Assembly: GCA_903821875.1 (NCBI GenBank)
Contig: CAIJMU010000115.1
Location: 1-64,000 of the forward strand
DNA: 64,000 bases
DNA from: an uncultured Spirochaetota bacterium
GTDB lineage: Bacteria; Spirochaetota; Spirochaetia; Treponematales; Rectinemataceae
Direction: 5' to 3'
Numbering within the stretch: the stretch's first letter is position 1; the number at the start of each line of letters is the position of its first letter. Both the position numbers and the translations under genes were made by a program. This document shows, one piece after another, positions 1-64,000 of the stretch. Under the pieces are notes generated by a model that did not search any database, was not told the origin of the DNA, and saw only the letters and a program-made list of their open reading frames with translations.

Positions 1-1421
1 ATGGAATGGCAGGCGCGTGAACTCAGGTCCAGTCGGGCGACCGCAGCCACAAGCGCTTCCTGGGCGATACCTGATAAGCCACAGAACCTCGAAACCATCG
101 CAGGATCAAGGCTGGCATTGAGGACAAGGCTACCCGGAGAATGTCGCCTACGTTGCATTTCCCGGGCCCCCTCGACACGCGACCTTATGGCTGCAGAGGA
201 CTCTCCAGGAGGACCGAGAAGGTCACGCCGGGCCAGGGGGCGCACAGGAACCCTGAGGTCCACTCGATCGAGGAGTGGAGCACCGAGGCGTTTCCAGTAG
301 CTGGCAAGTTCGATAACTGAGCAAAGGCAGGGGCGACCCTCCCTGCCGAGGTTTCCGCAAGGACAGGGATTGGTTGCTAGAAGTAGCTGGAAACGCGAGG
401 GAAAGCGGACTGAGCGGCCGGCACGGGCGATGGAGATCGATCGGTCTTCGAGGGGTTCGCGAAGTGCCTGGAGGACATTCCTGTGGAATTCCGGGGCCTC
501 GTCGAGGAAGAGGACGCCGTGGTGGGCCAAGGCGGCTTCACCAGGGCGAAGGGAGCGTCCACCGCCGAGGATGCCCTCGAAAGAAGCGCCGTGGTGGGGG
601 CTCCTGAAGGGAGGTCTGACTACGAGGCCGGATGAGGGAGGGAGGGCAGCAGCCAGGGAGTGCAGGGCTGTCACCTCGATCGAGGCGGACCTGTCGAGAT
701 CGGGGAAAAGACTGATGAAACGCCGGGCCGCTAGGGTCTTGCCGGTACCAGGTGGGCCGAAGAGCAGGAGATTGTGGCCACCGGCGGCGGCAATCTCCAT
801 GGCCCGTCGCAGCCGGGGGAGGCCCCGGATGTCTGCAAAATCCCCCTCCTTGTCGCCCAGGCTCGATGGCAGGTCCACATGGATCGGGTCGACGGTTTCC
901 GGAGGAGCCTGGCCAGTACGGATGGCGATGAATGCGTCTGTCGCTGCGGAGAGCCTTTCTATGGGGAAAATCCGTCCTTCGCCAAGGGCCCTCGCCTCCC
1001 TCGCGTTTCCTTGTGGGACGATGAAGTTGCGGAGACCCTCCCGCAGGCCTGCAGCTATCGCTGGAAGGACGGCGCGGACCGCGCTGACCTGTCCATCGAG
1101 CCTGAGTTCGCCAAGGGCCAGCACAGGCTCCCCTGGATCAGGCATGGCCCCCGATGCTGCGAGGATTCCGAGGGCAATCGGTACATCATAGGCTGCTCCC
1201 TCCTTTCGAAGTGCGGAGGGAGCGAGGCTGACGAGAACCCTGTCCAGGGGAAATTCGAAGCCTGAGTTCCTGACTGCTGCCCGGACACGCTCGCGAGCCT
1301 CCCTGACTGCCCCATCGGCGAGTCCGACAAGGTCCACCGCAGGAATACCACGACGGACATCCACCTCGACGGTGACAAGATCGCCCTCGAAACCCGAGGG
1401 CTCATGCGCGAAGAGTTTCAT
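1..1421 (-). CDS. YifB/ComM-family Mg-chelatase-like AAA+ ATPase (3' end outside window)
   Basis: The frame is open from an ATG at 1421 to the left edge of the window, about 473 codons of a family that usually has about 500, so only the C-terminus is missing. The first 170 or so residues are the ChlI-like domain (residues such as ARERVRAAVRNSGFEFP). A Walker A GPPGTGKT follows near residue 220, then the family motifs FRSPHHGASFEGILGGG and HHGVLFLDEAPEF (Walker B), and a cysteine-rich NPCPCGNLG segment. Proteins of this family (ComM/RadD-like helicase relatives) drive branch migration during natural transformation in some bacteria; the function in spirochaetes is unproven. It is the last visible gene of a minus-strand run after pheS-pheT and a small membrane protein. 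Confidence 0.93.
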   Translation of the reverse strand, partial: MKLFAHEPSGFEGDLVTVEVDVRRGIPAVDLVGLADGAVREARERVRAAVRNSGFEFPLDRVLVSLAPSALRKEGAAYDVPIALGILAASGAMPDPGEPVLALGELRLDGQVSAVRAVLPAIAAGLREGLRNFIVPQGNAREARALGEGRIFPIERLSAATDAFIAIRTGQAPPETVDPIHVDLPSSLGDKEGDFADIRGLPRLRRAMEIAAAGGHNLLLFGPPGTGKTLAARRFISLFPDLDRSASIEVTALHSLAAALPPSSGLVVRPPFRSPHHGASFEGILGGGRSLRPGEAALAHHGVLFLDEAPEFHRNVLQALREPLEDRSISIARAGRSVRFPSRFQLLLATNPCPCGNLGREGRPCLCSVIELASYWKRLGAPLLDRVDLRVPVRPLARRDLLGPPGESSAAIRSRVEGAREMQRRRHSPGSLVLNASLDPAMVSRFCGLSGIAQEALVAAVARLDLSSRACHS

Positions 1422-1499
1422 GCTGCCTCCGCACTATCTACGCCCGAAGGGTATGGGTTTGATTGCGATGCGAGGGCATATTCCCGGGAATTCGGAGTT

Positions 1500-1799
1500 T
1501 CAGCGTTCTCGCTTTCGGAACAGCGTCACGAGAAAGGAAAGGGAGAGAAAAAGGTAGGGAAGGTTTGCGAAGGCGATGCGGGCTACCGGGAGGCCGAAGA
1601 ACTGCATCTTTGCCTCGTCGAGGAGTCCGAACTGGACGAGGAGGTCGAAAAGGACATCTGAGTAGCTCGAAATGGCCGCGATGACGATGAGCATCCAGGC
1701 GATATCCCTGGTGCGGGACCACAGGATGATGGCCAGGAAGGTCATGAGGCCGGCCACCGTGATGCGGGTCACCAGGTAGACTGCGAGGCCTGTATCCAT
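1500..1799 (-). CDS. small membrane protein, unknown function
   Basis: About 99 residues. There are about three hydrophobic segments (near residues 5-25, 30-47 and 75-92) and a short basic C-terminal tail ending RKRER. I do not recognise the family. The ATG at 1799 is preferred; a GTG codon directly precedes it. It lies 44 bases after pheT and 78 bases before the YifB-like gene, so it is probably co-transcribed with both. A 15-codon reading frame begins with an ATG overlapping the pheT stop (1844-1846) and ends in TGA just before this gene's ATG (TGATG arrangement). It could couple translation, or it may be chance. Confidence 0.6.
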   Translation of the reverse strand: MDTGLAVYLVTRITVAGLMTFLAIILWSRTRDIAWMLIVIAAISSYSDVLFDLLVQFGLLDEAKMQFFGLPVARIAFANLPYLFLSLSFLVTLFRKRER

Positions 1800-1842
1800 C
1801 ACCTGGATCCCCGCGCGGCTGCGTCGGGGATCTCCGTGGGCT

Positions 1843-3591
1843 TCATGCCAGGAGGAGGTCGAGATCGAGTTCGACGGCCGCGGCGGGAAGGCCGATACCC
1901 CAGGCTGAGAGCACCCGGGGATGGACCTCGCCGTAGACGCCGATGGCTGTACCCCGGTACATCATGATTGCCTGGCGGCCCGGGATGAAGCGCGGATCCT
2001 CGGCTCCGGCGACAGGCTCCTCGACCGAGAATTCGCGGTTGAGGTAGAAAAGCAGCGTTGCGACCTGGCTGGAGACCTCGTTGAAATCTGAGTCGGCATG
2101 CACCGAGAGGGCCCCGAGATACTGGCGCGTGGAAACGCCGTAATTCTGCCCATCGTCGCGGAAGGCCACCTTGCCGACCTCGAAGATGCGGTGAGGATAG
2201 GCGGCCTTGCTGGAGATCGACTCGGTGCCCAGGAGTCCTGGCATGGGCGAATTCCGTACGTACTCATAGTTTTCCGTCATCGGGTTGGCGACGCGGATGA
2301 CCTTCGTACCATCTATGCCCATTTTTTCAAGATAGTCCTTTCCCGAGCCGAGGTAGTTGTAGATCATCTCCTGGTAGCCGAGGCCGACCAGGAGCCCCTT
2401 GGCCTTCCGCGACAGGAGTTCGATCGGCGTGAGGCGTCCGATGGTGAAGTCCCTCGGGCGCTCGGGCGTGAAGTACTCCATGCCGACGCCAATCATGATG
2501 TCCTCGATGAGGTCGACCTGGTGGAGGAAATCATTGCGGTACTCAGCCGGCCAGGCCGAGACGTACTGGCCATGGATGTCGACAGAGGAGCCCATCACGG
2601 AGAGGGCCAGGGCGACCTGTTGCACGTTCAGGCTCTTGCCCAGGAGTCTCGAGGCGCGGCCAGCCTCGATGCCAAGGGGCTTCTGGAAATACCAGGGAAA
2701 GACCACCGAGCGTCCGAAGGGGGTCGTCCAGGGATATTCCACCATGACCGGCTCGATTTTCCATCCGAGGTCGGCAAAGTCGCAGGCCACGATAGACGAG
2801 GCGAGCGTGACCGAAGGCAGGTCCGTACCGGTCAGTTCGATGAAGAGTTCAGTGTCGCCGACCTGCACTGCGCCAAGGTCGGCGGAATTGATGATGGGCG
2901 GATAGGACAGTACATCCCCTGCTGAGTCGAGGAGGAGGGGGTGGAGGGGTTCGCCCTCGAGGATGGATGCGTACTCGCGGCCCTTGGGGTGCTCGGCCAA
3001 GATCTGGAGGAGGTCCATCTCCCTGGTCTCCTGGAGGGGGACAAAGCGGACCGAGCGCGGCTCGACGGCCCGGTAGAGCACGGGCCACTGGATCTTCGCG
3101 CTGCGGTAGATGCCCATCGAAATGGACCTGCGCTTGCGGCCGAAGTTCCAGGCAAGCTTCTCCTGGGTCTGGATCATGTCCTTGAGGAAGGCCTCGTCGA
3201 TGCCCCTGCCCGAGACGCAGAAGCCCGCGAGGAAGGGACGGACAGAGCCGACCGACTCCTCGACAATGACCCTGCGGGACGCGGCCTGGACCTCCCCCTG
3301 GCGGGAAAAGAAGGGGTAATTGGGACGGGTAGCACCGTCCTTGAGCCTGAGCTGGCGGGCAAGGCCTGCGGTGGACCAGAGGTCGGGCCTGTTCGTGTCG
3401 TTGAGCTCGATCTTGATCACCCGGGCGGAGGCGCCATCGTCCGAGGCAGCGGATCCCGCCCCGCCTGTGCCAGTATCCCACTCGTCAAGCTCGGCCTTGG
3501 CGGACTGGAGGGCGAGGTCGAGTTCGGCGCGCTCCATCCTGCGGCCGAGGAGGGAGAAGAAAAGGCCTTCATTCACTTCAATCTTGGGCAT
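1843..3591 (-). CDS. pheT: phenylalanine-tRNA ligase beta subunit, archaeal type
   Basis: 582 residues, clearly shorter than the roughly 800-residue bacterial PheT, and without the N-terminal tRNA-binding EMAP domain or the C-terminal anticodon-binding extension. It starts MPKIEVNEGLFFSLLGR, the archaeal/eukaryal-type beta architecture (B1, B3/4 and B5 domains plus a catalytic-like core). The B3/4 region near residues 90-280 carries the GFCVSGRGIDE and INSADLGAVQVGDTELFIELTG segments. Together with PheS it forms the alpha2beta2 enzyme charging tRNA-Phe. The ATG has an ideal ribosome site (GGAG, 6-base spacer). It follows pheS by 27 bases. The archaeal type of PheRS is known from spirochaetes and is a good lineage marker. 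Confidence 0.95.
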   Translation of the reverse strand: MPKIEVNEGLFFSLLGRRMERAELDLALQSAKAELDEWDTGTGGAGSAASDDGASARVIKIELNDTNRPDLWSTAGLARQLRLKDGATRPNYPFFSRQGEVQAASRRVIVEESVGSVRPFLAGFCVSGRGIDEAFLKDMIQTQEKLAWNFGRKRRSISMGIYRSAKIQWPVLYRAVEPRSVRFVPLQETREMDLLQILAEHPKGREYASILEGEPLHPLLLDSAGDVLSYPPIINSADLGAVQVGDTELFIELTGTDLPSVTLASSIVACDFADLGWKIEPVMVEYPWTTPFGRSVVFPWYFQKPLGIEAGRASRLLGKSLNVQQVALALSVMGSSVDIHGQYVSAWPAEYRNDFLHQVDLIEDIMIGVGMEYFTPERPRDFTIGRLTPIELLSRKAKGLLVGLGYQEMIYNYLGSGKDYLEKMGIDGTKVIRVANPMTENYEYVRNSPMPGLLGTESISSKAAYPHRIFEVGKVAFRDDGQNYGVSTRQYLGALSVHADSDFNEVSSQVATLLFYLNREFSVEEPVAGAEDPRFIPGRQAIMMYRGTAIGVYGEVHPRVLSAWGIGLPAAAVELDLDLLLA

Positions 3592-3618
3592 TGCTCACTC
3601 CAATCGAAAGGGCGGCGC

Positions 3619-5199
3619 TCAGAGCTTCGCCCGGCGGTAGCGGACGTTCTCGAGGTCGGGGCTGAAAAGCTCCCTGAGGTCATTCAGGCCCAGGGCCATG
3701 AGGGCCATCCGGTCTATGCCGATGCCCCAGGCGAGGACAGGCGCCTTGACTCCGAGGGACTCGGTCACCTCGGGGCGGAAAATGCCCGATCCACCCAATT
3801 CAAACCATCCGAGGACAGGGTGCTTGATGTGCACCTCGATGGAGGGTTCGGTGAAGGGGAAGTAGCCGGGAACGTATTTCACTTCCTTGGCACCGGCCAC
3901 CTCGACGGCGAACATCTCGAGGAAGCCCAGGAGGGTCCGGAGGTTCACATCCTCGCCGATGACGATGCCCTCGGTCTGGTAGAAGTCGGAGAGGTGGGTG
4001 GCGTCGACACGGTCATAGCGGAAGCAGCGCGCGATCCCGAAGTACTTGCCGGGAACCTTGGCTGTCGGGAGCTGCCGTGCTGAGAGGACCGTGCCCTGGC
4101 TGCGGAGGATGAGGCGCTTGGTGAATTCCTTGTCGAAGGAATAGTTCCAGCCACGGCTGCCCGACTCGCCACCTGTTTCATGTGCTGTGGCGACGCGGGA
4201 AAGGTAGGGCTCCTCGATGGACTTGGCCTTGACCGGATCTGCCAGGTGGTAGACATCGTGTATGTCGCGGGCCGAGTGGAACTGGGGCATGAAGAGCGCG
4301 TCGGAGTTCCAGAACTCGGTCTCGACGAGGCCACCGTCGAACTCCTCGAAGCCGAGGGAGACAAGCTTGTCCTTGACCGACTCGAGAAATTCGACGTAGG
4401 GGTTGCGACGACCGGGCATGAGGCGGGCGGTGGGACTCTTCACATTGTAAGGCCTGAAGGTCGCGCCTTCCCAGGATCGGCGGGCGAGGATGTCCGAGGT
4501 GACAGGACCCAGTTCATCGCCGGTGAGGCCCTCGGCCTGGAGGGCGATCCGCACATCCATCGTCGAGAGTGAAAGGCGATAGGTGACGATCTCGCGGTCA
4601 GCGGTGCGGAAGACCGAGTCACCGGCGCCGCGTTTCTTGGCGATGCCGGCCATGGCGGACTTTCCTGCAGCATTGAGTTCCGCATCGTCGATGATGCCGT
4701 CCGCGCTGGCGGCAGCCTTGGCTATGAGATCATGCACTATTGCCAGACGGGGTTTCTTCCCATTGGCATGGGCAGTGACGAACCAGGTGGGATCCAGGAC
4801 AGCGCGCTTTTCCCCGTCGAGGGAGAGTGCCCCTTCTTTGGAGAGCTGGCCGAAGGCCGATCCGACGTCCTTTTGCTCAAGCCCGAGGGCAAGGACAATG
4901 TCTGGCAGGCGCGCGGGTCCAGTGTCGGCCAGGTGCTTGAGAATGCGCTCCTCTGCGGTGCCCGAAACGGCTGCCTGGCGGCCGAAGGGAGTGAGCTCGT
5001 ACACGATGCGTGCGCTCCGGCCGGCCTCGGTCGCGAGAGCCTTGGCGCTGAGCCAGGAAAAAGCCTGGTTGGCCTGCCCCTCCTTGTAGCCCAGGTCGTG
5101 GATCAGTCGACCGGCGTCGAGATCCTCCTGGGGTCCATAGTGGAGAAGGACCTTCACTTCGAGGGGGTGGAGGCTCTTGGCAATGCTGCGTGCGTCCAT
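3619..5199 (-). CDS. pheS: phenylalanine-tRNA ligase alpha subunit, archaeal type
   Basis: 526 residues from the ATG at 5199, which has GGAG six bases upstream. An in-frame TTG at 5241 would add 14 residues but lacks a ribosome site. The N-terminal 200 residues are winged-helix-like, as in archaeal/eukaryal alpha subunits. The class II core holds motif 2 (FRYDRVDATHLSDFYQTEG) and motif 3 (AWGIGIDRMALMALGL) near the C-terminus. It catalyses Phe-adenylate formation and aminoacylation. It is the first gene of the pheS-pheT-membrane protein-yifB run and has its own promoter just upstream. Confidence 0.95.
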   Translation of the reverse strand: MDARSIAKSLHPLEVKVLLHYGPQEDLDAGRLIHDLGYKEGQANQAFSWLSAKALATEAGRSARIVYELTPFGRQAAVSGTAEERILKHLADTGPARLPDIVLALGLEQKDVGSAFGQLSKEGALSLDGEKRAVLDPTWFVTAHANGKKPRLAIVHDLIAKAAASADGIIDDAELNAAGKSAMAGIAKKRGAGDSVFRTADREIVTYRLSLSTMDVRIALQAEGLTGDELGPVTSDILARRSWEGATFRPYNVKSPTARLMPGRRNPYVEFLESVKDKLVSLGFEEFDGGLVETEFWNSDALFMPQFHSARDIHDVYHLADPVKAKSIEEPYLSRVATAHETGGESGSRGWNYSFDKEFTKRLILRSQGTVLSARQLPTAKVPGKYFGIARCFRYDRVDATHLSDFYQTEGIVIGEDVNLRTLLGFLEMFAVEVAGAKEVKYVPGYFPFTEPSIEVHIKHPVLGWFELGGSGIFRPEVTESLGVKAPVLAWGIGIDRMALMALGLNDLRELFSPDLENVRYRRAKL

Positions 5200-5279
5200 T
5201 AGGTGCTCCGGATGCTGGTCAAGGCTCGGTACGTTGTACAAAAGGACGCGCCAGGACAGTTCCCGGCGCGAGCACCGGC

Positions 5280-5308
5280 ATAATGCCGAAAAAAAAGGCC
5301 TCAGTCAA
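5280..5308 (-). promoter_or_regulatory. sigma70-type promoter for pheS
   Basis: Read on the minus strand, TTGACT (5308-5303) is followed after 17 bases by CATTAT (5285-5280). Transcription would start about 75 bases upstream of the pheS ATG. The spacer contains the T-tract of the terminator for the preceding gene, so the two signals overlap. Confidence 0.6.
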
Positions 5309-5327
5309 CGAAGGCTGGCCGGGCCTT
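5289..5327 (-). terminator. terminator-like stem and T8 tract after the first PPDK-like gene
   Basis: On the minus strand AAGGCC (5327-5322) can pair with GGCCTT (5300-5295), which runs directly into eight T residues (5296-5289). The loop is long (21 bases) and contains an alternative CGAAGG/CCTTCG pairing. It sits 20 bases after the stop codon of the upstream gene and inside the pheS promoter. Confidence 0.45.
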
Positions 5328-5346
5328 CCTTCGGGCTGCCCGGGGT

Positions 5347-8241
5347 TCAGGGGCGCGTAAGTACGAGCATGACCAGCTCGCCCTTTCCGATAAGACTGAG
5401 GGTTCCGGGAGCGCTGAACCTGAGCCAGCTACCCGAAGTTCCGGCGAGGGTAAACCCTGGGGGCAGCCAGGAGATCGGCGAGCCCTCCGCATCGAAGGCT
5501 CGCGCGTACAGGGATCGCGCATAGAGCCAGCCAGAGCCCGCCGCGATGAGGTTGGAGCTGAAGTGCGAGCCGAGGGAGGGAACTGCGCTTTCGGCAGTCA
5601 TGTCAGCGGGCGCCAGATCAAGGACGAGGGTGGCGTTTGCGACGTCCGGGAAAACAAGACTGCCGAAGGGAAGGCCAGGACCCGCAAGGACATAGCCCCT
5701 TCCCTCGGCAGCGATAGCCCGGTCGAGGGCGCGCAGGGCAGGATCGCCCCGCCTGCCCTCCTCTGTCAGACCCTGCGCCTCTGCGCCTGGCTGAAGCACG
5801 ACAATGTCCCTGATCCGCCCTTGGGGAAAGCTCCCGAAAAGCCTTCCCTCGGCCAGAAATTGAGGCTCGGTGGAGGCCGCCGCTGCTTCCAGCGGGGGAG
5901 GGCCGCCTGTGAAGCAGAGCGGCCGCACCTGGAGGATCTCGAGTCTGGGCTTGGCGCTTTCTGACAAGTCAAAGGCGAACTCGATGCTTGCCTGGTTGCC
6001 ATAGGCACGGCCAACCATTCCAAGAAGGTGGTCGAGGGCAGCACAGGCCCCTGAATCATGGAGGGCGGCGAGGACTCTTTTGCCCGCCTCCGTGGCCGAG
6101 GACCGAGATGCGGATTGGGTCGCGGCAGTCTCCGACAGTGGGAGGGAATCTGAGGACTGAGGGTTGCCGGTACCATCAAGGCAGAGAACCGGATAACGGT
6201 CAGGCCAGTCGAGACCGGAGGAGGAGGGCTTTGCGAGCGGCATGAAGATTCCCTTGCCTGCCCCGCTGACCTGGCTGCCGAAGCCCGGACTCAGGGCAAA
6301 GCCGGGACCTGCCCTGTCCAGGCTCGAAAAGGCGATACCCGCCGCTGTCGGCGAGAACCAGATGCCAGTGCGATGCCCGGAGAGCTCCTGCACAACGACA
6401 GCCATCCGCTCCTCCTCGAGCTGGTAACCCGAGGCCTCGATGTGGCTCCGGGACAGCGAGGAGAAGAGACTCGCCCACACCAGCTTGATGCCAGCGAGGA
6501 AGGCAGTGAGCCGCGCTTCGATATCAGGCCCATCATTGGGCAGGAATACTGTTTCATAGGCGCCAGCCATCGGCACCATGACCATGTCTTCGAGGAGTCC
6601 CGAGGATCGGAGGGCCAGGGGTGCATGGCAGGCAGCGAGGAAGCGCCGTGCCGGTTCGAGAAAGCGCCCGGGGAACTCAGAGTGGGCGAAACGATCGGCG
6701 ATGCCGAAGCCCGGTTCCCCGTAGTAGGCCTCGGACCACAGGCCGTTCTTTTCGAGGAACTCCTCGAAGAGGTCAATGCCGATAAAGGCGCTCCTGGGGA
6801 CAGCGATCGAGAGGCCGGGATAATCCTCGTCCAGGCGCTCGGTCTCGACGACCCTCGCGATGAACTCAAGGCCCCTCCCCTTCCCTCCCACCGAGCCGGA
6901 GCCGATCCGCGAAAGGGAACCCGGCAGGGAGTAGATCTCCTCGGCGAACTCAGGCAGGAGACCCTCGGCCTTCTCGAGCCGCACATGGTCCACCACGCGT
7001 ACGAGGAAGCTCCTGATGTCCTCGGAGGAGGCGAAATCGTCGACCCTCATGCCACGCAGGATCGAGGCGAAGCGATACTCGCCGCGGGCCCCGAGCCAGG
7101 TCGAAAAATCGTTGCGCCTGGCGTGCTCGGTTGTACAGGAAGCGGGTACGGACCTGAGGCACTGCGAGAGCTCTTCCATGGTTCTCGCCGTTGCAATGGT
7201 CTTTCCATCCCCGTCCTGGAAGGAAAAGGGACCGAAGCCCAGATGGCTCCGGATGAAATCTCCGAGTTCGTGGGCCAGGGATTCGGAGCTTTTCTCGACA
7301 AAGGACGCACCAATGGCCAGGGCGGTCGCGCGGACACCCGCCTCGCTCGACTGGATCAGGACAGGCAGGTCAGCCTTGCGCGAGCGGGCGAAGCGGGCGA
7401 AGGCAAAGCCTGCCTCGGGATCGAAGCGGCCAGCGCGCATGAAACGGAGGTCGGTGATCAATGCCAGTATCGATCCCTCGTGCCTGGTGAAGGTTGCCTC
7501 GGCCTCCTCGAAGCTTGATGCAAGGAGGATCTTCGGACGGGTGCGTGCGCGGAGGAGGCGGTAGGTCTCGACGCCGCTCTCCTCCTCGATGAGGTCCTGG
7601 GTCTGCTTGAGGAGGATGGAGTAGATCAGTGGCAGGTAACGCGAGTAGTAGCGCACCGAATCCTCGATGAGGAGGATGGCGCGCACGAGGCCCGAGCCTG
7701 TGTCAGCATCGGCGTTGCGGCTGTCCTCGACGTACTTGATCATGCCGACGAGGAGCTTCGAATAGCCGTTCCACACGAAGGTCCTGTCGAAGAAGGCGAA
7801 CTCGGGCCGGGTCGTGTCGAGTTCGGCGAGGGTGGAATTGTTGAGGACAAGGAGGAGGAGTGGCACGGTGGGTGAGCGCGCCCTGAGTTCCATGGCGAGC
7901 CGCAGGGGCCGCTCGACGTCGAGGCCGGCCATGATGATCACGAGGTCGAAGGAACCCGATCCGAAGCGTTCGAGGGCTGATTCCTCGGTGTATGCCGAGG
8001 TGAAGCGAGGCATCGAGGTAAGGTTTAGCCTGGAGTATTCTCCGTACATCTGCTCGGTGAGGAAGCCATCGGCCTCCACGACGAAGGAGTCGTAGAGGCT
8101 GCCGATGATGAGGATTTCGCGGACCCGCCAGCGCATGAGGTCATGGAAGAGGCCACGGTCGCGCCGATCGAGGGCCCAGGAGGAGACGAGCTCGCCGTAC
8201 TGCATGGGCCGATGATACGGCGCGTCCGCCACTCCCCGCAA
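5347..8241 (-). CDS. receiver-like / PEP-synthase ATP-grasp domain protein, paralogue A (degenerate copy)
   Basis: 964 residues from a TTG at 8241 preceded by GGAGG with a 6-base spacer; an in-frame ATG at 8205 has no ribosome site. Two receiver-like folds occupy the first 360 residues. In the second, the IEDS, LITDLRF and LIQSSE strands mimic the acidic pocket, phospho-Asp and Ser of response regulators, with Lys in FVEKSS. From about residue 440 there is a PPDK/PEP-synthase N-terminal (ATP-grasp) domain with SVGGKGRG, LALRSSGLLEDM and ERMAVVVQE. There is no phosphohistidine swivel and no PEP-binding barrel, so ordinary PEP synthase activity is unlikely. The partner's GRWGTRDPWLG segment is missing here (AGPGLPFGSLVFP instead), while GSHF is kept. 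Substrate and role are unknown. It lies 31 bases after paralogue B. Confidence 0.85.
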   Translation of the reverse strand: MRGVADAPYHRPMQYGELVSSWALDRRDRGLFHDLMRWRVREILIIGSLYDSFVVEADGFLTEQMYGEYSRLNLTSMPRFTSAYTEESALERFGSGSFDLVIIMAGLDVERPLRLAMELRARSPTVPLLLLVLNNSTLAELDTTRPEFAFFDRTFVWNGYSKLLVGMIKYVEDSRNADADTGSGLVRAILLIEDSVRYYSRYLPLIYSILLKQTQDLIEEESGVETYRLLRARTRPKILLASSFEEAEATFTRHEGSILALITDLRFMRAGRFDPEAGFAFARFARSRKADLPVLIQSSEAGVRATALAIGASFVEKSSESLAHELGDFIRSHLGFGPFSFQDGDGKTIATARTMEELSQCLRSVPASCTTEHARRNDFSTWLGARGEYRFASILRGMRVDDFASSEDIRSFLVRVVDHVRLEKAEGLLPEFAEEIYSLPGSLSRIGSGSVGGKGRGLEFIARVVETERLDEDYPGLSIAVPRSAFIGIDLFEEFLEKNGLWSEAYYGEPGFGIADRFAHSEFPGRFLEPARRFLAACHAPLALRSSGLLEDMVMVPMAGAYETVFLPNDGPDIEARLTAFLAGIKLVWASLFSSLSRSHIEASGYQLEEERMAVVVQELSGHRTGIWFSPTAAGIAFSSLDRAGPGFALSPGFGSQVSGAGKGIFMPLAKPSSSGLDWPDRYPVLCLDGTGNPQSSDSLPLSETAATQSASRSSATEAGKRVLAALHDSGACAALDHLLGMVGRAYGNQASIEFAFDLSESAKPRLEILQVRPLCFTGGPPPLEAAAASTEPQFLAEGRLFGSFPQGRIRDIVVLQPGAEAQGLTEEGRRGDPALRALDRAIAAEGRGYVLAGPGLPFGSLVFPDVANATLVLDLAPADMTAESAVPSLGSHFSSNLIAAGSGWLYARSLYARAFDAEGSPISWLPPGFTLAGTSGSWLRFSAPGTLSLIGKGELVMLVLTRP

Positions 8242-8272
8242 GCGTTCCCTCCGTTTCCTCCGCTTCGGCCGG

Positions 8273-11200
8273 TCACTCCGCTGAGTCCGAGCCCCAGCCG
8301 GTCCCGGCGACCTCGTCCTCAGGGGCTGCGACCTCGCGCCGCGTGCGGAAAACCACCGCCTTCGAGGCCTTGCCGTCCATCACGATGTCCAGGGGAGCCT
8401 CAAGGCGCGTCCACACGCAGTGCTCGGTCTCGCCCCCCCTCGGCGCGGCGCGGAGCCAGTCCCAGTCCACACCACCACGATCGGCACCGCCGCCACTGCC
8501 GGAGCTTCCGCCTTTCCAGGGAATCGTCATATATCCGATATTCATACTTGTTACATTATGGAAGAAGTGCGAGCCCAGCGAGGACTCAACGCGGAAGTCC
8601 TCGAGGTCGGCCTCGACGATCACGCGCGCGTGGGCGATCTGGGAATAGGCCACCGGCACGCCGAGCCAGGGATCACGGGTCCCCCAGCGTCCGAAGCCGA
8701 TGAGGAGGTGGCGCCGGCCCTCGGCGGCGACCCTCCGGTCCAGGCCTTCGATCTCGCGGGCGATATCGCGCGTCTTCGCGCGATCGAAGCGAAGCGGGTC
8801 GATCCAGATGATGTCGGAAACGTCGCCGACGCGGCCGTTGCCCATGCTGCGCTCCGAGGCCAGGAGGTAGCCGTCCTTGGGCAGGGAGTCCAGATCGACA
8901 TCGGCGCCACGGTCGTTCCGGATGAGCGGCTTGAGCTGGAGGATGTAGAAGGCTGGCCTTCCCGTTTCCTCGTCGAGGTTGAGCGCGTACTCTATCTCCA
9001 CGGGCGAGCCCATGGAGCGAGAGCCGATGTCGAGCACGATGTCGATCAGCCTCGCCAGGGGCAGGGCATCGTGCTTGAGGATGTTCGCCAGGTCGATGAA
9101 GCGGAGCCCGGGCGAGGAACAGCCAGGCACGATGCGGTCATTGGCCGGATCCCAGGTCGAGGCCAGGAAGCGGAACTTCGGGTCGTTCTCCGCCTCCTCG
9201 ATGTCCAGCTCCTCGATGGCTGCGTCCTCGCCGGCGCGGAGGTCGGGCCGCGAGCGTTCGAGGTCGATGGCGCGGAAGGAGCGCTGCGAACTATCCCGCA
9301 TGCGCTCGGGCTGCACGACATCGAGCTTCGGGTAGCGCGGGCAGAAACGGTGGCTCGCGCCGCCGTCCACCACCCAGGAGCCCAGGCCAAGAGCCGCGAC
9401 GCAGAGCCCGTCCTCCGGCTTCAGGTAGGAAATGGGGTAATAATTGTAGGATTGCGCAGTGCCCGAGACATGGGGGTAATACCAACGACCTCGGCGGCGG
9501 CCGACGACCTCCTGGAGGACGACAGCCATCCTCTCCTCCTCGCGCTGGTAGCGGGCCACCTCGAAGTAGGACTTGGCCTTCGACGAGAAGAGGCTGGCCC
9601 AGACGAGGCGGATGGCGTCACAGAGCTGACCGAGGCGGACCTCGGGATCGCTGTCGGAATTGGGGATGAGGAGGGTTTCGTAGATGCCCGAGAAGGGCAC
9701 CATCAGCATGTCCTCGAAGAGTCCCGAGGAGCGGACAGCGATGGGACGGTCGGTCGCGAGCACGAAACGCCTGAGCCGCTCTACGAATTCCAGATCGAGG
9801 GGAGAGGCCAGGAAACGCTCGATGACCTCCTCGGGACTGGCCTCGTAGAAGGCGAAGGAGAAGATCCCGTTCACGTCGAGGAAGCGCTCGAACTCATCGA
9901 TGCCGACCAGGGCCGTGCGGGGGATCTTCACATCGATGCCCTCGATCACAGCGCTCAAGTCGAGGTGGTTGATGACGCTCCGTGCAAAGATGAGTCCCCT
10001 CCCCTTTCCCCCCACCGAACCGCTGGCGAGGCGGGTGAAGGAATCGTCGTCGTGGAAGTGGGCTTCGTCGAAGGCGGGAACCGTCCCGCGCGAACGCTCA
10101 TGCCTGATGTCAGAAAGGACCCGCACGATAAAGGCCCTGAGCGCCTCCTCCTCCCCGAAATCGTCGAGGTGGTAGGGCCTGATGATACGGGCGTAGCGCT
10201 GCTCGCCACGCGCGGAGAGCCAGATGGAGAAGTGGTTGTGTTCGGCATGGCGGATGATGATGTCCGGCGGCAGCTCGGCGATCCTCTCGATGAAAGCCTC
10301 CATGTTGCGCGCTTCGGCGACAACCGCGCCGCTGTGGTCACGGAACAGGAAGGGACCGAAGCCGAGGCTGCCCCTGAGGAATTGTCCGAGCTCGTGCTCG
10401 ACCGAGGGGGAGTCACGCCAGAGGAAGGCAGCGCCCAGGTCTTCGACCCGCTGGCGGTCGGCGCGTTCGGCCGACTGGATGACAAAGGGCAGCTCGGGCG
10501 CGCCATCGCGGGCCAGTGACAGGAAACGGAGGCCCGCCTCACGCTCCGTACCGCCCTCGCGCGTGAAATCGATGTCGCTGATGACTGCCAGGAGCTGCGT
10601 GCGATGCCGTTCAAGGATGGCGCTTGCGTGCTCAAAATCGCTGGCCAGGAGGATTTTCGGCCGGGACCGGCTCCGGAGGAGCTTGTAGATGCCGTCGCCG
10701 TTCTCCTCCTCGATGAGGGCCTGGGTCTGGGAAAGGATCACGTGGTACAGGAGGGGGAGGAAGCGGGAGTACTGGCGGACCGACTCCTCGATCAGGAGAA
10801 TGACGCGCACGAGTCCGGTATCGGCGTCGGCACCGGCGTTGAGTAGGTCCTCGACGAATTTCAGCATACCTATGAAGAGCTTGGAATAGCCGTTCCATAC
10901 GAAGACCCGGTCGACGGAGGAGAGGTCCGGACTGGCAGCCTCGATCGAGGAAAGCACCGCATTGTTGACCACCAGGAGGAGGAGGGGCACGTGGGGCAGC
11001 TCGGTCCTGATGCGGTCGGAGGTCTCGACGGCGGGGAGGAAATCGTTGCCTGCCATGACTATGACCGTGTCGAACTCACGTTCGCCGGCGAGCCTCAGGG
11101 CCTCGGCACTGTCCCCTGCGGAGGTGATTCGCGGCGCGGAGTCCAGGTTGAGCCGGAAATACTCGCCGAAGGACTGCTCGACGAAGACCCCGTCAACCTC

Positions 11201-11362
11201 CATGACAAAGCAGTCGTAGTCGCTGCCGACCACGAGGACTTCCCGCACCCTGCGACGCATGAGGTCATGGAAGGCATTCCGCTCGTCCCGCCCCTTGTCC
11301 CATGACCGGACCAATTGATTGAACATGTCGGCCGGGGCGACGGCCTGCGTTGTAGATGGCAT
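8273..11362 (-). CDS. receiver-like / PEP-synthase ATP-grasp domain protein, paralogue B
   Basis: 1029 residues from an ATG at 11362, with AAAGGA about 11 bases upstream. It has the same architecture as the next gene: two tandem receiver-like domains (about residues 25-170 and 185-370; VILLIEES, VISDIDF and VIQSAE strands), a short linker, then a PPDK_N ATP-grasp region from about residue 450 (GSVGGKGRG, IAVRSSGLFEDM, ERMAVVLQE). A conserved C-terminal block follows (LLIGFGRWGTRDPWLGVP and SSLGSHFFHNVTSMN). It lacks the His-carrying and PEP-binding domains of true PPDK/PEP synthase. The Gly-rich tail near residues 950-975 looks like a linker. Similar proteins are usually annotated 'PEP/pyruvate-binding domain protein'; I know of no assigned reaction. 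It lies 39 bases after glyA and is probably co-transcribed with it. Confidence 0.85.
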   Translation of the reverse strand: MPSTTQAVAPADMFNQLVRSWDKGRDERNAFHDLMRRRVREVLVVGSDYDCFVMEVDGVFVEQSFGEYFRLNLDSAPRITSAGDSAEALRLAGEREFDTVIVMAGNDFLPAVETSDRIRTELPHVPLLLLVVNNAVLSSIEAASPDLSSVDRVFVWNGYSKLFIGMLKFVEDLLNAGADADTGLVRVILLIEESVRQYSRFLPLLYHVILSQTQALIEEENGDGIYKLLRSRSRPKILLASDFEHASAILERHRTQLLAVISDIDFTREGGTEREAGLRFLSLARDGAPELPFVIQSAERADRQRVEDLGAAFLWRDSPSVEHELGQFLRGSLGFGPFLFRDHSGAVVAEARNMEAFIERIAELPPDIIIRHAEHNHFSIWLSARGEQRYARIIRPYHLDDFGEEEALRAFIVRVLSDIRHERSRGTVPAFDEAHFHDDDSFTRLASGSVGGKGRGLIFARSVINHLDLSAVIEGIDVKIPRTALVGIDEFERFLDVNGIFSFAFYEASPEEVIERFLASPLDLEFVERLRRFVLATDRPIAVRSSGLFEDMLMVPFSGIYETLLIPNSDSDPEVRLGQLCDAIRLVWASLFSSKAKSYFEVARYQREEERMAVVLQEVVGRRRGRWYYPHVSGTAQSYNYYPISYLKPEDGLCVAALGLGSWVVDGGASHRFCPRYPKLDVVQPERMRDSSQRSFRAIDLERSRPDLRAGEDAAIEELDIEEAENDPKFRFLASTWDPANDRIVPGCSSPGLRFIDLANILKHDALPLARLIDIVLDIGSRSMGSPVEIEYALNLDEETGRPAFYILQLKPLIRNDRGADVDLDSLPKDGYLLASERSMGNGRVGDVSDIIWIDPLRFDRAKTRDIAREIEGLDRRVAAEGRRHLLIGFGRWGTRDPWLGVPVAYSQIAHARVIVEADLEDFRVESSLGSHFFHNVTSMNIGYMTIPWKGGSSGSGGGADRGGVDWDWLRAAPRGGETEHCVWTRLEAPLDIVMDGKASKAVVFRTRREVAAPEDEVAGTGWGSDSAE

Positions 11363-11379
11363 CGACAGGGTTTCCTTTC

Positions 11380-11400
11380 AGGCGCGGGACGCCCGCGCCT
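11380..11400. repeat. perfect 9-bp G+C hairpin between glyA and the PPDK-like genes
   Basis: AGGCGCGGG and CCCGCGCCT flank a 3-base loop. It fills most of the 39-base gap after the glyA stop codon and lies just before the ribosome site of the next gene. No T-tract follows, so it is better seen as an mRNA-processing, stabilising or attenuating hairpin than as a full terminator. Confidence 0.6.
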
Positions 11401-11401
11401 C

Positions 11402-12685
11402 TCACGGCAAGGAAAACCTCGAGGTGAGCCCGAGCACTTCCTTCCTTACCCGATCGATCGCCACCGGATCCCCCTTGGCCTTGAGCACGTCCATTATGTA
11501 GCCCGCGATGAGGCCCATCTCCCCGTCGCGCATCCCGCGCGTCGTCACCGCTGCTGTGCCGACGCGGATGCCAGAGGTCACGAAGGGACCCTTCTGGTCG
11601 AAGGGAATGCCGTTCTTGTTGACCGTGATGTGCGCCTCGTCGAGCCATTTCTCCGCTTCCTTGCCCGTGATGCCAAGGGGAGAGAGATCCACCAGCATGA
11701 GGTGGTTGTCGGTGCCGCCGGAGACGATGCGCGCTCCGCCATCCGAGAGTTCCCGGGCCAGGATTTTCGCGTTGGCCACCACCTGGCCGATATAGTCCTT
11801 GAAGCCCGGCTCGAGGGCTTCCTTGAAGGCCACTGCCTTGGCCGCGATGACGTGCATGAGGGGTCCACCCTGGATGCCCGGCATGATCGTCGAGTCGATC
11901 ACTTCCGACCAGAGTCTGGCCTTGTCGCCCTTGGGATTCATGATGCCGAGGGAGTTGTCCCCGTCGCGTCCGATGATGATCATGCCGCCACGAGGGCCGC
12001 GCAGGGTCTTGTGCGTCGTCGTCGTGGAAAAATCGGCTAACTTGACGGGGCTGGGGTGGTGGCCTGTCGCCACGAGGCCGGCGATGTGCGCCATGTCGAC
12101 GAGCAGCAAGGCTCCCACCTCATCGGCTATGGCCCTGAATCTCGCAAAATCGAGGACCCGCGCATAGGCCGAGGCTCCCGCTATCAGGAGCCGGGGCTGG
12201 CACTCGCGCGCGATCCGGGCAACCTCGTCGTAGTCGATGGTCTCGGTGTCCTTGTTCACGCCGTAACGGACTACATTGTACATCTTGCCCGAAAAGGATA
12301 CCGGTGACCCGTGGGTCAGGTGGCCGCCGTGAGCAAGATCCATGCCGAGGATCGTATCACCGGGCTTGAGCACCGAAAAAAGGACGCCCATGTTGGCCTG
12401 GGATCCGGAGTGGGGCTGCACGTTGGCGTGGTCTGCCCCGAAGAGCTGCTTTGCACGATCTCGGGCCAGGTTCTCCGCCATGTCGACGAATTCGCAGCCG
12501 CCATAGTAGCGCTTGGCTGGGTAGCCCTCGGCGTACTTGTTGGTCAGCACCGAGCCGGCGGCTTCCAGTACCGCGCGCGAGGTGTAGTTCTCGCTTGCGA
12601 TCAGCTCGAGATTGTCGCGCTGACGGCCGGTTTCGAGCTGCATGGCCTTCCAGAGCTCGGGATCATAGTTCTCGATGAGGGACAT
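11402..12685 (-). CDS. glyA: serine hydroxymethyltransferase
   Basis: 427 residues, full family length. The ATG at 12685 is chosen because GGAG sits five bases upstream; longer in-frame readings begin with Pro-rich sequence unlike the family. PLP-enzyme hallmarks include LIASENYTS, the [15 protein letters not shown] segment, and [16 protein letters not shown] with the PLP-binding Lys. It interconverts serine and glycine with tetrahydrofolate and feeds one-carbon metabolism in the cytoplasm. Its leader contains a TATACT element and a small CCCGGC/GCCGGG hairpin (near 12700-12720). Confidence 0.97.
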
Positions 12686-12840
12686 TGGCGCTCCTTCCTT
12701 TGCCCGGCTCGACGCCGGGACTTGAAGTATAAACCCGGAATGAGGAGTTGGGGGAGGGATGATCGGAGGGGGAGGTGCCAGACGCAAACCATCGGGCCAG
12801 GCCATCGGCCGGGATGCGCAGGCACACTCCCTAAGCTATG

Positions 12841-12886
12841 AACACATGAACATATGAACTTGTATTCATATGAGCATACATGTGTT
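12841..12886. repeat. two-part inverted repeat between csrA and glyA
   Basis: Outer arms AACACATG (12841-12848) and CATGTGTT (12879-12886) enclose inner arms CATATGAA (12851-12858) and TTCATATG (12865-12872) with a 6-base loop. The A+T-rich palindrome stands out in a G-rich 265-base gap. It could be the terminator of the flagellar operon, although on the minus strand no T-run follows. It could equally be a protein operator. Confidence 0.7.
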
Positions 12887-12950
12887 TTGGCGGGGGGGCG
12901 CGGGCGGCGGGGCGGGGGCGGGTATCCTGAGGGTGGCCTCCCGGGCCAGC

Positions 12951-13163
12951 CTACAGCGGCAGGTCCGGCAGTGCCACTGCACCGGCGACCGCGGCGGTGT
13001 TCTCCACCCGTATCGCGTCGTAGACTTCCTGGCGGTATACCTTCACCTTCTTGGGAGCCTCGATGCCGATCTTCACAAGATCCCCGCGCACCTCGACTAC
13101 GGAGATCACGATATCGTCGCCGATGACGATCTTTTCGTTGACGCGGCGCGAGAGTATCAGCAT
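12951..13163 (-). CDS. csrA: carbon storage regulator CsrA
   Basis: 70 residues, starting [18 protein letters not shown], the CsrA/RsmA signature. The conserved strand region [20 protein letters not shown] and a variable Ala-rich tail follow. CsrA is a homodimeric RNA-binding protein that blocks translation at GGA motifs near ribosome sites; in flagellated bacteria it controls flagellin and related mRNAs. Its ATG overlaps the fliW stop codon (TGATG), so the antagonist FliW and CsrA are translationally coupled. Confidence 0.97.
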
Positions 13164-13609
13164 CAGGTAGCGCTCTTCGATGCGGCGAGTTCAGCCATGA
13201 TGTCGTGCTTGACGCGCCAGCGGGTGTCCCCGAGGACTGCCTGCATGCCCGTGCGGCTCGCCCGCGAAATGATTAGCGGACCGAGGAGATTGGCGGTGAT
13301 GGGGCTGCCGTCCTGGGGGACGGTTACGATGGTAAAGACAATGGCGTCCACAGGATCGTCGATGCCGAACTCCGACAGGAGCTCGTCTGGAAGGTCGAGG
13401 GAATAGTCGGGGCGGAAAAGGAAGGGGTCGATGAGGGCAAAGGCAAGCTCAGGCAGCTCCAGCGACTGGAGGTAGTAGAAGGGTTTCTGCTTTGCGTCCA
13501 GGAGTGCCCATCGGGTGAATTTGGCAAAGCCCGGCAGTCCTGCGGGGAAGGTGACGAGCTGGCGCTCGTCGACTTCTATCTCGCCATAGGCCTTGGAGTT
13601 CACACGCAT
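13163..13609 (-). CDS. fliW: flagellar assembly factor FliW
   Basis: 148 residues. Hallmarks are the [20 protein letters not shown] segment, [20 protein letters not shown] in the middle, and [20 protein letters not shown] near the C-terminus. FliW binds CsrA and flagellin in a three-way switch that couples flagellin synthesis to secretion. Start ATG at 13609. It directly precedes csrA and overlaps it by one base, and follows flgL by 57 bases. Confidence 0.96.
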
Positions 13610-13666
13610 TTCACTGTCCCCTCTCTAAGTGTCTGGTTCAACGCTTCCCGTGCGTCCATGCCGCGC

Positions 13667-14977
13667 CTACCTGAGGAAATCAAGCAGGGTCTGCGGGAAC
13701 ATGCGCCCCGCGAAGCCGAGGCTCGCCTTGTGGGCATAGTCGAGCATGCGGTAGTCGGTCACCGCCTTGGTGATGTCGAGATCGGTCTCGGCCGACAGGA
13801 GTCGCGTCGCGTCGGGGATCTCCTTGTTAAGCCGCGCGGCGATAAAGTCGAGGCGTTCGCTCCTGGCGCCGATCTCCGTGGCACGCCGCGTGAGGTTCTC
13901 GAGCCCTGAGTCGATGCCGGCAAGGGCGAGGCCTCCGGTCTCCAGGACATCGCCCTTGTTGAGCGAATCGCGCAGCCGGATGACGACATCGAAAAGCGAG
14001 CCCCCGCTCGAGCGCGCCGAGGGCGCGAGGTTGTCGGGTACGCGGCCACCGGGGACGATGACGCCAAGCTGGGACAGGGGACCCGACCTTTCACCAGTCC
14101 TTCCGTCAGAAACGGCAGGAGCGGCTCCGTCTGCACCGGCAGTGCCCGCAGTGCCAGCGAGGTCTTCGAGGCGCATCTGGTGGGGAATGGTCGCCTCGAG
14201 CATCAGCGAGAATCTCCTGGGGTCGATGCTGGCGCGTACCGCCGCCCCGGAGTCGTTGATCTTGGCCACGAGGGCCTGCACCGTATCTCCGGCCTTGACC
14301 TCGATCTTGATGCCGTCAACCGCGATGGAGCTGTCGGCTCCGGCACGCCAGTCGCGCGCATCGAAGCCCGAGGCCACCTGCTGCCTCTCTGCCCAGAAGA
14401 TATCCGTGCCTGGCTGCCTGAGCGCAATGGTCGTGCCCTCGGAAACCTCGGAGCGGGCCCCGTTGTAGCCCCCCTGGTATTGCACGCCGGTGACCCCCTC
14501 GGTGCCGGTGCCGACAGCCGTGCCCAACACCGTCCGGTAGGGCTCGGTCCTCGAAGCATCGCCTGCAAAGAGGAAGGTCCCGTCCGGCGAACGGGCATTG
14601 GCCAGGGAGACCAGTTCGTTGAGGAGCTGGTCCACCTCGACTCCAATGGCCTTGCGGTCATCGCTGGTATAAGTCCCGTTGGCGCCCTGGACCGCCAGCT
14701 CGCGGATGCGCTGCATCACGTCGACGGCGCTTCGCACATAGCCCTCGGTCACCTTGGTCTGGTCGGCTGCCGCCTGGGTATTGGTTTCATAGCGCTTGAG
14801 GCGCTCCACCACCGAGTCGTAGCGTACCGCGCGCGCGGCCCCGAGGGGATCGTCGCGGAGCTTCTCGATCTTCTGCTGCGTGGCCATCCGCGTCTCGAGG
14901 CTGGCCATGTCGCGCTCGTTCCGGCGGAGCCAGAACTGCATGTCGTTGTTCATCAGGTCAGAACTTACCCGTCTCAT
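13667..14977 (-). CDS. flgL: flagellar hook-filament junction protein 3 (HAP3)
   Basis: 436 residues, ATG at 14977. The N-terminus is flagellin-like: MRRVSSDLMNNDMQFWLRRN is followed by heptad-rich helices (ETRMATQQKIEKLRDDP, VERLKRYETN) and a typical GANGTYTSDDRKAI stretch. The C-terminal helices are ENLTRRATEIGARSERLDF and LSAETDLDITKAVTDYRML. It forms the junction between FlgK and the flagellin filament in the periplasmic flagellum. It is secreted through the flagellar type III apparatus. Confidence 0.95.
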   Translation of the reverse strand: MRRVSSDLMNNDMQFWLRRNERDMASLETRMATQQKIEKLRDDPLGAARAVRYDSVVERLKRYETNTQAAADQTKVTEGYVRSAVDVMQRIRELAVQGANGTYTSDDRKAIGVEVDQLLNELVSLANARSPDGTFLFAGDASRTEPYRTVLGTAVGTGTEGVTGVQYQGGYNGARSEVSEGTTIALRQPGTDIFWAERQQVASGFDARDWRAGADSSIAVDGIKIEVKAGDTVQALVAKINDSGAAVRASIDPRRFSLMLEATIPHQMRLEDLAGTAGTAGADGAAPAVSDGRTGERSGPLSQLGVIVPGGRVPDNLAPSARSSGGSLFDVVIRLRDSLNKGDVLETGGLALAGIDSGLENLTRRATEIGARSERLDFIAARLNKEIPDATRLLSAETDLDITKAVTDYRMLDYAHKASLGFAGRMFPQTLLDFLR

Positions 14978-15014
14978 CGTGTCCCCCGGCTATTCAGCCA
15001 ATTGGTCATTTCCA

Positions 15015-16901
15015 TCAGGTCATCTTGTTGATGATGGTGTCGAGCATCTCGTTCATGACAGTCATGAACTTCGCGGAAGCGGCGTAGCCGTGCTGGAACT
15101 TGATCATCTCGGCGAGTTCCTCGTCCATGTTGACACCTGATATGGACTGGCGGAGGTCGCGGAGGTCCTTGCCGATGCGGTCGTGGCTCTGCATGGCGCG
15201 CTGTGCCCGCTCGCCCTCGAGTCCGACGCGGGAAACCGCCTCGGCAAAGTGGTCGTCAAAGGTGCGCTGGCTGCCGACCATGACGGCCTTCGTGCGGAGC
15301 GAAGCCATGGCGATGGCGGCCGAACCGTCACCGGGGGCTGCAGGCTTGCCGTTCTCTCCGAAACCCGCGGCGATGGAGCCGGGATCGGACTTGATGGCCG
15401 CGCTTACCTCGAGCCAGCCCGCAGGATGGGACAGGGGCGCGACGGCAAAATCCTTCGCTCCGATGGACAGGACATTGGCAGCGTCCGCTCCCCCCCAGTC
15501 GAAGGCAGCGGCAGGTCCGCTCGACTTGAGGAGTCCCGCATAGCCGGCCAGGAAGCGGCCGGAGTCCTCGACGTGGCGGATGACAAAATCAGGGTTGTCG
15601 GCCCCGCCGGAATCAGCGCCAGAGGCGGGAGTGCCGCGGAGTTCGAGGTGACCGGTCCGGTCGAGGCGGGCCGTCACCTCCGCTCCGGAGTGGTTGATGC
15701 GGCTGACGACGTCGGCGACGGTGTCGGTCGGGTTGTAACGCAGCGTCACCGGACCGTCCTTGCCGGAGAGGGTGAGGGTCCCGGCAAGACCCAGGAGGGC
15801 CTGCCCGTCGAGGCTGTTGCTCCCCGACATGCGGTAGAGCATGGTCGAGTCGAATTTCCCGTCACCGTTCCTGTCATAATTGCCCGCGATGTCATTGACC
15901 GCAGGGAACTCTGAGAAAAAGTCGAGGCCGGTCTTTCCGTTGAGGCCATAGGCTGCCCTGTGGGTCTCGTTCACGAGGTCGGAAAACGAGAGCGCCAGGG
16001 TATCGAGGGTCTGCACTTCCTTTTTTACGTCGCCGTCGCGGAGTTCCACGAGGGCGCCAAGGGTCCCCCCCTTCGCGCTGAAGGCCAGGCCGGTTTCCTT
16101 CCACACAGGATGGGCAAAGCCGTTCTCGTCCGCCCCGGCGAGGGCCAGATCGCGGGACTTCCCCCCCTGTACGATGACAAGACCTTCCACATGGAGCATG
16201 TATTCGTCGCCATCGCGCTTGTCGACACTGACCGGCACGAGTTTTGCGAGCTTCTCCGCCAGGAGGTCGCGCCTGTCCATGAGGTCGTTGGGATTGTCGC
16301 CCATGGCCTGGGACTTGACGATCTCGGCGTTCACGGTCGCGATTTCCCGGGCGATGCCGTTGACCTGCTCGACCGTCCCCCTGAGGTCTCCATCGATGGC
16401 GGAGCGGAGATCGGTGAGGCGACGGTAGCGGTCGCGCATGCCCTCTGCGAGGGCCTCTCCACGGGAAACGACCGCCTCGCGCGCGGAGCTGTCCTCGGGA
16501 CGCTGAGCGAGTTCCTGCCAGGATCCCCAGAACTTGTCCATCAGGGTCCTGACGGAGGAGTCGCTCGGCTCGTTATGGATATCCTCAAGGGCGAGGAGGT
16601 TCTTGTCGCGGGTGCTCCAGTAACCCTCGAAGCCCGACTCACCGATGATCCTCCCGTCAAGGAGCCCATCGCGGATCCGTTCGATGCGTTCGATGTTGAC
16701 ACCCTGCCCGATCTGGCCGGGAGTGGTCTCTCGGTTGGCCTCGGGGGCGTAGAGGGGCTGGGCGGCAGAAAGATCGACCCGTTGCCGGGAGTAGCCTTCG
16801 GTGGAGGCGTTAGTCAGGTTGTGGCCGATGGTGAGAAGGCCCTGGTTGTGAGCGCCGATGCCGCGCTTTGCGATCTCTATACCCGAAAATGCCGATTGCA
16901 T
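15015..16901 (-). CDS. flgK: flagellar hook-associated protein 1 (HAP1)
   Basis: 628 residues from an ATG at 16901. The N-terminal signature is conserved (GIEIAKRGIGAHNQGLLTIGHNLTNASTEGYSRQRV), and so is the C-terminal helical end (GVNMDEELAEMIKFQHGYAASAKFMTVMNEM). It joins hook to filament. The leader between flgN and flgK carries four GGA triplets in about 30 bases, including two ATAGGA units that overlap the ribosome site. That is the pattern expected of a CsrA target. Confidence 0.96.
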   Translation of the reverse strand: MQSAFSGIEIAKRGIGAHNQGLLTIGHNLTNASTEGYSRQRVDLSAAQPLYAPEANRETTPGQIGQGVNIERIERIRDGLLDGRIIGESGFEGYWSTRDKNLLALEDIHNEPSDSSVRTLMDKFWGSWQELAQRPEDSSAREAVVSRGEALAEGMRDRYRRLTDLRSAIDGDLRGTVEQVNGIAREIATVNAEIVKSQAMGDNPNDLMDRRDLLAEKLAKLVPVSVDKRDGDEYMLHVEGLVIVQGGKSRDLALAGADENGFAHPVWKETGLAFSAKGGTLGALVELRDGDVKKEVQTLDTLALSFSDLVNETHRAAYGLNGKTGLDFFSEFPAVNDIAGNYDRNGDGKFDSTMLYRMSGSNSLDGQALLGLAGTLTLSGKDGPVTLRYNPTDTVADVVSRINHSGAEVTARLDRTGHLELRGTPASGADSGGADNPDFVIRHVEDSGRFLAGYAGLLKSSGPAAAFDWGGADAANVLSIGAKDFAVAPLSHPAGWLEVSAAIKSDPGSIAAGFGENGKPAAPGDGSAAIAMASLRTKAVMVGSQRTFDDHFAEAVSRVGLEGERAQRAMQSHDRIGKDLRDLRQSISGVNMDEELAEMIKFQHGYAASAKFMTVMNEMLDTIINKMT

Positions 16902-16926
16902 GTCCTATCTCCTATGGTCCGTCCGC

Positions 16927-17421
16927 CTAGAGGGCGGTGTTCACAAGGATCGCGTCGTGTCCCGGGTGGACGACCCTGCCCGACTTCCCGTAGATATTCC
17001 CCTTTTTCTCGGGGAAAAGTTCTTCAAGCACTGTGCCGAGGAGGCTGCGGCTCGCGGCCGCATAGTCGCCGAGGCTGCCGTTCTCGAGGCGTACCCGCAT
17101 GGCCGAGATCCTGAGTCTTCGATGGAGGTCCGTGAGCCTCGTCCGTTCCGGTTCGGAAATCGCCATGGCGATTTCGAGGATCCCTTCACGCTCGAGGCCG
17201 AGATCGAGACGCATGAAGGACTCTGCGGTGATTCGGTCGGCCTCTACCCTGCTGATTTCCCTGGACCGCTCCTCGAGGGCTTCCATCGCCCTCGTGAGCC
17301 CCGGCCAATCCCGGCTTTCGAGGGCCTGGGCAAACTTGCGCTGCGCTTCAATGCAGTTGTCGAAGGCTTCAGCCTCCCGTTCCATCGCTGTCATCAGGGT
17401 CTCGAGCTTCTCGTGGGCCAT
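16927..17421 (-). CDS. flgN: FlgN-like flagellar export chaperone
   Basis: 164 residues from an ATG at 17421 with GGAG eight bases upstream; longer readings run through promoter sequence and are not credible. It is almost wholly alpha-helical and charged (HEKLETLMTAMEREAEAFDN, ALEERSREISRVEADRI), as in the FlgN/YvyG family. FlgN chaperones FlgK and FlgL. Placement directly upstream of flgK-flgL supports the assignment; sequence conservation in this family is weak. Confidence 0.82.
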   Translation of the reverse strand: MAHEKLETLMTAMEREAEAFDNCIEAQRKFAQALESRDWPGLTRAMEALEERSREISRVEADRITAESFMRLDLGLEREGILEIAMAISEPERTRLTDLHRRLRISAMRVRLENGSLGDYAAASRSLLGTVLEELFPEKKGNIYGKSGRVVHPGHDAILVNTAL

Positions 17422-17444
17422 TCCGGGTACTCCTTCACTTTGGA

Positions 17445-17470
17445 ATATCGGAAGGCACAGACAGTATTTG
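17445..17470 (-). promoter_or_regulatory. candidate flagellar sigma28 promoter of the flgN-flgK-flgL-fliW-csrA operon
   Basis: On the minus strand CAAA (17470-17467) precedes TCCGATAT (17452-17445) with 14 bases between. The sigma28 consensus is TAAA, about 15 bases, then GCCGATAA. It is a partial match. The predicted start lies about 15-20 bases upstream of the flgN ATG, leaving room for its ribosome site. Confidence 0.45.
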
Positions 17471-17504
17471 AGGGAAAAGCGGGGAAAGGGCACTGCAGCT
17501 CCCG

Positions 17505-17533
17505 TTGTCCCTTGCCCCCTCGCCGGATATAGT
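17505..17533 (+). promoter_or_regulatory. sigma70 promoter directly abutting the P-loop/Asp23 gene
   Basis: TTGTCC (17505-17510), a 17-base spacer, then TATAGT (17528-17533). The start codon of the next gene is at 17542, so transcription should begin within about 0-3 bases of the ATG. No ribosome site precedes that ATG. Confidence 0.6.
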
Positions 17534-17541
17534 GAGCACAC

Positions 17542-18411
17542 ATGTTCAGGTTCATACGGGAAGCCATCTGGGCCCTCAAAGGCGTGCGGGTCTACGCCCT
17601 CGTCGGCGAAAGCGGTACCGGCAAGAGCTTCAGGGCCAAGCTGGTCGCCCAGAAATACGGCATCGAGATGATCATCGATGACGGGCTCCTTATCGGTGGG
17701 GATGTCATCATCGCCGGGAAGTCGGCCAAAAAGGAACAGGTCTTCATGACCGCAGTCAAGACTGCCCTCTTCCACGAAAAGGCCCATCGGGACGATGTAG
17801 CGCGGGCCCTCGACCGAGAGCGCTTCCGGAAGATCCTCGTGATAGGAACGAGCGATCGCATGGTCAGGAAGATCTGCGAGCGTCTCCAGATTCCCCATCC
17901 GGGCAAGATCATCAAGATCGAGGACATCGCTTCGAAGATGGATATCGAAAAGGCTGTCCGTTCACGCCAGGTCGAGGGGAAGCACGTCATTCCCGTCCCT
18001 GCCCTCGAGATCCGCAAGGCCTACCCGACCATTTTCTACGATTCCATCCGGGTCTTCCTCAGGCGGAGTTTCGGCAGCGCACCCGCCCGGCCTAAGCTCT
18101 ACGAGAAATCCGTAGTCCGGCCTGAGTACGCCAAGCGCGGCCGCGTCGTGATCTCCGAGGCTGCACTCTCCCAGATGGTCATCCATTGCGTCGACGAATT
18201 CGACAAGGCCCTCCACGTGCGCAAACTCAACATCAGAACGGATTCCCAAGGCTACCGCCTCACCATCGTCCTCGAGGTTCCCTTCGGGGCGCGGATAGCC
18301 AGTGACGCGAGGGCCCTCCAGGAATATGTCATAGAGAACCTCGAGCGCTTCACAGGGATACTCATCGAAGAAGTGACGATAATCATCGATCGCTTCTCGC
18401 CCTCAAAATGA
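17542..18411 (+). CDS. P-loop NTPase with C-terminal Asp23/Gls24-like domain
   Basis: 289 residues, divergent from the flagellar operon. Residues 15-30 hold a Walker A (VGESGTGKS), followed by an ATPase-like region with LVIGTSDRM and a MIIDDGLLIGG segment. The C-terminal 110 residues (from about RGRVVISEAALSQMVIHCV to IENLERFTGILIEEVTIII) resemble the Asp23/Gls24 (DUF322) fold, which in other bacteria occurs as small envelope-stress or membrane-associated proteins. Fusion of the two is unusual. No ribosome site is visible and the promoter suggests a leaderless mRNA. A 7-bp CGCCCTC/GAGGGCG hairpin spans the stop codon (18398-18416). The function is unknown. Confidence 0.75.
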   Translation: MFRFIREAIWALKGVRVYALVGESGTGKSFRAKLVAQKYGIEMIIDDGLLIGGDVIIAGKSAKKEQVFMTAVKTALFHEKAHRDDVARALDRERFRKILVIGTSDRMVRKICERLQIPHPGKIIKIEDIASKMDIEKAVRSRQVEGKHVIPVPALEIRKAYPTIFYDSIRVFLRRSFGSAPARPKLYEKSVVRPEYAKRGRVVISEAALSQMVIHCVDEFDKALHVRKLNIRTDSQGYRLTIVLEVPFGARIASDARALQEYVIENLERFTGILIEEVTIIIDRFSPSK

Positions 18412-18441
18412 GGGCGCGGCTGGGAAGTCGCGCAGGTCCGT

Positions 18442-18470
18442 TTGACAGTCCATCGCGACACTCCTACTAT
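18442..18470 (+). promoter_or_regulatory. strong sigma70 promoter for the secreted TPR gene
   Basis: TTGACA (18442-18447), a 17-base spacer, then TACTAT (18465-18470): a perfect -35 and a near-consensus -10. It gives a leader of roughly 22 bases before the ATG at 18500. Confidence 0.8.
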
Positions 18471-18499
18471 GGGATATATAGACTCCGCATGGGGGAAAC

Positions 18500-19756
18500 A
18501 TGAAGAGGATAAGTACAGTACTCGCCTTGCTCGCCATCGCTGCCTTGTTTGCGGGCGCCCAGGGATCGTCCACCCCGACCAGCCAGGTGGCAACGCCGGT
18601 GGTCACCCCGTCACCGGCAGCCGCAGCAACGTCAGCTGCCGCCTTGGGTCCCACCGAAGGAAAGCACTATCTGGTCACCTCGACCCTCGGTGCCGAGCGA
18701 AGCGCCAAGCTCCTTGTGCGGCTCGAGGATCTCTTCTCCCTCTTTGCCCGTGTGTTCCGCTTCGACGAGGGACACCTGCAAGGGAAGCTCATAGTCCGCG
18801 AGTTCGGCACCAAGGCCGATTTCGACGCCTACCTCCTCAAGTCAGCAGGCGAAACCCGGGGCGACTTCGTGTATATCCATTACCCGAGCGCCCTGAAGCG
18901 TGAGCTCCTCCTTTTCTCCAAACCCGAGCCCGAGTTCTCCGCGAGCCTGGCTCACCAGGCCTTTGTCCAGTACCTGAAGGCCTTTATCCAGGACCCGCCC
19001 TTGTGGCTCCGGGACGGTTTTGCGGTCTGCTTCGAGACCGTGCGCTGGAAGGAAGCAGGTGCCGAGAGCAGTTTTGCCGAGAACCTCGCCTGGCTCGAGA
19101 CAGTCAAGGCGCTCAAGGCCAAGAACACCCTGATCAAGCTCGACCGCCTCTTTGAGGCGAGCCCCGAGGACGCCCGCGCTGCGGTCGAGGTCTTCTACCC
19201 GGAGGCTTGGGCCTTTGTCTCCTTCCTGGTCAACGATACTGAAGGTGACTACTCCAGACTCCTCTGGGAAACCATCGCGACCCTCGGACCTGCCTCGAGC
19301 CTCGCCGACAACCAGGGGGCCTTCGCCCGCCGTGTGGGTACCTGGTACGGTCTCGATGCCCTGGAAAAGGCCTTTGGCGAGTATGTAGATTCACGCAAGA
19401 CCTACCCGGAACTCGTCGCCCTCGGTACTGAGCAATACAACAAGAAGGAATATGATCGCGCCGGCACAAGCTTCGCCGAGGCCCAGCGCCTGGATCCGAC
19501 TGCCTTCGTGGTGCCCTACTACCTCGGTCTCATCGCGTATTCGAAGGCCCAGTACCAACAGGCTGACGCCTTTTACAAGCAGGCCCTCGCCCTGGGCTGC
19601 GACAAGCCGACTGCGAACTATGCCCTCGGACTCAATTCAATAGCGCGCGGCCTCAACGATGAGGGTGCATCCTTCCTCTCCCTCGCCGCAACGGCCAACC
19701 CCGATCGCTACCGCGCCAGGGTCGATGACATCCTGAAGCGCCTCGGGAAAAACTGA
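18500..19756 (+). CDS. secreted TPR-containing protein, DUF1570/peptidase-like
   Basis: 418 residues. A signal peptide (MKRISTVLALLAIAALFAGA) and a Thr/Pro/Ala-rich linker lead into a domain from about residue 55 resembling DUF1570-type proteins (VYIHYPSALKRELLLFS, PPLWLRDGFAVCFE). The HExxH pair of active metallopeptidases is not present (SLAHQAFVQYL instead). Two or three tetratricopeptide units follow from about residue 310 (ALGTEQYNKKEYDRAGTSF, YLGLIAYSKAQYQQADAFY). It is likely periplasmic, with a scaffolding or envelope role. It has its own strong promoter and a clear terminator. Confidence 0.75.
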   Translation: MKRISTVLALLAIAALFAGAQGSSTPTSQVATPVVTPSPAAAATSAAALGPTEGKHYLVTSTLGAERSAKLLVRLEDLFSLFARVFRFDEGHLQGKLIVREFGTKADFDAYLLKSAGETRGDFVYIHYPSALKRELLLFSKPEPEFSASLAHQAFVQYLKAFIQDPPLWLRDGFAVCFETVRWKEAGAESSFAENLAWLETVKALKAKNTLIKLDRLFEASPEDARAAVEVFYPEAWAFVSFLVNDTEGDYSRLLWETIATLGPASSLADNQGAFARRVGTWYGLDALEKAFGEYVDSRKTYPELVALGTEQYNKKEYDRAGTSFAEAQRLDPTAFVVPYYLGLIAYSKAQYQQADAFYKQALALGCDKPTANYALGLNSIARGLNDEGASFLSLAATANPDRYRARVDDILKRLGKN

Positions 19757-19779
19757 GCCCTTGTGGGGAAATAGATGGA

Positions 19780-19817
19780 AACGCCGCCCTGGCTGCTGCC
19801 GGGCGGCGTTCTTTTTA
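19780..19817 (+). terminator. rho-independent terminator
   Basis: A perfect 10-bp stem AACGCCGCCC/GGGCGGCGTT (19780-19789 and 19801-19810) with an 11-base loop is followed by CTTTTTAT. It lies 24 bases after the TPR gene stop and between convergent genes. Confidence 0.9.
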
Positions 19818-19856
19818 TCCCAGGCCGACGCAAGCTGCGGCCTGGCTTTCCCTACC

Positions 19857-20294
19857 TTACTTCTTGATGACGGAGAGGATCCGCTCGAGGACCTTCTTGC
19901 GGTCGAGAGGCTTGACTATGTAGCTCTTGGCACCCAAGAGGAGGGATTTCTTGACGACATCCTCCTTGCCGAGGGCACTGACCATCACGATGCAGGCATT
20001 CTTATCGAACTCGAGGATCTTCTCGAGGGCAGTGACGCCGTCCATCTTGGGCATTGTGATATCCATGGTGACCAGATCGACGTTCGGGCAGAGTTCCTTG
20101 TATTTTTCGAGACCAGCCAGTCCATCGCCAGCAGTGCCCACCACCTCGAAGCCCTCCGAGGTCAGGATCTGGCCCAGCTGCTTGGCGATGAACATTGAAT
20201 CATCGACGATGAGGACTCGATAGGGCAAACCGTCAGACTTCAACCCTTCGGGGCGCTTATCGTTGATGTTCGGCATGTCGGACTTGGCGATCAT
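19857..20294 (-). CDS. cheY: chemotaxis response regulator CheY
   Basis: 145 residues from the ATG at 20294 (AAGGAG 11 bases upstream; an ATG at 20276 is the alternative). Single receiver domain: acidic pair DD at residues 31-32, phospho-Asp in LVTMDITMPKMDG (D78), Ser in MVSALG and Lys in SYIVKPLDRKK. The N-terminal extension of about 20 residues (MPNINDKRPEG) matches what I recall of treponemal CheY. It would bind the flagellar switch or act as a chemotaxis sink; no kinase gene is adjacent. It is convergent with the TPR gene. Confidence 0.85.
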   Translation of the reverse strand: MIAKSDMPNINDKRPEGLKSDGLPYRVLIVDDSMFIAKQLGQILTSEGFEVVGTAGDGLAGLEKYKELCPNVDLVTMDITMPKMDGVTALEKILEFDKNACIVMVSALGKEDVVKKSLLLGAKSYIVKPLDRKKVLERILSVIKK

Positions 20295-20363
20295 GGTCTT
20301 TGACGCTCCTTTTCCGTACCGGGCCTCAGGAATTCCTGCATGGCCAGCGACACTCATATTCGG

Positions 20364-20391
20364 TTATAAACCAAGCTTTCGGGCTTTGCAA
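20364..20391 (-). promoter_or_regulatory. promoter for cheY
   Basis: On the minus strand TTGCAA (20391-20386), 16 bases, TTATAA (20369-20364). This gives a leader of about 65 bases before the ATG at 20294. Confidence 0.5.
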
Positions 20392-20502
20392 GGCCGCGAG
20401 GCCATCCAGGCTTGCCTGACAAGGTCGTCCTGGCTTGCCCGAGAAGGCAGGACAGGCCTCGCCACCCTGTCCGTTAAGGCAGAGATACTTCCTCGACGCC
20501 CC

Positions 20503-20532
20503 TTGACGCGGAGGAAAACGCCATGCAGAATA
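20503..20532 (+). promoter_or_regulatory. promoter for the 29-residue basic protein
   Basis: TTGACG (20503-20508), 18 bases, AGAATA (20527-20532). The leader to the TTG start at 20597 is about 60 bases. The roughly 110 bases between this site and the cheY promoter show no other recognisable element. Confidence 0.5.
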
Positions 20533-20596
20533 CGATACTTAGCCGGGATGAGGCACGAGCCTCATCGAATCAGGATCGCCGTCAAGGAGAGAGCAA

Positions 20597-20686
20597 TTGC
20601 CCTGCGGACGAAAACGAAAGCTCAAGAAGATAGCGACGCACAAGCGCAAGAAGAAGAAGAGAAAGAACAGGCACAAGACCAGGTAA
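20597..20686 (+). CDS. 29-residue AURKAIP1/COX24-domain-like basic protein
   Basis: The frame reads TTG, 28 further codons, TAA. GGAG lies seven bases before the TTG. The product begins MPCGRKRKLKKIATHKRK and continues as an almost uninterrupted Lys/Arg/His run ending NRHKTR. Tiny, highly basic proteins of this kind are annotated in spirochaetes and other bacteria as AURKAIP1/COX24-domain proteins, and the domain is associated with small-subunit ribosomal proteins. A role in the ribosome is inference. It has its own promoter and two hairpins immediately after the stop, so it is a real transcription unit. Confidence 0.85.
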   Translation: MPCGRKRKLKKIATHKRKKKKRKNRHKTR

Positions 20687-20703
20687 TGCGCCGCGATCTT
20701 CGG

Positions 20704-20766
20704 CGCGAATCTCCTTTGAGAGATTCGCGATGGATGGGCCGCTTCTTAGAAGCGGCCTTTTCTTTT
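20704..20766 (+). terminator. double hairpin with terminator after the COX24-like gene
   Basis: The first hairpin is a perfect 10-bp stem CGCGAATCTC/GAGATTCGCG (20704-20713, 20720-20729). The second is GGCCGCTTC/GAAGCGGCC with a 3-base loop (20737-20757), running into TTTTCTTTTCC, a canonical rho-independent terminator. Confidence 0.92.
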
Positions 20767-20798
20767 CCTCTTGCCCTCGCCGCTGGCCGGAGGCTACG

Positions 20799-22712
20799 AT
20801 GGATCTAGCCATGGTGCACGATATTGACGTTCCCCAGGTGCTGCGGGCCTTCGCAAACCGCAACAAGCTCGCAGCGGTCGATTACCGCACCTTTGCCCAG
20901 GCTGTGCAGCGCCAGTCGCGACAGGCTGACCAGACAAGCCCCGTTTTCCGCGACCTGGCTGTCAATCCAGATGTCGTACTTGTTCCACGCCTTCTCAAGG
21001 CGGCGCAGGAAAAGAAGCTTTCCCTCGAGATGGTAGGCAACGAGATCTCCAAGATCTTCCTGCCCGAGTTCTTCAATTCCGTATTCATGCAAGAGTACAA
21101 GCGGATGGACGAGAACCCGGAGGTTCCCTTTCCCGACGAGGACTCCCTCAATGTCATCGTGCCAAGCGAGTGGATCCAGGCGGTATCCCTCGAGACTGAC
21201 CTCACCCTCCTCACCGAGGCGGTGCAGGAACGCCAGGTCCCCTTGTATCGACTTGTCTTCTCGGAGGGGCTCAGAGCCTTCGTCATCCCCTCCTCCTTCG
21301 TGCCGAACAAGCTCACCGAATACGCAGTACTCAAGGTCAGGCAGTACCTCCGGCGGGGCGGCAACAAGGAATACCTCTACAACAAGCTCCTCTACGCCTT
21401 CGGTACCAAGGAGCAGATCCTCAAGGACGCCTTCAGCCTGGTGATGACGAGGCCCTATGACGCCATCGAGGAGCTCAAGAAGTCCTCAAGCGACTTCACT
21501 TTTTCCTTCTGGGCCTACCTGTCGAGCCACTTGAAGAAGGACCTCGACAAGAAAACCGACATGAGCCCCGAGGACACGTCGATTTACCAGGCAATCGTCA
21601 TCTGCGAGATATTTTCCAACTGGTACAAGGGCAAGGCCCAGCGCATCATCGACCTCGAGATAGCCTACAAGGCCCTCGAGACGAACCTCAGGAAGCCTCC
21701 CTACTACTTCTCCTTCGACGAAATCCTCGATTTCAAGGATGCCAAGGGTGGGCCCCTCCTGGGCAAGTTCTCGCGCGAGGAGCTCGAAGCCTGGCTCAAG
21801 GAGGCTACGACCGGAGCAAAGGCCGGGCTCCTCCCCGAGTACCTTATCGTCGCAACAGGCAAGGGGCGGCGCTCATACATCGCCAAGGACCGCCTATTCC
21901 AACTGGTGCTGCGCCTGATCGGCGAAGCTCGGGTGGACATCAAGGCACGGGTCATCACCCAATGGAAGCAGGTGCTCGAGGATTTCGGCAGCTTGCCGGC
22001 GATGGATGACGACAAGGCCTACCGCCGCGTGCTGTCCGCCCTCGTCGAGGAGCGGCTGCCCCTCCTCGACGCCCTCCTCAAGGACCGTCTCCTTTCCTTT
22101 GTGCGTGACGAACTCTCCAAGGGCGGCCAGACCTCGACGGAGATCGACCGCTTCTTCAACCATGGCGAACTCTCACCCATCGACGAGCTTCTGGACATGC
22201 CGCGCAAAACCATGACCGTAGATGCGAAGATGCTCCTACCCTTCTGGTATTCGATACCCATCCTCAGGGCCATTGCCAGACTCTTTCTCAAGAAGAAGGT
22301 CAAAACTACCAAGGGGAAGAAGCAGCCGGAGAAAAAAGCTAGCGAGGAATCCACGCCCCCCTCAGCGGCCAAGGACAGGAAGCAGGACTTTGCCAAGGCA
22401 GCCAAGGAGATCGCCAATCGCCTCCTTCCCTCCGGGATGAGCATGGAGGAGTATCTCCGCGAACTCGAGGGCCGATGGAACACCATGCTGAGCAATGACG
22501 CCAAGAAAAACCTCACCGAGGATGTAAACAGCCTCGTCCGGGATTACCTGCGCCGGACCCTTCGCACCATGAAGGTCTCTTCGTTCAACCTCGAGCGGGT
22601 CAAGGGCATGGCATCCAATCTGGCCAACACGCCGACCCTCCTCAAAATGAAAAACCATGCTGCCCTGGAACTCTACATAGAGGTCTATATACTCCGGACC
22701 CTCTCCAAGTAA
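20799..22712 (+). CDS. large conserved spirochaete-type protein, unknown function
   Basis: 637 residues from an ATG at 20799 with GGAGG five bases upstream. It is soluble and helix-rich with no signal peptide. The region near residues 480-515 is Lys-rich and low-complexity (KKKVKTTKGKKQPEKKASEE). The C-terminal 110 residues are highly charged (MSMEEYLRELEGRWNTMLS, DYLRRTLRTMKVSSFN). I do not recognise a named domain. It lies alone between two terminators, so it is monocistronic. Candidate roles cannot be assigned from sequence. Confidence 0.75.
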   Translation: MDLAMVHDIDVPQVLRAFANRNKLAAVDYRTFAQAVQRQSRQADQTSPVFRDLAVNPDVVLVPRLLKAAQEKKLSLEMVGNEISKIFLPEFFNSVFMQEYKRMDENPEVPFPDEDSLNVIVPSEWIQAVSLETDLTLLTEAVQERQVPLYRLVFSEGLRAFVIPSSFVPNKLTEYAVLKVRQYLRRGGNKEYLYNKLLYAFGTKEQILKDAFSLVMTRPYDAIEELKKSSSDFTFSFWAYLSSHLKKDLDKKTDMSPEDTSIYQAIVICEIFSNWYKGKAQRIIDLEIAYKALETNLRKPPYYFSFDEILDFKDAKGGPLLGKFSREELEAWLKEATTGAKAGLLPEYLIVATGKGRRSYIAKDRLFQLVLRLIGEARVDIKARVITQWKQVLEDFGSLPAMDDDKAYRRVLSALVEERLPLLDALLKDRLLSFVRDELSKGGQTSTEIDRFFNHGELSPIDELLDMPRKTMTVDAKMLLPFWYSIPILRAIARLFLKKKVKTTKGKKQPEKKASEESTPPSAAKDRKQDFAKAAKEIANRLLPSGMSMEEYLRELEGRWNTMLSNDAKKNLTEDVNSLVRDYLRRTLRTMKVSSFNLERVKGMASNLANTPTLLKMKNHAALELYIEVYILRTLSK

Positions 22713-22717
22713 AGTTT

Positions 22718-22754
22718 CAATAGTTGAAACAGCCTTTCAACTATTGTAATTTTC
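22718..22754 (+). terminator. perfect 12-bp inverted repeat, probable terminator
   Basis: CAATAGTTGAAA (22718-22729) and TTTCAACTATTG (22735-22746) enclose a 5-base loop, followed by TAATTTTC. It begins six bases after the stop codon of the upstream gene. The A+T-rich stem and the adjacent buk promoter leave open a second role as an operator. Confidence 0.7.
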
Positions 22755-22756
22755 AC

Positions 22757-22784
22757 TTGCCTTAAAAAAATTAAGTGCTATGAT
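22757..22784 (+). promoter_or_regulatory. promoter of the buk-ptb-oxidoreductase operon
   Basis: TTGCCT (22757-22762), 16 bases, TATGAT (22779-22784), 11 bases after the inverted repeat. The -10 contains an in-frame ATG at 22780, which therefore cannot be the start codon. The leader to the GTG at 22831 is about 40 bases. Confidence 0.65.
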
Positions 22785-22830
22785 TGGCCCAAGAACGGTA
22801 CCCATCGTTCCTGCCTCCAAGGAGTTTGTC

Positions 22831-23901
22831 GTGCCGATTTCGGTCCTTGTCATCAACCCAGGATCCACATCGACCAAGATCGCAGTATATGAGGACAGCG
22901 AAGAGCTGTTTTCCGAGAATGTCATCCATGGCAGTGACGAAATCGGACGCTACCCGAACATTGCAGCCCAGCATGGGTTCCGCGAGCAGCACATTCGGGC
23001 AGTCCTCGACAGACGTGGCTTTTCCGTATCCCGTCTTTCGGCCGTTGTCGGCAGGGGTGGCTTGCTCAAGCCGATACCGAGCGGGGTCTACGCAATCAAC
23101 AAGCTTATGAGGGAAGACCTCCTTTCCGCGCGCTACGGCGAGCATGCCTCCAACCTTGGGGCCCTGATCGCAGCTGACCTCGGGGCTGAGGTCGGCATCC
23201 CCGCCTTCACGGCCGACCCGGTCATCGTCGACGAGCTCGAGGATGTCGCTCGGGTGACGGGACACAGGTTATTCAAGCGGAAATCCATCTTCCACGCGCT
23301 CAACCAGAAGGCAGTAGCCCGTCGCTGGTGCCGCGAGCAGGGGCGCGACTACGAGGCCTCCACCCTGATCGTCGCCCACATGGGCGGCGGCGTCACCGTC
23401 GGCCTCCACCGCAACAGCCGCGTCGTCGACGTCAACAATGGCCTGAACGGCGAGGGGCCCATCACGCCGGAGCGCGCGGGAACCCTCCCGGCAGCCGACC
23501 TCGTGAAGCTCTGCTACTCAGGCACCTACAGCGAGGCTGAGGTAATGAAGATGCTCACCGGAAAAGGCGGCATGGTCTCGCTGATGGGCACCAATGACAT
23601 GCGCATGGTGGAGGACGCCTACCGGATCGGTGATCCCGTAGGAACCCTCTACTTCAAGGCCTTCATCTACACGGTCGGAAAGTCCATCGGAGCGCTGGCG
23701 GCCGCAGCCTGCGGCAGGGTGGACGCGGTCATCCTGACCGGTGGCATCGCCCATAGCAAGGCTATCGCGGATGGCATTTCCGAGATGTGCTCCTTTATCG
23801 CCCCGATGACCATCTACCCGGGCGAGGGCGAACTCGAGGCCCTGGCCCTGGCTGGTACCCATGCCGTCAAGGGCGAGTGCCGAATCATGGAGTACCGATG
23901 A
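22831..23901 (+). CDS. buk: butyrate kinase
   Basis: 356 residues from a GTG at 22831 with an ideal AAGGAG six bases upstream. ASKHA-fold acetokinase family: LVINPGSTSTKIAVYED at the N-terminus (phosphate 1 motif), AHMGGGVTVGLH in the middle, and VILTGGIAHSKAIADGI (adenosine motif) near the end. It converts butyryl-phosphate, or branched acyl-phosphates, plus ADP to the acid and ATP. It is the first gene of the operon and overlaps ptb by four bases (ATGA). Confidence 0.95.
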   Translation: MPISVLVINPGSTSTKIAVYEDSEELFSENVIHGSDEIGRYPNIAAQHGFREQHIRAVLDRRGFSVSRLSAVVGRGGLLKPIPSGVYAINKLMREDLLSARYGEHASNLGALIAADLGAEVGIPAFTADPVIVDELEDVARVTGHRLFKRKSIFHALNQKAVARRWCREQGRDYEASTLIVAHMGGGVTVGLHRNSRVVDVNNGLNGEGPITPERAGTLPAADLVKLCYSGTYSEAEVMKMLTGKGGMVSLMGTNDMRMVEDAYRIGDPVGTLYFKAFIYTVGKSIGALAAAACGRVDAVILTGGIAHSKAIADGISEMCSFIAPMTIYPGEGELEALALAGTHAVKGECRIMEYR

Positions 23902-24806
23902 AAAGCGCGATTCTGAGCATCGACGGTCTGGTCGAGGCTGCCCGGCTCCTGGGCAGGAAACGGATAGCAGTGGCAGCCGCCCAGGAGGGCTCCGCCCTCG
24001 AGGCGGTGTGCGCAGCCTGGCAGGCTGGCCTCGCCGAGCCCATTCTCATCGGGGACCTGGCCGCCATCGACGCGCTGGCTGCCGGCCTTGGCATCGACGT
24101 CTCGGGCTTCGCCCGATACGAGGCCAGGGACCATGCGGAGGCTGCAGCCCTGGCCGTCAAGCTCGTGCGCGAGGGCTCGGCCGATGCACTCATGAAGGGC
24201 CTCCTGGATACGTCGATCCTGCTCAGGGCCGCCCTCGACAGGGAAAGCGGCATCAATTCCGGAAGGCTCATGAGCCACGTCGCAGTGCTCCAGACTGCGC
24301 ACTACCACAAGCTCCTCTTCGTTACCGACGCGGCGATCAACATCGCCCCCGACATCAACGCAAAGATCGACATAGTGCTGAACGCCGTTGCGGCGGCTCG
24401 CGCCCTCGGCATCGAGCTGCCCAAGGTTGCCCTCCTTGCGGCGGTCGAGAAGGTCAATGCCGGAAAAATGCCCTGCACGGCCGACGCAGCGATCATCACG
24501 GTCATGAACAGGCGCGGTCAGATCAGAGGCTGCCTCATCGACGGACCGCTGGCCCTCGACAACGCGGTAAGCGCTGCGAGCGCGCGCCTCAAGGGGATCG
24601 AGTCCGAGGTTGCCGGCGACGCCGACATCCTGGTGGCTCCCGACATCGAGGCGGGAAACATTCTGTACAAGAGCCTCATGGACCTCGGGGGAGCGCGGGG
24701 AGCCGCCATTGTCATGGGCGCCGCAAAGCCCATGATATTGACAAGCAGAGCCGATTCGGCCGACACCAAGCTCGCGTCGATTGCCCTTGCCGCGCTGGCA
24801 AGCTGA
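23898..24806 (+). CDS. ptb: phosphate butyryltransferase
   Basis: 302 residues from an ATG at 23898 with GGAG five bases upstream. Family hallmarks of the Pta/Ptb fold include SADALMKGLLDTSILLRAAL, LLFVTDAAINIAPDINAKID and a C-terminal GNILYKSLMDLGGARGAAIV. It exchanges CoA for phosphate on butyryl-CoA or branched acyl-CoA. With Buk and the downstream oxidoreductase it completes substrate-level phosphorylation from 2-oxoacids. Confidence 0.94.
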   Translation: MKSAILSIDGLVEAARLLGRKRIAVAAAQEGSALEAVCAAWQAGLAEPILIGDLAAIDALAAGLGIDVSGFARYEARDHAEAAALAVKLVREGSADALMKGLLDTSILLRAALDRESGINSGRLMSHVAVLQTAHYHKLLFVTDAAINIAPDINAKIDIVLNAVAAARALGIELPKVALLAAVEKVNAGKMPCTADAAIITVMNRRGQIRGCLIDGPLALDNAVSAASARLKGIESEVAGDADILVAPDIEAGNILYKSLMDLGGARGAAIVMGAAKPMILTSRADSADTKLASIALAALAS

Positions 24807-24816
24807 AGGAGTGGGT

Positions 24817-25050
24817 ATGGCATTCAAGGGAAGAGTGGAAATAGACAGGGAGCGATGCAAGGGTTGCCACCTCTGCGTGCGCGCCTGCCCGACAAAGGTG
24901 CTCGCACCTTCGGATTCGCCCAACTCGTGGGGCTACTATCCCTCGAACCAGGTTGCCCAGGAGAAATGCATCGCCTGTGGCAACTGCTTCATGGTCTGCC
25001 CCGACGTGGCGATCACTGTGTACAAGCTAGAGGGGGGAAGCGATGCCTGA
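24817..25050 (+). CDS. 2-oxoacid:ferredoxin oxidoreductase delta subunit (2[4Fe-4S] ferredoxin)
   Basis: 77 residues; ATG at 24817 with AAGGAG five bases upstream. Two CxxCxxCxxxCP clusters: CKGCHLCVRACP and CIACGNCFMVCP. This small subunit passes electrons from the thiamine-diphosphate core to external ferredoxin. It overlaps the alpha subunit by eight bases. Confidence 0.92.
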   Translation: MAFKGRVEIDRERCKGCHLCVRACPTKVLAPSDSPNSWGYYPSNQVAQEKCIACGNCFMVCPDVAITVYKLEGGSDA

Positions 25051-26200
25051 GAAAACCGAAAAACTGCTCATGAAGGGGAACGAGGCCATGGCCGAGGGCG
25101 CGCTCCGCGCCGGCTGTGCTGCCTATTTCTGCTATCCAATCACGCCGCAGAGCGAGATTCCCGCCTACATGGCCAAGCACATGCTTGAGCGCCACCTGGT
25201 CTTCCTCCAGGCCGAGAGCGAGACGGCGGCCATCAGCATGGTCTACGGGGCGGCAGCGACGGGGGCGCGCGTGATGACGAGCTCCTCGAGCCCGGGCATG
25301 TCGCTCAAGCAGGAGGGCATCTCCTACCTCTGCGGCGCCGACCTCCCCTGCGTCCTGGTGAACGTAGCCCGCTCGGGGCCCGGGCTTGGCGGCATCTCCC
25401 CCGCCCAGGGGGACTACTTCCAGTCAACCCGCGGAGGAGGTCATGGGGACTATTACCATATCGTTCTCGCGCCCAAGGACGTCCAGGAGTGTGCCGATTT
25501 CACCTTCGAGGCCTTCGACCTCGCGGACAAGTGGCGCATGCCCGTCATGGTCCTCGCCGACGGCCTCATTGGCCAGATGATGGAGGGCGTCGTTCTACCC
25601 GAGCCCAAGGACCTGTCCACGCTGTTGCCCAAACCCTGGGCTGTAGGACAGCAGGGAAGGACGGCTCGGGCTTTCAACCATGTCAGCTCGATGAGCCTCG
25701 TGCCCGCCGAGCTCGAGGCTGCTATCAACGCCCGCTTCGCAAGGTATGACCTGGTGAGGAAGACGGAGACCCGCGTCACCCTTTCCAATTGCGAAAAAGC
25801 CGAGCTCGTGATGATCGGCTATGGAAGCTCGAGCCGCGTGGCCTGGGGCGCAATCCAGCTTGCGAAGGCCCAGGGGATCGAAATCGGACTCCTCAGGCCC
25901 AGAGGCCTCTGGCCCTTCCCCTATGACGAGATCACCGAGCTGGCCGAGCAGGGCAAGAAATTCCTCTGTGTCGAGATGAGCATGGGCCAGATGATCGAGG
26001 ACGTGCTGCTTGCCGTAGGAGCACGATCCGCCCGCAGCAAGGAGTCCAGCGTCCACTTTGTCGGCCGCTGCGGCGGCAACATCCCCTCCGAGGAAGAGGT
26101 CTTCGCGAAGGCGAAGGAGATCCTTGCGGGACGCTCCGAGCCCTGGCGGCTCGACGGCCGCCTCCGCAGTGACGGATCGGCACGCGGCGCTGGCCGCTAA
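25043..26200 (+). CDS. 2-oxoacid:ferredoxin oxidoreductase alpha subunit (VorB/KorA type)
   Basis: 385 residues. It begins with the pyrimidine-binding domain of the OFOR family: LMKGNEAMAEGALRAGC, YFCYPITPQSEIP and TSSSSPGMSLKQEGISYL. A transketolase C-like domain follows, including GLLRPRGLWPFPYDEI. The GISPAQGDYFQSTRGGGHGD segment matches subunits annotated VorB (branched-chain 2-oxoacid, 3-methyl-2-oxobutanoate) more than 2-oxoglutarate enzymes, but substrate cannot be settled from sequence. The pairing with Buk/Ptb favours branched-chain oxoacids or 2-oxobutyrate. Confidence 0.9.
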   Translation: MPEKTEKLLMKGNEAMAEGALRAGCAAYFCYPITPQSEIPAYMAKHMLERHLVFLQAESETAAISMVYGAAATGARVMTSSSSPGMSLKQEGISYLCGADLPCVLVNVARSGPGLGGISPAQGDYFQSTRGGGHGDYYHIVLAPKDVQECADFTFEAFDLADKWRMPVMVLADGLIGQMMEGVVLPEPKDLSTLLPKPWAVGQQGRTARAFNHVSSMSLVPAELEAAINARFARYDLVRKTETRVTLSNCEKAELVMIGYGSSSRVAWGAIQLAKAQGIEIGLLRPRGLWPFPYDEITELAEQGKKFLCVEMSMGQMIEDVLLAVGARSARSKESSVHFVGRCGGNIPSEEEVFAKAKEILAGRSEPWRLDGRLRSDGSARGAGR

Positions 26201-26212
26201 AGGAATACGAAG

Positions 26213-26968
26213 ATGGAAGCCACTTACAAGCACCCGAAAAGCCTCGTTTCCCTCCAGACCAAGTACTGCCCGGGCTGCGGTCACGGCGTTATCCACAGGC
26301 TCATCACCGAGGTCATCGACGAGCTTGGACTCCAGGGGAACTCCATAATCCTCAACCCTGTCGGCTGCTCGATCTGGGCTGACCTCTACTTCGCCACCGA
26401 CTCGGTGCAGGCTCCCCATGGCCGCACACCGGCTGCGGCTACGGGAGTCAAACGCATGCTGCGCGACCACCTGGTCGTCTGCTACCAGGGCGACGGCGAC
26501 CTTGCCGCCATCGGTACCGCCGAAGCCGTCCACGCAGCCAACCGCGGCGAGAAATTCACGACGATCTTCGTGAACAACGCGATCTACGGCATGACCGGAG
26601 GCCAGATGGCACCAACTACACTTATCGGCCAGAAGGCTGCCACGGCACCAGAGGGCCGCGACCCCCTGGAGGCAGGCATGGGCTATCCCATCAAGGTGCT
26701 CGAGATGCTGGCCACCCTCGAAGGCACGCGCTACCTGGCGCGCGGTTCGGTGGACAGTCCCGTCAACGTACGGAAGACCAAGCAGTATATCAAAAAGGCT
26801 TTTGAGGCCCAGATGCGGGGACTGGGTTTCACCATGGTCGAGATCCTCTCGCCCTGCCCGACGAACTGGGGCATGAAGCCCGTCGAGGCCGTCGAGTGGC
26901 TCAAGGACTCGATGATGCCCGTCTTCCCCCTTGGCGAGATAAAGAACCAATTGGAGGCTGTCAAATGA
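26213..26968 (+). CDS. 2-oxoacid:ferredoxin oxidoreductase beta subunit (thiamine-diphosphate binding)
   Basis: 251 residues. A CPGCGHG cysteine motif near residue 20 is followed by SIWADLYFATDSVQAPHGR and the thiamine-diphosphate motif GDGDLAAIG...NN (VCYQGDGDLAAIG, FVNNAIYGMTGGQMAPTT). It forms the catalytic centre with alpha. It starts 12 bases after alpha and overlaps gamma by four bases (ATGA). Confidence 0.94.
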   Translation: MEATYKHPKSLVSLQTKYCPGCGHGVIHRLITEVIDELGLQGNSIILNPVGCSIWADLYFATDSVQAPHGRTPAAATGVKRMLRDHLVVCYQGDGDLAAIGTAEAVHAANRGEKFTTIFVNNAIYGMTGGQMAPTTLIGQKAATAPEGRDPLEAGMGYPIKVLEMLATLEGTRYLARGSVDSPVNVRKTKQYIKKAFEAQMRGLGFTMVEILSPCPTNWGMKPVEAVEWLKDSMMPVFPLGEIKNQLEAVK

Positions 26969-27507
26969 CGGAAAAGACCTTCATGGCCGGCTTCGGCGGC
27001 CAGGGCATCATCTCCATGGGGCAGACCTGGGTCTATGCCGCGATGAAGGAGGGACTCGAGGTTACCTTCTTCCCCTTCTACGGTGCGGAAAAGCGCGGCG
27101 GCATCGCCCGCGCCTCGGTCATCGTCTCGAACGACGAGATCGCAAGCCCCCTCGTAACCCAGGCCCACTCCGTGGTCGTGATGAGCGCAGACTCCCTGGT
27201 CATAGGCGAGGAGGTCGCGGCGCCGGATGCCCTCCTCCTCCTCAACTCGGACCTCGTCAAGGCAGGGCACGAACGCGCCGACCTCCGGGTCATACGCATA
27301 CCCTGCAACTCCATCGCCACGAAAATCGGCGACCTCCGCATCGCCAACATGGTGATGATGGGCGCCCTCGCCGAGGCTACAGGAGCCCTGGAGCTGGCCC
27401 ATCTCGAGGCAGTGCTCAAAAGCTATTTCCCGAAGTCCAAGCACGGCCTGATCCCGATGAACATCGCCGCAGTCGAGGCTGGCAGGGAAGCAGTCCGCAA
27501 AGCCTGA
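26965..27507 (+). CDS. 2-oxoacid:ferredoxin oxidoreductase gamma subunit
   Basis: 180 residues from an ATG at 26965. Typical gamma domain: FMAGFGGQGIISMGQTWVYA at the N-terminus, then GAEKRGGIARASVIVSNDEI. It is the last gene of the operon. I see no strong terminator in the 130 bases that follow. Confidence 0.93.
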   Translation: MTEKTFMAGFGGQGIISMGQTWVYAAMKEGLEVTFFPFYGAEKRGGIARASVIVSNDEIASPLVTQAHSVVVMSADSLVIGEEVAAPDALLLLNSDLVKAGHERADLRVIRIPCNSIATKIGDLRIANMVMMGALAEATGALELAHLEAVLKSYFPKSKHGLIPMNIAAVEAGREAVRKA

Positions 27508-27638
27508 CAGCAAACAGCCGAGCTTGAGGCGCATTGGCTCCAACTACGAAGGAAACCGGGGGGAATCCCTCTTCACCCACCGACCACCGTCACCCTGCCT
27601 TCCTCAGTCTCGCGCACTTCCCAGGAGAGCCGCTTTTC

Positions 27639-27947
27639 CTAGCTTTTCTTCCTGCCCGCGGGCCTGCGGTCGAAGACCACGAGCCAGGCATCGGCGCTGC
27701 GGTCGATGCTGTCGCGGTAGCGGATAACCTGTCCGAGCCCCTCGGTCACCGTTGTAGCCCGACCGTCGCCGGAATGCACGAGCTTGATCTCGACGATGGA
27801 CCAGTGACTGCTGAACAGCACAGCTAGATCCATGCGGCCGCGGTCGGCGGCGTACTCGCGCTCGATGCCGCCCCCGCCGTTTACCACGCGCTGCAAAAAG
27901 GCCATAAGCAGGAGGTGGGGAAAGGCTTGAAAAGGTCTCGTCAACAT
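27639..27947 (-). pseudogene. C-terminal remnant of an AAA-ATPase / PD-(D/E)XK nuclease-like protein
   Basis: The 102-codon frame encodes only the C-terminal nuclease-like domain seen at the end of AAA-ATPase-like (PF09820/PDDEXK) proteins: HLLLMAFLQRVVNGGGGIER, GRMDLAVLF, VEIKL and WLVVFDRR. The D...E.K catalytic arrangement is visible. The roughly 400-residue ATPase part is absent, and the same frame has stop codons directly upstream. I read it as a truncated relic. Confidence 0.75.
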
Positions 27948-28440
27948 GCTGGGCTATCAGGCTGCGGACATCAGCGGCGGAAAACGAGGGCGGGACAAGG
28001 CGCGGCGTGGGGAGGGGAAACGGGCATCCTTACAACCCGGTGACGCTGTTCCTCATGGTAGTGCTTCTCCAAGGGGCATCGCAGACAGGATTTCAAGGCG
28101 TCTCTCAAGTGAAGTCTCCAGTATATTATATTTAGGTAACGTTCGGACCTTACGAAGATCGCTGTTGAGCAACCCGCGCAGCGGCTTGGCCGATTGCATC
28201 CCTAAATTCCTGGCTCTTGCCCTTTGCCGGTCACCAATCCAGCTTGTACCATACATTGAAGAGGGCGAAGCTATCTATATCTACAGTTCGTGAAATCAGA
28301 CGGCGGAAGGGCACCCGTCTTGTGCTATCTTTAATAGAAGATGCAGGACTTCCACGGATCAACCAGGGAGCCAAAAAGTGCGCTCCCGGTTCGATTCGGG
28401 CCGGGAACACAGGGTCGCGCGTAGGCTGTGGAGGAAACGA
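27948..28440. other. intergenic stretch with no supported gene
   Basis: 493 bases of mixed composition between the nuclease remnant and the sensor kinase. Short frames on both strands show no family I recognise. The part after about 28100 is noticeably richer in A+T than the flanks. A segment near 28395-28420 resembles a tRNA T-arm but has no matching D-arm, anticodon arm or acceptor stem. Confidence 0.5.
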
Positions 28441-30318
28441 TTGAGAACAGCGCGAATTGTCTACCCAATTAAAGTCATTGCGCTCTCGGCAGTATTATTC
28501 TGCGCCATCTTATATATCAGCAACTCCATAAACAGCATTTCTCCAAGCCATGCCTTTGTCCTCAAACTCAATGCCAACGGAATTGCGGACATTCCGGACG
28601 CAGAATGGGAATCACTCAAGGAACCGGTCGTCGTTCTTCCTCAATTGGATATTCCTACCGTAGTCCGCGTGAACGAGCTGACGCTATTGACAAGGGGCAG
28701 CACTGGAGAACACGGCACAAACCGTACGTTTTGGGTTTCACTGACGGAAATACCCCCGGAACTACTGGACCCGGTCTCAAAAACATACCCAAAAGTCGAG
28801 ATAATCCAGTACAAGAAGCCCGGAGAACCTGCCCCGCAGATCCCGCCGATATACCTGGGCGAGCGAAAAAACGAAGCCTTTGTCGTATTTTTGCGAAATT
28901 TCCTCAACTACAAGCTCCCTTCCGCGCTGGGGGTGGCATCCCTGATCATGGGAATAGGAGCTTTTTTCATCTTCCTGAGGAGGAAGGATAAAAGCAAAAA
29001 CAGCTATTTCTTTTTTTCCCTTGTCAACGCAGGTTCATTTCTCTTTCTGACCAACATCATCTTTGCCTGGGATATGCTACCCACCATGACCTCGGAAATG
29101 GTCCGTATTTCCGGAATGATCCTCTGGATTACAGCAATGCTTTCCTTCATTCTTGAAATAAAAGAACCCGGCAAATGGTCATGGATTGGACTTGTCAGCT
29201 GCCTTGTCGTGTATATCCCGGCAGCCATATGGACATTTTCGGCAGCCACCTCCTCCGAACTGTATCAACGCATGCTCATGAGCATTTCAAAGATCAACGA
29301 TATCGTATCCCTTCTCGTCCTTGTGTTCGCCATAATTACTGAAGTCAGCATTCCTGGTTCCCGGAGCAGGTCGCTGCTTGCTGTGGTAATCACGATCAGC
29401 GCAATCATCATAGGCGAAAACCGGTTCCTGGCCCAAACCGGATATCTTCCGCCCTTCCATCTTGTCCCGTATATTGTCTTCCCGACCATCGGGGTTTTCT
29501 TCTATCTCATCATGGATGCCGAGATAAGGTCGCACCTTCTTGTTGTCAAACAGGGCAAGGAATTGATGGCTCTCAATCAAAGCATGGACAGGCAAATTGC
29601 AGAACAGACACGTGAGCTACGCACAAGCCTTCGTGCCAAGGAAATGTTCCTGACTGTCCTAACGCATGACATGAAAAACCAGCTCTATGACAACTACATT
29701 CTCGTCAAGGGTCTAATTTCCCAGTATAAGGAAGACAGGCAATCAGAGGAATATTTATCTCTTTTGCAGGAGAATTCGGTCGAGAATTTCATACTTCTCG
29801 AAGACCTACTTAACTGGTCCAACATTGCAGGATCCATTACAAATCCAAGTATCATATACAGGGAAGTGGCATCACTTGTCGACATAGTCTTCAGCACACT
29901 CAATTCGGTGGCTACCGTAAAGGGCATACATATGCTCAATGCGGTTCCCAAAGACCTCCGTGTCCCCTACGATCGGGAAATGACTTTGACAATCATCAGG
30001 AATCTGCTTTCGAATGCCCTGAAGGTCACAGAGAAGGGCGGAACCATGAAGGTGTCCGGTGGGGTGGATGCAGATTCTGCCTTCCTGGAAATCTCGGATA
30101 CCGGTCCGGGCTTTCCCCTGGAAATGCAGGACCCCTTTGATTTCGAGACGAACAAAAGACCTGGTCTCGGACTTTTGATAGTCAGGGACTTCGCCAAACT
30201 CCAGAACATGACGCTCAGGATGCACAGGTCACAGGAGGGAAGAACCAATATCCTTTTGCGTTTCAAGGCAGCAGCGCCGGTCGAAGATGACGCTGACAGG
30301 AAAGATCCCGTCACATAG
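28441..30318 (+). CDS. 7TM sensor histidine kinase, copy 1 (lower G+C)
   Basis: 625 residues from a TTG at 28441 with GGAGG six bases upstream; a GTG at 28378 would add 21 residues with no ribosome site. An N-terminal membrane anchor (VIALSAVLFCAILYI) is followed by an extracytoplasmic domain of about 130 residues, then about seven membrane helices (about 160-390), the 7TMR-DISM-like plan. The kinase core has the phospho-acceptor in VLTHDMKNQL (H409), the N box NLLSNALKVTEKGG, DTGPGFP, and GLGLLIVRDFAKL. A close paralogue is encoded at 54444-56222. Its regulator is read from the opposite strand, 119 bases beyond its stop. Base composition is near 50% G+C by eye, well below its neighbours. Confidence 0.88.
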   Translation: MRTARIVYPIKVIALSAVLFCAILYISNSINSISPSHAFVLKLNANGIADIPDAEWESLKEPVVVLPQLDIPTVVRVNELTLLTRGSTGEHGTNRTFWVSLTEIPPELLDPVSKTYPKVEIIQYKKPGEPAPQIPPIYLGERKNEAFVVFLRNFLNYKLPSALGVASLIMGIGAFFIFLRRKDKSKNSYFFFSLVNAGSFLFLTNIIFAWDMLPTMTSEMVRISGMILWITAMLSFILEIKEPGKWSWIGLVSCLVVYIPAAIWTFSAATSSELYQRMLMSISKINDIVSLLVLVFAIITEVSIPGSRSRSLLAVVITISAIIIGENRFLAQTGYLPPFHLVPYIVFPTIGVFFYLIMDAEIRSHLLVVKQGKELMALNQSMDRQIAEQTRELRTSLRAKEMFLTVLTHDMKNQLYDNYILVKGLISQYKEDRQSEEYLSLLQENSVENFILLEDLLNWSNIAGSITNPSIIYREVASLVDIVFSTLNSVATVKGIHMLNAVPKDLRVPYDREMTLTIIRNLLSNALKVTEKGGTMKVSGGVDADSAFLEISDTGPGFPLEMQDPFDFETNKRPGLGLLIVRDFAKLQNMTLRMHRSQEGRTNILLRFKAAAPVEDDADRKDPVT

Positions 30319-30437
30319 CTTGGCGGAAGCATGTAGTGATCGTCCGGGACAGCAGGTGCCGGTGCTGTTGAAGAAACGCCTTATGAGGCAAGTAAAGTGC
30401 CTCGAAGCTGGTACAATTGAGTTTCAGGAAGAGGGAT

Positions 30438-31082
30438 TCAGCGTGCGCCTGCAAGCCCTCTCATGGTAGCCCAGCTGGAAAGTTCGGCTGCATTGCTGAC
30501 TCCCGCCTTTTCCAATAGAGAAGAACGGTGCCGATCGATGGTCTGGACTGACAAGGCCAAGCGAAAGGCGATTTCTTTGGAACTAAGGCCATCTGTAATC
30601 ATGACAAGAACATCGCGCTCCCGAGGAGTAATCTGCAGCTTGCCACTCTGCGCTGCGGCATTCCCGACAAAGTCCGGAACCATGATCCCCATCAGTGAGG
30701 GGCTGAGATAGCGCCCTCCGGCAATTACCAAGCGGATTGCTGTAGCAAGCTCATCGGTATCGGCCAAGCCCTTGGAGACAATACCCTCAGCCCCAGTCTG
30801 CAAAAATGAACGCAGGGTCTCCCTATCCGTGCTGAAGGTAAATCCGATTACCTTCAGTTCCGGCATCAACTCCTTGAGCATTCTCGCCACTGTGACGCCA
30901 TCGGGTTGACCGATCGCCAGATCCAAAAGGACGATGTGTACCTGCAACTGGGGAATCAATTCCAGTGCCTGCGATCCGGACTCGGCTTCTCCAACCAGAA
31001 CCACATCCGGCATTGAGGAAAGAATGGACTTGACGCCGGTACGCACGATTTTGTGGTCGTCGCAGATGAATACCCGATACAT
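30438..31082 (-). CDS. NarL/FixJ-family response regulator, copy 1
   Basis: 214 residues, ATG at 31082 with AAGGA six bases upstream. Receiver with DD at residues 8-9, phospho-Asp D54 (IVLLDLAIG), Thr81 and Lys103 (VSKG). The C-terminal LuxR-type HTH has TPRERDVLVMITDGLSSKEI and TIDRHRSSLLEKA. Equal in length and closely similar to the regulator at 53828-54472. It is convergent with the sensor kinase at 28441-30318, which is the likely partner by analogy with the second pair. Confidence 0.9.
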   Translation of the reverse strand: MYRVFICDDHKIVRTGVKSILSSMPDVVLVGEAESGSQALELIPQLQVHIVLLDLAIGQPDGVTVARMLKELMPELKVIGFTFSTDRETLRSFLQTGAEGIVSKGLADTDELATAIRLVIAGGRYLSPSLMGIMVPDFVGNAAAQSGKLQITPRERDVLVMITDGLSSKEIAFRLALSVQTIDRHRSSLLEKAGVSNAAELSSWATMRGLAGAR

Positions 31083-31405
31083 AGACCATCCTTATACCAT
31101 GATAATTCTGATAACCGATAGCCGACAGACCGCTGAACCTCGCATTTGACGCATAACCTGCCTCACTGGAGGAGCCCTTCACCTAGTGCGCCCAGGCCTG
31201 CGCTATTGACACATAGCCCGCTTTCTGAAGCCTGGTTCTGCCACTTACTACGGCGGCTACTTTCCTGTATCCATGAATACCTGACATTACCTTTGCCTCC
31301 AGCTTCAACTCTAGCAAGTTGGCCGGAATATCGCTATTCATGGTTTTATTCTTCAGCGGTTAGGCAAGTACTCAGGTTTGATGAGGGTAAACCCCTGGAA
31401 TGCGT

Positions 31406-31668
31406 CTATGGAGGTCCAGTTCGGCACAAGGAATCAGGCAGGATGGAAGGAAAAACCAAACGGACAGGAAAGAGAGTGAAGGTGATCAGGAGCTCCCGGG
31501 CCTCCTCGATCTTCTCGATGCCGACGGGTTCGCCTTTGGGACAGAGCTGCCAGACGCATTTTTTGCAGAGGCAGTTGACCAGCCAGGGCTGGCCTCGGGT
31601 GAGCTCGTAGTGGAGAAAGGTCGTCTTGCCGCTCTGCCTTGGCGCAAGGAGGACGTAGCCTCATTTTC
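31406..31668 (-). pseudogene. internally deleted AAA ATPase remnant
   Basis: Reading minus-strand codons that end at the TAG 31408-31406 gives GYVLLAPRQSGKTTFLHYEL fused directly to TRGQPWLVNCLCKKCVWQL and an IEKIEEARELLI helix. In intact ATP-binding proteins of this family the Walker A APRQTGKT and the TQGQPWLVNAL motif lie roughly 170 residues apart, so the whole middle is missing. No plausible start codon or ribosome site is present. The adjacent 31083-31405 holds nothing I can support beyond the regulator's leader. Confidence 0.75.
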
Positions 31669-31690
31669 GATCGCGCCTCAGAAGTACCTA

Positions 31691-32596
31691 TTATACATAG
31701 TCAGCCCGATACTCGTCGATCGTCGTGTAGCCGAGTGTTTCATACAGGGCGAGGGCCGCAGCGTTCGTCTTTTTCACGAAGAGGGCAGTACCCCGGCCTT
31801 CGGCGCCCAGGCGGGCGATGAGGAAGTCCATCATCTTTCGCGCGATGCCCCTGCCCCGGAACCCGGGCAGCACGAAGACACCACCGATCTGGTCAATTGT
31901 GAAGGCCCTGGCGTTCGTGCCGGCCTTGCCCAGAATTTCCATCCCGCCACGCGGCCCCTTGCCGCTGGCCTTTGCGATGAACTCTGTCCTGAGCATGCGC
32001 GATAGCCAGGCGCGCGAGGCCTCGGCGTCGAAGACATGCAGGGGAATGATGACCTCCTCGAGCTCGTAGGCCTTCTGCAGGGGCACGAGGGCCTCGAGGT
32101 CGCCGGGGCCTGCGCGCTCGACGCGGAGGGACCCGATGGTAGCAGGGTGGGAATGCTCTGGCGCGACGCTCCGCGCGGCGGAAAGCGCCATGAGCCTGTA
32201 GTCGACCTTCCAGGCTGGACTGAGGCGTAATGCGGCCTCGAAGGCAGACACCGAGCCTGCCGGCCCGGTTACAGTTGCGGGGGGATTGCCCGCGACGCCG
32301 AGAACGCCTCGGAAAACAGGTTCAAGGAGGCGGGCCAGTCCCGGAAGGTCGGCATCGGCATTGGGTAACTGGGGGTAAAAAGCCCCTCCGGCGAGGCCCA
32401 GGATAGCGGCTTCGACAGGAGCCTCTCCCTCTGTCCCGGCCCTGATCCAGACCCCGGAGCGCGCATCGAGGGGGAGGCTGAGCCTCCCCTTCCAGAGGAG
32501 CTTTGCGATGAAGGAGGCGGCATAGGTCTCGCGCGAGCGGAGGAAGTGCTCGAGCTGGGGCAGGTCGCGGGCACCGGCCTTAACCCACTCGCTCAT
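31691..32596 (-). CDS. GNAT-family N-acetyltransferase
   Basis: 301 residues. The C-terminal half is a GNAT domain with the acetyl-CoA binding motif GVFVLPGFRGRGIARKMM and a following NAAALALYETLGYTTIDEY. The N-terminal 150 residues (HFLRSRETYAASFIAKLLWK) form a second, GNAT-like or unique domain. The substrate is unknown. Its ATG overlaps the stop codon of the upstream GH3 gene (ATGA), so the two are translationally coupled. Confidence 0.85.
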   Translation of the reverse strand: MSEWVKAGARDLPQLEHFLRSRETYAASFIAKLLWKGRLSLPLDARSGVWIRAGTEGEAPVEAAILGLAGGAFYPQLPNADADLPGLARLLEPVFRGVLGVAGNPPATVTGPAGSVSAFEAALRLSPAWKVDYRLMALSAARSVAPEHSHPATIGSLRVERAGPGDLEALVPLQKAYELEEVIIPLHVFDAEASRAWLSRMLRTEFIAKASGKGPRGGMEILGKAGTNARAFTIDQIGGVFVLPGFRGRGIARKMMDFLIARLGAEGRGTALFVKKTNAAALALYETLGYTTIDEYRADYV

Positions 32597-34422
32597 CTGG
32601 CTCCCTTGACCGGAAAGGGAAAGAAGCCGCCTGGAACCAGATCCCCTCTGAGGACTGCTATGCCCGCGCCGATGGATTCGGGCGAAGTGGAGTACACCGC
32701 CACGGCCGGGAGACCCGGGGGGGCGCGTTCGAGGGGGAGGGGCGACAGGATGGAAAGCACGGCTACCCGCTTATGCCGTTTCAAGGCCAGGAGGGCGTAA
32801 TCCATGCCCGCCTGGCTGGCGACGCAGACGAGGACCGAATCGGCTGAAGCGAGAGCCCCGCCAAAGGCGGCGAGTTCGGAAGGGATGGCAGGGCCTTCGG
32901 TCTTCCATGAATAGCGATAGCTATTCGACGCGGGCCAGGCCGCCGCAGCAGCCGAGGAAAAGGCTCGAAGCGGGGAGGCGACGAGGAGACGGCCCTCCAC
33001 TGCCCAAGGCAGGAGGGCCGGGTCGAGGGCTGTTGCCGAACGCTCCGCCTGCTCCTTGAAAAAAGCCTGGCCTTCGGAATCGGGCACCCGGGAAGCCAGG
33101 ACAGCGGGATCGGGCACGAGGCCACTCCGTCCCCGAGGTGCCAGCCATTGGAGTTTCATGGTCAGGACCCGCGAAGCAGCTTCCTGGACGCGCTGCCTGA
33201 AGGCAGGCTCCTTCCGGTAGGCGGCCAGGAGGCGCGTCCAGGCAGGATCATCGAGGGCAGGGAGCTCGGAGGACACAAGGAGGTCGTTGCCCGCCTCGAG
33301 GGCCCTGCGGCAGTTTGCCCCAAAGTCCCTCCCGAGGGCCTTCATCCGCAGGTCGTCGGTTATGGCGACTCCCCTGAATCCCAGGCGGGTCCTGAGGATG
33401 TCGGTCATGAAATGGTGAGAAAGGCTTGCCGGAAGTCCCGAGGGCTCGATCTTCGGAAAAGAGAGGTGCGCACTCATGATGGCAGGCAGGCCCTCGTCGG
33501 CGAGCACCCGGTAGGGAACAAGCTCACGGTTCCACAGCTCCTCCTCATCGATGTCGATGCGTGGAAGGACACCGTGGGAATCCAGTTCGGTCGCCCCATG
33601 CCCCGGATAATGCTTGGCTGTCGGGATCAGGCCTGCGGCTATGGTACCTGCAGCGTAGGATGCCCCAAGGATGCCTACAGCCTGGGGATCGGATGAAAAG
33701 GCTCTCACGCCGATAAGGGGGCTTTTCGGGGCGGTCCCGAGGTCGATAGTCGGCGCGAAGTTCATGGTGATGCCCATGGCATCGAGTTCGCGGGCTATCC
33801 AGTAACCGCTCCAGTAGGCGTCCGAAGGACGTCCGGAGGCACCGATGGCCATGTTGCCGGGAGTCTCGCTGGTGGCTCCCTTGACGTGGCGGATCACCCC
33901 GCCCTCCTGGTCGGTAGCGACGAGGAGGGGAATGCGGTGGAGGGAACCCAGGGCTGCGGTCTGTACGCTGGCGATCGAGGCCACCAGGCGGGTCGTGTTT
34001 TCGGCGTTCCAGCCGAAGATCTTCACGCCGCCGATGCCCCGTTCAGAGATCCAGCGGTAGAGGGTTGGCGTCGGGCTGTCACCCGGCCAGGTAAGAAGAA
34101 AGACCTGCCCCAGCACCTCCTCGTCGCGCATTGAAGCCAGAAGAGCCTCGACTCGCGCAGAAACGGGACCGGCTGTCCAGAAATCCCCCTGGGCTGCGGT
34201 ACCTGAGGCCAGGGAGTCCAGTGAAGCAAGGGTTCCCCCCTGCATTTCGAGGGGACTCATGCCGCGGAGTGAGACAGGCTCAGATCCTCCGGCCCAGGGG
34301 AGGGGCGGAGGGGAGGATGCCCAGGAAAGAGCGAGAAAGCCGAAGATAAGGAGCCAGGGCAGGCTCTTGAAACTCGGCGCCTGCCAGCTCACTCCGGTCC
34401 CGGGTACCCGGGGAGGCCGCAT
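32593..34422 (-). CDS. secreted GH3 beta-N-acetylhexosaminidase (NagZ-like)
   Basis: 609 residues from an ATG at 34422. An N-terminal hydrophobic segment (SLPWLLIFGFLALSWASS) marks export. GH3 hallmarks are DQEGGVIRHVKG, FAPTIDLG, KHYPGHGATELDSHG (the His-Asp acid/base loop typical of the NagZ subfamily) and VAITDDL with the nucleophile Asp. It is longer than cytoplasmic NagZ (about 340 residues), the extra part being a C-terminal GH3-C-like domain. Likely role: cleaving GlcNAc residues from muropeptides or chitin outside the cytoplasm. It follows trxB by four bases and overlaps the acetyltransferase. Confidence 0.9.
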   Translation of the reverse strand: MRPPRVPGTGVSWQAPSFKSLPWLLIFGFLALSWASSPPPLPWAGGSEPVSLRGMSPLEMQGGTLASLDSLASGTAAQGDFWTAGPVSARVEALLASMRDEEVLGQVFLLTWPGDSPTPTLYRWISERGIGGVKIFGWNAENTTRLVASIASVQTAALGSLHRIPLLVATDQEGGVIRHVKGATSETPGNMAIGASGRPSDAYWSGYWIARELDAMGITMNFAPTIDLGTAPKSPLIGVRAFSSDPQAVGILGASYAAGTIAAGLIPTAKHYPGHGATELDSHGVLPRIDIDEEELWNRELVPYRVLADEGLPAIMSAHLSFPKIEPSGLPASLSHHFMTDILRTRLGFRGVAITDDLRMKALGRDFGANCRRALEAGNDLLVSSELPALDDPAWTRLLAAYRKEPAFRQRVQEAASRVLTMKLQWLAPRGRSGLVPDPAVLASRVPDSEGQAFFKEQAERSATALDPALLPWAVEGRLLVASPLRAFSSAAAAAWPASNSYRYSWKTEGPAIPSELAAFGGALASADSVLVCVASQAGMDYALLALKRHKRVAVLSILSPLPLERAPPGLPAVAVYSTSPESIGAGIAVLRGDLVPGGFFPFPVKGAR

Positions 34423-34426
34423 CGGC

Positions 34427-35377
34427 TCAGGAACCCTGTGGAGCGGAGGCCTGGCCTGCCTTGACCCCGTCGATGTGCAGCGCTGCACAATGGGCGGCGA
34501 CAGCACCGTCGGAGCAGGCAGTGACGATCTGCCTGAAGGGACTGACGCGGACATCGCCGGCGGCGAAGAGTCCCGTAACGCTCGTCTCCATCCGCTCGTC
34601 GGTGAGGATGGAACCGGCCTCGTCCCGGGTTGCGCTGCCGGCGAGGGAGCTTTTGGGGTCGGATCCGATGAATACAAAGACAGCGTCGACAGCCTCGTCA
34701 TAAAGGCCCTTTCCGCCGAGCTCCTCGAGAACGACGGCCTCGACTTTCTTGCTTCCCTTGATCTCCCGCACGACCGTATTGAGTCTGATCTCGATGCGGG
34801 GATTGTTCAGAATCCTGTCGACAAGGGATTTCTGGGCGCGGAAGGCCTCGCGCCGATGCGTGAGTATCACCCTGTCGCTGAGCTTGGAAAGGAACATCGC
34901 CTCATCGCAGGCAGCGTCACCCCCTCCGACCACGAGCATCCGCTTTCCCTTGAAAAAGGGGCCGTCGCAGGTCGCGCAATAGGATACGCCCCTGCCCTGG
35001 AACTCCTCTTCGCCGGGAACGCCGATGTGGCGATGGACTGCGCCCGTGGCGAGGATGACCGCGAGGGCTTCGATCCGGCCCTCGGTAGTCTCGAGAATAA
35101 AGCGGTCGCCAGACTTCGAGACCGAGGTGACGGAGGCACTCAGGATCTCGGCCCCGAAGGCCTCTGCCTGGGCGCGGAGTCGCTCGGAGAAATCGTAGCC
35201 ATTGATCGGCTCGAGGATGCCAGGGTAGTTTTCCAGCCCATCGATGAGGAGGGCCTGCCCCCCGGGGGCCATCTCCTCGATGAGGAGGGTGTCGAGGTTG
35301 GCCCGGGCCCCGTATTGGGCTGCAGAAAGGCCTGCCGCACCTCCGCCGATGATGACAAGATCGCGTTCCTGCTTCAT
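34427..35377 (-). CDS. trxB: thioredoxin-disulfide reductase
   Basis: 316 residues from an ATG at 35377 with GGGAG six bases upstream. FAD-binding GGGAAGLSAAQYGARA near the start, redox-active CATC in VSYCATCDG, NADPH-binding VVGGGDAACDEA, and the C-terminal FAD motif GLFAAGDVRVSPFRQIVTACSDGA. It reduces thioredoxin with NADPH in the cytoplasm. It is the first gene of a trxB-GH3-acetyltransferase run and is divergent from the transglutaminase-like gene. Confidence 0.96.
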   Translation of the reverse strand: MKQERDLVIIGGGAAGLSAAQYGARANLDTLLIEEMAPGGQALLIDGLENYPGILEPINGYDFSERLRAQAEAFGAEILSASVTSVSKSGDRFILETTEGRIEALAVILATGAVHRHIGVPGEEEFQGRGVSYCATCDGPFFKGKRMLVVGGGDAACDEAMFLSKLSDRVILTHRREAFRAQKSLVDRILNNPRIEIRLNTVVREIKGSKKVEAVVLEELGGKGLYDEAVDAVFVFIGSDPKSSLAGSATRDEAGSILTDERMETSVTGLFAAGDVRVSPFRQIVTACSDGAVAAHCAALHIDGVKAGQASAPQGS

Positions 35378-35504
35378 GCTGTTCTCCCGGTATGCCTGTT
35401 TCCAGCGATACAATGCAAGCCGACACGGGTCAGCTTGGAATGGGCCGGTAGCACCTGGGCTTCGGCACGAGGCCCTTCTGCCGGGGAAAGGATACGGACA
35501 ACGC

Positions 35505-36884
35505 GTGACTACGACAAGCCATGCCAAGGGAAGGACCCGCGGGAGGACCCGCCCCGCGAGCCATCACCCCGACTTCCGCATGTTCCTGGCCCTCCTTCTA
35601 TCCTTCACTGTGCTTTACGGCCGCCTCATCGCAGCCGAGGCCCAGACCTACCCCGGCATCCTCCCCGAAGCCGATCCCTTCCTTGCATCGCTCGGGGCGG
35701 CAACTGCGGCCGCTGGACCCGGAGCTGTTCCCAGCCTGGAGGATCTGATCGAAGCAGAGCTGCGGGCCTCGGGCGTCGCAGCCCCGGACCTGGCTCCTAG
35801 GCACGCTGCGGTCGCGGGGATCCTCGATTCGATGGCAGCCGCCTCCAGGGAGGGCAATCTGGTAACCAGGGCCGAGGAGGCTCTTGAATGGCTCCACAGC
35901 AAGAAGATCCTCGGAATGTACTCCGAACGCGCAAGCACCCTCGTCGACATCCTCGACGGGAGGCGTTTCAATTGTGTCTCCTCCGCTGCCCTCTACCTCC
36001 TGGCCATGCGGAGGCTCGGCATAGCCTGCGAGGGGGTCCAGACTCCTGACCATGCCTTCTGTGTCGTGCGCATCGAGGGGAAGGCCATCGATGTCGAGAC
36101 GACGAACCGCTACGGCTTCGACCCCGGAACGCGGCGTGAGTTCACCGATTCCTTCGGCAAGGCCACCGGCTACAACTACGTGCCTCCCGGAGCCTACTCG
36201 AAGCGGGTGCCGATCCCTCCCCTCGCCCTCGTCGCCCTCATCCTGTCCAACCGCTCCTCGATGTACGAAGAACTCCACCGCTACCAGGATTCGCTGGCCC
36301 TCGCTGTGTCCTACGCTGCGCTGGTACCCGGACCGGCGGGCCTCGCTTTTGTGGTGGGAAGGATCAACAACCGCGCCTCGGAGCTGTCGCAGGAGGGCAA
36401 ATGGGCCGAGATGCGCGAACTGGCCCTCGCAGCCCGCGACCGCTACGGAAACCTGCCCGAACTCTCAAAGCTGGCCGCAGCAGCCCAGGACGGCTACCTC
36501 TCCTCGATCATCGACACAAAGCCCCTGCCCGAGGCTGTGAGGCTCGTGCTCGGGGCAGCCGCTGCCGGGGACATCACGAAGGCGCGGCGGAACGAGTTCC
36601 TCGTCTACCTTTACGGCAACGAGGCCAACCGGATCGGGGGCCGCGGAGACTGGCTGGCTGCAGCTGCCCTTGCCGAGACAGGCAGCGCCCTCATCGGTCC
36701 TGGCTCGCGGCTTTCCCAGGCTGCGACGAATTACTATCACAATTATGCAGCCGGCGTGCACAACCGCTTCGCCGAACTCTACAACGCTGGCAAACGGAGC
36801 CAGGCGAGGGCCGCACTCGAGGAGGGCCTGCGGGCCTTGCCCGGCGATCCCCTCCTCATGGAGGACCTCTCCGCGCTAAAATAG
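35505..36884 (+). CDS. exported transglutaminase-like protein with helical repeats
   Basis: 459 residues if the GTG at 35505 is used. That start gives an Arg/Lys-rich region before the hydrophobic core MFLALLLSFTVLYG; the ATG at 35580 is the alternative and lacks a ribosome site. A transglutaminase-like core lies near residues 145-200, with Cys in FNCVSSAALYLL, His in TPDHAFCVVRI and Asp in KAIDVETTN, so a complete Cys-His-Asp triad is possible. The C-terminal 220 residues are TPR-like helices. Probable periplasmic protease, amidase or cross-linker; substrate unknown. Confidence 0.75.
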   Translation: MTTTSHAKGRTRGRTRPASHHPDFRMFLALLLSFTVLYGRLIAAEAQTYPGILPEADPFLASLGAATAAAGPGAVPSLEDLIEAELRASGVAAPDLAPRHAAVAGILDSMAAASREGNLVTRAEEALEWLHSKKILGMYSERASTLVDILDGRRFNCVSSAALYLLAMRRLGIACEGVQTPDHAFCVVRIEGKAIDVETTNRYGFDPGTRREFTDSFGKATGYNYVPPGAYSKRVPIPPLALVALILSNRSSMYEELHRYQDSLALAVSYAALVPGPAGLAFVVGRINNRASELSQEGKWAEMRELALAARDRYGNLPELSKLAAAAQDGYLSSIIDTKPLPEAVRLVLGAAAAGDITKARRNEFLVYLYGNEANRIGGRGDWLAAAALAETGSALIGPGSRLSQAATNYYHNYAAGVHNRFAELYNAGKRSQARAALEEGLRALPGDPLLMEDLSALK

Positions 36885-36950
36885 CGCTGCGGGGGTGAGG
36901 GGCCGCGCCACCGGGACTGCCCTGCCAGCGCCGCAGCAGCTTTCCGGGCC

Positions 36951-36980
36951 TTTGCGTCGATTCCTTCCTTCGCCTATACT
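36951..36980 (+). promoter_or_regulatory. promoter for phosphofructokinase
   Basis: TTTGCG (36951-36956), 18 bases, TATACT (36975-36980), 36 bases before the ATG at 37017, which has an AGGAG ribosome site. Confidence 0.5.
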
Positions 36981-37016
36981 TCCAGAGAAAACAAGAGCCA
37001 GAGCAGGAGCTATCGC

Positions 37017-38342
37017 ATGACTACAAGACCCGAGTTCAAGGTCCTATCCCTCGGGGAGCCGAGAATAACAAGTCCCATAGAACTCTCCTCGATCAAGGGA
37101 GACTCCCTCGCCAATTACGAGGACGATACGATGCTGGTCCGCCACGAGGTCGATATCGAGGCGAACGGAGCCTGCGCCGACGCAGGCGATTCCCTCTTCG
37201 AACGGGCCGGCCCTCGCAGGATGATCTACTTCAATCCAAGCCACGTCCATGCAGGTATCGTCACCTGCGGTGGCCTCTGTCCGGGCCTCAACGACGTCAT
37301 CCGTGCTGCCACCCGGTGCCTCTGGTACCGCTATGGCGTGCGGAGGATCACCGGCATCCGCTACGGCTACCGGGGCTTCCTCCCCGACTGGAACCTGGAC
37401 GTCATGCCACTCGGCCCCGAGGTCGTGGACGACATCCATATGCTCGGCGGCACCCTCCTCGGATCCTCCCGGGGCGGGGGTGAACGCACATCGGACATCG
37501 TAGACGCGATCGAGCGCCTCAACCTCAACATCGTATTCACCATCGGTGGCGACGGGACCCAGAAGGGCGCGCTCCAGATCTACAAGGAGATCGAACAGCG
37601 CAAGCTCAAGGTCTCCGTTGTCGGCATTCCCAAGACCATCGACAATGACCTCCTCTGGCTCGACCGTTCCTTCGGTTTCGAGACCGCAGTCGCCCGCGCC
37701 GCGGACGCCGTGAACTGCGCCCACGCCGAGGCAGACTCCTACATGAACGGCATCGGCCTCGTGAAGCTGATGGGCCGGGACTCGGGCTTTATCGCGGTAC
37801 ACACTGCCCTCGCGGCCCACTGTGCCAACTTCGTGCTCATCCCCGAGGTTCCCTTCGACCTCGAGGGTCCCGAGGGCTTCATGACCAAGCTCGAGGAGCG
37901 CATCAAGAGCAGGAACCACGCGGTGATCATCGCCGCCGAGGGTGCGGGCCAGGAGCACCTGGCCGCCATTGCAGGCACCGACCCCTCGGGGAACCGCAAG
38001 TATGGAGACATCGGCATCTTCCTGAAGGAACGGATCGAGGCCCACTTCAGGGAACGCAAGATCGACATAAGCCTCAAGTACATCGATCCGAGCTATATGG
38101 TCAGGTCAGCGCCGGCCAATCCCGTCGACTCGGTCTACTGCGAGCGGCTCGGTGGCAACGCCGTCCACGCGGCGATGTCGGGAAGGACAGCCCTCATCGT
38201 CGGCATGGTGAACAGCCGCTTTGTCCACATCCCCATGGAGGTCGCCGTCGCCAGCCGCTCCAGGGTCGATCCCGAGGGCGAACTCTGGCGCGACACTGTC
38301 GAATCGACCCACCAGCCCTTCTCGATGAAAAACAGGCTGTGA
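37017..38342 (+). CDS. pfkA: 6-phosphofructokinase, spirochaete/kinetoplastid-type long clade
   Basis: 441 residues. An N-terminal extension of about 75 residues precedes the PFK core: [28 protein letters not shown] (about residue 178) and [11 protein letters not shown]. The residue after GGD is Gly, as in ATP-using enzymes; pyrophosphate-using enzymes have Asp there. The Lys in PKTIDND also occurs in the ATP-dependent clade X enzymes. ATP is therefore the likelier phosphoryl donor, but assay is needed. It commits fructose 6-phosphate to glycolysis. The next gene follows after four bases. Confidence 0.9.
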
Positions 38343-38346
38343 TCCG

Positions 38347-39624
38347 ATGGCACGACAGAAAAAAGTCCTCATAATTGACGAATCTGAGCTGTTCCGGAGC
38401 TACCTGAAGGAGCGCCTGTCGGAATACTTCACCATCGAAGTCTCGGTCCATGGACTCGACGGCATCTCGAAGCTCCGTACCTTCCTCCCCGACCTCGTCA
38501 TCATGGACCACAACCTCACGCGGAAATCCTGCAAGGAGATCCTCGAAGACAAGAGCCGCAACCCCAACATCGCCGAGATCCCCGTGATCCTCACCGCCCA
38601 GAAGATCGACCGCAACCGTCTCCTTGAGCTCGTCCAGTTCCGCATCAGCAAGATCCTGATGAAGCCCCTCATGATCGACACCCTCTTCGACGCGCTCAAT
38701 GAGATCATGGGAATGAAGCTCCGCGTCGACGAGACACCCTGCATCATCGAAGCCCACGTCAACGACAACATCGTCTTCATCGAGGTCGCCCGGGGCATCA
38801 ACCGCGAGAAGGCAGACCTCCTCCACTTCAAGGTAGCCGAGCTCCTGGGCCTCTACCAGATATCCAATCCGCGCATCCTGATGATGCTCTCGGACATCGA
38901 GCTCAGCTTCATCGACGGATCCAACCTCGAGATCCTCCTCCGCGTCCTTCTTGCCCACACCAAGGGCAAGGCAAAACATATCAAGATACTGACGATCTCC
39001 AGCTTCATGCGGGAGTTCGTCTCGGGACGCCAGGAGTTCAGGGAGATCGAGGTCGTCTCGAACCTCCAGAACGCCATGGACGGACTCCTGGTCGACTATG
39101 ATCCCGAGGGCGAGCACAAGGAGCGCGCCGAGATGATCTCGGAGCGCATACTGGACATGCAGGGAACCTCGAACGGGGCCGAGAGCTTCGAGATGCGCTT
39201 CCAGACCGAGTCGCAGCAGCCGGTGGTCGTCGATGCCGCAATGAAGGACTCGGGTGCTGCCCTCTCGATCGCGGTGGTCGACGACGACTTCATCATACAG
39301 GAACTCGTCAAGACCACCTTCACGACCATCGACGCGGAGGTGAGCGCCTTCTCCGACGGGCGAGAGTTCCTGGCCAACGCGCGCGCAAAGAGCTGGGACC
39401 TGGTCTTCCTTGATCTCCTCATGCCGGGGGTCGGTGGCTTCGAGGTGCTCAAGCGGCTCCGTACCGAGGAAATAGACATACCCGTGATAATCCTTTCGGC
39501 GGTCACGCATCGGGAAGCTGTGGTCAAGGCCGTGGAGGCGGGGGTAAAGAGCTACCTGATCAAGCCCCTGAAGCCCGACCAGATCCTCAAGAAGACGCTT
39601 GAGATCCTCAAGGCAAACTTCTAG
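38347..39624 (+). CDS. double-receiver response regulator with a central STAS-like domain
   Basis: 425 residues. The first receiver (residues 1-125) has phospho-Asp D54 in VIMDHNL and Lys in ILMKPL. A central region of about 140 residues (CIIEAHVNDNIVFIEVARGI to NLQNAMDGLL) has an alternating strand/helix pattern reminiscent of STAS domains. The second receiver (about residues 300-425) has phospho-Asp in LVFLDLLMPGVGG and Lys in YLIKPLKP. There is no output DNA-binding or enzyme domain, so it probably works through protein-protein contacts or as a phosphorelay branch with the hybrid kinase 11 bases downstream. Confidence 0.85.
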   Translation: MARQKKVLIIDESELFRSYLKERLSEYFTIEVSVHGLDGISKLRTFLPDLVIMDHNLTRKSCKEILEDKSRNPNIAEIPVILTAQKIDRNRLLELVQFRISKILMKPLMIDTLFDALNEIMGMKLRVDETPCIIEAHVNDNIVFIEVARGINREKADLLHFKVAELLGLYQISNPRILMMLSDIELSFIDGSNLEILLRVLLAHTKGKAKHIKILTISSFMREFVSGRQEFREIEVVSNLQNAMDGLLVDYDPEGEHKERAEMISERILDMQGTSNGAESFEMRFQTESQQPVVVDAAMKDSGAALSIAVVDDDFIIQELVKTTFTTIDAEVSAFSDGREFLANARAKSWDLVFLDLLMPGVGGFEVLKRLRTEEIDIPVIILSAVTHREAVVKAVEAGVKSYLIKPLKPDQILKKTLEILKANF

Positions 39625-39635
39625 GAGGGGGTGGC

Positions 39636-42128
39636 ATGGCGACACCTGAGGCCCTGTGGAGATCCTCCTTCGAACAGTCGGCCACGCCCTTGGCCGCGGT
39701 TGATACCCGCGGTACCCTGGCGGCCTGGAACAATGCCTTCGCGAAGCTTTTCCATTCCATAGCCAGCAGCCCTCCCGAAAGCTTTTCCGACTCCCTCTTC
39801 GAGCTGATCCGGCAGCGCGAAGGGATCAATTTCGACTATTACGCGGCCCAGATCCTCCTCGGTGGCATGGGACAGGCCGATGTCGAGACACCGGTCAGGA
39901 CCCGTGACGGGCAGAAGCGCTGGCAACGCATCTCGCTCTCGCTTCTTGAGCCAGGCAACCCAGCCCAGAAATCGGCCAACGCGGGCAACAACGGAGAGCG
40001 CTATATCCTCTGCAGCTTCGAGGATGTCACAGACCGCACCCTGCGCGAGCGCAGCCTCCGGGAAGCGAAGGAGGAAGCGGAGAAGGCCACGCACACAAAG
40101 AGCCAGTTCCTGGCCAACATGAGCCACGAGATCCGCACACCCATCCAGACGATACTCGGCGTGGTGGAACTCCTGGGTGAGACCAGGCTCGATGGCGAGC
40201 AGTCGGAATACGCGACGCAGGTGCGCTTTTCAGCCGAGGTCCTCCTGGGCCTCATCAATGACATCCTCGATTTCTCCAAGATCGAAGCGGGCAAGCTCAA
40301 CCTCGAGACGACCGACTATGACATCCTGGCCACCGCCTACCAGTCGGCTGACCTCCTGGTCATGGACGCGCACAGGAAGGGACTCGAGGTAGTCGTGGAC
40401 CTCGGCGAGAGCATCCCCGCAGTCGTGCGCGGCGATCCCACGAGGGTCCGTCAGATCATAGTGAACCTCCTCAAGAACGCGATCAAGTTCACCGACGAGG
40501 GAGGGGTTTCCCTTGTCGCGCGCCTCCGCCGCGACGGCACGCATGACCGGATACGCTTCGAGATCAGGGACTCAGGCGTCGGCATACCCGACGACATGCG
40601 CGACCGCTTGTTCACGCCCTTCTTCCAGGTGGACTTCGCTGCGGCGAGGAAGACGGGAGGCACGGGCCTCGGCCTCGCGATCTCCCGGCACCTGGTCGAG
40701 ATGATGTCGGGCAGCATCGGTGTCTCGGTCAACAGCCCCCGGGGTTCGGTCTTCTGGTTCGAGATCCCCCTGGTCGTACCCGAGTACACGGCGCGTGCCA
40801 CCGAGTTCGACATCCCCTCCGGTGGACGCCGCGTCCTGGTAGTGGACGACAGCAGCGAAGCACGGGCCTTCGCCGTACGTGTAGCCGCCAGGGCGGGACA
40901 CCAGGTGGTCGAGGCAGCCTCCGGCGACGAGGCCCTGGTAGTGCTCCGCGAAGCTGCGGGCTATGCCAATCCCTTCGACATCTGCCTGATCGACCAGAAC
41001 ATGCCGCGGATGGACGGCTGGCGGCTGGCCAGCGAGATCACCCAGGACGCGGCCATCAATGGCCTGCGCCTCGTGCTCATGGTGCCCGAGGGCAGCATGG
41101 GAGCGGACGCGAAGATGAAGCTGCTCCGCTGGTTTGACGACTACCTCGCCAAGCCCCTCCGCCCGAGCTTTCTCATCAAGACCCTGGCTGCGACCGATAC
41201 CGTCAAGGACGCTCCGGCGACCGGGATAAAGCAGAGGGCCGGTGTCGAGGAAAGCGACCTCCGCTTCGACGCCGACGTGCTCATCGCCGAGGACCACGAA
41301 GTCAACCGCGAGCTCTTCACCGTCATACTGGACAAGCTTGGCTGCCGCGTCACACCGGCCCGCGACGGACAGGAGGCGGTCGAGATCGCCGCCACCGGCA
41401 AGCCCGGGGGCGGCCCCTTTGACATAATACTGATGGACATCTTCATGCCTCGGATGAACGGCTACGAGGCATCCCGCGCCATCAGGGAGGCCGGGTACCG
41501 CGGACCCCTCGTCGCGGTGACTGCCTCGGCCCTGAAGGGCGAGCGCGAGAAATGCGTGGAGGCCGGGATGAACGACATCCTGGTCAAGCCCTTCCGCAAG
41601 AAGGATCTCGCCGGCGTGCTTTCAGCCTGGCTGCCAAAAACGGGGAGCGAAGGACCGGAAAATCCCACACTGCGGCCCCAGTCTCAGCAGCTACAATCCG
41701 GGGACCTGCCGGAAGAACCCCTTGAACTCCTCGAGGCGCTTGAGGTCCCGAAGGCCGCCCCGCTACGCGATGTGGAACCCCATGACATCCTCGACCTGGC
41801 CAGCGTGATAAATACCTTCCTCGGGCAGAAAAGCACCGTGATGAGCCTCCTTGAGCGCTTCAGGGACAAGGCCCGGGGCCAGCTCGTCGAGCTCGAGTCC
41901 CTCCTTGTGGCTTCAGACTACCCGCGATTCAGGGAAGTGGCGCATTCCATCAAGGGAGCTGCCTGGAACCTCTCCGCCAGGCGCCTCGGCGATTCTGCCC
42001 GGGATGCCGAAAACGCGGGCCGCAACGGGGAGGCAGCCGCCGCGCAGAGCTCGCTGGCCCAGCTCAAGACCACCTTCGCCGAGTTCGACGCAATCGTGAC
42101 GACAATCCTCAAGACCGACCCGGGCTGA
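39636..42128 (+). CDS. soluble hybrid histidine kinase (PAS-HisKA-HATPase-REC-REC-HPt)
   Basis: 830 residues, ATG preceded by GGAGG. Order: PAS (about 10-130), HisKA with NMSHEIRTP (H164), HATPase with NLLKNAIKFTDEGG, DSGVGIP and GGTGLGLAIS, a first receiver (RVLVVDDSSEA; phospho-Asp in CLIDQNMPRMDG), a second receiver (DVLIAEDHEVNRE; ILMDIFMPRMNG; ILVKPF), and a C-terminal HPt (AHSIKGAAWNLSARRL). No membrane segment is seen, so it senses a cytoplasmic cue through PAS. It forms a complete internal phosphorelay and probably acts with the preceding double-receiver protein. Confidence 0.94.
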   Translation: MATPEALWRSSFEQSATPLAAVDTRGTLAAWNNAFAKLFHSIASSPPESFSDSLFELIRQREGINFDYYAAQILLGGMGQADVETPVRTRDGQKRWQRISLSLLEPGNPAQKSANAGNNGERYILCSFEDVTDRTLRERSLREAKEEAEKATHTKSQFLANMSHEIRTPIQTILGVVELLGETRLDGEQSEYATQVRFSAEVLLGLINDILDFSKIEAGKLNLETTDYDILATAYQSADLLVMDAHRKGLEVVVDLGESIPAVVRGDPTRVRQIIVNLLKNAIKFTDEGGVSLVARLRRDGTHDRIRFEIRDSGVGIPDDMRDRLFTPFFQVDFAAARKTGGTGLGLAISRHLVEMMSGSIGVSVNSPRGSVFWFEIPLVVPEYTARATEFDIPSGGRRVLVVDDSSEARAFAVRVAARAGHQVVEAASGDEALVVLREAAGYANPFDICLIDQNMPRMDGWRLASEITQDAAINGLRLVLMVPEGSMGADAKMKLLRWFDDYLAKPLRPSFLIKTLAATDTVKDAPATGIKQRAGVEESDLRFDADVLIAEDHEVNRELFTVILDKLGCRVTPARDGQEAVEIAATGKPGGGPFDIILMDIFMPRMNGYEASRAIREAGYRGPLVAVTASALKGEREKCVEAGMNDILVKPFRKKDLAGVLSAWLPKTGSEGPENPTLRPQSQQLQSGDLPEEPLELLEALEVPKAAPLRDVEPHDILDLASVINTFLGQKSTVMSLLERFRDKARGQLVELESLLVASDYPRFREVAHSIKGAAWNLSARRLGDSARDAENAGRNGEAAAAQSSLAQLKTTFAEFDAIVTTILKTDPG

Positions 42129-42160
42129 CACCAGGGGACCCGAAAGGCTATCTTCCCGGC

Positions 42161-43009
42161 ATGAGAACGAACTACCATACGCATTCGCCTTTTTGCGATG
42201 GAAAAGCTAGCATTCCCGCCATGGCAGCCGCAGCCCAGGCCGAGGGCTACCAGGTGCTCGGCTTTTCTTCCCACGCGCCCCTGCCCTTCGAGACTGTCTG
42301 GAACATGAAGGCCGCGCAGATGCCCGAGTACGCTCAGGCTGTGCGCAAGGAGGCCGCAGTCTGGAAGGAACGAGGACTTGAGATCCTCCTCGGGCTCGAG
42401 ATCGACTGGATCGAGGGCATCGCCAGCCCCCGAGATGCGCGCTTCGATTCCATCAACCTGGACTTCAGGATCTGCTCGGTGCATTTCATCGATCCCGCCG
42501 GCAGCGGCCTCTTCGCTGTTGATTCCCCCTCTGATGAATTCGAGAAACGTGCTGCAGCCGCAGTCCGGGACGAGGGCGACCGGCTCTGGAAGGACTACTA
42601 CAGGAGGCTTGGCCTGGCCATCCAGGAGGGCGGCTTTGACATACTCGGCCACCTCGACCTGGTGGTCAGGAACAATCGGAACGGTCGGTGGTTCGACGAG
42701 TCCTCGAAGGCCTACCTCGATGCCGCCTTCGAGGCCATCGAGCCCATGGGCACAAGCGGCGCAGTCGCCGAGATCAACCTCGGGCCCCTGGTCCGTGGCA
42801 AGTCGGACAGGCCCCATCCCTCGCCGCCGATAATGAAGCGGCTTTTCGAACTCGGCGTGCCAGTGACGATCTCGGCCGACGCCCACGACACACCCCACTT
42901 CGGCACATGCCTCGACGCGGCCCGCGACCTGGCACGGAACGCCGGCTACCGTTCGGTCGCCGTACTCAGCGGCGGCTCCTGGCGCGAGGTCGGCCTCGAG
43001 GAGACCTAA
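42161..43009 (+). CDS. hisJ: PHP-family histidinol-phosphatase
   Basis: 282 residues. PHP metal-binding motifs: NYHTHSPFCDG at the N-terminus, GFSSHAP, the LLGLEIDWI acidic strand, CSVHFID, ILGHLDLVVR and SADAHDTPHFG near the end. The family (HisJ/HisK) dephosphorylates L-histidinol phosphate. No other his gene lies nearby, so a different phosphoester substrate cannot be excluded. It is convergent with the ABC exporter genes. Confidence 0.88.
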   Translation: MRTNYHTHSPFCDGKASIPAMAAAAQAEGYQVLGFSSHAPLPFETVWNMKAAQMPEYAQAVRKEAAVWKERGLEILLGLEIDWIEGIASPRDARFDSINLDFRICSVHFIDPAGSGLFAVDSPSDEFEKRAAAAVRDEGDRLWKDYYRRLGLAIQEGGFDILGHLDLVVRNNRNGRWFDESSKAYLDAAFEAIEPMGTSGAVAEINLGPLVRGKSDRPHPSPPIMKRLFELGVPVTISADAHDTPHFGTCLDAARDLARNAGYRSVAVLSGGSWREVGLEET

Positions 43010-43052
43010 GTCTCCAGGAGACTCATGTCTCCAGGAGACTCATGTCTCCAGG
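43010..43052. repeat. 17-bp tandem repeat with internal palindrome
   Basis: The unit GTCTCCAGGAGACTCAT occurs twice (43010-43026, 43027-43043) followed by a partial third copy (43044-43052). Each unit contains the inverted repeat GTCTCC/GGAGAC. It spans the end of the exporter gene and the gap to hisJ, and it supplies part of the exporter's C-terminal codons. Confidence 0.85.
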
Positions 43053-44992
43053 CCTCCAGCCTGGACCTGTACCAATGCTGCGTATCGTCCCGCGAGCTCC
43101 ATGAGCGAGGCGTGGTCGCCCTCCTCCACGACGCGGCCGCCCTCCAGGACGACAATGCGGTCGAGGTCTCGGATAGTCGACAGGCGGTGGGCGATGACCA
43201 CGCTCGTCCGGCCCTTCATGAGGGCGAACATCCTCTCCTGGATGTGCAGTTCCGTGCGTGCGTCGATGGAGCTCGTCGCCTCGTCGAGGATGAGGAAGCG
43301 CGGAGCTGCCAGGAGGGCGCGGGCAAGGCCGACAAGCTGCCGCTCGCCCTGGCTCAGGTTGCGGCCACCCTCGACCAGGACTGTGTCCAGTCCCTCGGGC
43401 AGGCGGGCGACCATGGCGGTTGCGCCTGCACCTTCGAGGGCGCGCCCGATTTCCGCGCCCTCTGCCTCGGGCCTGCCGTAGACGAGGTTTTCGCGGACTG
43501 TTCCAGAAAAAAGCCAGGGGTCCTGGAGGACTACCCCGAAGGCCCTTCGGAGCGAGGCCTTCCGGTAGCGCCTGATGTCGAGGCCACCGATCAGGATCGA
43601 ACCGGAGTCGGGTTCGTAGAAGCGCTGGAGGAGACTCGCCATCGTGGTTTTCCCGGCTCCGGTCCGCCCCACCATGGCCAGGGAGGAGCCTGCGGCTATC
43701 CTGAAGGACAGACCTGAGAGTACGGGCCGCCCGGGCAGGTAGGAAAATCCCAGGTCCTGGAAGGTGATGTCTCCGGGGGCGGCCGAGCTGCGGCCCTCGT
43801 CGGGGGCGTCACTGCAAGCCTGGATGAGGGCGCCAGCTGCATCGGTGCTGCTCGCATCGAGGTCTATGGCATCCGGACTGTCGGGGCTTTCCCTGGGCTC
43901 GTCGAGGAGGGAAAAAACGCGCTCGGCCCCGGCGAAGGCAGACATGAGGGTATTCCAGGTGTTGGCGATCTCGTTGAGCGGGCGGACGAATTGTCTCGAC
44001 CAGGCCAGGAAGGTAGCGACGAGGCCCACGGAGATCCCGCCGGAAACGGCGATGAAGCCTCCTGCTACGGCGACCGATGCGTAACCGAGGTTGCCGATGA
44101 CATTCATGATCGGCATGAGGTAGCCAGTCCAGAGCTGGGCACGCGAACCCACGGCGGACAGCCTGCGGTTGGCCTCGTTGAACTGCCCGAGGAGGAGACC
44201 TTCACGCCCGTAGGCCTTGACCGCGGCGATACCGGTGATCGCCTCCTCGACGCGCGCGTTGACCTCGCCCAGGGCCTCCTGCTGCTTCCTGAACAGTCCA
44301 CGGGTCCGCCTGGTGATCGTGGATGCCAGGAGAAAGACAAGGGGGACGGGCAGGAGGCTTGCGAGGGTGAGGAGGGGATTGACGCTCAGCATGATGACAA
44401 GGGTCGCCAGGACGGCCAGGCCGTTGCACAGGAGCTGTACGCTTGACTGGGCAAGGGTGACGCTCATGGTATCGACATCGTTCGATACCCGGCTCATGAG
44501 GTCCCCGTGGTCCCGGAGGTCGATCGTAGAAAGGGGCAATTGGGTCAAGGTGGTGAACAGCGAGCTGCGGAGGCCCCCGACGAGGCGCTGGCTCGCCCCT
44601 GCCATGATCCAGCCGGTGGCTGCGGAGGTACAGGCGGCGGCTGCGAAGGCCAGGGCCAGGGCGAGGACAGGCCAGCCGGGCAGGGTTATGGCTATGCCGT
44701 CAGCGGCCGCCGCGACGGTCATCCGGTCGATAGCCCGGCCGATGAGGAGGGGACCGGCCAGAACCAGGGAGGTCTCCAGTACGGCCAGGAAGGCCACGAG
44801 GGCGAGGGGAGCGGCCTCGGCGCGGAAAAGTCCTGCCACGCGCGGCAGGATGGCCTTCAGGCTGTCGGGCCCTTGCCTGCCTGCGAAGCGGGCCGCTGGT
44901 CCTCCAGGCCCTACCCGTGGCGGCCCGGACATGCCGCGGAAGGGCTCCGCCAGTTCCGCCGGAACGTCACGTGCCGGAGTCGGCTCAGGCAT
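43040..44992 (-). CDS. ABC exporter half-transporter with canonical catalytic Glu (partner 2)
   Basis: 650 residues: an N-terminal cytoplasmic tail of about 55, six membrane helices (about 60-350) and a nucleotide-binding domain (about 400-640). Walker A GRTGAGKTT, Q-loop VVLQDPWLF, Walker B plus Glu in FLILDEATSSID, and His switch in VIAHRLST. The signature is LSQGE rather than LSGGQ. With its overlapping partner (eight bases) it forms a heterodimeric exporter of the TM287/288 or LmrCD type, exporting drugs, lipids or peptides. The substrate cannot be read from sequence. Confidence 0.92.
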   Translation of the reverse strand: MPEPTPARDVPAELAEPFRGMSGPPRVGPGGPAARFAGRQGPDSLKAILPRVAGLFRAEAAPLALVAFLAVLETSLVLAGPLLIGRAIDRMTVAAAADGIAITLPGWPVLALALAFAAAACTSAATGWIMAGASQRLVGGLRSSLFTTLTQLPLSTIDLRDHGDLMSRVSNDVDTMSVTLAQSSVQLLCNGLAVLATLVIMLSVNPLLTLASLLPVPLVFLLASTITRRTRGLFRKQQEALGEVNARVEEAITGIAAVKAYGREGLLLGQFNEANRRLSAVGSRAQLWTGYLMPIMNVIGNLGYASVAVAGGFIAVSGGISVGLVATFLAWSRQFVRPLNEIANTWNTLMSAFAGAERVFSLLDEPRESPDSPDAIDLDASSTDAAGALIQACSDAPDEGRSSAAPGDITFQDLGFSYLPGRPVLSGLSFRIAAGSSLAMVGRTGAGKTTMASLLQRFYEPDSGSILIGGLDIRRYRKASLRRAFGVVLQDPWLFSGTVRENLVYGRPEAEGAEIGRALEGAGATAMVARLPEGLDTVLVEGGRNLSQGERQLVGLARALLAAPRFLILDEATSSIDARTELHIQERMFALMKGRTSVVIAHRLSTIRDLDRIVVLEGGRVVEEGDHASLMELAGRYAALVQVQAGGLET

Positions 44993-46751
44993 CGAGGGCC
45001 TCCCTGCCGAGCTGGGCGCGCACGATGTCGCACCAGAGTTCCGAGCTGGCCAGAAGCTCGGCGTGCGTGCCGATGCCCGCCACCCGTCCCTCGTCGAGGA
45101 CCACGATCCGGTCGGCCATGCGCGCCGCAGCGACCCGCTGTGTCACCACCACGGTGGTGGCGGCAGGACTCATGCCGCGGATCCTGGCAAGTATGATGGA
45201 TTCGGTGAGGGCGTCGACGGCGCTCGTGGCGTCGTCGAGGACGAGGATGGCTGGACGGCGGAGGAAGGCGCGGGCCAGGGCCAGACGCTGCCGCTGCCCC
45301 CCCGAGAGGTTGATGCCGCCCTGGCCCAGGACGCTGCCGTAGCCCAGGGGAAGGCCGGCGATGAACTCGTGGGCCTCCGCCAGGCGCGCTGCTGCCTCGA
45401 TGTCAGCCTCGCTCGCAGCCTCCCGTCCCCAGGCGATATTGCCGCCGACCGTGCCTCCGAAGAGGAGGCTCCGCTGGGGAACCAGGGCGATGGAAGCCCT
45501 GAGGGAAGTGAGCCCGAGGGCGGCAATGTCGCGGCCATCTGCGAGGATCCTGCCCTGCTGCGGTTCCTGGAAGCGGGGAAGGAGGTTGACGAGGCTCGTC
45601 TTGCCCGCCCCTGTCGGCCCGACGATCGCAGTGAGCTTTCCCGCCTCGCAGCTGAAGTCGAGGTCCTCGAGCGCGGGCCTGCCGTGGCTGCCCGCGTAGG
45701 CGAAGGTCACCTGCGAGAAGCGCAGCTCAGGCGCTACCCTGAACGCGGCCCCTTCGCCTCCTGCCCTTCCAGCTCCCCCGCCCTCCTCCATCCCGGCTCC
45801 GGCCTCCAGCACCTCGCGGATCCGGCCCCAGGAGACGCGCGCACGCACAACGAAGGTGAAGACTCCCTGGATCATGCCCAGGGCGAAGAGGAGCTGCGAA
45901 AGGTAGGTCACAAAGGCAATGATCTTCCCGACTGGAATCCGCCCGGAGGAGACCTCGAAGCCACCGAGCCAGAGTACAGCGACAATGCCGAAATTCACGA
46001 TGACAGCTCCGAGGGGGCCTATCAGGGCCATCACACGGAGCGCAGAGCTGCTCGCCTTCGCGAGCTCCGCGTTGGCTTCCGAGAAAAGCGCGGTTTCGCG
46101 GTCCTCGCGTCCGTAGGCTTTTACCAGACGGATTCCCGAGAGGAACTCGCGCACCCTGGCTGTCACGGCGTCGAGGGCTGCCTGCACGCGCCGGAAGCGC
46201 CCGAAGCCGATCGAGAGATTGAGAGCGATGACGAGGGCCGCGAGGGGAACGACGACGAGGAAGACCGGGGCCAGGCGTGGCTCCAGGCGCGCTGCCATGA
46301 CGATGCTCCCGATCGCGATGATCGGAGCCTTGGCGAAGATTCTCATCATGCCGTTCACGAGGGCCTGGACCTGGGTTACATCATTGGTGCAGCGGGTTAC
46401 CAGGGAGGCTGCGTCAAAGCCCTCGAGGCTCCGGAAATCCATGTGGAGTGTCCGGGCGAAGAGATCTGAGCGGAGGCGGCTGGCAAAGTCCCAGGACACC
46501 CTGCTCGCAATGATGTTCCGCCCGACTGCCCCGACGGCCCCGATCGCCGCTACGAGGAGCATTGTGGCGCCCAGGGAGATCACCGCAGACAGGTCGCGAG
46601 AAGCGATGCCCCGGTCGACTATGGAAGCCATGAGGGTCGGCTGCATGAGATCGCAGACCGATTCCACCGAAAGGCAGGCCAGGGCTGCGAGGAAGGGAGG
46701 GAGGAAGGTCCGGGCATAACCAGGGAAGGTGGCAGCTTTTGTGCGCTTCAT
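44985..46751 (-). CDS. ABC exporter half-transporter with degenerate catalytic site (partner 1)
   Basis: 588 residues; six membrane helices then an NBD. Walker A GPTGAGKTS and a canonical LSGGQRQR signature are present. The catalytic Glu is replaced by Asp (LVLDDATSAVD) and the switch His by Gln (VVVTQRVAAA). This is the typical pattern of the non-hydrolysing composite site in heterodimeric exporters, and the partner's altered signature completes that site. Between membrane domain and NBD there is an insert rich in Gly and Glu (EAGAGMEEGGGAGRAGG). Confidence 0.93.
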   Translation of the reverse strand: MKRTKAATFPGYARTFLPPFLAALACLSVESVCDLMQPTLMASIVDRGIASRDLSAVISLGATMLLVAAIGAVGAVGRNIIASRVSWDFASRLRSDLFARTLHMDFRSLEGFDAASLVTRCTNDVTQVQALVNGMMRIFAKAPIIAIGSIVMAARLEPRLAPVFLVVVPLAALVIALNLSIGFGRFRRVQAALDAVTARVREFLSGIRLVKAYGREDRETALFSEANAELAKASSSALRVMALIGPLGAVIVNFGIVAVLWLGGFEVSSGRIPVGKIIAFVTYLSQLLFALGMIQGVFTFVVRARVSWGRIREVLEAGAGMEEGGGAGRAGGEGAAFRVAPELRFSQVTFAYAGSHGRPALEDLDFSCEAGKLTAIVGPTGAGKTSLVNLLPRFQEPQQGRILADGRDIAALGLTSLRASIALVPQRSLLFGGTVGGNIAWGREAASEADIEAAARLAEAHEFIAGLPLGYGSVLGQGGINLSGGQRQRLALARAFLRRPAILVLDDATSAVDALTESIILARIRGMSPAATTVVVTQRVAAARMADRIVVLDEGRVAGIGTHAELLASSELWCDIVRAQLGREALDA

Positions 46752-46831
46752 GGGGTGAGGAAGCCTAGCGCCGATGGAGTCCGCTCTGGAAGGGGCGACA
46801 TGATCGAAGGCCTGCGATATCCTCGGAGGCC

Positions 46832-47533
46832 ATGAAGAGCAGGGGCGGTGCGAGGGGAGGAGGACGGAGCTCGGTCTCCTTCCTCCACGAGGACAGGGAC
46901 ATCATCGTTGTCGACAAGCCCGAGGGACTTGCGACCATCGCGCCTGCGGGCGGCCGCGGGAAGAACCTCCTCGACCTCGTGACCGATCGCATCCGCAGGC
47001 GTAATCCGAAGGGCCGGGCTGCCGTCGTCCATCGCCTCGACCGCGACACCTCTGGCGTGATGGTTTTCGCGACCAATGCCCGATCCAAGACAACGCTGAT
47101 GAACGAGTGGAACAGGCGGGCCGTCGACCGACGCTACCTCGCGCTCGTCGAAGGGGCGATGGAGGGGGACTCGGGTATATTGGATTCCTGGCTCGCCGAA
47201 GCCGGCCCCTCACGCATGCGTATCGCACAGGCACAGGAACGCGGGGCCCTCCACGCCAGGGGAAGCTGGTCAAAGGTCGCCGAGGGCAACGGATTCACCC
47301 TCCTCGAGGTCGCCCTCGAGACCGGCAGGAAGCACCAGATCCGCATCCAGCTGGCAAGCATCGGCCACCCCGTCGCGGGTGACCTCCACTACGGTGCGCG
47401 CCGCGATCCTGGAGGCAGGCTGATGCTCCATGCCTCGCTGCTGACCCTCGTGCATCCGGCGACCGACGAGACCCTCCGCTTCGAGAGCCCCGCGCCGCCC
47501 GCCTTCCGTGCCGCGCTCAGTACATCCCGGTGA
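46832..47533 (+). CDS. RluA-family pseudouridine synthase
   Basis: 233 residues. The catalytic Asp lies in AVVHRLDRDTSGVMVFA near residue 70. Other family motifs are VDKPEGLATIAP, RRYLALVEG, ALETGRKHQIRIQLASIGHPVAGDLHYG and LMLHASLL. It isomerises uridine in rRNA or tRNA; which site cannot be told. There is no N-terminal S4 domain. Its 3' end overlaps the convergent TIG-domain gene by 17 bases. Confidence 0.9.
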   Translation: MKSRGGARGGGRSSVSFLHEDRDIIVVDKPEGLATIAPAGGRGKNLLDLVTDRIRRRNPKGRAAVVHRLDRDTSGVMVFATNARSKTTLMNEWNRRAVDRRYLALVEGAMEGDSGILDSWLAEAGPSRMRIAQAQERGALHARGSWSKVAEGNGFTLLEVALETGRKHQIRIQLASIGHPVAGDLHYGARRDPGGRLMLHASLLTLVHPATDETLRFESPAPPAFRAALSTSR

Positions 47534-49202
47534 CCTCGACCTCGCCCCAGAAGGACGAGTAGGCCTCGATGGCGCCGGCCGATTCCTCATAGCAGTCCTG
47601 GTAGGCGATGGGATGCGAGGCCATCGCACGGCGTCCGTTGGCGGCAAGCGGTTTCAGCTCACCTACACCGCGGGAAAAGGCGAGGTGCCGGTTGTCGAGA
47701 TTGCCGAAATAGCGGGCGGACTCCTCGAAGGCAGGCTCGAAGCCGCCGGGGCGCGCCCCCGACGCGAGGATGGGATCCATGGGCACCCAGCCGAAGCCCG
47801 GGATGCGGAACTCCACCCAACTATGATGAACAGTCTTCCGCGAGCTGTCGACCAGGAGTCCGGCCACGGGGATCGCGGGTATCCCGGCTGCCCGGAGGAG
47901 GGCCGTTGCGATAAGGCCGTAGTTCCATGAATCCGCAGAGCCTGCGGCGAGGGCCTCGACGGGACTCCGCCTGTCGTGCTCCTCGTGCCAGGCGAGTTTC
48001 CTGACGAGCCAGTCGTTGATGAGCCGGGCTGCCCTGAGGGGATTCCGCTCGCCCCCGATGACCTGGAGCGCCACGGCGACCACGGCGGGCTCGGTTGCGG
48101 GAACAAGGCTGTCAGCCCCAGTCCAGGCAGTCTCCAGGGCACCCGGAGTCTCGGGCATCCGGATCCGGTCCGGATCGACCCTGGTCTCCACCGAATAGCA
48201 CTGGACAAGCCAGGTGAGGTTGACTTCCTGGTTCTGGCCTGAACCCAGGTCCCGGAAGCGGTAGAGAGCCAGACCGCTGAACTCGAGGGAAAAGGGAGCA
48301 GGCTCCATCGCGAGGCTGCGTACGACGGTCTGGTTCGGCGATTCGACCGGGATCGGAACGCGGAGGAAGAGCTCGTTGGAACCGCTCGCTTCGATGCGGG
48401 ACAATTCCACGGAATAGGTAACCGAATAGCTTCTCCGGTCGAAGACCCGCTTGCTGCCCGGCATTTCGGAAACACCAAAAAAGAGACTGTTGGAATCACC
48501 CTGGGGACTTTGCACAAAGACCGCCCCGGACACCGCTCCATCGGGAACACGGACCCTGATTTCACGGTCGGACCAGAACTCCGTGGAAAGGGACAGATCC
48601 GTTCCAGAGATCGTACGCCCGGCAGGTCGTTCGCCGCGCGAGACGGGCGGGTCCTCAGGCGACCAGGGAAAGCGCACCGAACGGTCTGCACCGGGGATCC
48701 CGAAGCCTGTACCGGTCAGGGTAAGGAGGGTGCCGATCTGGCCCCTTTCGCTGGACAGCGAGGAAAGCCAGGGCCCGGATCCTCCGGAAGCCACCGAAGT
48801 GGCGGCAACAGGCAGCCGGGCCTTGTTCATGAAAAGCTTGGGGTTGCTCCTGCCTTTTGCCGTGTAGACATAGACCAGCCCCGAATCGACCGTGCCCGGA
48901 AAGCGGATGGAAATGAGCGTTGGCGACCAGGAGAGATAGGAAGCAGCGGTTGGGGAGACACCATCGACTTCGATGCGGGAATCCCCGCGCTGCGTCCCGA
49001 AGTTGGCACCGACTATCGATACGACAGCTCCGGGTTCAGCCAAAGAAGGCGTGATTGAGGAAATGGACGGGCGCGCGAGAATGACCAGTGCGAAGAACCC
49101 GCCAGAAGCCATGAGGAGGAGCACAAATATCCAGACAATCCAGGTGCGACGACGCGGCGACTCCGCTGGATCAGAAGCCTGCCTGGGGATGCCCTTTCTC
49201 AT
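47517..49202 (-). CDS. membrane-anchored TIG/IPT and transglutaminase-fold protein with altered nucleophile
   Basis: 561 residues from an ATG at 49202 that overlaps the preceding stop (ATGA). A single membrane helix near residues 20-40 (WIVWIFVLLLMASGGFFALV) anchors it. Two IPT/TIG Ig-like domains follow (SITPSLAEPGAVVSIVGANFG and RGQIGTLLTLTGTGFGIPG). The C-terminal half has a transglutaminase core: ALLRAAGIPAIPVAGLLVD, HHSWVEF and GWVPMDPI. Where Cys is expected, about ten residues before LLRAAGIP, the sequence reads ADSWNYG, so Ser replaces the nucleophile. It may be a binding module rather than an enzyme. It is the last gene of the sigma/anti-sigma operon. Confidence 0.8.
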   Translation of the reverse strand: MRKGIPRQASDPAESPRRRTWIVWIFVLLLMASGGFFALVILARPSISSITPSLAEPGAVVSIVGANFGTQRGDSRIEVDGVSPTAASYLSWSPTLISIRFPGTVDSGLVYVYTAKGRSNPKLFMNKARLPVAATSVASGGSGPWLSSLSSERGQIGTLLTLTGTGFGIPGADRSVRFPWSPEDPPVSRGERPAGRTISGTDLSLSTEFWSDREIRVRVPDGAVSGAVFVQSPQGDSNSLFFGVSEMPGSKRVFDRRSYSVTYSVELSRIEASGSNELFLRVPIPVESPNQTVVRSLAMEPAPFSLEFSGLALYRFRDLGSGQNQEVNLTWLVQCYSVETRVDPDRIRMPETPGALETAWTGADSLVPATEPAVVAVALQVIGGERNPLRAARLINDWLVRKLAWHEEHDRRSPVEALAAGSADSWNYGLIATALLRAAGIPAIPVAGLLVDSSRKTVHHSWVEFRIPGFGWVPMDPILASGARPGGFEPAFEESARYFGNLDNRHLAFSRGVGELKPLAANGRRAMASHPIAYQDCYEESAGAIEAYSSFWGEVEVTGMY

Positions 49203-49924
49203 TGACCAGGACCGCTGCCAGGGAGGGAGGACTGGGAGGGAAGGCCTGGCGTCTGACTGGCTGGTTTCGCAGTGGTGGAGGGCCCCTCTTTTCTTCGCAT
49301 CGCTGCGGAGGGAAGGGCGAAGCGAGGAGCCTCGAACATGCCAAAGGGAAGGGCTCCCTCGGCAATGGTGGGAGGCGCACCGAAGCGGTCGATCGCCATC
49401 TCGAGCTGGAAAACAGTCGTGCTGTCGGGAAGGAGGCCAAGGGGGTAAAAAAAGGCCCGCTCGCCAAAAGCCAGACTGAGCGTTTCGGCAGTGGTATGAA
49501 GCGAGACGCTGCCATTGCTCTCGGTCTTCCAGACCTGTCCCTGGGCAACGAGGATAATGCCCTCTCCACCGTGATCGTAGGGAGTCACCTGAACGACAAC
49601 TACCAGACCGTCCCGGTTGAGGCGTACCGAGACGGGAACTCCAGAAACTGTAAAGCGGGAAGCCTGCCGGGACCAGATCGGCCCTGTCGCGGAGGCAGCG
49701 GAGCCGGAGACCGTCCCACCTGGGGGGCTTCCACTCGAAGCGCCTCCACCTCCCTGCGCATTCGCAGGATTGGCAAAGGTCGCGGCAAGGAAGCGCACGA
49801 CCAAGGCATGGGCACGGAGGAAATCGGGAGGCATGGCTTCCTGGCCAACAGCCATCGCCACGCACAAGGATGCCAGGGCCATCCCGACAAGCTTCCTGCG
49901 TCCAGGGAATGCCCGAGGAATCAT
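49199..49924 (-). CDS. exported protein of the sigma-factor operon, unknown function
   Basis: 241 residues. A basic N-terminus and hydrophobic stretch (KLVGMALASLCVAMAVG) suggest export. A Gly/Ser-rich linker near residues 57-75 precedes a beta-rich domain (RFTVSGVPVSVRLNRDGLVV, VFQLEMAIDRF). The C-terminal tail is low-complexity. No family recognised. The start overlaps the anti-sigma stop codon (ATGA) and the stop overlaps the next start (ATGA), so it must be made in step with both. Confidence 0.7.
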   Translation of the reverse strand: MIPRAFPGRRKLVGMALASLCVAMAVGQEAMPPDFLRAHALVVRFLAATFANPANAQGGGGASSGSPPGGTVSGSAASATGPIWSRQASRFTVSGVPVSVRLNRDGLVVVVQVTPYDHGGEGIILVAQGQVWKTESNGSVSLHTTAETLSLAFGERAFFYPLGLLPDSTTVFQLEMAIDRFGAPPTIAEGALPFGMFEAPRFALPSAAMRRKEGPSTTAKPASQTPGLPSQSSLPGSGPGQ

Positions 49925-50595
49925 CGGCCCGTACCATCCGCTCCCGTCATCAGGAAATCGGGGGAGCCAGAGGGAGGAAGCGAGACTGCCTGGCCCATCG
50001 GATCTTTAACGATGACCGGCTCGCCACCCAAGGGGAAGGTCGTGCCGACGGGGAGCTCTATCGTGATGTTCACCGGCGCATTCTGGGTTTCAAGATAGCG
50101 GACGAGGGATTCCATGGTCGGAGAGGAGGCGGTTCCTGTGCCGACGGCTGTCGCTGCCCTGCCACCAGGCGACTGCGCTGCGCTCGCCTGGGGCGCTGCC
50201 GCGAGGGCAGCGGAGGGTGCCGAGATGAAAAACCCGGAGGCAAGGCCCCCGGCCAGCATGAGGACGACTGCTGCCGCTGCGGCCAGAGGCAGTGGTACGA
50301 GGAGGCCCGCAGAAGCTCCGCGTCCCGCCTTCCCCATCGCAGATCCTGGCAGGCTGGCATCGAGAAGGCTTCCCAGAGCGGCCCCGATGCGGTCCACCAG
50401 TGCGGATTCGCCAGAGCGCAGAGAATCAGCAGTGCCCAGTGATTCGGCATGGAGCCTACCGGACAGAAGCTTCCAGGAACCCACCCGATCGCCGCAGGCC
50501 TCGCAGCTCGCGACATGCTCGCCTATTCGCTCATTCCATGGCGAGGGAACCTCTCCATCCAGATATGCGGAAAGGAGACTGGCTTCAGGACACAT
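49921..50595 (-). CDS. zinc-finger-type anti-sigma factor
   Basis: 224 residues. The N-terminus carries the HxxxCxxC signature of zinc-binding anti-sigma domains (ERIGEHVASCEACGDRV), preceded by LLSAYLDGEV. A single membrane helix near residues 98-125 (LPLAAAAAVVLMLAGGLASG) puts the C-terminal 100 residues outside the cytoplasm. It would hold the ECF sigma factor until an envelope signal triggers release. It overlaps the sigma gene by 11 bases. Confidence 0.88.
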   Translation of the reverse strand: MCPEASLLSAYLDGEVPSPWNERIGEHVASCEACGDRVGSWKLLSGRLHAESLGTADSLRSGESALVDRIGAALGSLLDASLPGSAMGKAGRGASAGLLVPLPLAAAAAVVLMLAGGLASGFFISAPSAALAAAPQASAAQSPGGRAATAVGTGTASSPTMESLVRYLETQNAPVNITIELPVGTTFPLGGEPVIVKDPMGQAVSLPPSGSPDFLMTGADGTGR

Positions 50596-51115
50596 CGCGC
50601 TTCCCCTCCATCATCACGAGCAGGGCCTCGCGGGCCCTGAACGCGCGAACCTTTACATTTCCTTCACTGATACCAAGCACCCTCCCGATCTCGCGGTAGC
50701 TCATCTGGCCATACTCCTTCAGGATTATGACGGACTTGAGCTTTTCAGGAAGACGGTCGAGATACTCGCGCATCTCCTTTCCGGTCTCCTCGCGGATCAG
50801 TTCCTTGTCTGCAGGATCAGAGGCTGCCTTCTCGCCCTGCCACCACCGTTCGTAGGCCCGGACCTCCCTACCCTTCCGCTTGGCAACGTTCAAGGCACCG
50901 TTCTTGACGACCCGGATAAGCCAGAACTTCGCGTCGTCGAGCGAGGGAAAGGGAATGCGTTTTTCTATGAGCCGGATAAAGGCCTCGTGGACGATGTCCT
51001 CGGCTGCCTCCTCGGTTCCCGCGATGCGCCAGGCAATCCTCACAAGGAGGGGCGCCACCGCGGAATAGAGTTCGCGGAGGTCGCGTTCGCCTGGAGCCTC
51101 ATCGGGTGAAAACAC
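50585..51115 (-). CDS. ECF-type RNA polymerase sigma factor
   Basis: 176 residues from a GTG at 51115; longer readings run into cysS. Region 2: LLVRIAWRIAGTEEAAEDIV and HEAFIRLIEK. Region 4: LPEKLKSVIILKEYGQMSYR and EIGRVLGISEGNVKVRAFRA. It directs RNA polymerase to stress or envelope genes; the downstream anti-sigma factor makes it a classic sigma/anti-sigma pair. It lies 16 bases after cysS. The exact start is uncertain because no clear ribosome site is visible. Confidence 0.9.
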   Translation of the reverse strand: MFSPDEAPGERDLRELYSAVAPLLVRIAWRIAGTEEAAEDIVHEAFIRLIEKRIPFPSLDDAKFWLIRVVKNGALNVAKRKGREVRAYERWWQGEKAASDPADKELIREETGKEMREYLDRLPEKLKSVIILKEYGQMSYREIGRVLGISEGNVKVRAFRAREALLVMMEGKRDVS

Positions 51116-51131
51116 TGAAGGGGGCCCCAGG

Positions 51132-52607
51132 TTACGGAGTGGATGCAGTCGTGCCGTCTTTAGGCGCGAGCTTCCAGGTGCTGCCGGAGGGGCTGTCCGC
51201 CAGGACAACTCCCAAGCTGATGATTTCAGCGCGGATCGCATCTGAGGTGGAAAAATCCTTGGCTTTTTTCGCGACAGCCCGCTTTGCTATGAGGGCTTCG
51301 ACCCGGGCGGCGAACTCTGGATCGATGGATGCTTCCTTGGGCTTTTCGAGGTCTGCAAGCCCCAGGGCGAGGATGCGGTCCATGTCAAAGGCAGCAGCGA
51401 GGGCCTCAGCCGGAGGGATGGCCGGGTCGCGGAGGAGGCCCCAGAGTTCGGCGAGGGCACGGGGCAGGGCCAGGTCCCCGGCGACAGCATCGAGGAAGGC
51501 CCCGACCCGGGACGCGGCGGCCGGCCCGAGGTCGGCGACCGCGGGAAGCGCTACAGCGCCTGCCTTCTGTCTGAGGGAGAGCACGCTGTCGTTCAGCGAT
51601 TTGCGCGCCGACCTCGCGGAGTCGAGCCCCTCGATGGAAAACTGGAGCTGCGAACGGTAGTGTGCCCCCAGGCAGAAGAAGCGGTAGTCGAGGGGGTGGT
51701 AGCCGGCATCCACGAGGGACTGGAGGGTGAGAAAACCTCCCTTGGACTTTGACATCTTTCCCTTGACGCCGTCCTTGGACAGAACCAGGAACTCCCCATG
51801 AAGCCACCAATTGACCCATTTCTTTCCCGTGGCCGCCTCGGACTGGGCGATCTCGTTGGTATGGTGTATCGGTACGTGGTCGATGCCACCTGCATGGATG
51901 TCGATGCTTTCTCCGAGGTACTTCATGCTCATCGCGGAGCACTCGATGTGCCAGCCAGGGTAGCCCCGTCCCCAGGGGCTGTCCCAGACGAGGGCCTGCT
52001 TCTCGAACTTGCCCTTGGTGAACCAGAGTACGAAATCAGCCGGATTGCGCTTGTTCGCATCGACCTCGATGCGCGCCCCCGCCTTGAGCTCATCGAGCTT
52101 GAGGAGGGCCAGGTCGCCGTAGCGCGGGAATTTCGAGACGTCGAAATAGAGGTTGCCGCCGGCGAAGTAGGTGAAGCCACCCGCTTCGATGCGCCCGATG
52201 AGGGCAATCATGTCGCTGACATGGTCGGTAGCCTTGCAGACGATGTCCGGCCTTTCGATGTTGAGGCGGCCCGTATCGTTGAAGAATGCATCGGTGTAAA
52301 AGCGCGCGATGTCCAGGACACCCTGGCCCCGCTCCTCGGCGCTCTTGACCATCTTGTCCTCGCCGGAGTCGTCGTCGCCGGTGAGGTGGCCGACATCGGT
52401 GACATTCATCACGTGCGTTACCGCGTAGCCAGAGCGGCGCAGGGCCCGCACCAGGAGGTCTTCGAAGATGTAGGTGCGGAGATTCCCGATATGGGCATAG
52501 TTGTAGACAGTCGGGCCGCAGCCGTAGAATCCGACCTTCCCGGCCTCGATGGGCTTGAAGGAATCCACGCTCCGCCCCAGGGTGTTGTAGAGAAAGAAAT
52601 CCCGCAT
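51132..52607 (-). CDS. cysS: cysteine-tRNA ligase
   Basis: 491 residues, ATG at 52607 with GGAGG seven bases upstream. Class I signatures: [16 protein letters not shown] (zinc Cys and HIGN), [33 protein letters not shown] and KMSKSKG. The C-terminal DALR-like helical domain is complete. It charges tRNA-Cys. I recall the same cysS-then-sigma order in Treponema pallidum, which supports the lineage call. Confidence 0.96.
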
Positions 52608-52664
52608 GAATGATCCTCCGGGCCCAGCTTGAATCGACTGCGATTACTCGATGCTCGCCCACGC

Positions 52665-52693
52665 TTGTCGCTTCATGGGGACGCCGCTATCAT
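52665..52693 (+). promoter_or_regulatory. promoter abutting murB
   Basis: TTGTCG (52665-52670), 17 bases, TATCAT (52688-52693). The murB ATG is at 52700, where transcription is expected to begin, and no ribosome site is visible before it. Confidence 0.55.
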
Positions 52694-52699
52694 CGGCGC

Positions 52700-53650
52700 A
52701 TGCCCACACTAGTGAAATTCCTCTCGAAGATCAATATTGAGGCTTCCATCGCCCTGGACGAGCCCATGGCTCAGCATACGAGCTTCCACATCGGTGGTCC
52801 GGCCGATGCCCTCGTCGCTCCCGAGAGCGAAGGCGCTTTGGTCCGCCTCGTGGCAGCAGCAAGGGAAGAGGGCATCTCCCTCTTTTTCCTCGGAGCTGGA
52901 GCCAACCTCCTGGTCAGCGACTCTGGCATCAGGGGAATCGTCGTCGACCTTCGCCAGCTGGCATCTGCCCGCATCGAGGCGCCTGCTTCCCCGCCCAGGG
53001 GAGAGGGCTTCCAGCTCGTTGCGGGAGCAGGAAGCAGGCTTTCAGAACTCTGCGAACGAGCGCTTGCCTGGGGCCTCTCCGGCCTGGAAAATTTCTACGC
53101 CATGCCTGGCAGTCTCGGCGGTTCCCTGTTCATGAATGCCCGCTGCTACGAGGTCGAGATGGCCGACCTCGTCATGTCGGTCACCATCCTTGACCCGAGG
53201 GGCGAGGTCCGGGACCTGCCCCTGAGGCGGGAAGACTGGTCCTATAAGCGCTCGCCCTTCCAGAGCGGGGAATCCGAAGGGGGAGCGCTGATACTCGCTG
53301 CCAGGCTCGCCGTGAAGAAGGCCGGGGACAGAGAAATCGGAGCGACCATGAGGATGCGGCTCGCTGACCGCGAGGCCAAGGGCCACTTCCGGCTGCCCTC
53401 GGCCGGTTCGGTGTTCAAGAACGACCGCACTCTGGGTAAACCCTCAGGCGCCATCCTCGATGGGCTCGGGATGCGGGGCACCCGGATCGGCGACGCCCTG
53501 GTCTCCCCCTGGCACGCCAACATCTTTGTAAATGCCGGAAGGGCGACTGCCAGCGATATGCTCTGCCTCATCGATCTGGCCAAGGACCGGGTTTTCAGGG
53601 AACTGGGGGTGGATCTGGAGCCTGAAGTCCGGCTTGTCGGCGAGCGCTGA
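52700..53650 (+). CDS. murB: UDP-N-acetylmuramate dehydrogenase
   Basis: 316 residues. FAD-binding segments HTSFHIGGPADALV and LGAGANLLVSDSGIRG; the GLENFYAMPGSLGGSLFMNA stretch; and LPSAGSVFKN with the catalytic Ser of type II MurB. It reduces UDP-GlcNAc-enolpyruvate in peptidoglycan synthesis. It is divergent from cysS. No ribosome site precedes the ATG, and the nearest promoter points to a leaderless transcript. Confidence 0.94.
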   Translation: MPTLVKFLSKINIEASIALDEPMAQHTSFHIGGPADALVAPESEGALVRLVAAAREEGISLFFLGAGANLLVSDSGIRGIVVDLRQLASARIEAPASPPRGEGFQLVAGAGSRLSELCERALAWGLSGLENFYAMPGSLGGSLFMNARCYEVEMADLVMSVTILDPRGEVRDLPLRREDWSYKRSPFQSGESEGGALILAARLAVKKAGDREIGATMRMRLADREAKGHFRLPSAGSVFKNDRTLGKPSGAILDGLGMRGTRIGDALVSPWHANIFVNAGRATASDMLCLIDLAKDRVFRELGVDLEPEVRLVGER

Positions 53651-53827
53651 GCAGAAAGCTGGGTGGGGAAGACAACCCTAGCCTCGATTGAGGGTATACC
53701 CGCGTAGCGCTCCAGCGAAAAAGCCAGCAACCTAAGGCAACGCCCGGCAATGGAAGGGGACCATAGACCTTCCCCTAGCCAGACAGGGCCACTGAATCCA
53801 CGTGAACAAGGGAAAGAGGAACTAGAC

Positions 53828-54472
53828 ATGTATCGACTGATGCTCTGCGATGACCACCAGATTGTCCGGCACGGCCTACGGACCCTCCTTTCAAGCCTCC
53901 CTGACATCACTGTCGTCGGGGAGGCTGCCTCGGGGAGCGAGGCCCTCGCCATGGTCGAGCGCGAGCGCCCTGACATCCTTGTCCTGGACATCTCCATCGG
54001 CGACCCCGATGGAATTACCGTAGCCCGGCTCGTCAAGGAACGTTCGCCACGGGTGACCATCATCGGCTTTTCGTTCATCGGCGAGGCTGAACTGCTCCGC
54101 TCCTTCCTGCGGACGGGGGCAGAATGCTTTGTCCACAAGGGGCCTGGGGACATGGATGAACTCATTGATGCAGTAAAGGCTGTCAGGGCGGGAGGAACCT
54201 ACCTCAGCCCCGCCCTCATTCCGATGCTGATGCCTGACTTCCTGACCCATGGACAGGGCAAGTCCAAGGCCGAATCACTGACCACCCGCGAAAGGGATAT
54301 CCTGGCCATGGTGGTGCGCGGCCTGAGCTCCAAGGAAATCGCGTCCTTCCTGGGGATATCCATCAAGACCATCGAGCGCCACCGCTCCTCGCTCCTGATC
54401 AAGGCCCAGGTTAAAAATTCGGCCGACCTGGTGCGCTGGGCAATTACGATGAAACTGGTGGATCCTGCCTGA
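53828..54472 (+). CDS. NarL/FixJ-family response regulator, copy 2
   Basis: 214 residues from an ATG at 53828 (GAGG eight bases upstream). Receiver with DD at 8-9, D54 (ILVLDISIG), Ser81 and Lys103 (VHKG). LuxR-type HTH: TRERDILAMVVRGLSSKEIA and IKTIERHRSSLLIKA. It matches the regulator at 30438-31082 along its whole length. Its 3' end overlaps the opposing sensor kinase gene by 29 bases. The 177 bases after murB contain no other gene; a TATACC element near 53695 is a weak promoter candidate. Confidence 0.92.
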   Translation: MYRLMLCDDHQIVRHGLRTLLSSLPDITVVGEAASGSEALAMVERERPDILVLDISIGDPDGITVARLVKERSPRVTIIGFSFIGEAELLRSFLRTGAECFVHKGPGDMDELIDAVKAVRAGGTYLSPALIPMLMPDFLTHGQGKSKAESLTTRERDILAMVVRGLSSKEIASFLGISIKTIERHRSSLLIKAQVKNSADLVRWAITMKLVDPA

Positions 54473-56222
54473 AGCGCAGCGAAAAAACAGTGCCTCCGCC
54501 TGGCCGGGCTGCCACAGTGAAGCGCACCCCCATGATGCGTGCAAAGTCGCGGCAGAGCATGAGTCCGATGCCCTCCCCTCCCCGCATGGCGCTTTCCGTA
54601 GCGATGGGACCATCGACGGGAAAGCCGGAACCTGTGTCCGCCACTTCGACGAGGAGCCCCTCGCCTTCGGACTTGCCCCTGATCGTGATACAGCCGCCCT
54701 TCGGGGTTGCATCCAGGGCGTTGACCAATAGGTTGCGGAAGAGGAGTTCGGTCATGCGGCGGTCAGTGTAAGCGACCAGCAGGCCATCCTGCTCGATGTC
54801 GACACGGACTCCCGCGAGCAGTGCGTGGGGCCGGAAAGATGAAACCACCACGGAAGCAAGACCCTCGAGGGCGACCATTTCAAGCCTCGGGACAACCACG
54901 GACAGGCCCGCCTTGGCCCAGGCCAGGATGTCATCGAGAAGGATGTAATCGCGCGAGGTAGCAAGGGCAAGCATGTCGAGGCCCGAGTCGGGATGGCCAT
55001 CGAGGGAGGCCTTCCTCGCCAGCTGGGTGGCTATCACCTCGGCCCCGTGGAGCTGGTTGCGAAGGTCGTGGGAGAGAACCGCGATAAATCGGTCCTTCGT
55101 GCTGTTGAGTCCCTGCAGCTCGCTTGTACGTTCCCGAACGGTCACTTCGAGGCTCGCGTTGAGCCTGTCGAGCTCGGCGCTCTTCTGCTCGGCCATGCGC
55201 CTGGCATCGGATTCCGCCTGGAACAGGATCCAGATGAAGAAGACGCTCGAAAGAAAGGTGACATAGGGCGTAACCCGGAACCATGGAAGGTGGCCCGTCG
55301 CGATCGTCGTGCCCCAATCGAAGGGTATGGTGAAAGCCGCCACCGCCATGATGATGACAAGGTTCCTGTTGGTAAGGTTCGGATCCCGCTTCAAGGCAAT
55401 CAGGGCAAAGATGAACTGGCCAAGCCCGAAGAGGTTGCTCGCTGTCGAGACACTTGCGATGCTGCGACTGAAAAAGACAGTCGAATCGGAGGCCGCCAGG
55501 GTCCAGACCCAGAGCGGAAGGAATACGGGCAAAGAAATGACCAGCCAGTGCCAGGGCTTGCGGTAGAGCCGGGTGAGGGCCAGGACAAAGGCCCCCGCCG
55601 ATTGCATGCTGATGCATCCTGCGATGACCCTGACCTGCTCAGCAAAGCGAGTGGGCGCGCGATCCCAGGCGAGAAGCATCGGCGCCTGGGAAAAGGCAAG
55701 GCCGACGTTGAAGAGTGCAAAGTACAGCCAGACCTCGTGGCCCTTCATCCCGTTCCGTATCCAGAAAACAAAGGAAGCGAGGCCGATGAAGAGGGACATG
55801 ACAGAAAAGGCAGTCACCATGTCCCGGTTCAGCAGGTTGCGCAGAAAAACCGCAAAGCTTGCGCTGCTGCGATCGGAGAGGATGAAGGCTTCAGTGGTCA
55901 TCCCCGGATCGCCTGGAAGGCCCAGGGTTATTTCCACCACTGGCCAGGCGGCTGCGCGGGGCGGTAGCCACTCCGGAGGAATGGACAGCAAGCTGGTCCA
56001 TAGCGTCCGTGTCGTGATCGGCCCCTCTGAATTGCCGCGAACGAGGAGGGTGGCGCCGTTGATCTTGACCGTCGCGGGAAGATTGAGGGGCGGGACGATG
56101 ATCACCGGTTCCTTGAGCGATGCCCAGGCGGAAGAGGGAATGGCGACAGATCCATCGGGGGCGGGAATGAGGGCCAGGTCCCGTGCCATCGCGGGGAAGG
56201 CAGCCAGGCAGAGCGCCAGCAC
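54444..56222 (-). CDS. 7TM sensor histidine kinase, copy 2
   Basis: 592 residues from a GTG at 56222 with an AGGAAGG ribosome site. A short signal sequence (MLALCLAAFPAMA) is followed by an extracytoplasmic domain of about 130 residues that aligns with copy 1 (ASLKEPVIIVPPLNLPATVK against ESLKEPVVVLPQLDIPTVVR). About seven membrane helices and a kinase core follow: VLSHDLRNQL (H385), N box NLLVNALDATPKGG, DTGSGFPVDG and GIGLMLCRDFARIMG. The same topology and convergent regulator make it a duplicate of the pair at 28.4-31.1 kb. It has high G+C like the rest of the window. Confidence 0.92.
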   Translation of the reverse strand: MLALCLAAFPAMARDLALIPAPDGSVAIPSSAWASLKEPVIIVPPLNLPATVKINGATLLVRGNSEGPITTRTLWTSLLSIPPEWLPPRAAAWPVVEITLGLPGDPGMTTEAFILSDRSSASFAVFLRNLLNRDMVTAFSVMSLFIGLASFVFWIRNGMKGHEVWLYFALFNVGLAFSQAPMLLAWDRAPTRFAEQVRVIAGCISMQSAGAFVLALTRLYRKPWHWLVISLPVFLPLWVWTLAASDSTVFFSRSIASVSTASNLFGLGQFIFALIALKRDPNLTNRNLVIIMAVAAFTIPFDWGTTIATGHLPWFRVTPYVTFLSSVFFIWILFQAESDARRMAEQKSAELDRLNASLEVTVRERTSELQGLNSTKDRFIAVLSHDLRNQLHGAEVIATQLARKASLDGHPDSGLDMLALATSRDYILLDDILAWAKAGLSVVVPRLEMVALEGLASVVVSSFRPHALLAGVRVDIEQDGLLVAYTDRRMTELLFRNLLVNALDATPKGGCITIRGKSEGEGLLVEVADTGSGFPVDGPIATESAMRGGEGIGLMLCRDFARIMGVRFTVAARPGGGTVFSLRFRQDPPVSS

Positions 56223-56300
56223 GAGTAGCCTTCCTCGGAGGCGGCAGCCCTTGAGTAACAGGCTTCGGCAAACCCTCGAACGCAGACAGCTACCCTTGGC

Positions 56301-56501
56301 TTAGGCTGAAAGGTCGATCTTCGTCCCCGAGCCACTGGGCAGGGGAGCCGAAGCGGGCAGGCTTTGGACCGATTCAAAGAGCTGGGCGAGGGCTGCTCCT
56401 GCATCACCCATCTCTGACAGTGACTTCTTGAGGAGGGCGCTTCCGACCGCATTGGCGACCCTCGACTGGGCGAGCGAGCTGCTCAGGTTTTGAATGTCCA
56501 T
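56301..56501 (-). CDS. YjfB-family putative motility protein
   Basis: 66 residues. It begins MDIQNLSSSLAQSRVANAVG and continues ALLKKSLSEMGDAG, the pattern of the small YjfB (PF14070) family found beside flagellar or chemotaxis genes in Firmicutes and spirochaetes. Function unknown. It lies between the flavoprotein and the sensor kinase; its stop codon is the upstream in-frame stop of the kinase reading frame. Confidence 0.75.
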   Translation of the reverse strand: MDIQNLSSSLAQSRVANAVGSALLKKSLSEMGDAGAALAQLFESVQSLPASAPLPSGSGTKIDLSA

Positions 56502-56537
56502 GCTTCCATTATCGACATATGAGGGTAATCCCGCTAG

Positions 56538-57953
56538 TCACCTGAGGGTCTTCCCCAGAATGGCGGCGGCTGCCAGGGCGCCGGTCGCAAAGGCTGCATG
56601 GAGGTTGTATCCCCCTGTATCGCCATCGTAGTCAAGGATTTCTCCGGCGAAAAAAAGTCCGCTCACGAGCCTCGACTCCATTGTCGCGGAATCCACTGAA
56701 CGCAGGTCGACACCTCCGGCGGTAACCATCGCAGTCTCGGCGCCCCCGAGGGCTGAGACGGTCAGGGGAAAGGCGGTGACAAGCCTGGCCAGTTCGCGAC
56801 GCGACGCGCGCGACAGGGATGCGAGGGTCGCCTCATCGGAGAGCCCCGCCTTTTCGCAGAGGTACTGGGACAGGGCGCGTGGAAGGCCCCCGGAAGAAAG
56901 CGCAGTGCGTACAAGGAGCCTCGGCCCGCGGAGGACAGCATCGTCAAGAAGGGCGACAAACTCCAGAGTCGCCCTCCCCTGGCTGCTCCCCTTCTCGATT
57001 CCCTCCCAGGGGAAGCGGATTTCCAGAAGCTCGCCTTTTTCGATGTTGCGTGAGAGGTCGAGGACGAGGGGCCCAGACAGACCCTCGTGAGTGATGAGGA
57101 GGTCGCCCGAGCGCTCGCAAACACGCTTCCCGCCACGGCGAAGGACGAGGCCGGCATCGCGGAAGGAAAGCCCTGAAAGGCCCGAAAGCTCCCAGGCGTG
57201 AACATATACAGCAGCGAGGGCAGGCCTCGGCCGTACCAGGGGATGGCCCAGGGAGGCTGCAAGGGCGTAGCCGTCGCCCGAACTGCCGGTGACGGGCCAG
57301 GTGATGCCGCCCGTGGCCAGGAGTATAGTATTAACTGTCATCATTTCGGGGCCACCGCTGGGTGCAGGCTCCGGCACCGTACCTGCTGCCGGCCGCGCTT
57401 CCGGCCCTGCCTCGACGAGGAAGCCCCCCCCGCTCAGGGCGGTCACCGCCAGCGCACGGCAGCCGGTGATGATCTGTACACCCAGCGACGCGGCTTCTGC
57501 GAGGAGGGCGGCGAGGACGTCGGAGGCCCTTCCCGAGGAGGGAAACACCTTTCCGTTCGGCTCAATTGTAAAGGCAAGTCCACGGGCAGCGAACCAGGCC
57601 AGGAGGGCCGGGCTGTCGAGGGCCGTGAGGGCAGGTCGGAGGAAGCGCGCCGCAGATCCGGGTTTCCCCCCTCCGCCGTAGCACCCGAGGAGTTCGTCGA
57701 CCGCTGCGTCGTGCGCGATATTGCAGCGGCCCGAACCCGAAACCAGGAGCTTCCGCCCCGGTCTCCCCATGCGTTCGAGGACCCTCACGGGCCAGGCGGA
57801 AGCCCCCCCTGCACCACTCTGCCCGCCCAGGGATCGCGCCAGGCGGACTGCGGCAAAGAGCCCGGCCGGACCGCCACCTATGATCAGGGTCCCGCAGGGC
57901 TGTCCCGACCCCGGTCGATCGCTCCCGCTTCCGCCTTCCGGCACCTCAGGCAT
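56538..57953 (-). CDS. HI0933-family NAD(P)/FAD-dependent oxidoreductase
   Basis: 471 residues. N-terminal Rossmann FAD motif LIIGGGPAGLFAAVRLARSL, family signature KLLVSGSGRCNIAHD, LLATGGITWPVTGSSGDGY in the middle, and SGLFFAGEILDYDGDTGGYN at the C-terminus. These proteins (HI0933/YhiN/BaiN type) bind FAD and their physiological substrates are mostly unknown. The gene overlaps the beta-glucosidase gene by eight bases. Confidence 0.92.
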   Translation of the reverse strand: MPEVPEGGSGSDRPGSGQPCGTLIIGGGPAGLFAAVRLARSLGGQSGAGGASAWPVRVLERMGRPGRKLLVSGSGRCNIAHDAAVDELLGCYGGGGKPGSAARFLRPALTALDSPALLAWFAARGLAFTIEPNGKVFPSSGRASDVLAALLAEAASLGVQIITGCRALAVTALSGGGFLVEAGPEARPAAGTVPEPAPSGGPEMMTVNTILLATGGITWPVTGSSGDGYALAASLGHPLVRPRPALAAVYVHAWELSGLSGLSFRDAGLVLRRGGKRVCERSGDLLITHEGLSGPLVLDLSRNIEKGELLEIRFPWEGIEKGSSQGRATLEFVALLDDAVLRGPRLLVRTALSSGGLPRALSQYLCEKAGLSDEATLASLSRASRRELARLVTAFPLTVSALGGAETAMVTAGGVDLRSVDSATMESRLVSGLFFAGEILDYDGDTGGYNLHAAFATGALAAAAILGKTLR

Positions 57954-60363
57954 CCCTTCGGCCGATCAGGGCAGCCAGGGCGGCTAATGGCCTGCCATTA
58001 GCGAAGGCGACAAGCATCCGTATCAGCGAAAGGGGGATGATGCCGCCTGACATCGCAGGAAGCTTCCGTGCAGGCAGCTCCCTGATCATCTCCTCCATCA
58101 TCCTGTAGTTGGCGTCGCCCGGCCCCGGGACAGAGTCCTTCGTCGCCTTCCACACAACGACCCCCATGATCAGTCTCGCCAGGCGGGAGTCGGCCGCCAG
58201 GTCGCCCAGGGGCCTGTCGAGGTCGTGGGGACGGCCGACACGCGAAGGCGGGAGGGCCCGGCCGAGGCGGCGCGAGAACTCCTGGTCGGACATCGCAGAT
58301 GGAGGGCGGGAAAGGTCGCGCGGCGGCATGGCTTCGCGGGCGGCCCCACCCTCCACGTGGAGGGTGAACTCAAGGGGGAGGTCATGCGAACTACCACCAA
58401 TTCGTACAATCACTGGACCGCCTTCGACCTCGAAGGCCTCCGAGGCCGGGTTCCAGTGCCGGAGCGCCCGGGTGCCGATGGAGAACTCCACGCGGGCCTC
58501 GGCCCCCTCTTCGAGCCTGACCTTGGCAAAGGCGGCGAGAGAAAGGAGTGGCCGCTCTACGCCGGACTCGGGCCAGGACAGGTAGCACTGGGCGATCTCG
58601 GCCCCCGCACGCGGCCCCACATTCGCGACAGTGAACGAGAAGGTCACCGTCTGTCCCGCGGCCACAGCCCCGCGGCCCGCTTCGAGGCCGCTGTAGGAAA
58701 AGCGCGTGTAGGAAAGCCCGTAGCCGAAGGGAAAGCGCGCAGGCCGTCCTGAAGAAGCGTACCATCGATAGCCCACGAAGGGGCCTTCCTTGTACATGAC
58801 CCTGTCCCCCTCGCCGGGGAAGTTTCCATATGCCGGCGTGTCCTCGAGGCACAGCGGCCAGGTTTCGGCGAGCTTGCCCGAGGGATTGACCCTCCCAAAA
58901 AGGATGTCGGCCTGTGCCGTCCCGCCTGCCTGTCCGCCCAGGTAACCTGCAAGGAGGGCGCGTACCCCCGGCAGCCAGTCGGTACCGACGGGAGAGCCAC
59001 CCGAATACACCGCCACCACGCGCGAGCACTCTGCCGATAATCCCGCCAGGAGGGCCAGCTGGTTGGCCGGGAGGTCGAGGCCCTCCCGGTCGAAGCCCTC
59101 GGACTCGAAGATGGGAGGTAAACCTATCGCTACTATGAGGATCCCGCCCTCGGCTTCGATGGAACGGGCAAGCATGAGGGCCTCGGCCTCGAGGACCGGG
59201 TCGCGCCTGTCATGCCCGAGCGAATAGCCGGGGGCGAAGCGGAGCGCGGGCAGTTCGGCGCGCAGCGCATCCAGGAGCCCCACGAGCCGCGTCGGCTTCA
59301 GGAAGGATGAACCCGCGCCCTGGTAGCGTGGACTGCGGGCCAGCTCCCCGACGAGGGCCACCGGCCGATCTGTCGCAATTGGGAGGATATCGTCCTCGTT
59401 CTTCAACAGGACCATCGACTCGGCGGCGATGCGGCATGCCAGGGCGTGGTGCGCCTCCTCGAGGTCGGCCGGGATACCGCCTGGGCCTTCCTTCCCAGGC
59501 GGCGTCGACAGCAGGAGCGAGATAATCCGGTCCACCGACTCGTCGAGTCTCGCGGCGGGGAGCTGACCCTTTCCGATGGCGGCCGCTACCTCGGCCGCAC
59601 TCGAGGGCGCGCCTTCTGGCATCTCCAGGTCGATGCCGGCGGCGATGCCCAGGGCGCGATCGTTCGAGGCTCCCCAGTCGGTGACCACCAGGCCCTCATA
59701 GCCCCACTCATCGCGGAGGATGCGCTGCGTAAGGAGGGGATTCTCGCTGCAGCGCTGGCCATTTATCAGGTTGTAGGCGCACATCACCGAGGCGGGTTTC
59801 GCCACCTTGATGGCGTCCTCGAAGCTCGCAAGGTAGATCTCGCGGAGTGCGCGCTCCTCCACGAGGGCATCCACCGTCATGCGCCGGCGCTCCTGGTTGT
59901 TGACAGCAAAATGTTTGAGCGAAGCGGCGACACCGCGCCCCTGAAGACCCTTGATCCAGCCCGCAGCGAGGGCCGAGGACAAGAGCGGATCCTCGGAGAA
60001 GTACTCGAAGTTGCGTCCGCACAGTGGCGAACGCTTGATGTTGGCCCCGGGACCGAGGAGGACGGAAACACCCAGGCTTAGGCACTCCCCGGCGAGGGCC
60101 TGGCCCATTTCCTCGAGAAGGGCCGGATCGAAGGAGCAGGCTGAAAGGGATGCAGTCGGAAAGGCTGTGGTCGGTATTGTTCCAACAAAGTCGGAATCCT
60201 TCCTGGCATCGGCGATCTTCCGGACACCGTGGGGTCCGTCAGTCAGGTGGATGGCAGGAAGACCGAGCCTCGGAATCGCCCGGGTCAGCCAGAATCCATC
60301 GCCTGTAATGAAGGCAAGCTTTTCCGTGAGCGTCATCTTTCCGACAAGGTCGGCGTTCTTCAT
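57946..60363 (-). CDS. GH3 beta-glucosidase
   Basis: 805 residues, ATG at 60363 with GGAGG five bases upstream. GH3 N-domain: DGPHGVRK, SLKHFAVNNQERRRM, and VVTDWGASND with the nucleophile Asp. A C-domain and a fibronectin-III-like domain follow (VANVGPRAGAEIAQCYL). The last 110 residues are an extra helical tail seen in some clostridial GH3 enzymes. There is no signal peptide, so it acts on imported cello-oligosaccharides or other beta-glucosides in the cytoplasm. It is unrelated in detail to the secreted GH3 enzyme at 32.6-34.4 kb. Confidence 0.95.
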   Translation of the reverse strand: MKNADLVGKMTLTEKLAFITGDGFWLTRAIPRLGLPAIHLTDGPHGVRKIADARKDSDFVGTIPTTAFPTASLSACSFDPALLEEMGQALAGECLSLGVSVLLGPGANIKRSPLCGRNFEYFSEDPLLSSALAAGWIKGLQGRGVAASLKHFAVNNQERRRMTVDALVEERALREIYLASFEDAIKVAKPASVMCAYNLINGQRCSENPLLTQRILRDEWGYEGLVVTDWGASNDRALGIAAGIDLEMPEGAPSSAAEVAAAIGKGQLPAARLDESVDRIISLLLSTPPGKEGPGGIPADLEEAHHALACRIAAESMVLLKNEDDILPIATDRPVALVGELARSPRYQGAGSSFLKPTRLVGLLDALRAELPALRFAPGYSLGHDRRDPVLEAEALMLARSIEAEGGILIVAIGLPPIFESEGFDREGLDLPANQLALLAGLSAECSRVVAVYSGGSPVGTDWLPGVRALLAGYLGGQAGGTAQADILFGRVNPSGKLAETWPLCLEDTPAYGNFPGEGDRVMYKEGPFVGYRWYASSGRPARFPFGYGLSYTRFSYSGLEAGRGAVAAGQTVTFSFTVANVGPRAGAEIAQCYLSWPESGVERPLLSLAAFAKVRLEEGAEARVEFSIGTRALRHWNPASEAFEVEGGPVIVRIGGSSHDLPLEFTLHVEGGAAREAMPPRDLSRPPSAMSDQEFSRRLGRALPPSRVGRPHDLDRPLGDLAADSRLARLIMGVVVWKATKDSVPGPGDANYRMMEEMIRELPARKLPAMSGGIIPLSLIRMLVAFANGRPLAALAALIGRRDA

Positions 60364-60383
60364 GGAAGCCTCCGATCGCGAGG

Positions 60384-60413
60384 ATAGCACAGCTCCCTGC
60401 CTTGCATCTTCAA
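60384..60413 (-). promoter_or_regulatory. promoter for the beta-glucosidase operon
   Basis: On the minus strand TTGAAG (60413-60408), 18 bases, TGCTAT (60389-60384). The leader before the ATG at 60363 is about 13-15 bases and contains the ribosome site. Confidence 0.55.
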
Positions 60414-60424
60414 GGCATATCGCC

Positions 60425-61001
60425 TCAGGCTACATTAAACCAACTAAACCCGATGTTCGCCACCACCACGCAGACCGCGCAGCGGATCTCGTACTGGGGA
60501 AAGGTCGAAAGGATGTCGGCCTTGTAGCGCTGCAGCTGGGCCACGGCGTCGGCCGGAGGCTCGGTGATGCCTCCGGGCTTTGTGCCGCTGGAGACGCAGG
60601 AATGACTCCAGGCTGATCCGACAATCGCTGGCAAAGTTCCGTTCCAGCTTTGCCATATCCATGCTCACCTGGACAGTGGAGAAATTAAGGCGCAGGACCA
60701 TGTAGCTGTTCCGCTCAGCTGTGGGCTTCCGCCCGATGTCCAGATGGCCGAACAGCTCCTCGAACTTCTCTTTGCGGCGGATGTCGTAGTAGCACTCGAG
60801 CGTCGAGCACCAGAGGGTCTTGCCGAAGCGGCGCGGGCGAAGGAACACAGGCACGCGGTAGTTTTCCAGCTCCCGGATAAATCCGGTCTTGTCGACCAGA
60901 TAGTAGTCTTCCTCGAGTATCTGCTCGAAATTAGCCACCGAGCAGGGAAGCCTTCGAGGCTTGCCAGAACCCGGTTTGCCGGGTGGAATGATGCCACTCA
61001 T
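60425..61001 (-). pseudogene. frameshifted and internally deleted AAA-ATPase-like gene
   Basis: From an ATG at 61001 the frame encodes the conserved N-terminus of PF09820-type ATPases: VANFEQILEEDYYLVDKTGF, FLRPRRFGKTLWCSTLECYY and EELFGHLDIGRKPTAERNSY. After about 135 residues, near 60590, the reading continues only in another frame (TEPPADAVAQLQRYKADI, CAVCVVVANIGFSWFNVA). That matches the very C-terminus of the family, so most of the roughly 500-residue protein is gone as well. Confidence 0.82.
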
Positions 61002-61107
61002 ACGGGTAATTGTAACGGGCCCCTTGGACAAGGGCAAGGTGACAAGCTGCACGCTCTTCCCTCCAGCCCTGTCCGCAGCCGTGGGGCTTGCGGGGTTTTG
61101 TCGACAA

Positions 61108-62321
61108 TCATGGCAGCTTGCCGAGCAGGAATTCCCTGAGTCCACGATGACGCACGCCGCGTTCGTCTGCCCTGATCGGGTCGAGGCTCACGACGAACTT
61201 GGGATGATTGTCGTCTATCCGGTAGAGATTACCGAACTCGCGAAGGCGGGTCTCCTCGGAGGCGACGCTCATCGCTACTTGCACATAGATCATCTGGTCT
61301 GCCCGAGTGCCCACGAAGTCAATCTCCCGGTCGCCCAGCACGCCGACACAGACAGTCCAGCCATCCTGAACAAGCTTGAGATAGACAGCATTCTCAACGA
61401 TTTTCCCGAGGTCTGCCTGCTTGAATCCACGGAGGGCGCTACGCAGGCCGAGATCCTCGAAGTAGAGCTTCTCGCCGATCTCGAAGAGCCGCCTGCCCTT
61501 GATGTCGTATCGCGGGCAACGATGCACGAGGAATGCGGCTTCGAGGTGGGAAAGGTAATCAATGACAATCTGAGGCGATACAGACAGGTTTTGGGACTTG
61601 AGGTATTCAGAAATCCGCTTCGCGGAAAGCAGGGTCCCCACGGAATCAGCGCAATACCTGACGAGGTTGCGCAGAAAGACAGTATTGCGCACTCCGAAGC
61701 GCTCTACGACATCGCGCAGCACGACGGTATCGACGATGGCATCGAGGTATTCGATTAGGACCCCATCCTCGAAGGGAAGTCGGGCGAGATAGGGCAAGCC
61801 ACCGTAGCGCAGATAGCGCGAAAGACTCTCGTCGGAATCCGCCAGGCCGTGAAAGTAGAGGAACTCTGCGTAGGACAGGGAATGGATGTTGAAGGTTATG
61901 GCGCGGCCGGCAAACAGGGTCGCTAGTTCACCGGACAGGAGCCGGGCATTGCTCCCCGTCACATAGAGATCGTAGCGCCTTTCTGCTGCAAGGCTACGCA
62001 GGGCTGGGGCAAAATCCCCAATCTCCTGGACTTCATCGATAAGCACGAGGCTCCGGTGATCGCTGGGGCAATCGAGGGCATGAACCCGCTTGATAAGATC
62101 CGCCCCCGTCCGGACTTCGCTCCAGTCATCCCTTCCTTGTCGATAAAAAGCACCTGGCGATCAGGATATCTTGAACGCCACTCTGCCTCGACCAGGTGAA
62201 GCAGCCCACTCTTGCCAACCCGCCTTTGTCCGAGGAAGACCTTGATCAGGTCTCCATCGGAGAAGGCCTTGATTCGCTCGATGTAGCTTGGGCGAGATAG
62301 CCAGAGTGCACTGCTCATCAT
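61108..62321 (-). pseudogene. DUF4143/AAA_14 ATPase gene with a single frameshift
   Basis: The first frame from an ATG at 62321 has FLGQRRVGKSGLLHL (Walker A) and QVLFIDKE. The second frame carries SEVRTGADLIKRVHAL, SLVLIDEVQEIGDFAPALRS (Walker B), YDLYVTGSNARLLSGELATL and the DUF4143 C-terminal region (VENAVYLKLVQDGWTV). The two are joined if one base is restored between about 62127 and 62137. Everything else looks intact, so this may be a recent inactivation or a sequencing error. Such ATPases are accessory genes, often linked with toxin-antitoxin-like loci. Confidence 0.85.
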
Positions 62322-62415
62322 TCAATCATACATGAAGGATCTTATATTTCAAGCCTTTTCTTCAAACGTATGGTGAACTCTTGAGGAGGGGGCTTACGCC
62401 AACTGCGGCGACCAG

Positions 62416-62690
62416 CTACTTCACTTCCGAGGAGCGTCGGTCCATGGTCCTGATAGCTCCGCAGAAGGCCGCGTGCCGCTCAGGAAAGACCCTGATGGTA
62501 TAGGCAGCGTAGGGGAAAACCTGGAATACCCTTTCTGGATCGAGATCTCGATCGTACAAATGACGGAAAAGCTGGCGGAAGGCCCGGAGTTCCTGAAAGG
62601 CGATCCTGTCTACCAGGAACGTTTGCCATTCGTCGGCAGGCAGGCCGTTCTCGAAAAACGTGCTGATGCGCAGGAAATAGGCTACTAGGT
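62416..62690 (-). pseudogene. HepT-like (HEPN) toxin remnant
   Basis: The frame ending at the TAG 62418-62416 reads LVAYFLRISTFFENGLPADE, then WQTFLVDRIAFQELRAFRQL and FRHLYDRDLDPERV. The FRHLYD element and its surroundings match HepT-like proteins that follow MNT nucleotidyltransferases. Compared with full-length members it lacks the N-terminal part, has no credible start codon, and seems to miss roughly 15-20 residues before ELRAFR. It overlaps the end of the nucleotidyltransferase gene. Confidence 0.6.
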
Positions 62691-62999
62691 TCCATACAAC
62701 ACGACCCCCTCACGCTCTATGTTCTCCCTCATGCGCACAGAAAGCCATTCCAACTGGACGAGATCGATGCGGAAACCATCAGAGGTGACTTCCGGCTCCA
62801 GGAGCGCAAGGGAAGGAGCCCCTTCCAGGGCAAGATCGATGTCAAAGTACTCGTGCCTCGGGTTTTGACGCGCTACCGATCCAAAGAGGATGATGCGGGA
62901 AACCCGCGGTTCCAAGGCCCTGATCTTGCCCCTTAGCCGCTCGGCTTCCTGTCGGGCGAGAGCGAGGCGCGATTGCCGCAGGGTTCGGCGAGTTGCCAT
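62685..62999 (-). CDS. MNT-type minimal nucleotidyltransferase (antitoxin-like)
   Basis: 104 residues, ATG at 62999. The nucleotidyltransferase motif is complete: LFGSVARQNPRHEYFDIDLA gives GSxxR plus DxD, with a later acidic strand in FRIDLVQLEW. MntA-type proteins AMPylate and silence HEPN (HepT) toxins. Here the HepT-like partner downstream looks decayed, so the gene may be an orphan antitoxin or on its way out. Annotation as a plain 'nucleotidyltransferase domain protein' is the safe alternative. Confidence 0.82.
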   Translation of the reverse strand: MATRRTLRQSRLALARQEAERLRGKIRALEPRVSRIILFGSVARQNPRHEYFDIDLALEGAPSLALLEPEVTSDGFRIDLVQLEWLSVRMRENIEREGVVLYGT

Positions 63000-63122
63000 G
63001 CGTCCCAGTCAAAGTCCATAGGTCTAGAATAGTGCGTTGTTCTGCGGAGGGGTAGTTGGGGGGCAAGCATGCGAGGGACTGGTGGGGTTGGACCGTTAGG
63101 ACTCGCCCCTGTCAGGCGCATG

Positions 63123-63166
63123 AAAAGAAAAGCCCCGCGGGCTTCGCGATCCGAGGATCGCGGGCT
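63123..63166 (-). terminator. G+C hairpin with T-rich tail after the right-edge gene
   Basis: On the minus strand a GCGATCC/GGATCGC hairpin (63161-63146) is followed by AGCCCGCGGGGCT, which can fold on itself, and then TTTTCTTTT (63131-63123). It lies about 50 bases beyond the stop codon of the right-edge gene. Confidence 0.75.
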
Positions 63167-63215
63167 CGCTGGGCTGTAGTTACTGATTGAAACTACGACG
63201 GAAACCGGTTCTAGC

Positions 63216-64000
63216 TTACTGCTCGGTGACCGTCACAACTGCAATATTGGTCGAGGAATATGTACCAGAGAAGTCAACGACAATGGTGTAGATCTTGCCA
63301 GTGGTAGCGGTGAAGGAGAAATTGCCGCCGCTGTCAGCGAGGGTGACGCCGGTTGTGGTGGCTGCACCGGCGCTATAGCCAACCAGGTTGTTCCAACCCG
63401 AGGCGGCAGCGGTGGCATACTTGAATTCCTGCTTCCCAGTGGCATTGGCAGTGAAGGTAAGGGTTGCCTTGCCGGAAGCGAGCGTAACCTTGGCGCGGCC
63501 GGTGTCCGCCTCGGACCAGGCAGTCATGCCTGTGGCTCCAGCGAGCGAACCGACGACATAGATGTCAGTTGGAGCGGTAAAGACCCAGGCTGTGGTACCA
63601 ACAGTCTTGAGGGCAATGGAAACTTTGTACTTGGTTGCAACAGTAGTAGCTGCGGCATCCAGCAGTACGCTGACTGTGTAGACAGAGTCCTTCTTGGGAA
63701 TGCTCTTGATCGTGGCGTTGTCGCTGGCCGTGGTCGAAAGGGTGTCAGCGGTCGTGCAGGCACCAGCCGTCGCGGGGGATGTGAAGGTAACACCCTTGAG
63801 GAAGCCATCGAGGGAGGAGAAGCCAAAGGCACCTGTCAGGCTCGAAGCGGTCAGATCCCACGAGACTGTCTTGGTGGCCGCAGTATAGGTTCCGGCAGTT
63901 TCGGTCCAGCCGATGGAGAACTGGTCGCCTTTGACCTTGAGGTTGCTGGCCAATACTGCCTCGGTGAGGGCGAGAACTGCGACAGAGCCTGACACGAGGG
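63216..64000 (-). CDS. C-terminal part of a secreted beta-rich protein (5' end outside window)
   Basis: About 261 codons are open to the right edge; a GTG at 63995 is unlikely to be the start. Composition is rich in Thr, Ala, Ser, Val and Gly with no Lys/Glu-rich helices, as in surface beta-sandwich proteins. Segments such as APTDIYVVGSLAGATGMTAW and GKATLTFTANATGKQEFKYA recall starch-binding or SusE-like modules, but the match is by eye. The last residues (IAVVTVTEQ) end a beta strand. A terminator follows. Confidence 0.65.
   Translation of the reverse strand, partial: LVSGSVAVLALTEAVLASNLKVKGDQFSIGWTETAGTYTAATKTVSWDLTASSLTGAFGFSSLDGFLKGVTFTSPATAGACTTADTLSTTASDNATIKSIPKKDSVYTVSVLLDAAATTVATKYKVSIALKTVGTTAWVFTAPTDIYVVGSLAGATGMTAWSEADTGRAKVTLASGKATLTFTANATGKQEFKYATAAASGWNNLVGYSAGAATTTGVTLADSGGNFSFTATTGKIYTIVVDFSGTYSSTNIAVVTVTEQ

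Follow-up and report, generated by a model that had tools for sequence, protein, structure and literature searches.

A PEP synthase-type ATP-grasp protein with receiver domains in Spirochaetota and its genomic linkage to glutamate dehydrogenase

We analyzed a stretch of 64,000 nucleotides (hereafter, the window) from the genome of an uncultured Spirochaetota bacterium of the Rectinemataceae (assembly GCA_903821875.1, contig CAIJMU010000115.1). Two consecutive genes, A and B, lie on its minus strand between glyA and pheS, as a first-pass annotation of the sequence had stated and as the list of open reading frames and the Pfam matches confirm (Table 1). The genes are separated by 31 bp on one strand and encode paralogues that are 41% identical. 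Receiver domains and a PPDK_N domain are fused in one chain, according to Pfam and to fold matches.

Table 1. Features of the locus, with positions in the window and residues of protein A.
Feature	Position	Strand	Description
gene A	8273..11362	-	ORF, 1029 aa; REC1 - REC2 - linker domain - PPDK_N ATP-grasp - C-terminal domain, probably swivel-like
receiver-like domain 1 of A, residues 31-184	10811..11272	-	PleD-type REC-REC matches; phospho-acceptor Asp absent (Met103)
receiver domain 2 of A, residues 184-340	10343..10813	-	Asp263, Ser297; Arg at the usual Lys316
PPDK_N ATP-grasp of A, residues 448-821	8900..10021	-	Pfam; GGKG 451-454, R544, E550, D551, E789, E791, Q809, K811
C-terminal domain of A, residues 818-1029	8276..8911	-	AlphaFold pLDDT 88; GRWGTRDPWLG 891-901, invariant His932
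gene B	5347..8241	-	ORF, 964 aa; diverged duplicate; family-like start ATG at ~8205
glyA (serine hydroxymethyltransferase)	11402..12805	-	SHMT in Pfam; 39 bp upstream of A and codirectional
pheS	3619..5241	-	tRNA-synt_2d in Pfam; downstream of B
pheT	1843..3591	-	adjoins pheS in relatives also (conserved)

The first receiver of A is an aspartate-less pseudo-receiver, i.e., a receiver fold without the phospho-acceptor: position 103 is Met, Thr, or Ile in all 79 receiver-type relatives that reach it. The second (residues 184-339 of the AlphaFold model) resembles known receivers with a Z of about 14 (VIA). Its phospho-acceptor site is intact across the family, with Asp263 and Ser297 present in 81/81 receiver-type proteins and Lys316 in 80/81. 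The sole exception at position 316 is the A protein of the window, which has an arginine there and is also alone among the 81 in having Glu193. Receiver 2 is canonical in B, and also in the A protein of L027, a locus encoding relatives of both proteins. The Response_reg scores of A and B are under the Pfam cut-off; the first receiver of one relative (L051) is above it (E 2.3e-8). This match and the Z value of receiver 2 support the receiver-like folds proposed in the first-pass annotation.

The PPDK_N match (PF01326) reaches 104 bits in A and 79 in B, well above the curated cut-off of 27. In the AlphaFold model of A (pLDDT 75), the structure nearest to the ATP-grasp domain is rifampin phosphotransferase (5hv1, Z 23.0, 277 residues aligned by VIA), and the whole model aligns with PEP synthase over 355 residues, reaching residue 1008 (2ols, Z 23.0). 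K453, R544, E550, and D551 are kept in 112/112 relatives, and E791 and Q809 in the 109/109 that reach them, in a pool that also took in relatives from phage-collection scaffolds. These scaffolds are unannotated faecal sequences labeled 'Bacteriophage sp.', probably bacterial DNA, and were left out of the linkage counts given below; a scan of viral contigs with the relative from Parabacteroides revealed no homolog. Beyond PPDK_N, Pfam has no match in A or B, and thus none to a PEP/pyruvate barrel. Only about 210 residues of A follow the ATP-grasp, modeled by AlphaFold as one small domain, and the score against the PEP synthase model is at best 45.6 bits for a cut-off of 883. Hence, because there is no barrel, the ordinary PEP synthase cycle is not possible, as had been claimed. 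The idea that receiver domains are joined to a nucleotide-dependent module is likewise upheld.

The same annotation had denied the presence of a phosphohistidine swivel domain. This part is doubtful: when the C-terminal domain of A is folded alone, its top match (VIA) is the phosphoryl-carrier domain of pyruvate phosphate dikinase (118/128 residues aligned with 2fm4), and His932 is invariant in the 109/109 relatives reaching it. The Z values are 7.2 for 2fm4 and 7.3 at best, and a Z below 8 may reflect merely a common arrangement. Sequence comparisons point the other way. Pfam finds no PEP-utilizer match (PF00391) in A or B, and when the profiles of 86 C-terminal domains and 27 PEP-utilizer domains were compared by hhalign, neither the local nor the global mode produced a significant alignment (probability 0.3%). 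Foldseek alone returned no match to the domain at E <= 0.001, nor did its profile match any PDB sequence. Because the profile comparison gave no support, swivel homology rests on the fold and one invariant residue. A probably ends in a divergent domain of the phosphohistidine-carrier type, suggested by fold and not by sequence profile, so a phosphohistidine step may take place. PEP synthase and pyruvate phosphate dikinase share the ATP-grasp with A, and probably the carrier that follows it, but they possess the barrel, and their GG-x-T-S-H motif corresponds to S-x-G-[ST]-H-F-F in the family of A. One could alternatively picture A as a receiver-switched small-molecule phosphotransferase, akin to rifampin phosphotransferase, moving a phosphoryl group from ATP through His932 to a metabolite of glutamate or ammonia. 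The closest solved ATP-grasp relative fits this picture, which is nevertheless quite improbable: A has no rifampin-binding domain or other leftover substrate domain, it scores 22.9 bits against an NCBIfam cut-off of 999 (NF041857), and the receiver N-termini point to signalling.

The architecture of A is conserved in 42 spirochaete loci, and full-length relatives with 33-35% identity occur in Bacteroidota; hence, it is not a product of chance. The ATP-grasp and C-terminal domains form a module that is also present behind several different N-termini. One of these (L054-type) received the putative label 'GAF-like'; another, in relatives of about 870 aa, looked KaiC-like by eye, which found no support in Pfam, NCBIfam, or PDB sequences. 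A is an old spirochaete gene, single-copy in most loci, and B is a recent, faster-evolving duplicate of it. B groups with the B of L027 (support 100) inside the A group of the tree. It retains the histidine and has lost part of the ATP-grasp core together with the GRWGTRDPWLG block, which A keeps, as was originally described. B is still under constraint (pN/pS 0.33/0.64), and its role is probably regulatory. Genes of the B type were found in the window and in L027, each directly after an A gene; the two were not scattered independently. One may ask if the two proteins assemble into a heteromer with an active and a regulatory partner, the catalytic module being kept by A and the canonical receiver 2 by B. 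The short spacing, the losses and persisting constraint in B, and the unusual Arg316 and Glu193 of A agree with such a split, as first proposed. However, the pair is not the basic unit, since B occurs in two genomes and A is mostly single, and the A protein of L027 has a canonical receiver 2. We regard the split as possible, if somewhat doubtful, and as an addition to the main reading presented below, not a substitute for it.

The main new result is genomic. Around the window genome, we examined a draw of 98 genomes with 69 module loci. A glutamate dehydrogenase gene is no more than 2 kb away from 56 of these loci, for an expectation of 0.27. The enzyme is encoded in all 52 genomes with the module, versus 19 of the 46 others (Fisher p 4e-12), the latter 19 thus carrying it without the module. 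As a control, only 1 of 105 ordinary PF00391 matches in genomes having the enzyme was within 2 kb of its gene. By eye, this single match is a pyruvate kinase. The link holds across different N-termini and also in Bacteroidota. Among the 13 loci beyond 2 kb, one adjoins glutamine synthetase and another has glutamate synthase at a distance of about 4 kb; L132, an additional locus from a separate search, abuts glutamate synthase. In L026, gdhA is flanked by two copies of A. In Parabacteroides, where the relative is annotated as 'PEP/pyruvate-binding domain-containing protein' and nothing more, other genes too lie between the two gdh genes. The order in L027 is gdhA-histidine kinase-A-B-pheS-pheT, and the kinase gene directly upstream of A hints that the receiver may be phosphorylated by a histidine kinase. 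Among the loci listed, there is no constant partner kinase, as the sensor-like genes between gdhA and A differ from one locus to another. The window locus has no glutamate dehydrogenase or other glutamate or glutamine gene next to it, its nearest neighbors being glyA and pheS, and the only glutamate dehydrogenase gene of this genome is on another contig. The linkage, absent from the first-pass annotation, is the strongest clue to function; among the papers listed by a literature search, mostly outside subscription, we recognized no report connecting these proteins to glutamate dehydrogenase.

The order of the A-type gene and pheS is conserved in spirochaetes: pheS is inside the fetched stretch in 35 of the 42 loci and within 500 bp in 26. 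In this clade, the constant immediate neighbor is pheS, not gdhA. Aromatic-synthesis genes were seen by eye upstream in L006 and L025. These arrangements are what one would expect if the function concerned phenylalanyl-tRNA synthetase or the supply of phenylalanine, the glutamate dehydrogenase link being ancestral only. Yet 48 of 49 further loci have no pheS nearby, the exception (L121) belonging to the same clade, and the gdhA link is common to all architectures; in L042, gdhA is directly upstream and pheS is absent. A phenylalanine-related function is therefore highly improbable.

Similar domain combinations have been described. A census of archaeal two-component systems (J Bacteriol 2018, PMC5847659) refers to response regulators joining REC and pyruvate phosphate dikinase as a 'Bacteroides-like combination'. 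Like A, these have receivers joined to PPDK_N; in the available text of the census, they appear solely as a domain combination, and neither a function nor a C-terminal domain nor any link to glutamate dehydrogenase is mentioned. According to the accessible part of another study (PMC4395418), receivers lacking the aspartate show a strong association with domains of pyruvate phosphate dikinase. Receiver 1 of A resembles them in this respect, whereas receiver 2 of the family retains the full catalytic set. The annotation of the Desulfovibrio protein DVU0246 includes a mobile PEP-utilizer domain, and the arrangement of this protein, as far as the available portion of the source goes (PMC4001038), looks different from that of A.

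The steady adjacency of the relatives to gdhA suggests a probable role in controlling ammonia uptake. In the reading we favor, which we consider about evenly balanced between right and wrong, A is a receiver-gated 'half PEP synthase' tuning ammonia assimilation, most likely via the activity of glutamate dehydrogenase. Receiver 2 would take a phosphoryl group, putatively on Asp263, from a histidine kinase, or be set otherwise, and together with the pseudo-receiver it would gate the ATP-grasp domain. The latter would bind ATP and most likely pass a phosphoryl group to His932 on the divergent, swivelling C-terminal domain. Because the barrel is absent, this group would not go to pyruvate; it would instead serve to regulate a partner, for which glutamate dehydrogenase is the most likely candidate, although gene neighborhood as such does not reveal a direct target. 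Ammonia assimilation would then follow the nitrogen and energy state, with B as a recent duplicate, probably regulatory. Speaking against this reading are the location of gdhA on another contig in the window genome, the 19 genomes that have the enzyme and lack the module, the moderate carrier-domain resemblance with its negative profile comparison, the constancy of pheS as immediate neighbor in its clade, and the Arg316 of A. A fairly unlikely variant dispenses with covalent phosphotransfer: A would be a pseudo-enzyme sensor whose ATP-grasp merely binds ATP, ADP, or AMP, whose C-terminal domain is structural, and which regulates glutamate dehydrogenase by binding. The divergence from PEP synthase, the failure of profile comparison to tie the C-terminal domain to phosphohistidine domains, and the pseudo-receiver are compatible with it, but neither the ATP-grasp positions nor His932 vary across very different N-termini, a constancy beyond what binding seems to need. 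More speculatively, and in our opinion unlikely, the receiver-gated half PEP synthase might represent a new class of phosphohistidine signalling, in which the protein charges its own His932 by means of the ATP-grasp and exchanges the phosphoryl group with the receivers of the same chain, no classical histidine kinase being involved. In Spirochaetota and Bacteroidota, such a protein would control glutamate dehydrogenase, and through it ammonia assimilation, instead of the PII/GlnE logic known from enteric bacteria.

Glutamate dehydrogenase is a main ammonia-assimilating enzyme. Baggio and Morrison reportedly found in 1996 that one or more trans-acting genes adjoining gdhA in Bacteroides thetaiotaomicron affect its activity. 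The module gene is also near gdhA and is a candidate for the gene behind this old finding. Should the linkage have a functional basis, a family that is widespread but has no assigned role would become a concrete candidate for regulating glutamate dehydrogenase. If the proposed mechanism is true, the ATP-grasp/carrier pair of PEP synthase would have been reused for signalling without its metabolic barrel.

The genes glyA, A, B, pheS and pheT are consecutive on the minus strand of the window, with gaps of 39 bp (glyA-A), 31 bp (A-B) and 105 bp (B-pheS), the last holding one terminator-like and one promoter-like match, which is weak evidence. A encodes 1029 aa and B 964 aa when counted from the listed TTG (a family-like ATG lies 12 codons further in), and the two proteins are 41% identical. 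The window comes from a spirochaete: the 42 loci that matched A all bear titles of spirochaetes or of unnamed bacterial MAG contigs. By eye, the products of pheS (540 aa) and pheT (582 aa) have the appearance of an archaeal/eukaryotic-type phenylalanyl-tRNA synthetase, as in other spirochaetes. Upstream of glyA, flgL and flgK were recognized by eye, and a third ORF may hold a flgN-like gene.

Coordinates of the features discussed, in the window and in loci of relatives (L handles)
Feature	Sequence	Coordinates	Strand
A	window	8273-11362	minus
A receiver 2 (residues 184-340)	window	10343-10813	minus
B	window	5347-8241	minus
pheS and pheT	window	1843-5241	minus
flgL, flgK, third ORF	window	13667-17898	
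Short module gene and longer relative	L089	4748-9638	
Short module gene and longer relative	L090	3702-8596	
Receiver-type gene with N-terminal repeats	L091	4884-9497	
Receiver-type gene with N-terminal repeats	L092	2477-7129	
Aromatic genes upstream of A-type gene and pheST	L006	2563-8897	
Aromatic genes upstream of A-type gene and pheST	L025	2071-7029	

A-type genes are mostly single copy. The fetched stretch includes pheS in 35 of the 42 A loci, in 26 of them no more than 500 bp away; in six of the seven others the sequence ends less than 3 kb downstream, and L042 (6.8 kb downstream) lacks it. B has a single counterpart, in locus L027. In a quick tree, the two B proteins form a clade (support 100) nested in an A group of 12 rows, with long branches and an unsure exact placement. 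This nesting points to one duplication followed by faster evolution of B, and uncorrected pN/pS values (0.33/0.64 for B, 0.21/0.59 for A) indicate that B is still constrained.

Plasmid-collection records of Bacteroidota contain full-length relatives (33-35% identity). A draw across the phylum gave matches in 29 of 149 genomes, most of them covering A only from about residue 445 onward; hence, the module formed by the ATP-grasp and C-terminal domains exists behind other N-termini. Our census of 112 distinct module ORFs gave 81 receiver-type proteins, 25 proteins of about 870 aa, four of 1056-1074 aa (both of the two scanned with Pfam have a nucleotidyltransferase-like tail) and two short proteins (576-578 aa) lacking the N-terminal part. 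Four receiver-type open frames (1289-1574 aa) have an N-terminal extension, with repeats similar by eye to the N-terminus of the 1056-1074-aa type in the two frames read. In L089 and L090, the short protein is encoded directly upstream of a 1056-1061-aa relative, another tandem pair of this family, whose neighbours on the two sides appear by eye to be genes for glutamate dehydrogenase and a metallophosphoesterase-like protein. The receiver-type proteins of L091 and L092 (1538-1551 aa) have about four N-terminal repeats that resemble the sensor-like N-terminal part found in the L054 type; downstream of their genes come a LuxR-like response regulator gene (by eye) and gdhA, encoding glutamate dehydrogenase.

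PPDK_N is the sole Pfam match above cut-off in A and in B. In an AlphaFold model of A (44 sequences, pLDDT 75.3, pTM 0.62), the ATP-grasp part resembles rifampin phosphotransferase and pyruvate phosphate dikinase (PPDK) and the N-terminal part resembles receivers; structure comparison with VIA gave 5hv1 at Z 23.0 for residues 431-818 and receivers at Z about 14 for residues 184-339. K453, R544, E550 and D551 of the ATP-grasp domain are present in 112/112 module proteins, and E791 and Q809 in 109/109; all six are positions with roles in PPDK. The acceptor Asp is absent from receiver 1 in all 79 receiver-type relatives reaching that position. Receiver 2 keeps Asp263 (81/81), Ser297 (81/81), Lys316 (80/81) and, in nearly all receiver-type proteins, the acidic pair. 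Window A is the only one of the 81 with Arg at position 316, and the only one with Glu193 instead of Asp193. B has the usual residues at both positions, and a canonical B receiver beside an altered A receiver makes a split of duties between the two possible.

The first-pass annotation had excluded a phosphohistidine swivel domain. PF00391 has no match in A or B, and neither hhalign nor Foldseek alone matched the C-terminal domain. However, this domain modelled alone (residues 818-1029; pLDDT 88.0, pTM 0.84) has PPDK central domains as best VIA rows: 5jvj_B (Z 7.3, 127 aligned) and 2fm4, the isolated phosphoryl-carrier domain (Z 7.2, 118/128 residues, rmsd 3.8), then further PPDKs and two bacterial pyruvate kinases, these matched in their C-terminal part. 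PPDK makes up 11 of the 14 top rows; one unrelated row reaches Z 6.5 and the remainder at most 5.2. His932 opens a helix that follows a strand and a loop, a place similar to that of the PPDK phosphohistidine, and it is found in all 109 module proteins reaching that position, including B (three others end at contig ends). Since Z is moderate and the three other searches gave no match, we go no further than calling the domain swivel-like.

Annotated glutamate dehydrogenase genes lie beside and near the module gene in Parabacteroides, and several of the first loci read also had such a gene. We tested this linkage in a class draw of 98 genomes, with 69 module loci in 52 genomes and glutamate dehydrogenase matches (E 1e-30) in 71. 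The two genes are within 2 kb of each other at 56 of the 69 loci (57 when the limit is raised to 5 kb or 10 kb), for a chance expectation within 2 kb of 0.27 loci, given gene number and genome size. The enzyme is present in 52/52 module genomes vs 19/46 others (Fisher p 4e-12, genomes counted without kinship correction). The control set of 137 PF00391 matches had 105 in genomes that carry glutamate dehydrogenase; a single one of these, by eye a pyruvate kinase, was within 2 kb of the enzyme gene. The 13 loci not within 2 kb, some abutting contig ends, are in genomes G000 (window), G063 (3.2 kb), G177, G184 (two), G193, G199 (two), G201 (contig C33), G216, G224 (contig C292), G226 and G229. Glutamine synthetase adjoins the G177 locus and glutamate synthase lies about 4 kb from that of G229; neither was found in the stretch read of G226. 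In a further set of 49 loci (46 from the phylum and class draws, plus G177, G229 and G226, picked as exceptions), 40 had glutamate dehydrogenase, and six had neither this gene nor glutamate synthase at the locus (L094, L114, L117, L125, L127, L176). The L132 module locus abuts glutamate synthase. Prevotella L080 lacks glutamate dehydrogenase at the locus; Parabacteroides L079 and Phocaeicola L177 have it.

Within the window's clade, gdhA is found in 21 of the 42 loci, mostly 1-10 kb upstream, and many flanks are truncated; gdhA is absent from eight loci whose sequence reaches about 10 kb upstream of the module match (L003, L010, L014, L021, L022, L029, L035, L041). It lies directly upstream of A in L042 and between two A copies in L026. 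L027, from the only other genome with A and B, has the order gdhA, histidine kinase (HisKA_2, HATPase_c), A, B, pheS, pheT. The sole gdhA of the window genome is on contig C47, with no module gene adjoining by eye. An ancestral gdhA-A neighbourhood, which pheST joined later and from which gdhA was then lost in the window genome, is the likely history. In L006 and L025, the A-type gene and pheST are immediately preceded by genes that by eye belong to aromatic amino acid synthesis, among them DAHP synthase, aroB, aroC and pheA.

Going by its title, work by Baggio and Morrison (1996) has a bearing here, and a 3-kb segment was reportedly involved. In the open literature searched, we found no link between receiver-PPDK_N proteins and glutamate dehydrogenase. 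The receiver-PPDK pairing is already in print as a domain combination, in PMC5847659 and PMC4395418.

Taken with ATP binding and the lack of a PEP/pyruvate barrel, the invariant His of a carrier-like domain is most simply read as part of a phosphoryl relay: the ATP-grasp domain would bind ATP, the phosphoryl group would pass to His932 and onward to a partner, and the receivers would switch the transfer. The genomic link suggests that what is controlled may be glutamate dehydrogenase or, more broadly, ammonia assimilation.

Follow-up and report, generated by a model that had tools for sequence, protein, structure and literature searches.

Cognate two-component genes are almost always co-directional, and a sensor kinase gene and a response regulator gene that converge at two deeply diverged loci therefore make a case for asking whether the balance between such partners needs operon coupling. 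In a survey of complete genomes, two-component neighbours less than 200 bp apart were found on the same rather than on opposite strands at a ratio of more than 15:1, the authors described the encoding of interdependent proteins in trans as very rare, and false pairing under 200 bp was estimated at less than 2.5% (PMC3018481). Two convergent pairs of this kind occur in the window, i.e., the whole stretch of 64,000 nt from an uncultured Spirochaetota bacterium that was analysed here; an earlier note on this DNA had read them as a duplicated locus with a conserved layout that implies convergent transcription or antisense coupling of the partners. The features of the two pairs and of the surroundings of pair 1 are as follows.

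27642 to 27947, minus strand: PDDEXK_9 nuclease-domain fragment (23.7 bits, just below the cut-off of 25.5) with no full gene around it; adjoins pair 1.
28441 to 30318, plus strand: HK1, sensor kinase with a signal-anchor, a periplasmic domain of about 115 aa, 7 TM helices, a coiled linker, a HisKA-like DHp (HDMKNQL), and HATPase_c with a short ATP lid.
30319 to 30437: gap of pair 1, 119 nt from stop codon to stop codon, with weak terminator-like hairpins on both strands that are not above chance.
30438 to 31082, minus strand: RR1, NarL/FixJ-type response regulator of 214 aa with D54, K104, and a GerE HTH.
31691 to 32596, minus strand: GNAT gene, which marks a conserved neighbourhood; its 3' neighbours in relatives are a dapF-like gene and rnhB, here RR1 and HK1.
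53828 to 54472, plus strand: RR2, NarL/FixJ-type response regulator of 214 aa, 53% identical to RR1.
54444 to 54472: overlap of pair 2, 29 nt, RR2 and HK2 tail to tail; confined to the C-terminal tails and not conserved in pair 1.
54444 to 56222, minus strand: HK2, sensor kinase with a signal peptide, a periplasmic domain, 7 TM helices, a HisKA-like DHp (HDLRNQL), and HATPase_c; 32% identical to HK1.

The tail-to-tail arrangement of HK1 with RR1 and of RR2 with HK2, including the 29-nt overlap in pair 2, was thus borne out as the earlier note had described it; an alternative start for HK1, a GTG at 28378, also has a good Shine-Dalgarno sequence. Within the host genome (4.68 Mb), 32 of 37 kinase matches have a receiver domain within 1.5 kb, and the receiver is on the same strand in 29 of these 32, a count that includes hybrid proteins (in many cases kinase and receiver are in one protein), and convergent in only three, two of which are pairs 1 and 2. 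That the convergent pairs in this genome are more than chance is confirmed. The third convergent site (G000:C126:12068-13553) encodes a short CheY-like receiver protein, and its kinase and receiver families differ from those of both pairs.

Both regulators have all features of NarL/FixJ response regulators, namely a receiver and a GerE HTH (the Pfam families Response_reg and GerE are over cut-off in both) as well as the conserved D and K. Alignment of RR1 and RR2 (53% identity over 209 aa, E 1e-80) supported the equal length of 214 residues and the common D54 that had been noted before, with one correction: the shared lysine, previously placed at K103, is K104. D54 and K104 are also invariant with RcsB, and the phospho-sites are intact in kinases (His box) and regulators (D54) alike. 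HK1 and HK2 share 32% identity over 573 aa (E 1e-101), and the identities by module, i.e., 42% for the periplasmic part, 27% for the 7TM part, 28% for DHp, and 34% for CA, agree with the earlier observation that the kinases are alike in their periplasmic, 7TM, and kinase-core parts. Conservation is highest in the periplasmic part (42%, compared to 27% for the 7TM part), which suggests that the two sensors may respond to related signals. Hydropathy profiles place 7 TM segments in each kinase after the periplasmic domain, which itself follows an N-terminal signal or anchor. HATPase_c was matched well over the Pfam cut-off of 26.4 bits (HK1, 46 bits; HK2, 60.5 bits), but neither kinase reached the cut-off for Pfam HisKA (HK2, 16.3 vs. 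26.9; HK1, no match); the phosphoacceptor-His boxes HDMKNQL and HDLRNQL nevertheless align with the HDLRGP and HDLKNP boxes of related kinases. Two peculiarities are common to HK1 and HK2, an ATP lid region shortened by about 11 residues and HDxxNQL where a box of the HDxxNPL type is usual. Neither kinase contains a receiver or Hpt domain by Pfam, which makes both simple kinases. An AlphaFold model of HK1, computed with HK2 as the only other alignment row, had a mean pLDDT of 45.9 and was rejected as a query for fold search.

A conflict between the trees of kinases and regulators, named in the earlier note as evidence that would count against its reading, was not seen, as both join the same two loci: HK1 and HK2 are joined in a tree of 37 kinase cores with support of 100/99, and RR1 and RR2 in a tree of 11 regulator rows with moderate support of 88/78. 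Because the trees agree and the layout is shared, the pairs can be regarded as homologous as units, and descent of both from one ancestral convergent pair appears the most likely origin. The split between HK1 and HK2 is old, since at 2.14 and 1.35 changes per site their branches are far longer than those of recent same-genome paralogues in the same tree (e.g., 0.17 and 0.12). A tandem duplication is seen elsewhere in the window, where the adjacent large minus-strand genes at 5347-8241 and 8273-11362 share 39% identity over roughly 1000 aa.

Outside the host, neither pair was matched at E<=1e-30 in the one other genome of the genus (91% complete), and none of 394 genomes of the order or 350 genomes of the phylum showed the same architecture, in searches that scored three candidates per genome and could hence miss weak relatives. 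The sole near-full-length match in the order sample was a hybrid kinase (G023; 22-25% identity) with receivers and an Hpt of its own, accompanied by one kinase-core match; four further kinase matches in the phylum sample are limited to the core with, at most, a portion of the 7TM region. A scan of 84,980 species genomes for conserved peptides yielded two matches, both to the kinase core only. Among plasmids, 383 records matched but none covered 80% of HK1, the best among the matches listed covering 43-52% at 24-29% identity, and viral contigs gave no match. The layout called conserved in the earlier note was thus seen at two loci of a single genome and nowhere else in the genomes searched. That note had set against its own reading the finding of such kinases in co-directional operons with unrelated regulators, a pattern which was seen in half: in two family genomes, G026 and G069, the closest regulators are of the NarL/FixJ type and lie in co-directional operons with unrelated HisKA_3 kinases, and no NarL-type regulator converges on the closest kinases outside the host. 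When the sensor part only was used as a query, distant relatives were detected in 26 further genomes of the order and also in others of the phylum, with MCP, guanylate-cyclase, GGDEF, SpoIIE-like, kinase, and PAS-LuxR outputs among those examined (some named by eye from sequence). In one such relative (L091:4617-6605), the sensor module is joined to PAS and to an HTH of the LuxR type, which apparently makes it a membrane-bound transcription factor.

The two pairs differ in composition and setting. The genes of pair 1 have a GC content of 0.484 and 0.544 vs. 0.623 for the window, and their GC3 z-scores relative to the other window genes are -4.9 and -4.2 vs. -0.9 and -0.8 for pair 2; in codon usage they are the two most deviant of 33 window genes, with RR2 third but far below them. 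Pair 1 also stands at a synteny breakpoint. The GNAT gene of eight family genomes, the one other member of the genus among them, is adjoined by a dapF-like gene and rnhB on the side that pair 1 occupies here, and neither of these two genes was detected in the window or in the remainder of its contig. The gene block at 12870-17898 is inverted relative to the GNAT-GH3 block when compared to four family genomes, and the genes at 31.7-42 kb, between the pairs, are in conserved family order. The PDDEXK_9 fragment next to HK1 appears to be a breakpoint remnant, and the search for transposon-marking repeats flanking either pair found only short, chance-like ones.

With moderate confidence, we propose that the two loci represent two ordinary, separately promoted two-component systems that derive from one convergent pair, with pair 1 probably acquired horizontally at a rearrangement breakpoint. 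The horizontal origin of pair 1 is suggested by composition and synteny, and no donor was found in the genomes searched; pair 2 is most likely older in this genome or ameliorated to it. A less probable but still plausible account is an in-lineage (inverted) duplication in an ancestor, after which the copies stayed within 24 kb of each other but disappeared from sister lineages, and the composition of pair 1 drifted. This account stays alive because the pairs are only 24 kb apart, for which two independent insertions have a chance of about 1% and which favours a linked origin; it also fits that each locus is the other's nearest relative in the trees and that neither pair occurs in the other genomes searched. 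It must, however, accommodate a GC3 of pair 1 that is 4-5 sd under its neighbours next to a normal pair 2, the great age implied by 32% kinase identity, the conserved family order of the intervening genes, and the position of pair 1 at a breakpoint. A recent local duplication in this genome is unlikely given the depth of the split, the foreign composition of pair 1 next to the normal one of pair 2, and the position of pair 1 at the synteny breakpoint. The duplication of the whole locus assumed previously can therefore be retained insofar as the pairs are homologous as units, but finds no support as a simple event in this genome.

It is considerably more doubtful that the convergent layout itself is the mechanism, with overlapping convergent transcripts or antisense RNA tuning kinase vs. 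regulator. While the layout has been kept over deep divergence, pair 2 has a 29-nt overlap, and opposite-strand neighbours are rare both generally (PMC3018481) and in this genome, the genes of pair 1 lie 119 nt apart, the numbers of terminator-like matches (6 and 4, compared to shuffle expectations of 4.3 and 2.9) are near the shuffle mean, and RNA fold z-scores of -0.7 to +0.8 reveal no unusual structure. With overlap in only one pair and both terminator-like matches and RNA structure at chance, the proposed antisense coupling of the partners is left unsupported. We give just as little weight to a small two-component family whose tail-to-tail arrangement selection has maintained across deep divergence and a probable horizontal transfer because convergent transcription helps to tune the circuit. 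Least credible of all is that kinase and regulator are chance neighbours rather than partners, as might be argued from the operons with HisKA_3 kinases in two family genomes and from the nearest kinases without a converging NarL-type regulator, since a kinase and a regulator of these two families adjoin each other in one and the same orientation at both of the diverged loci, which are joined in both trees, and published false pairing under 200 bp is below 2.5% (PMC3018481).

Under the preferred reading of two separately promoted systems, a signal would be met at the periplasmic domain of the sensor kinase and passed via the 7TM part and the linker to the DHp/CA core; the kinase would then phosphorylate the NarL/LuxR-type regulator of the convergent gene in a predicted cognate transfer, and the phosphorylated regulator would bind DNA. 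None of the genes shares its upstream region with another, and each presumably has a separate promoter, which would allow sensor and regulator to be expressed independently; a search for a promoter or operator motif shared upstream of the four genes gave nothing convincing. The convergent layout would accordingly be architecture and not mechanism, and the biology of a sensor kinase and its regulator is itself ordinary.

Among known systems, RcsC of the enterobacterial Rcs phosphorelay is a hybrid kinase that acts through the Hpt domain of RcsD, and HK1 and HK2, having neither receiver nor Hpt, differ from this combination of hybrid kinase and Hpt partner. The Rcs genes nevertheless provide a precedent for the layout with the same regulator class, i.e., a GerE/LuxR-type regulator gene that converges with a sensor kinase gene: in E. 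coli MG1655, rcsB (plus strand) and rcsC (minus strand) converge with 199 bp between them, and the two have been described as convergently transcribed (PMC7241856). HK1 and HK2 resemble 7TMR-DISM sensors (PF07695/PF07696) in the combination of a periplasmic domain with a 7TM module and in the varied outputs among distant relatives in the phylum, but the 7TM part of HK1 scores 21.1 bits vs. a cut-off of 29, HK2 has no PF07695 match (HisKA_7TM, 15.9 vs. 28.6), and the periplasmic part of neither matches a DISMED family of Pfam (DISMED1 or DISMED2). Judged by sequence, their sensor is 7TMR-DISM-like, yet fails the Pfam thresholds for membership; adjacent genes elsewhere in the host genome (G000:C24:4928-7416) encode two 7TMR-DISM proteins that do pass the Pfam cut-off. 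RR1 and RR2 share their architecture with the NarL/FixJ regulators that lie in operons with HisKA_3 kinases, the kind to which their nearest relatives in G026 and G069 belong, but each is paired with a HisKA-like 7TM kinase encoded on the other strand. A 7TMR-DISM-like sensor kinase thus adjoins a regulator of the NarL type, while the closest relatives of that regulator go with a different class of kinase, which points to a likely exchange of partners. Convergent sensor-regulator layouts are rare and already known; here, the uncommon layout is real at two deeply diverged loci, and its components are ordinary.
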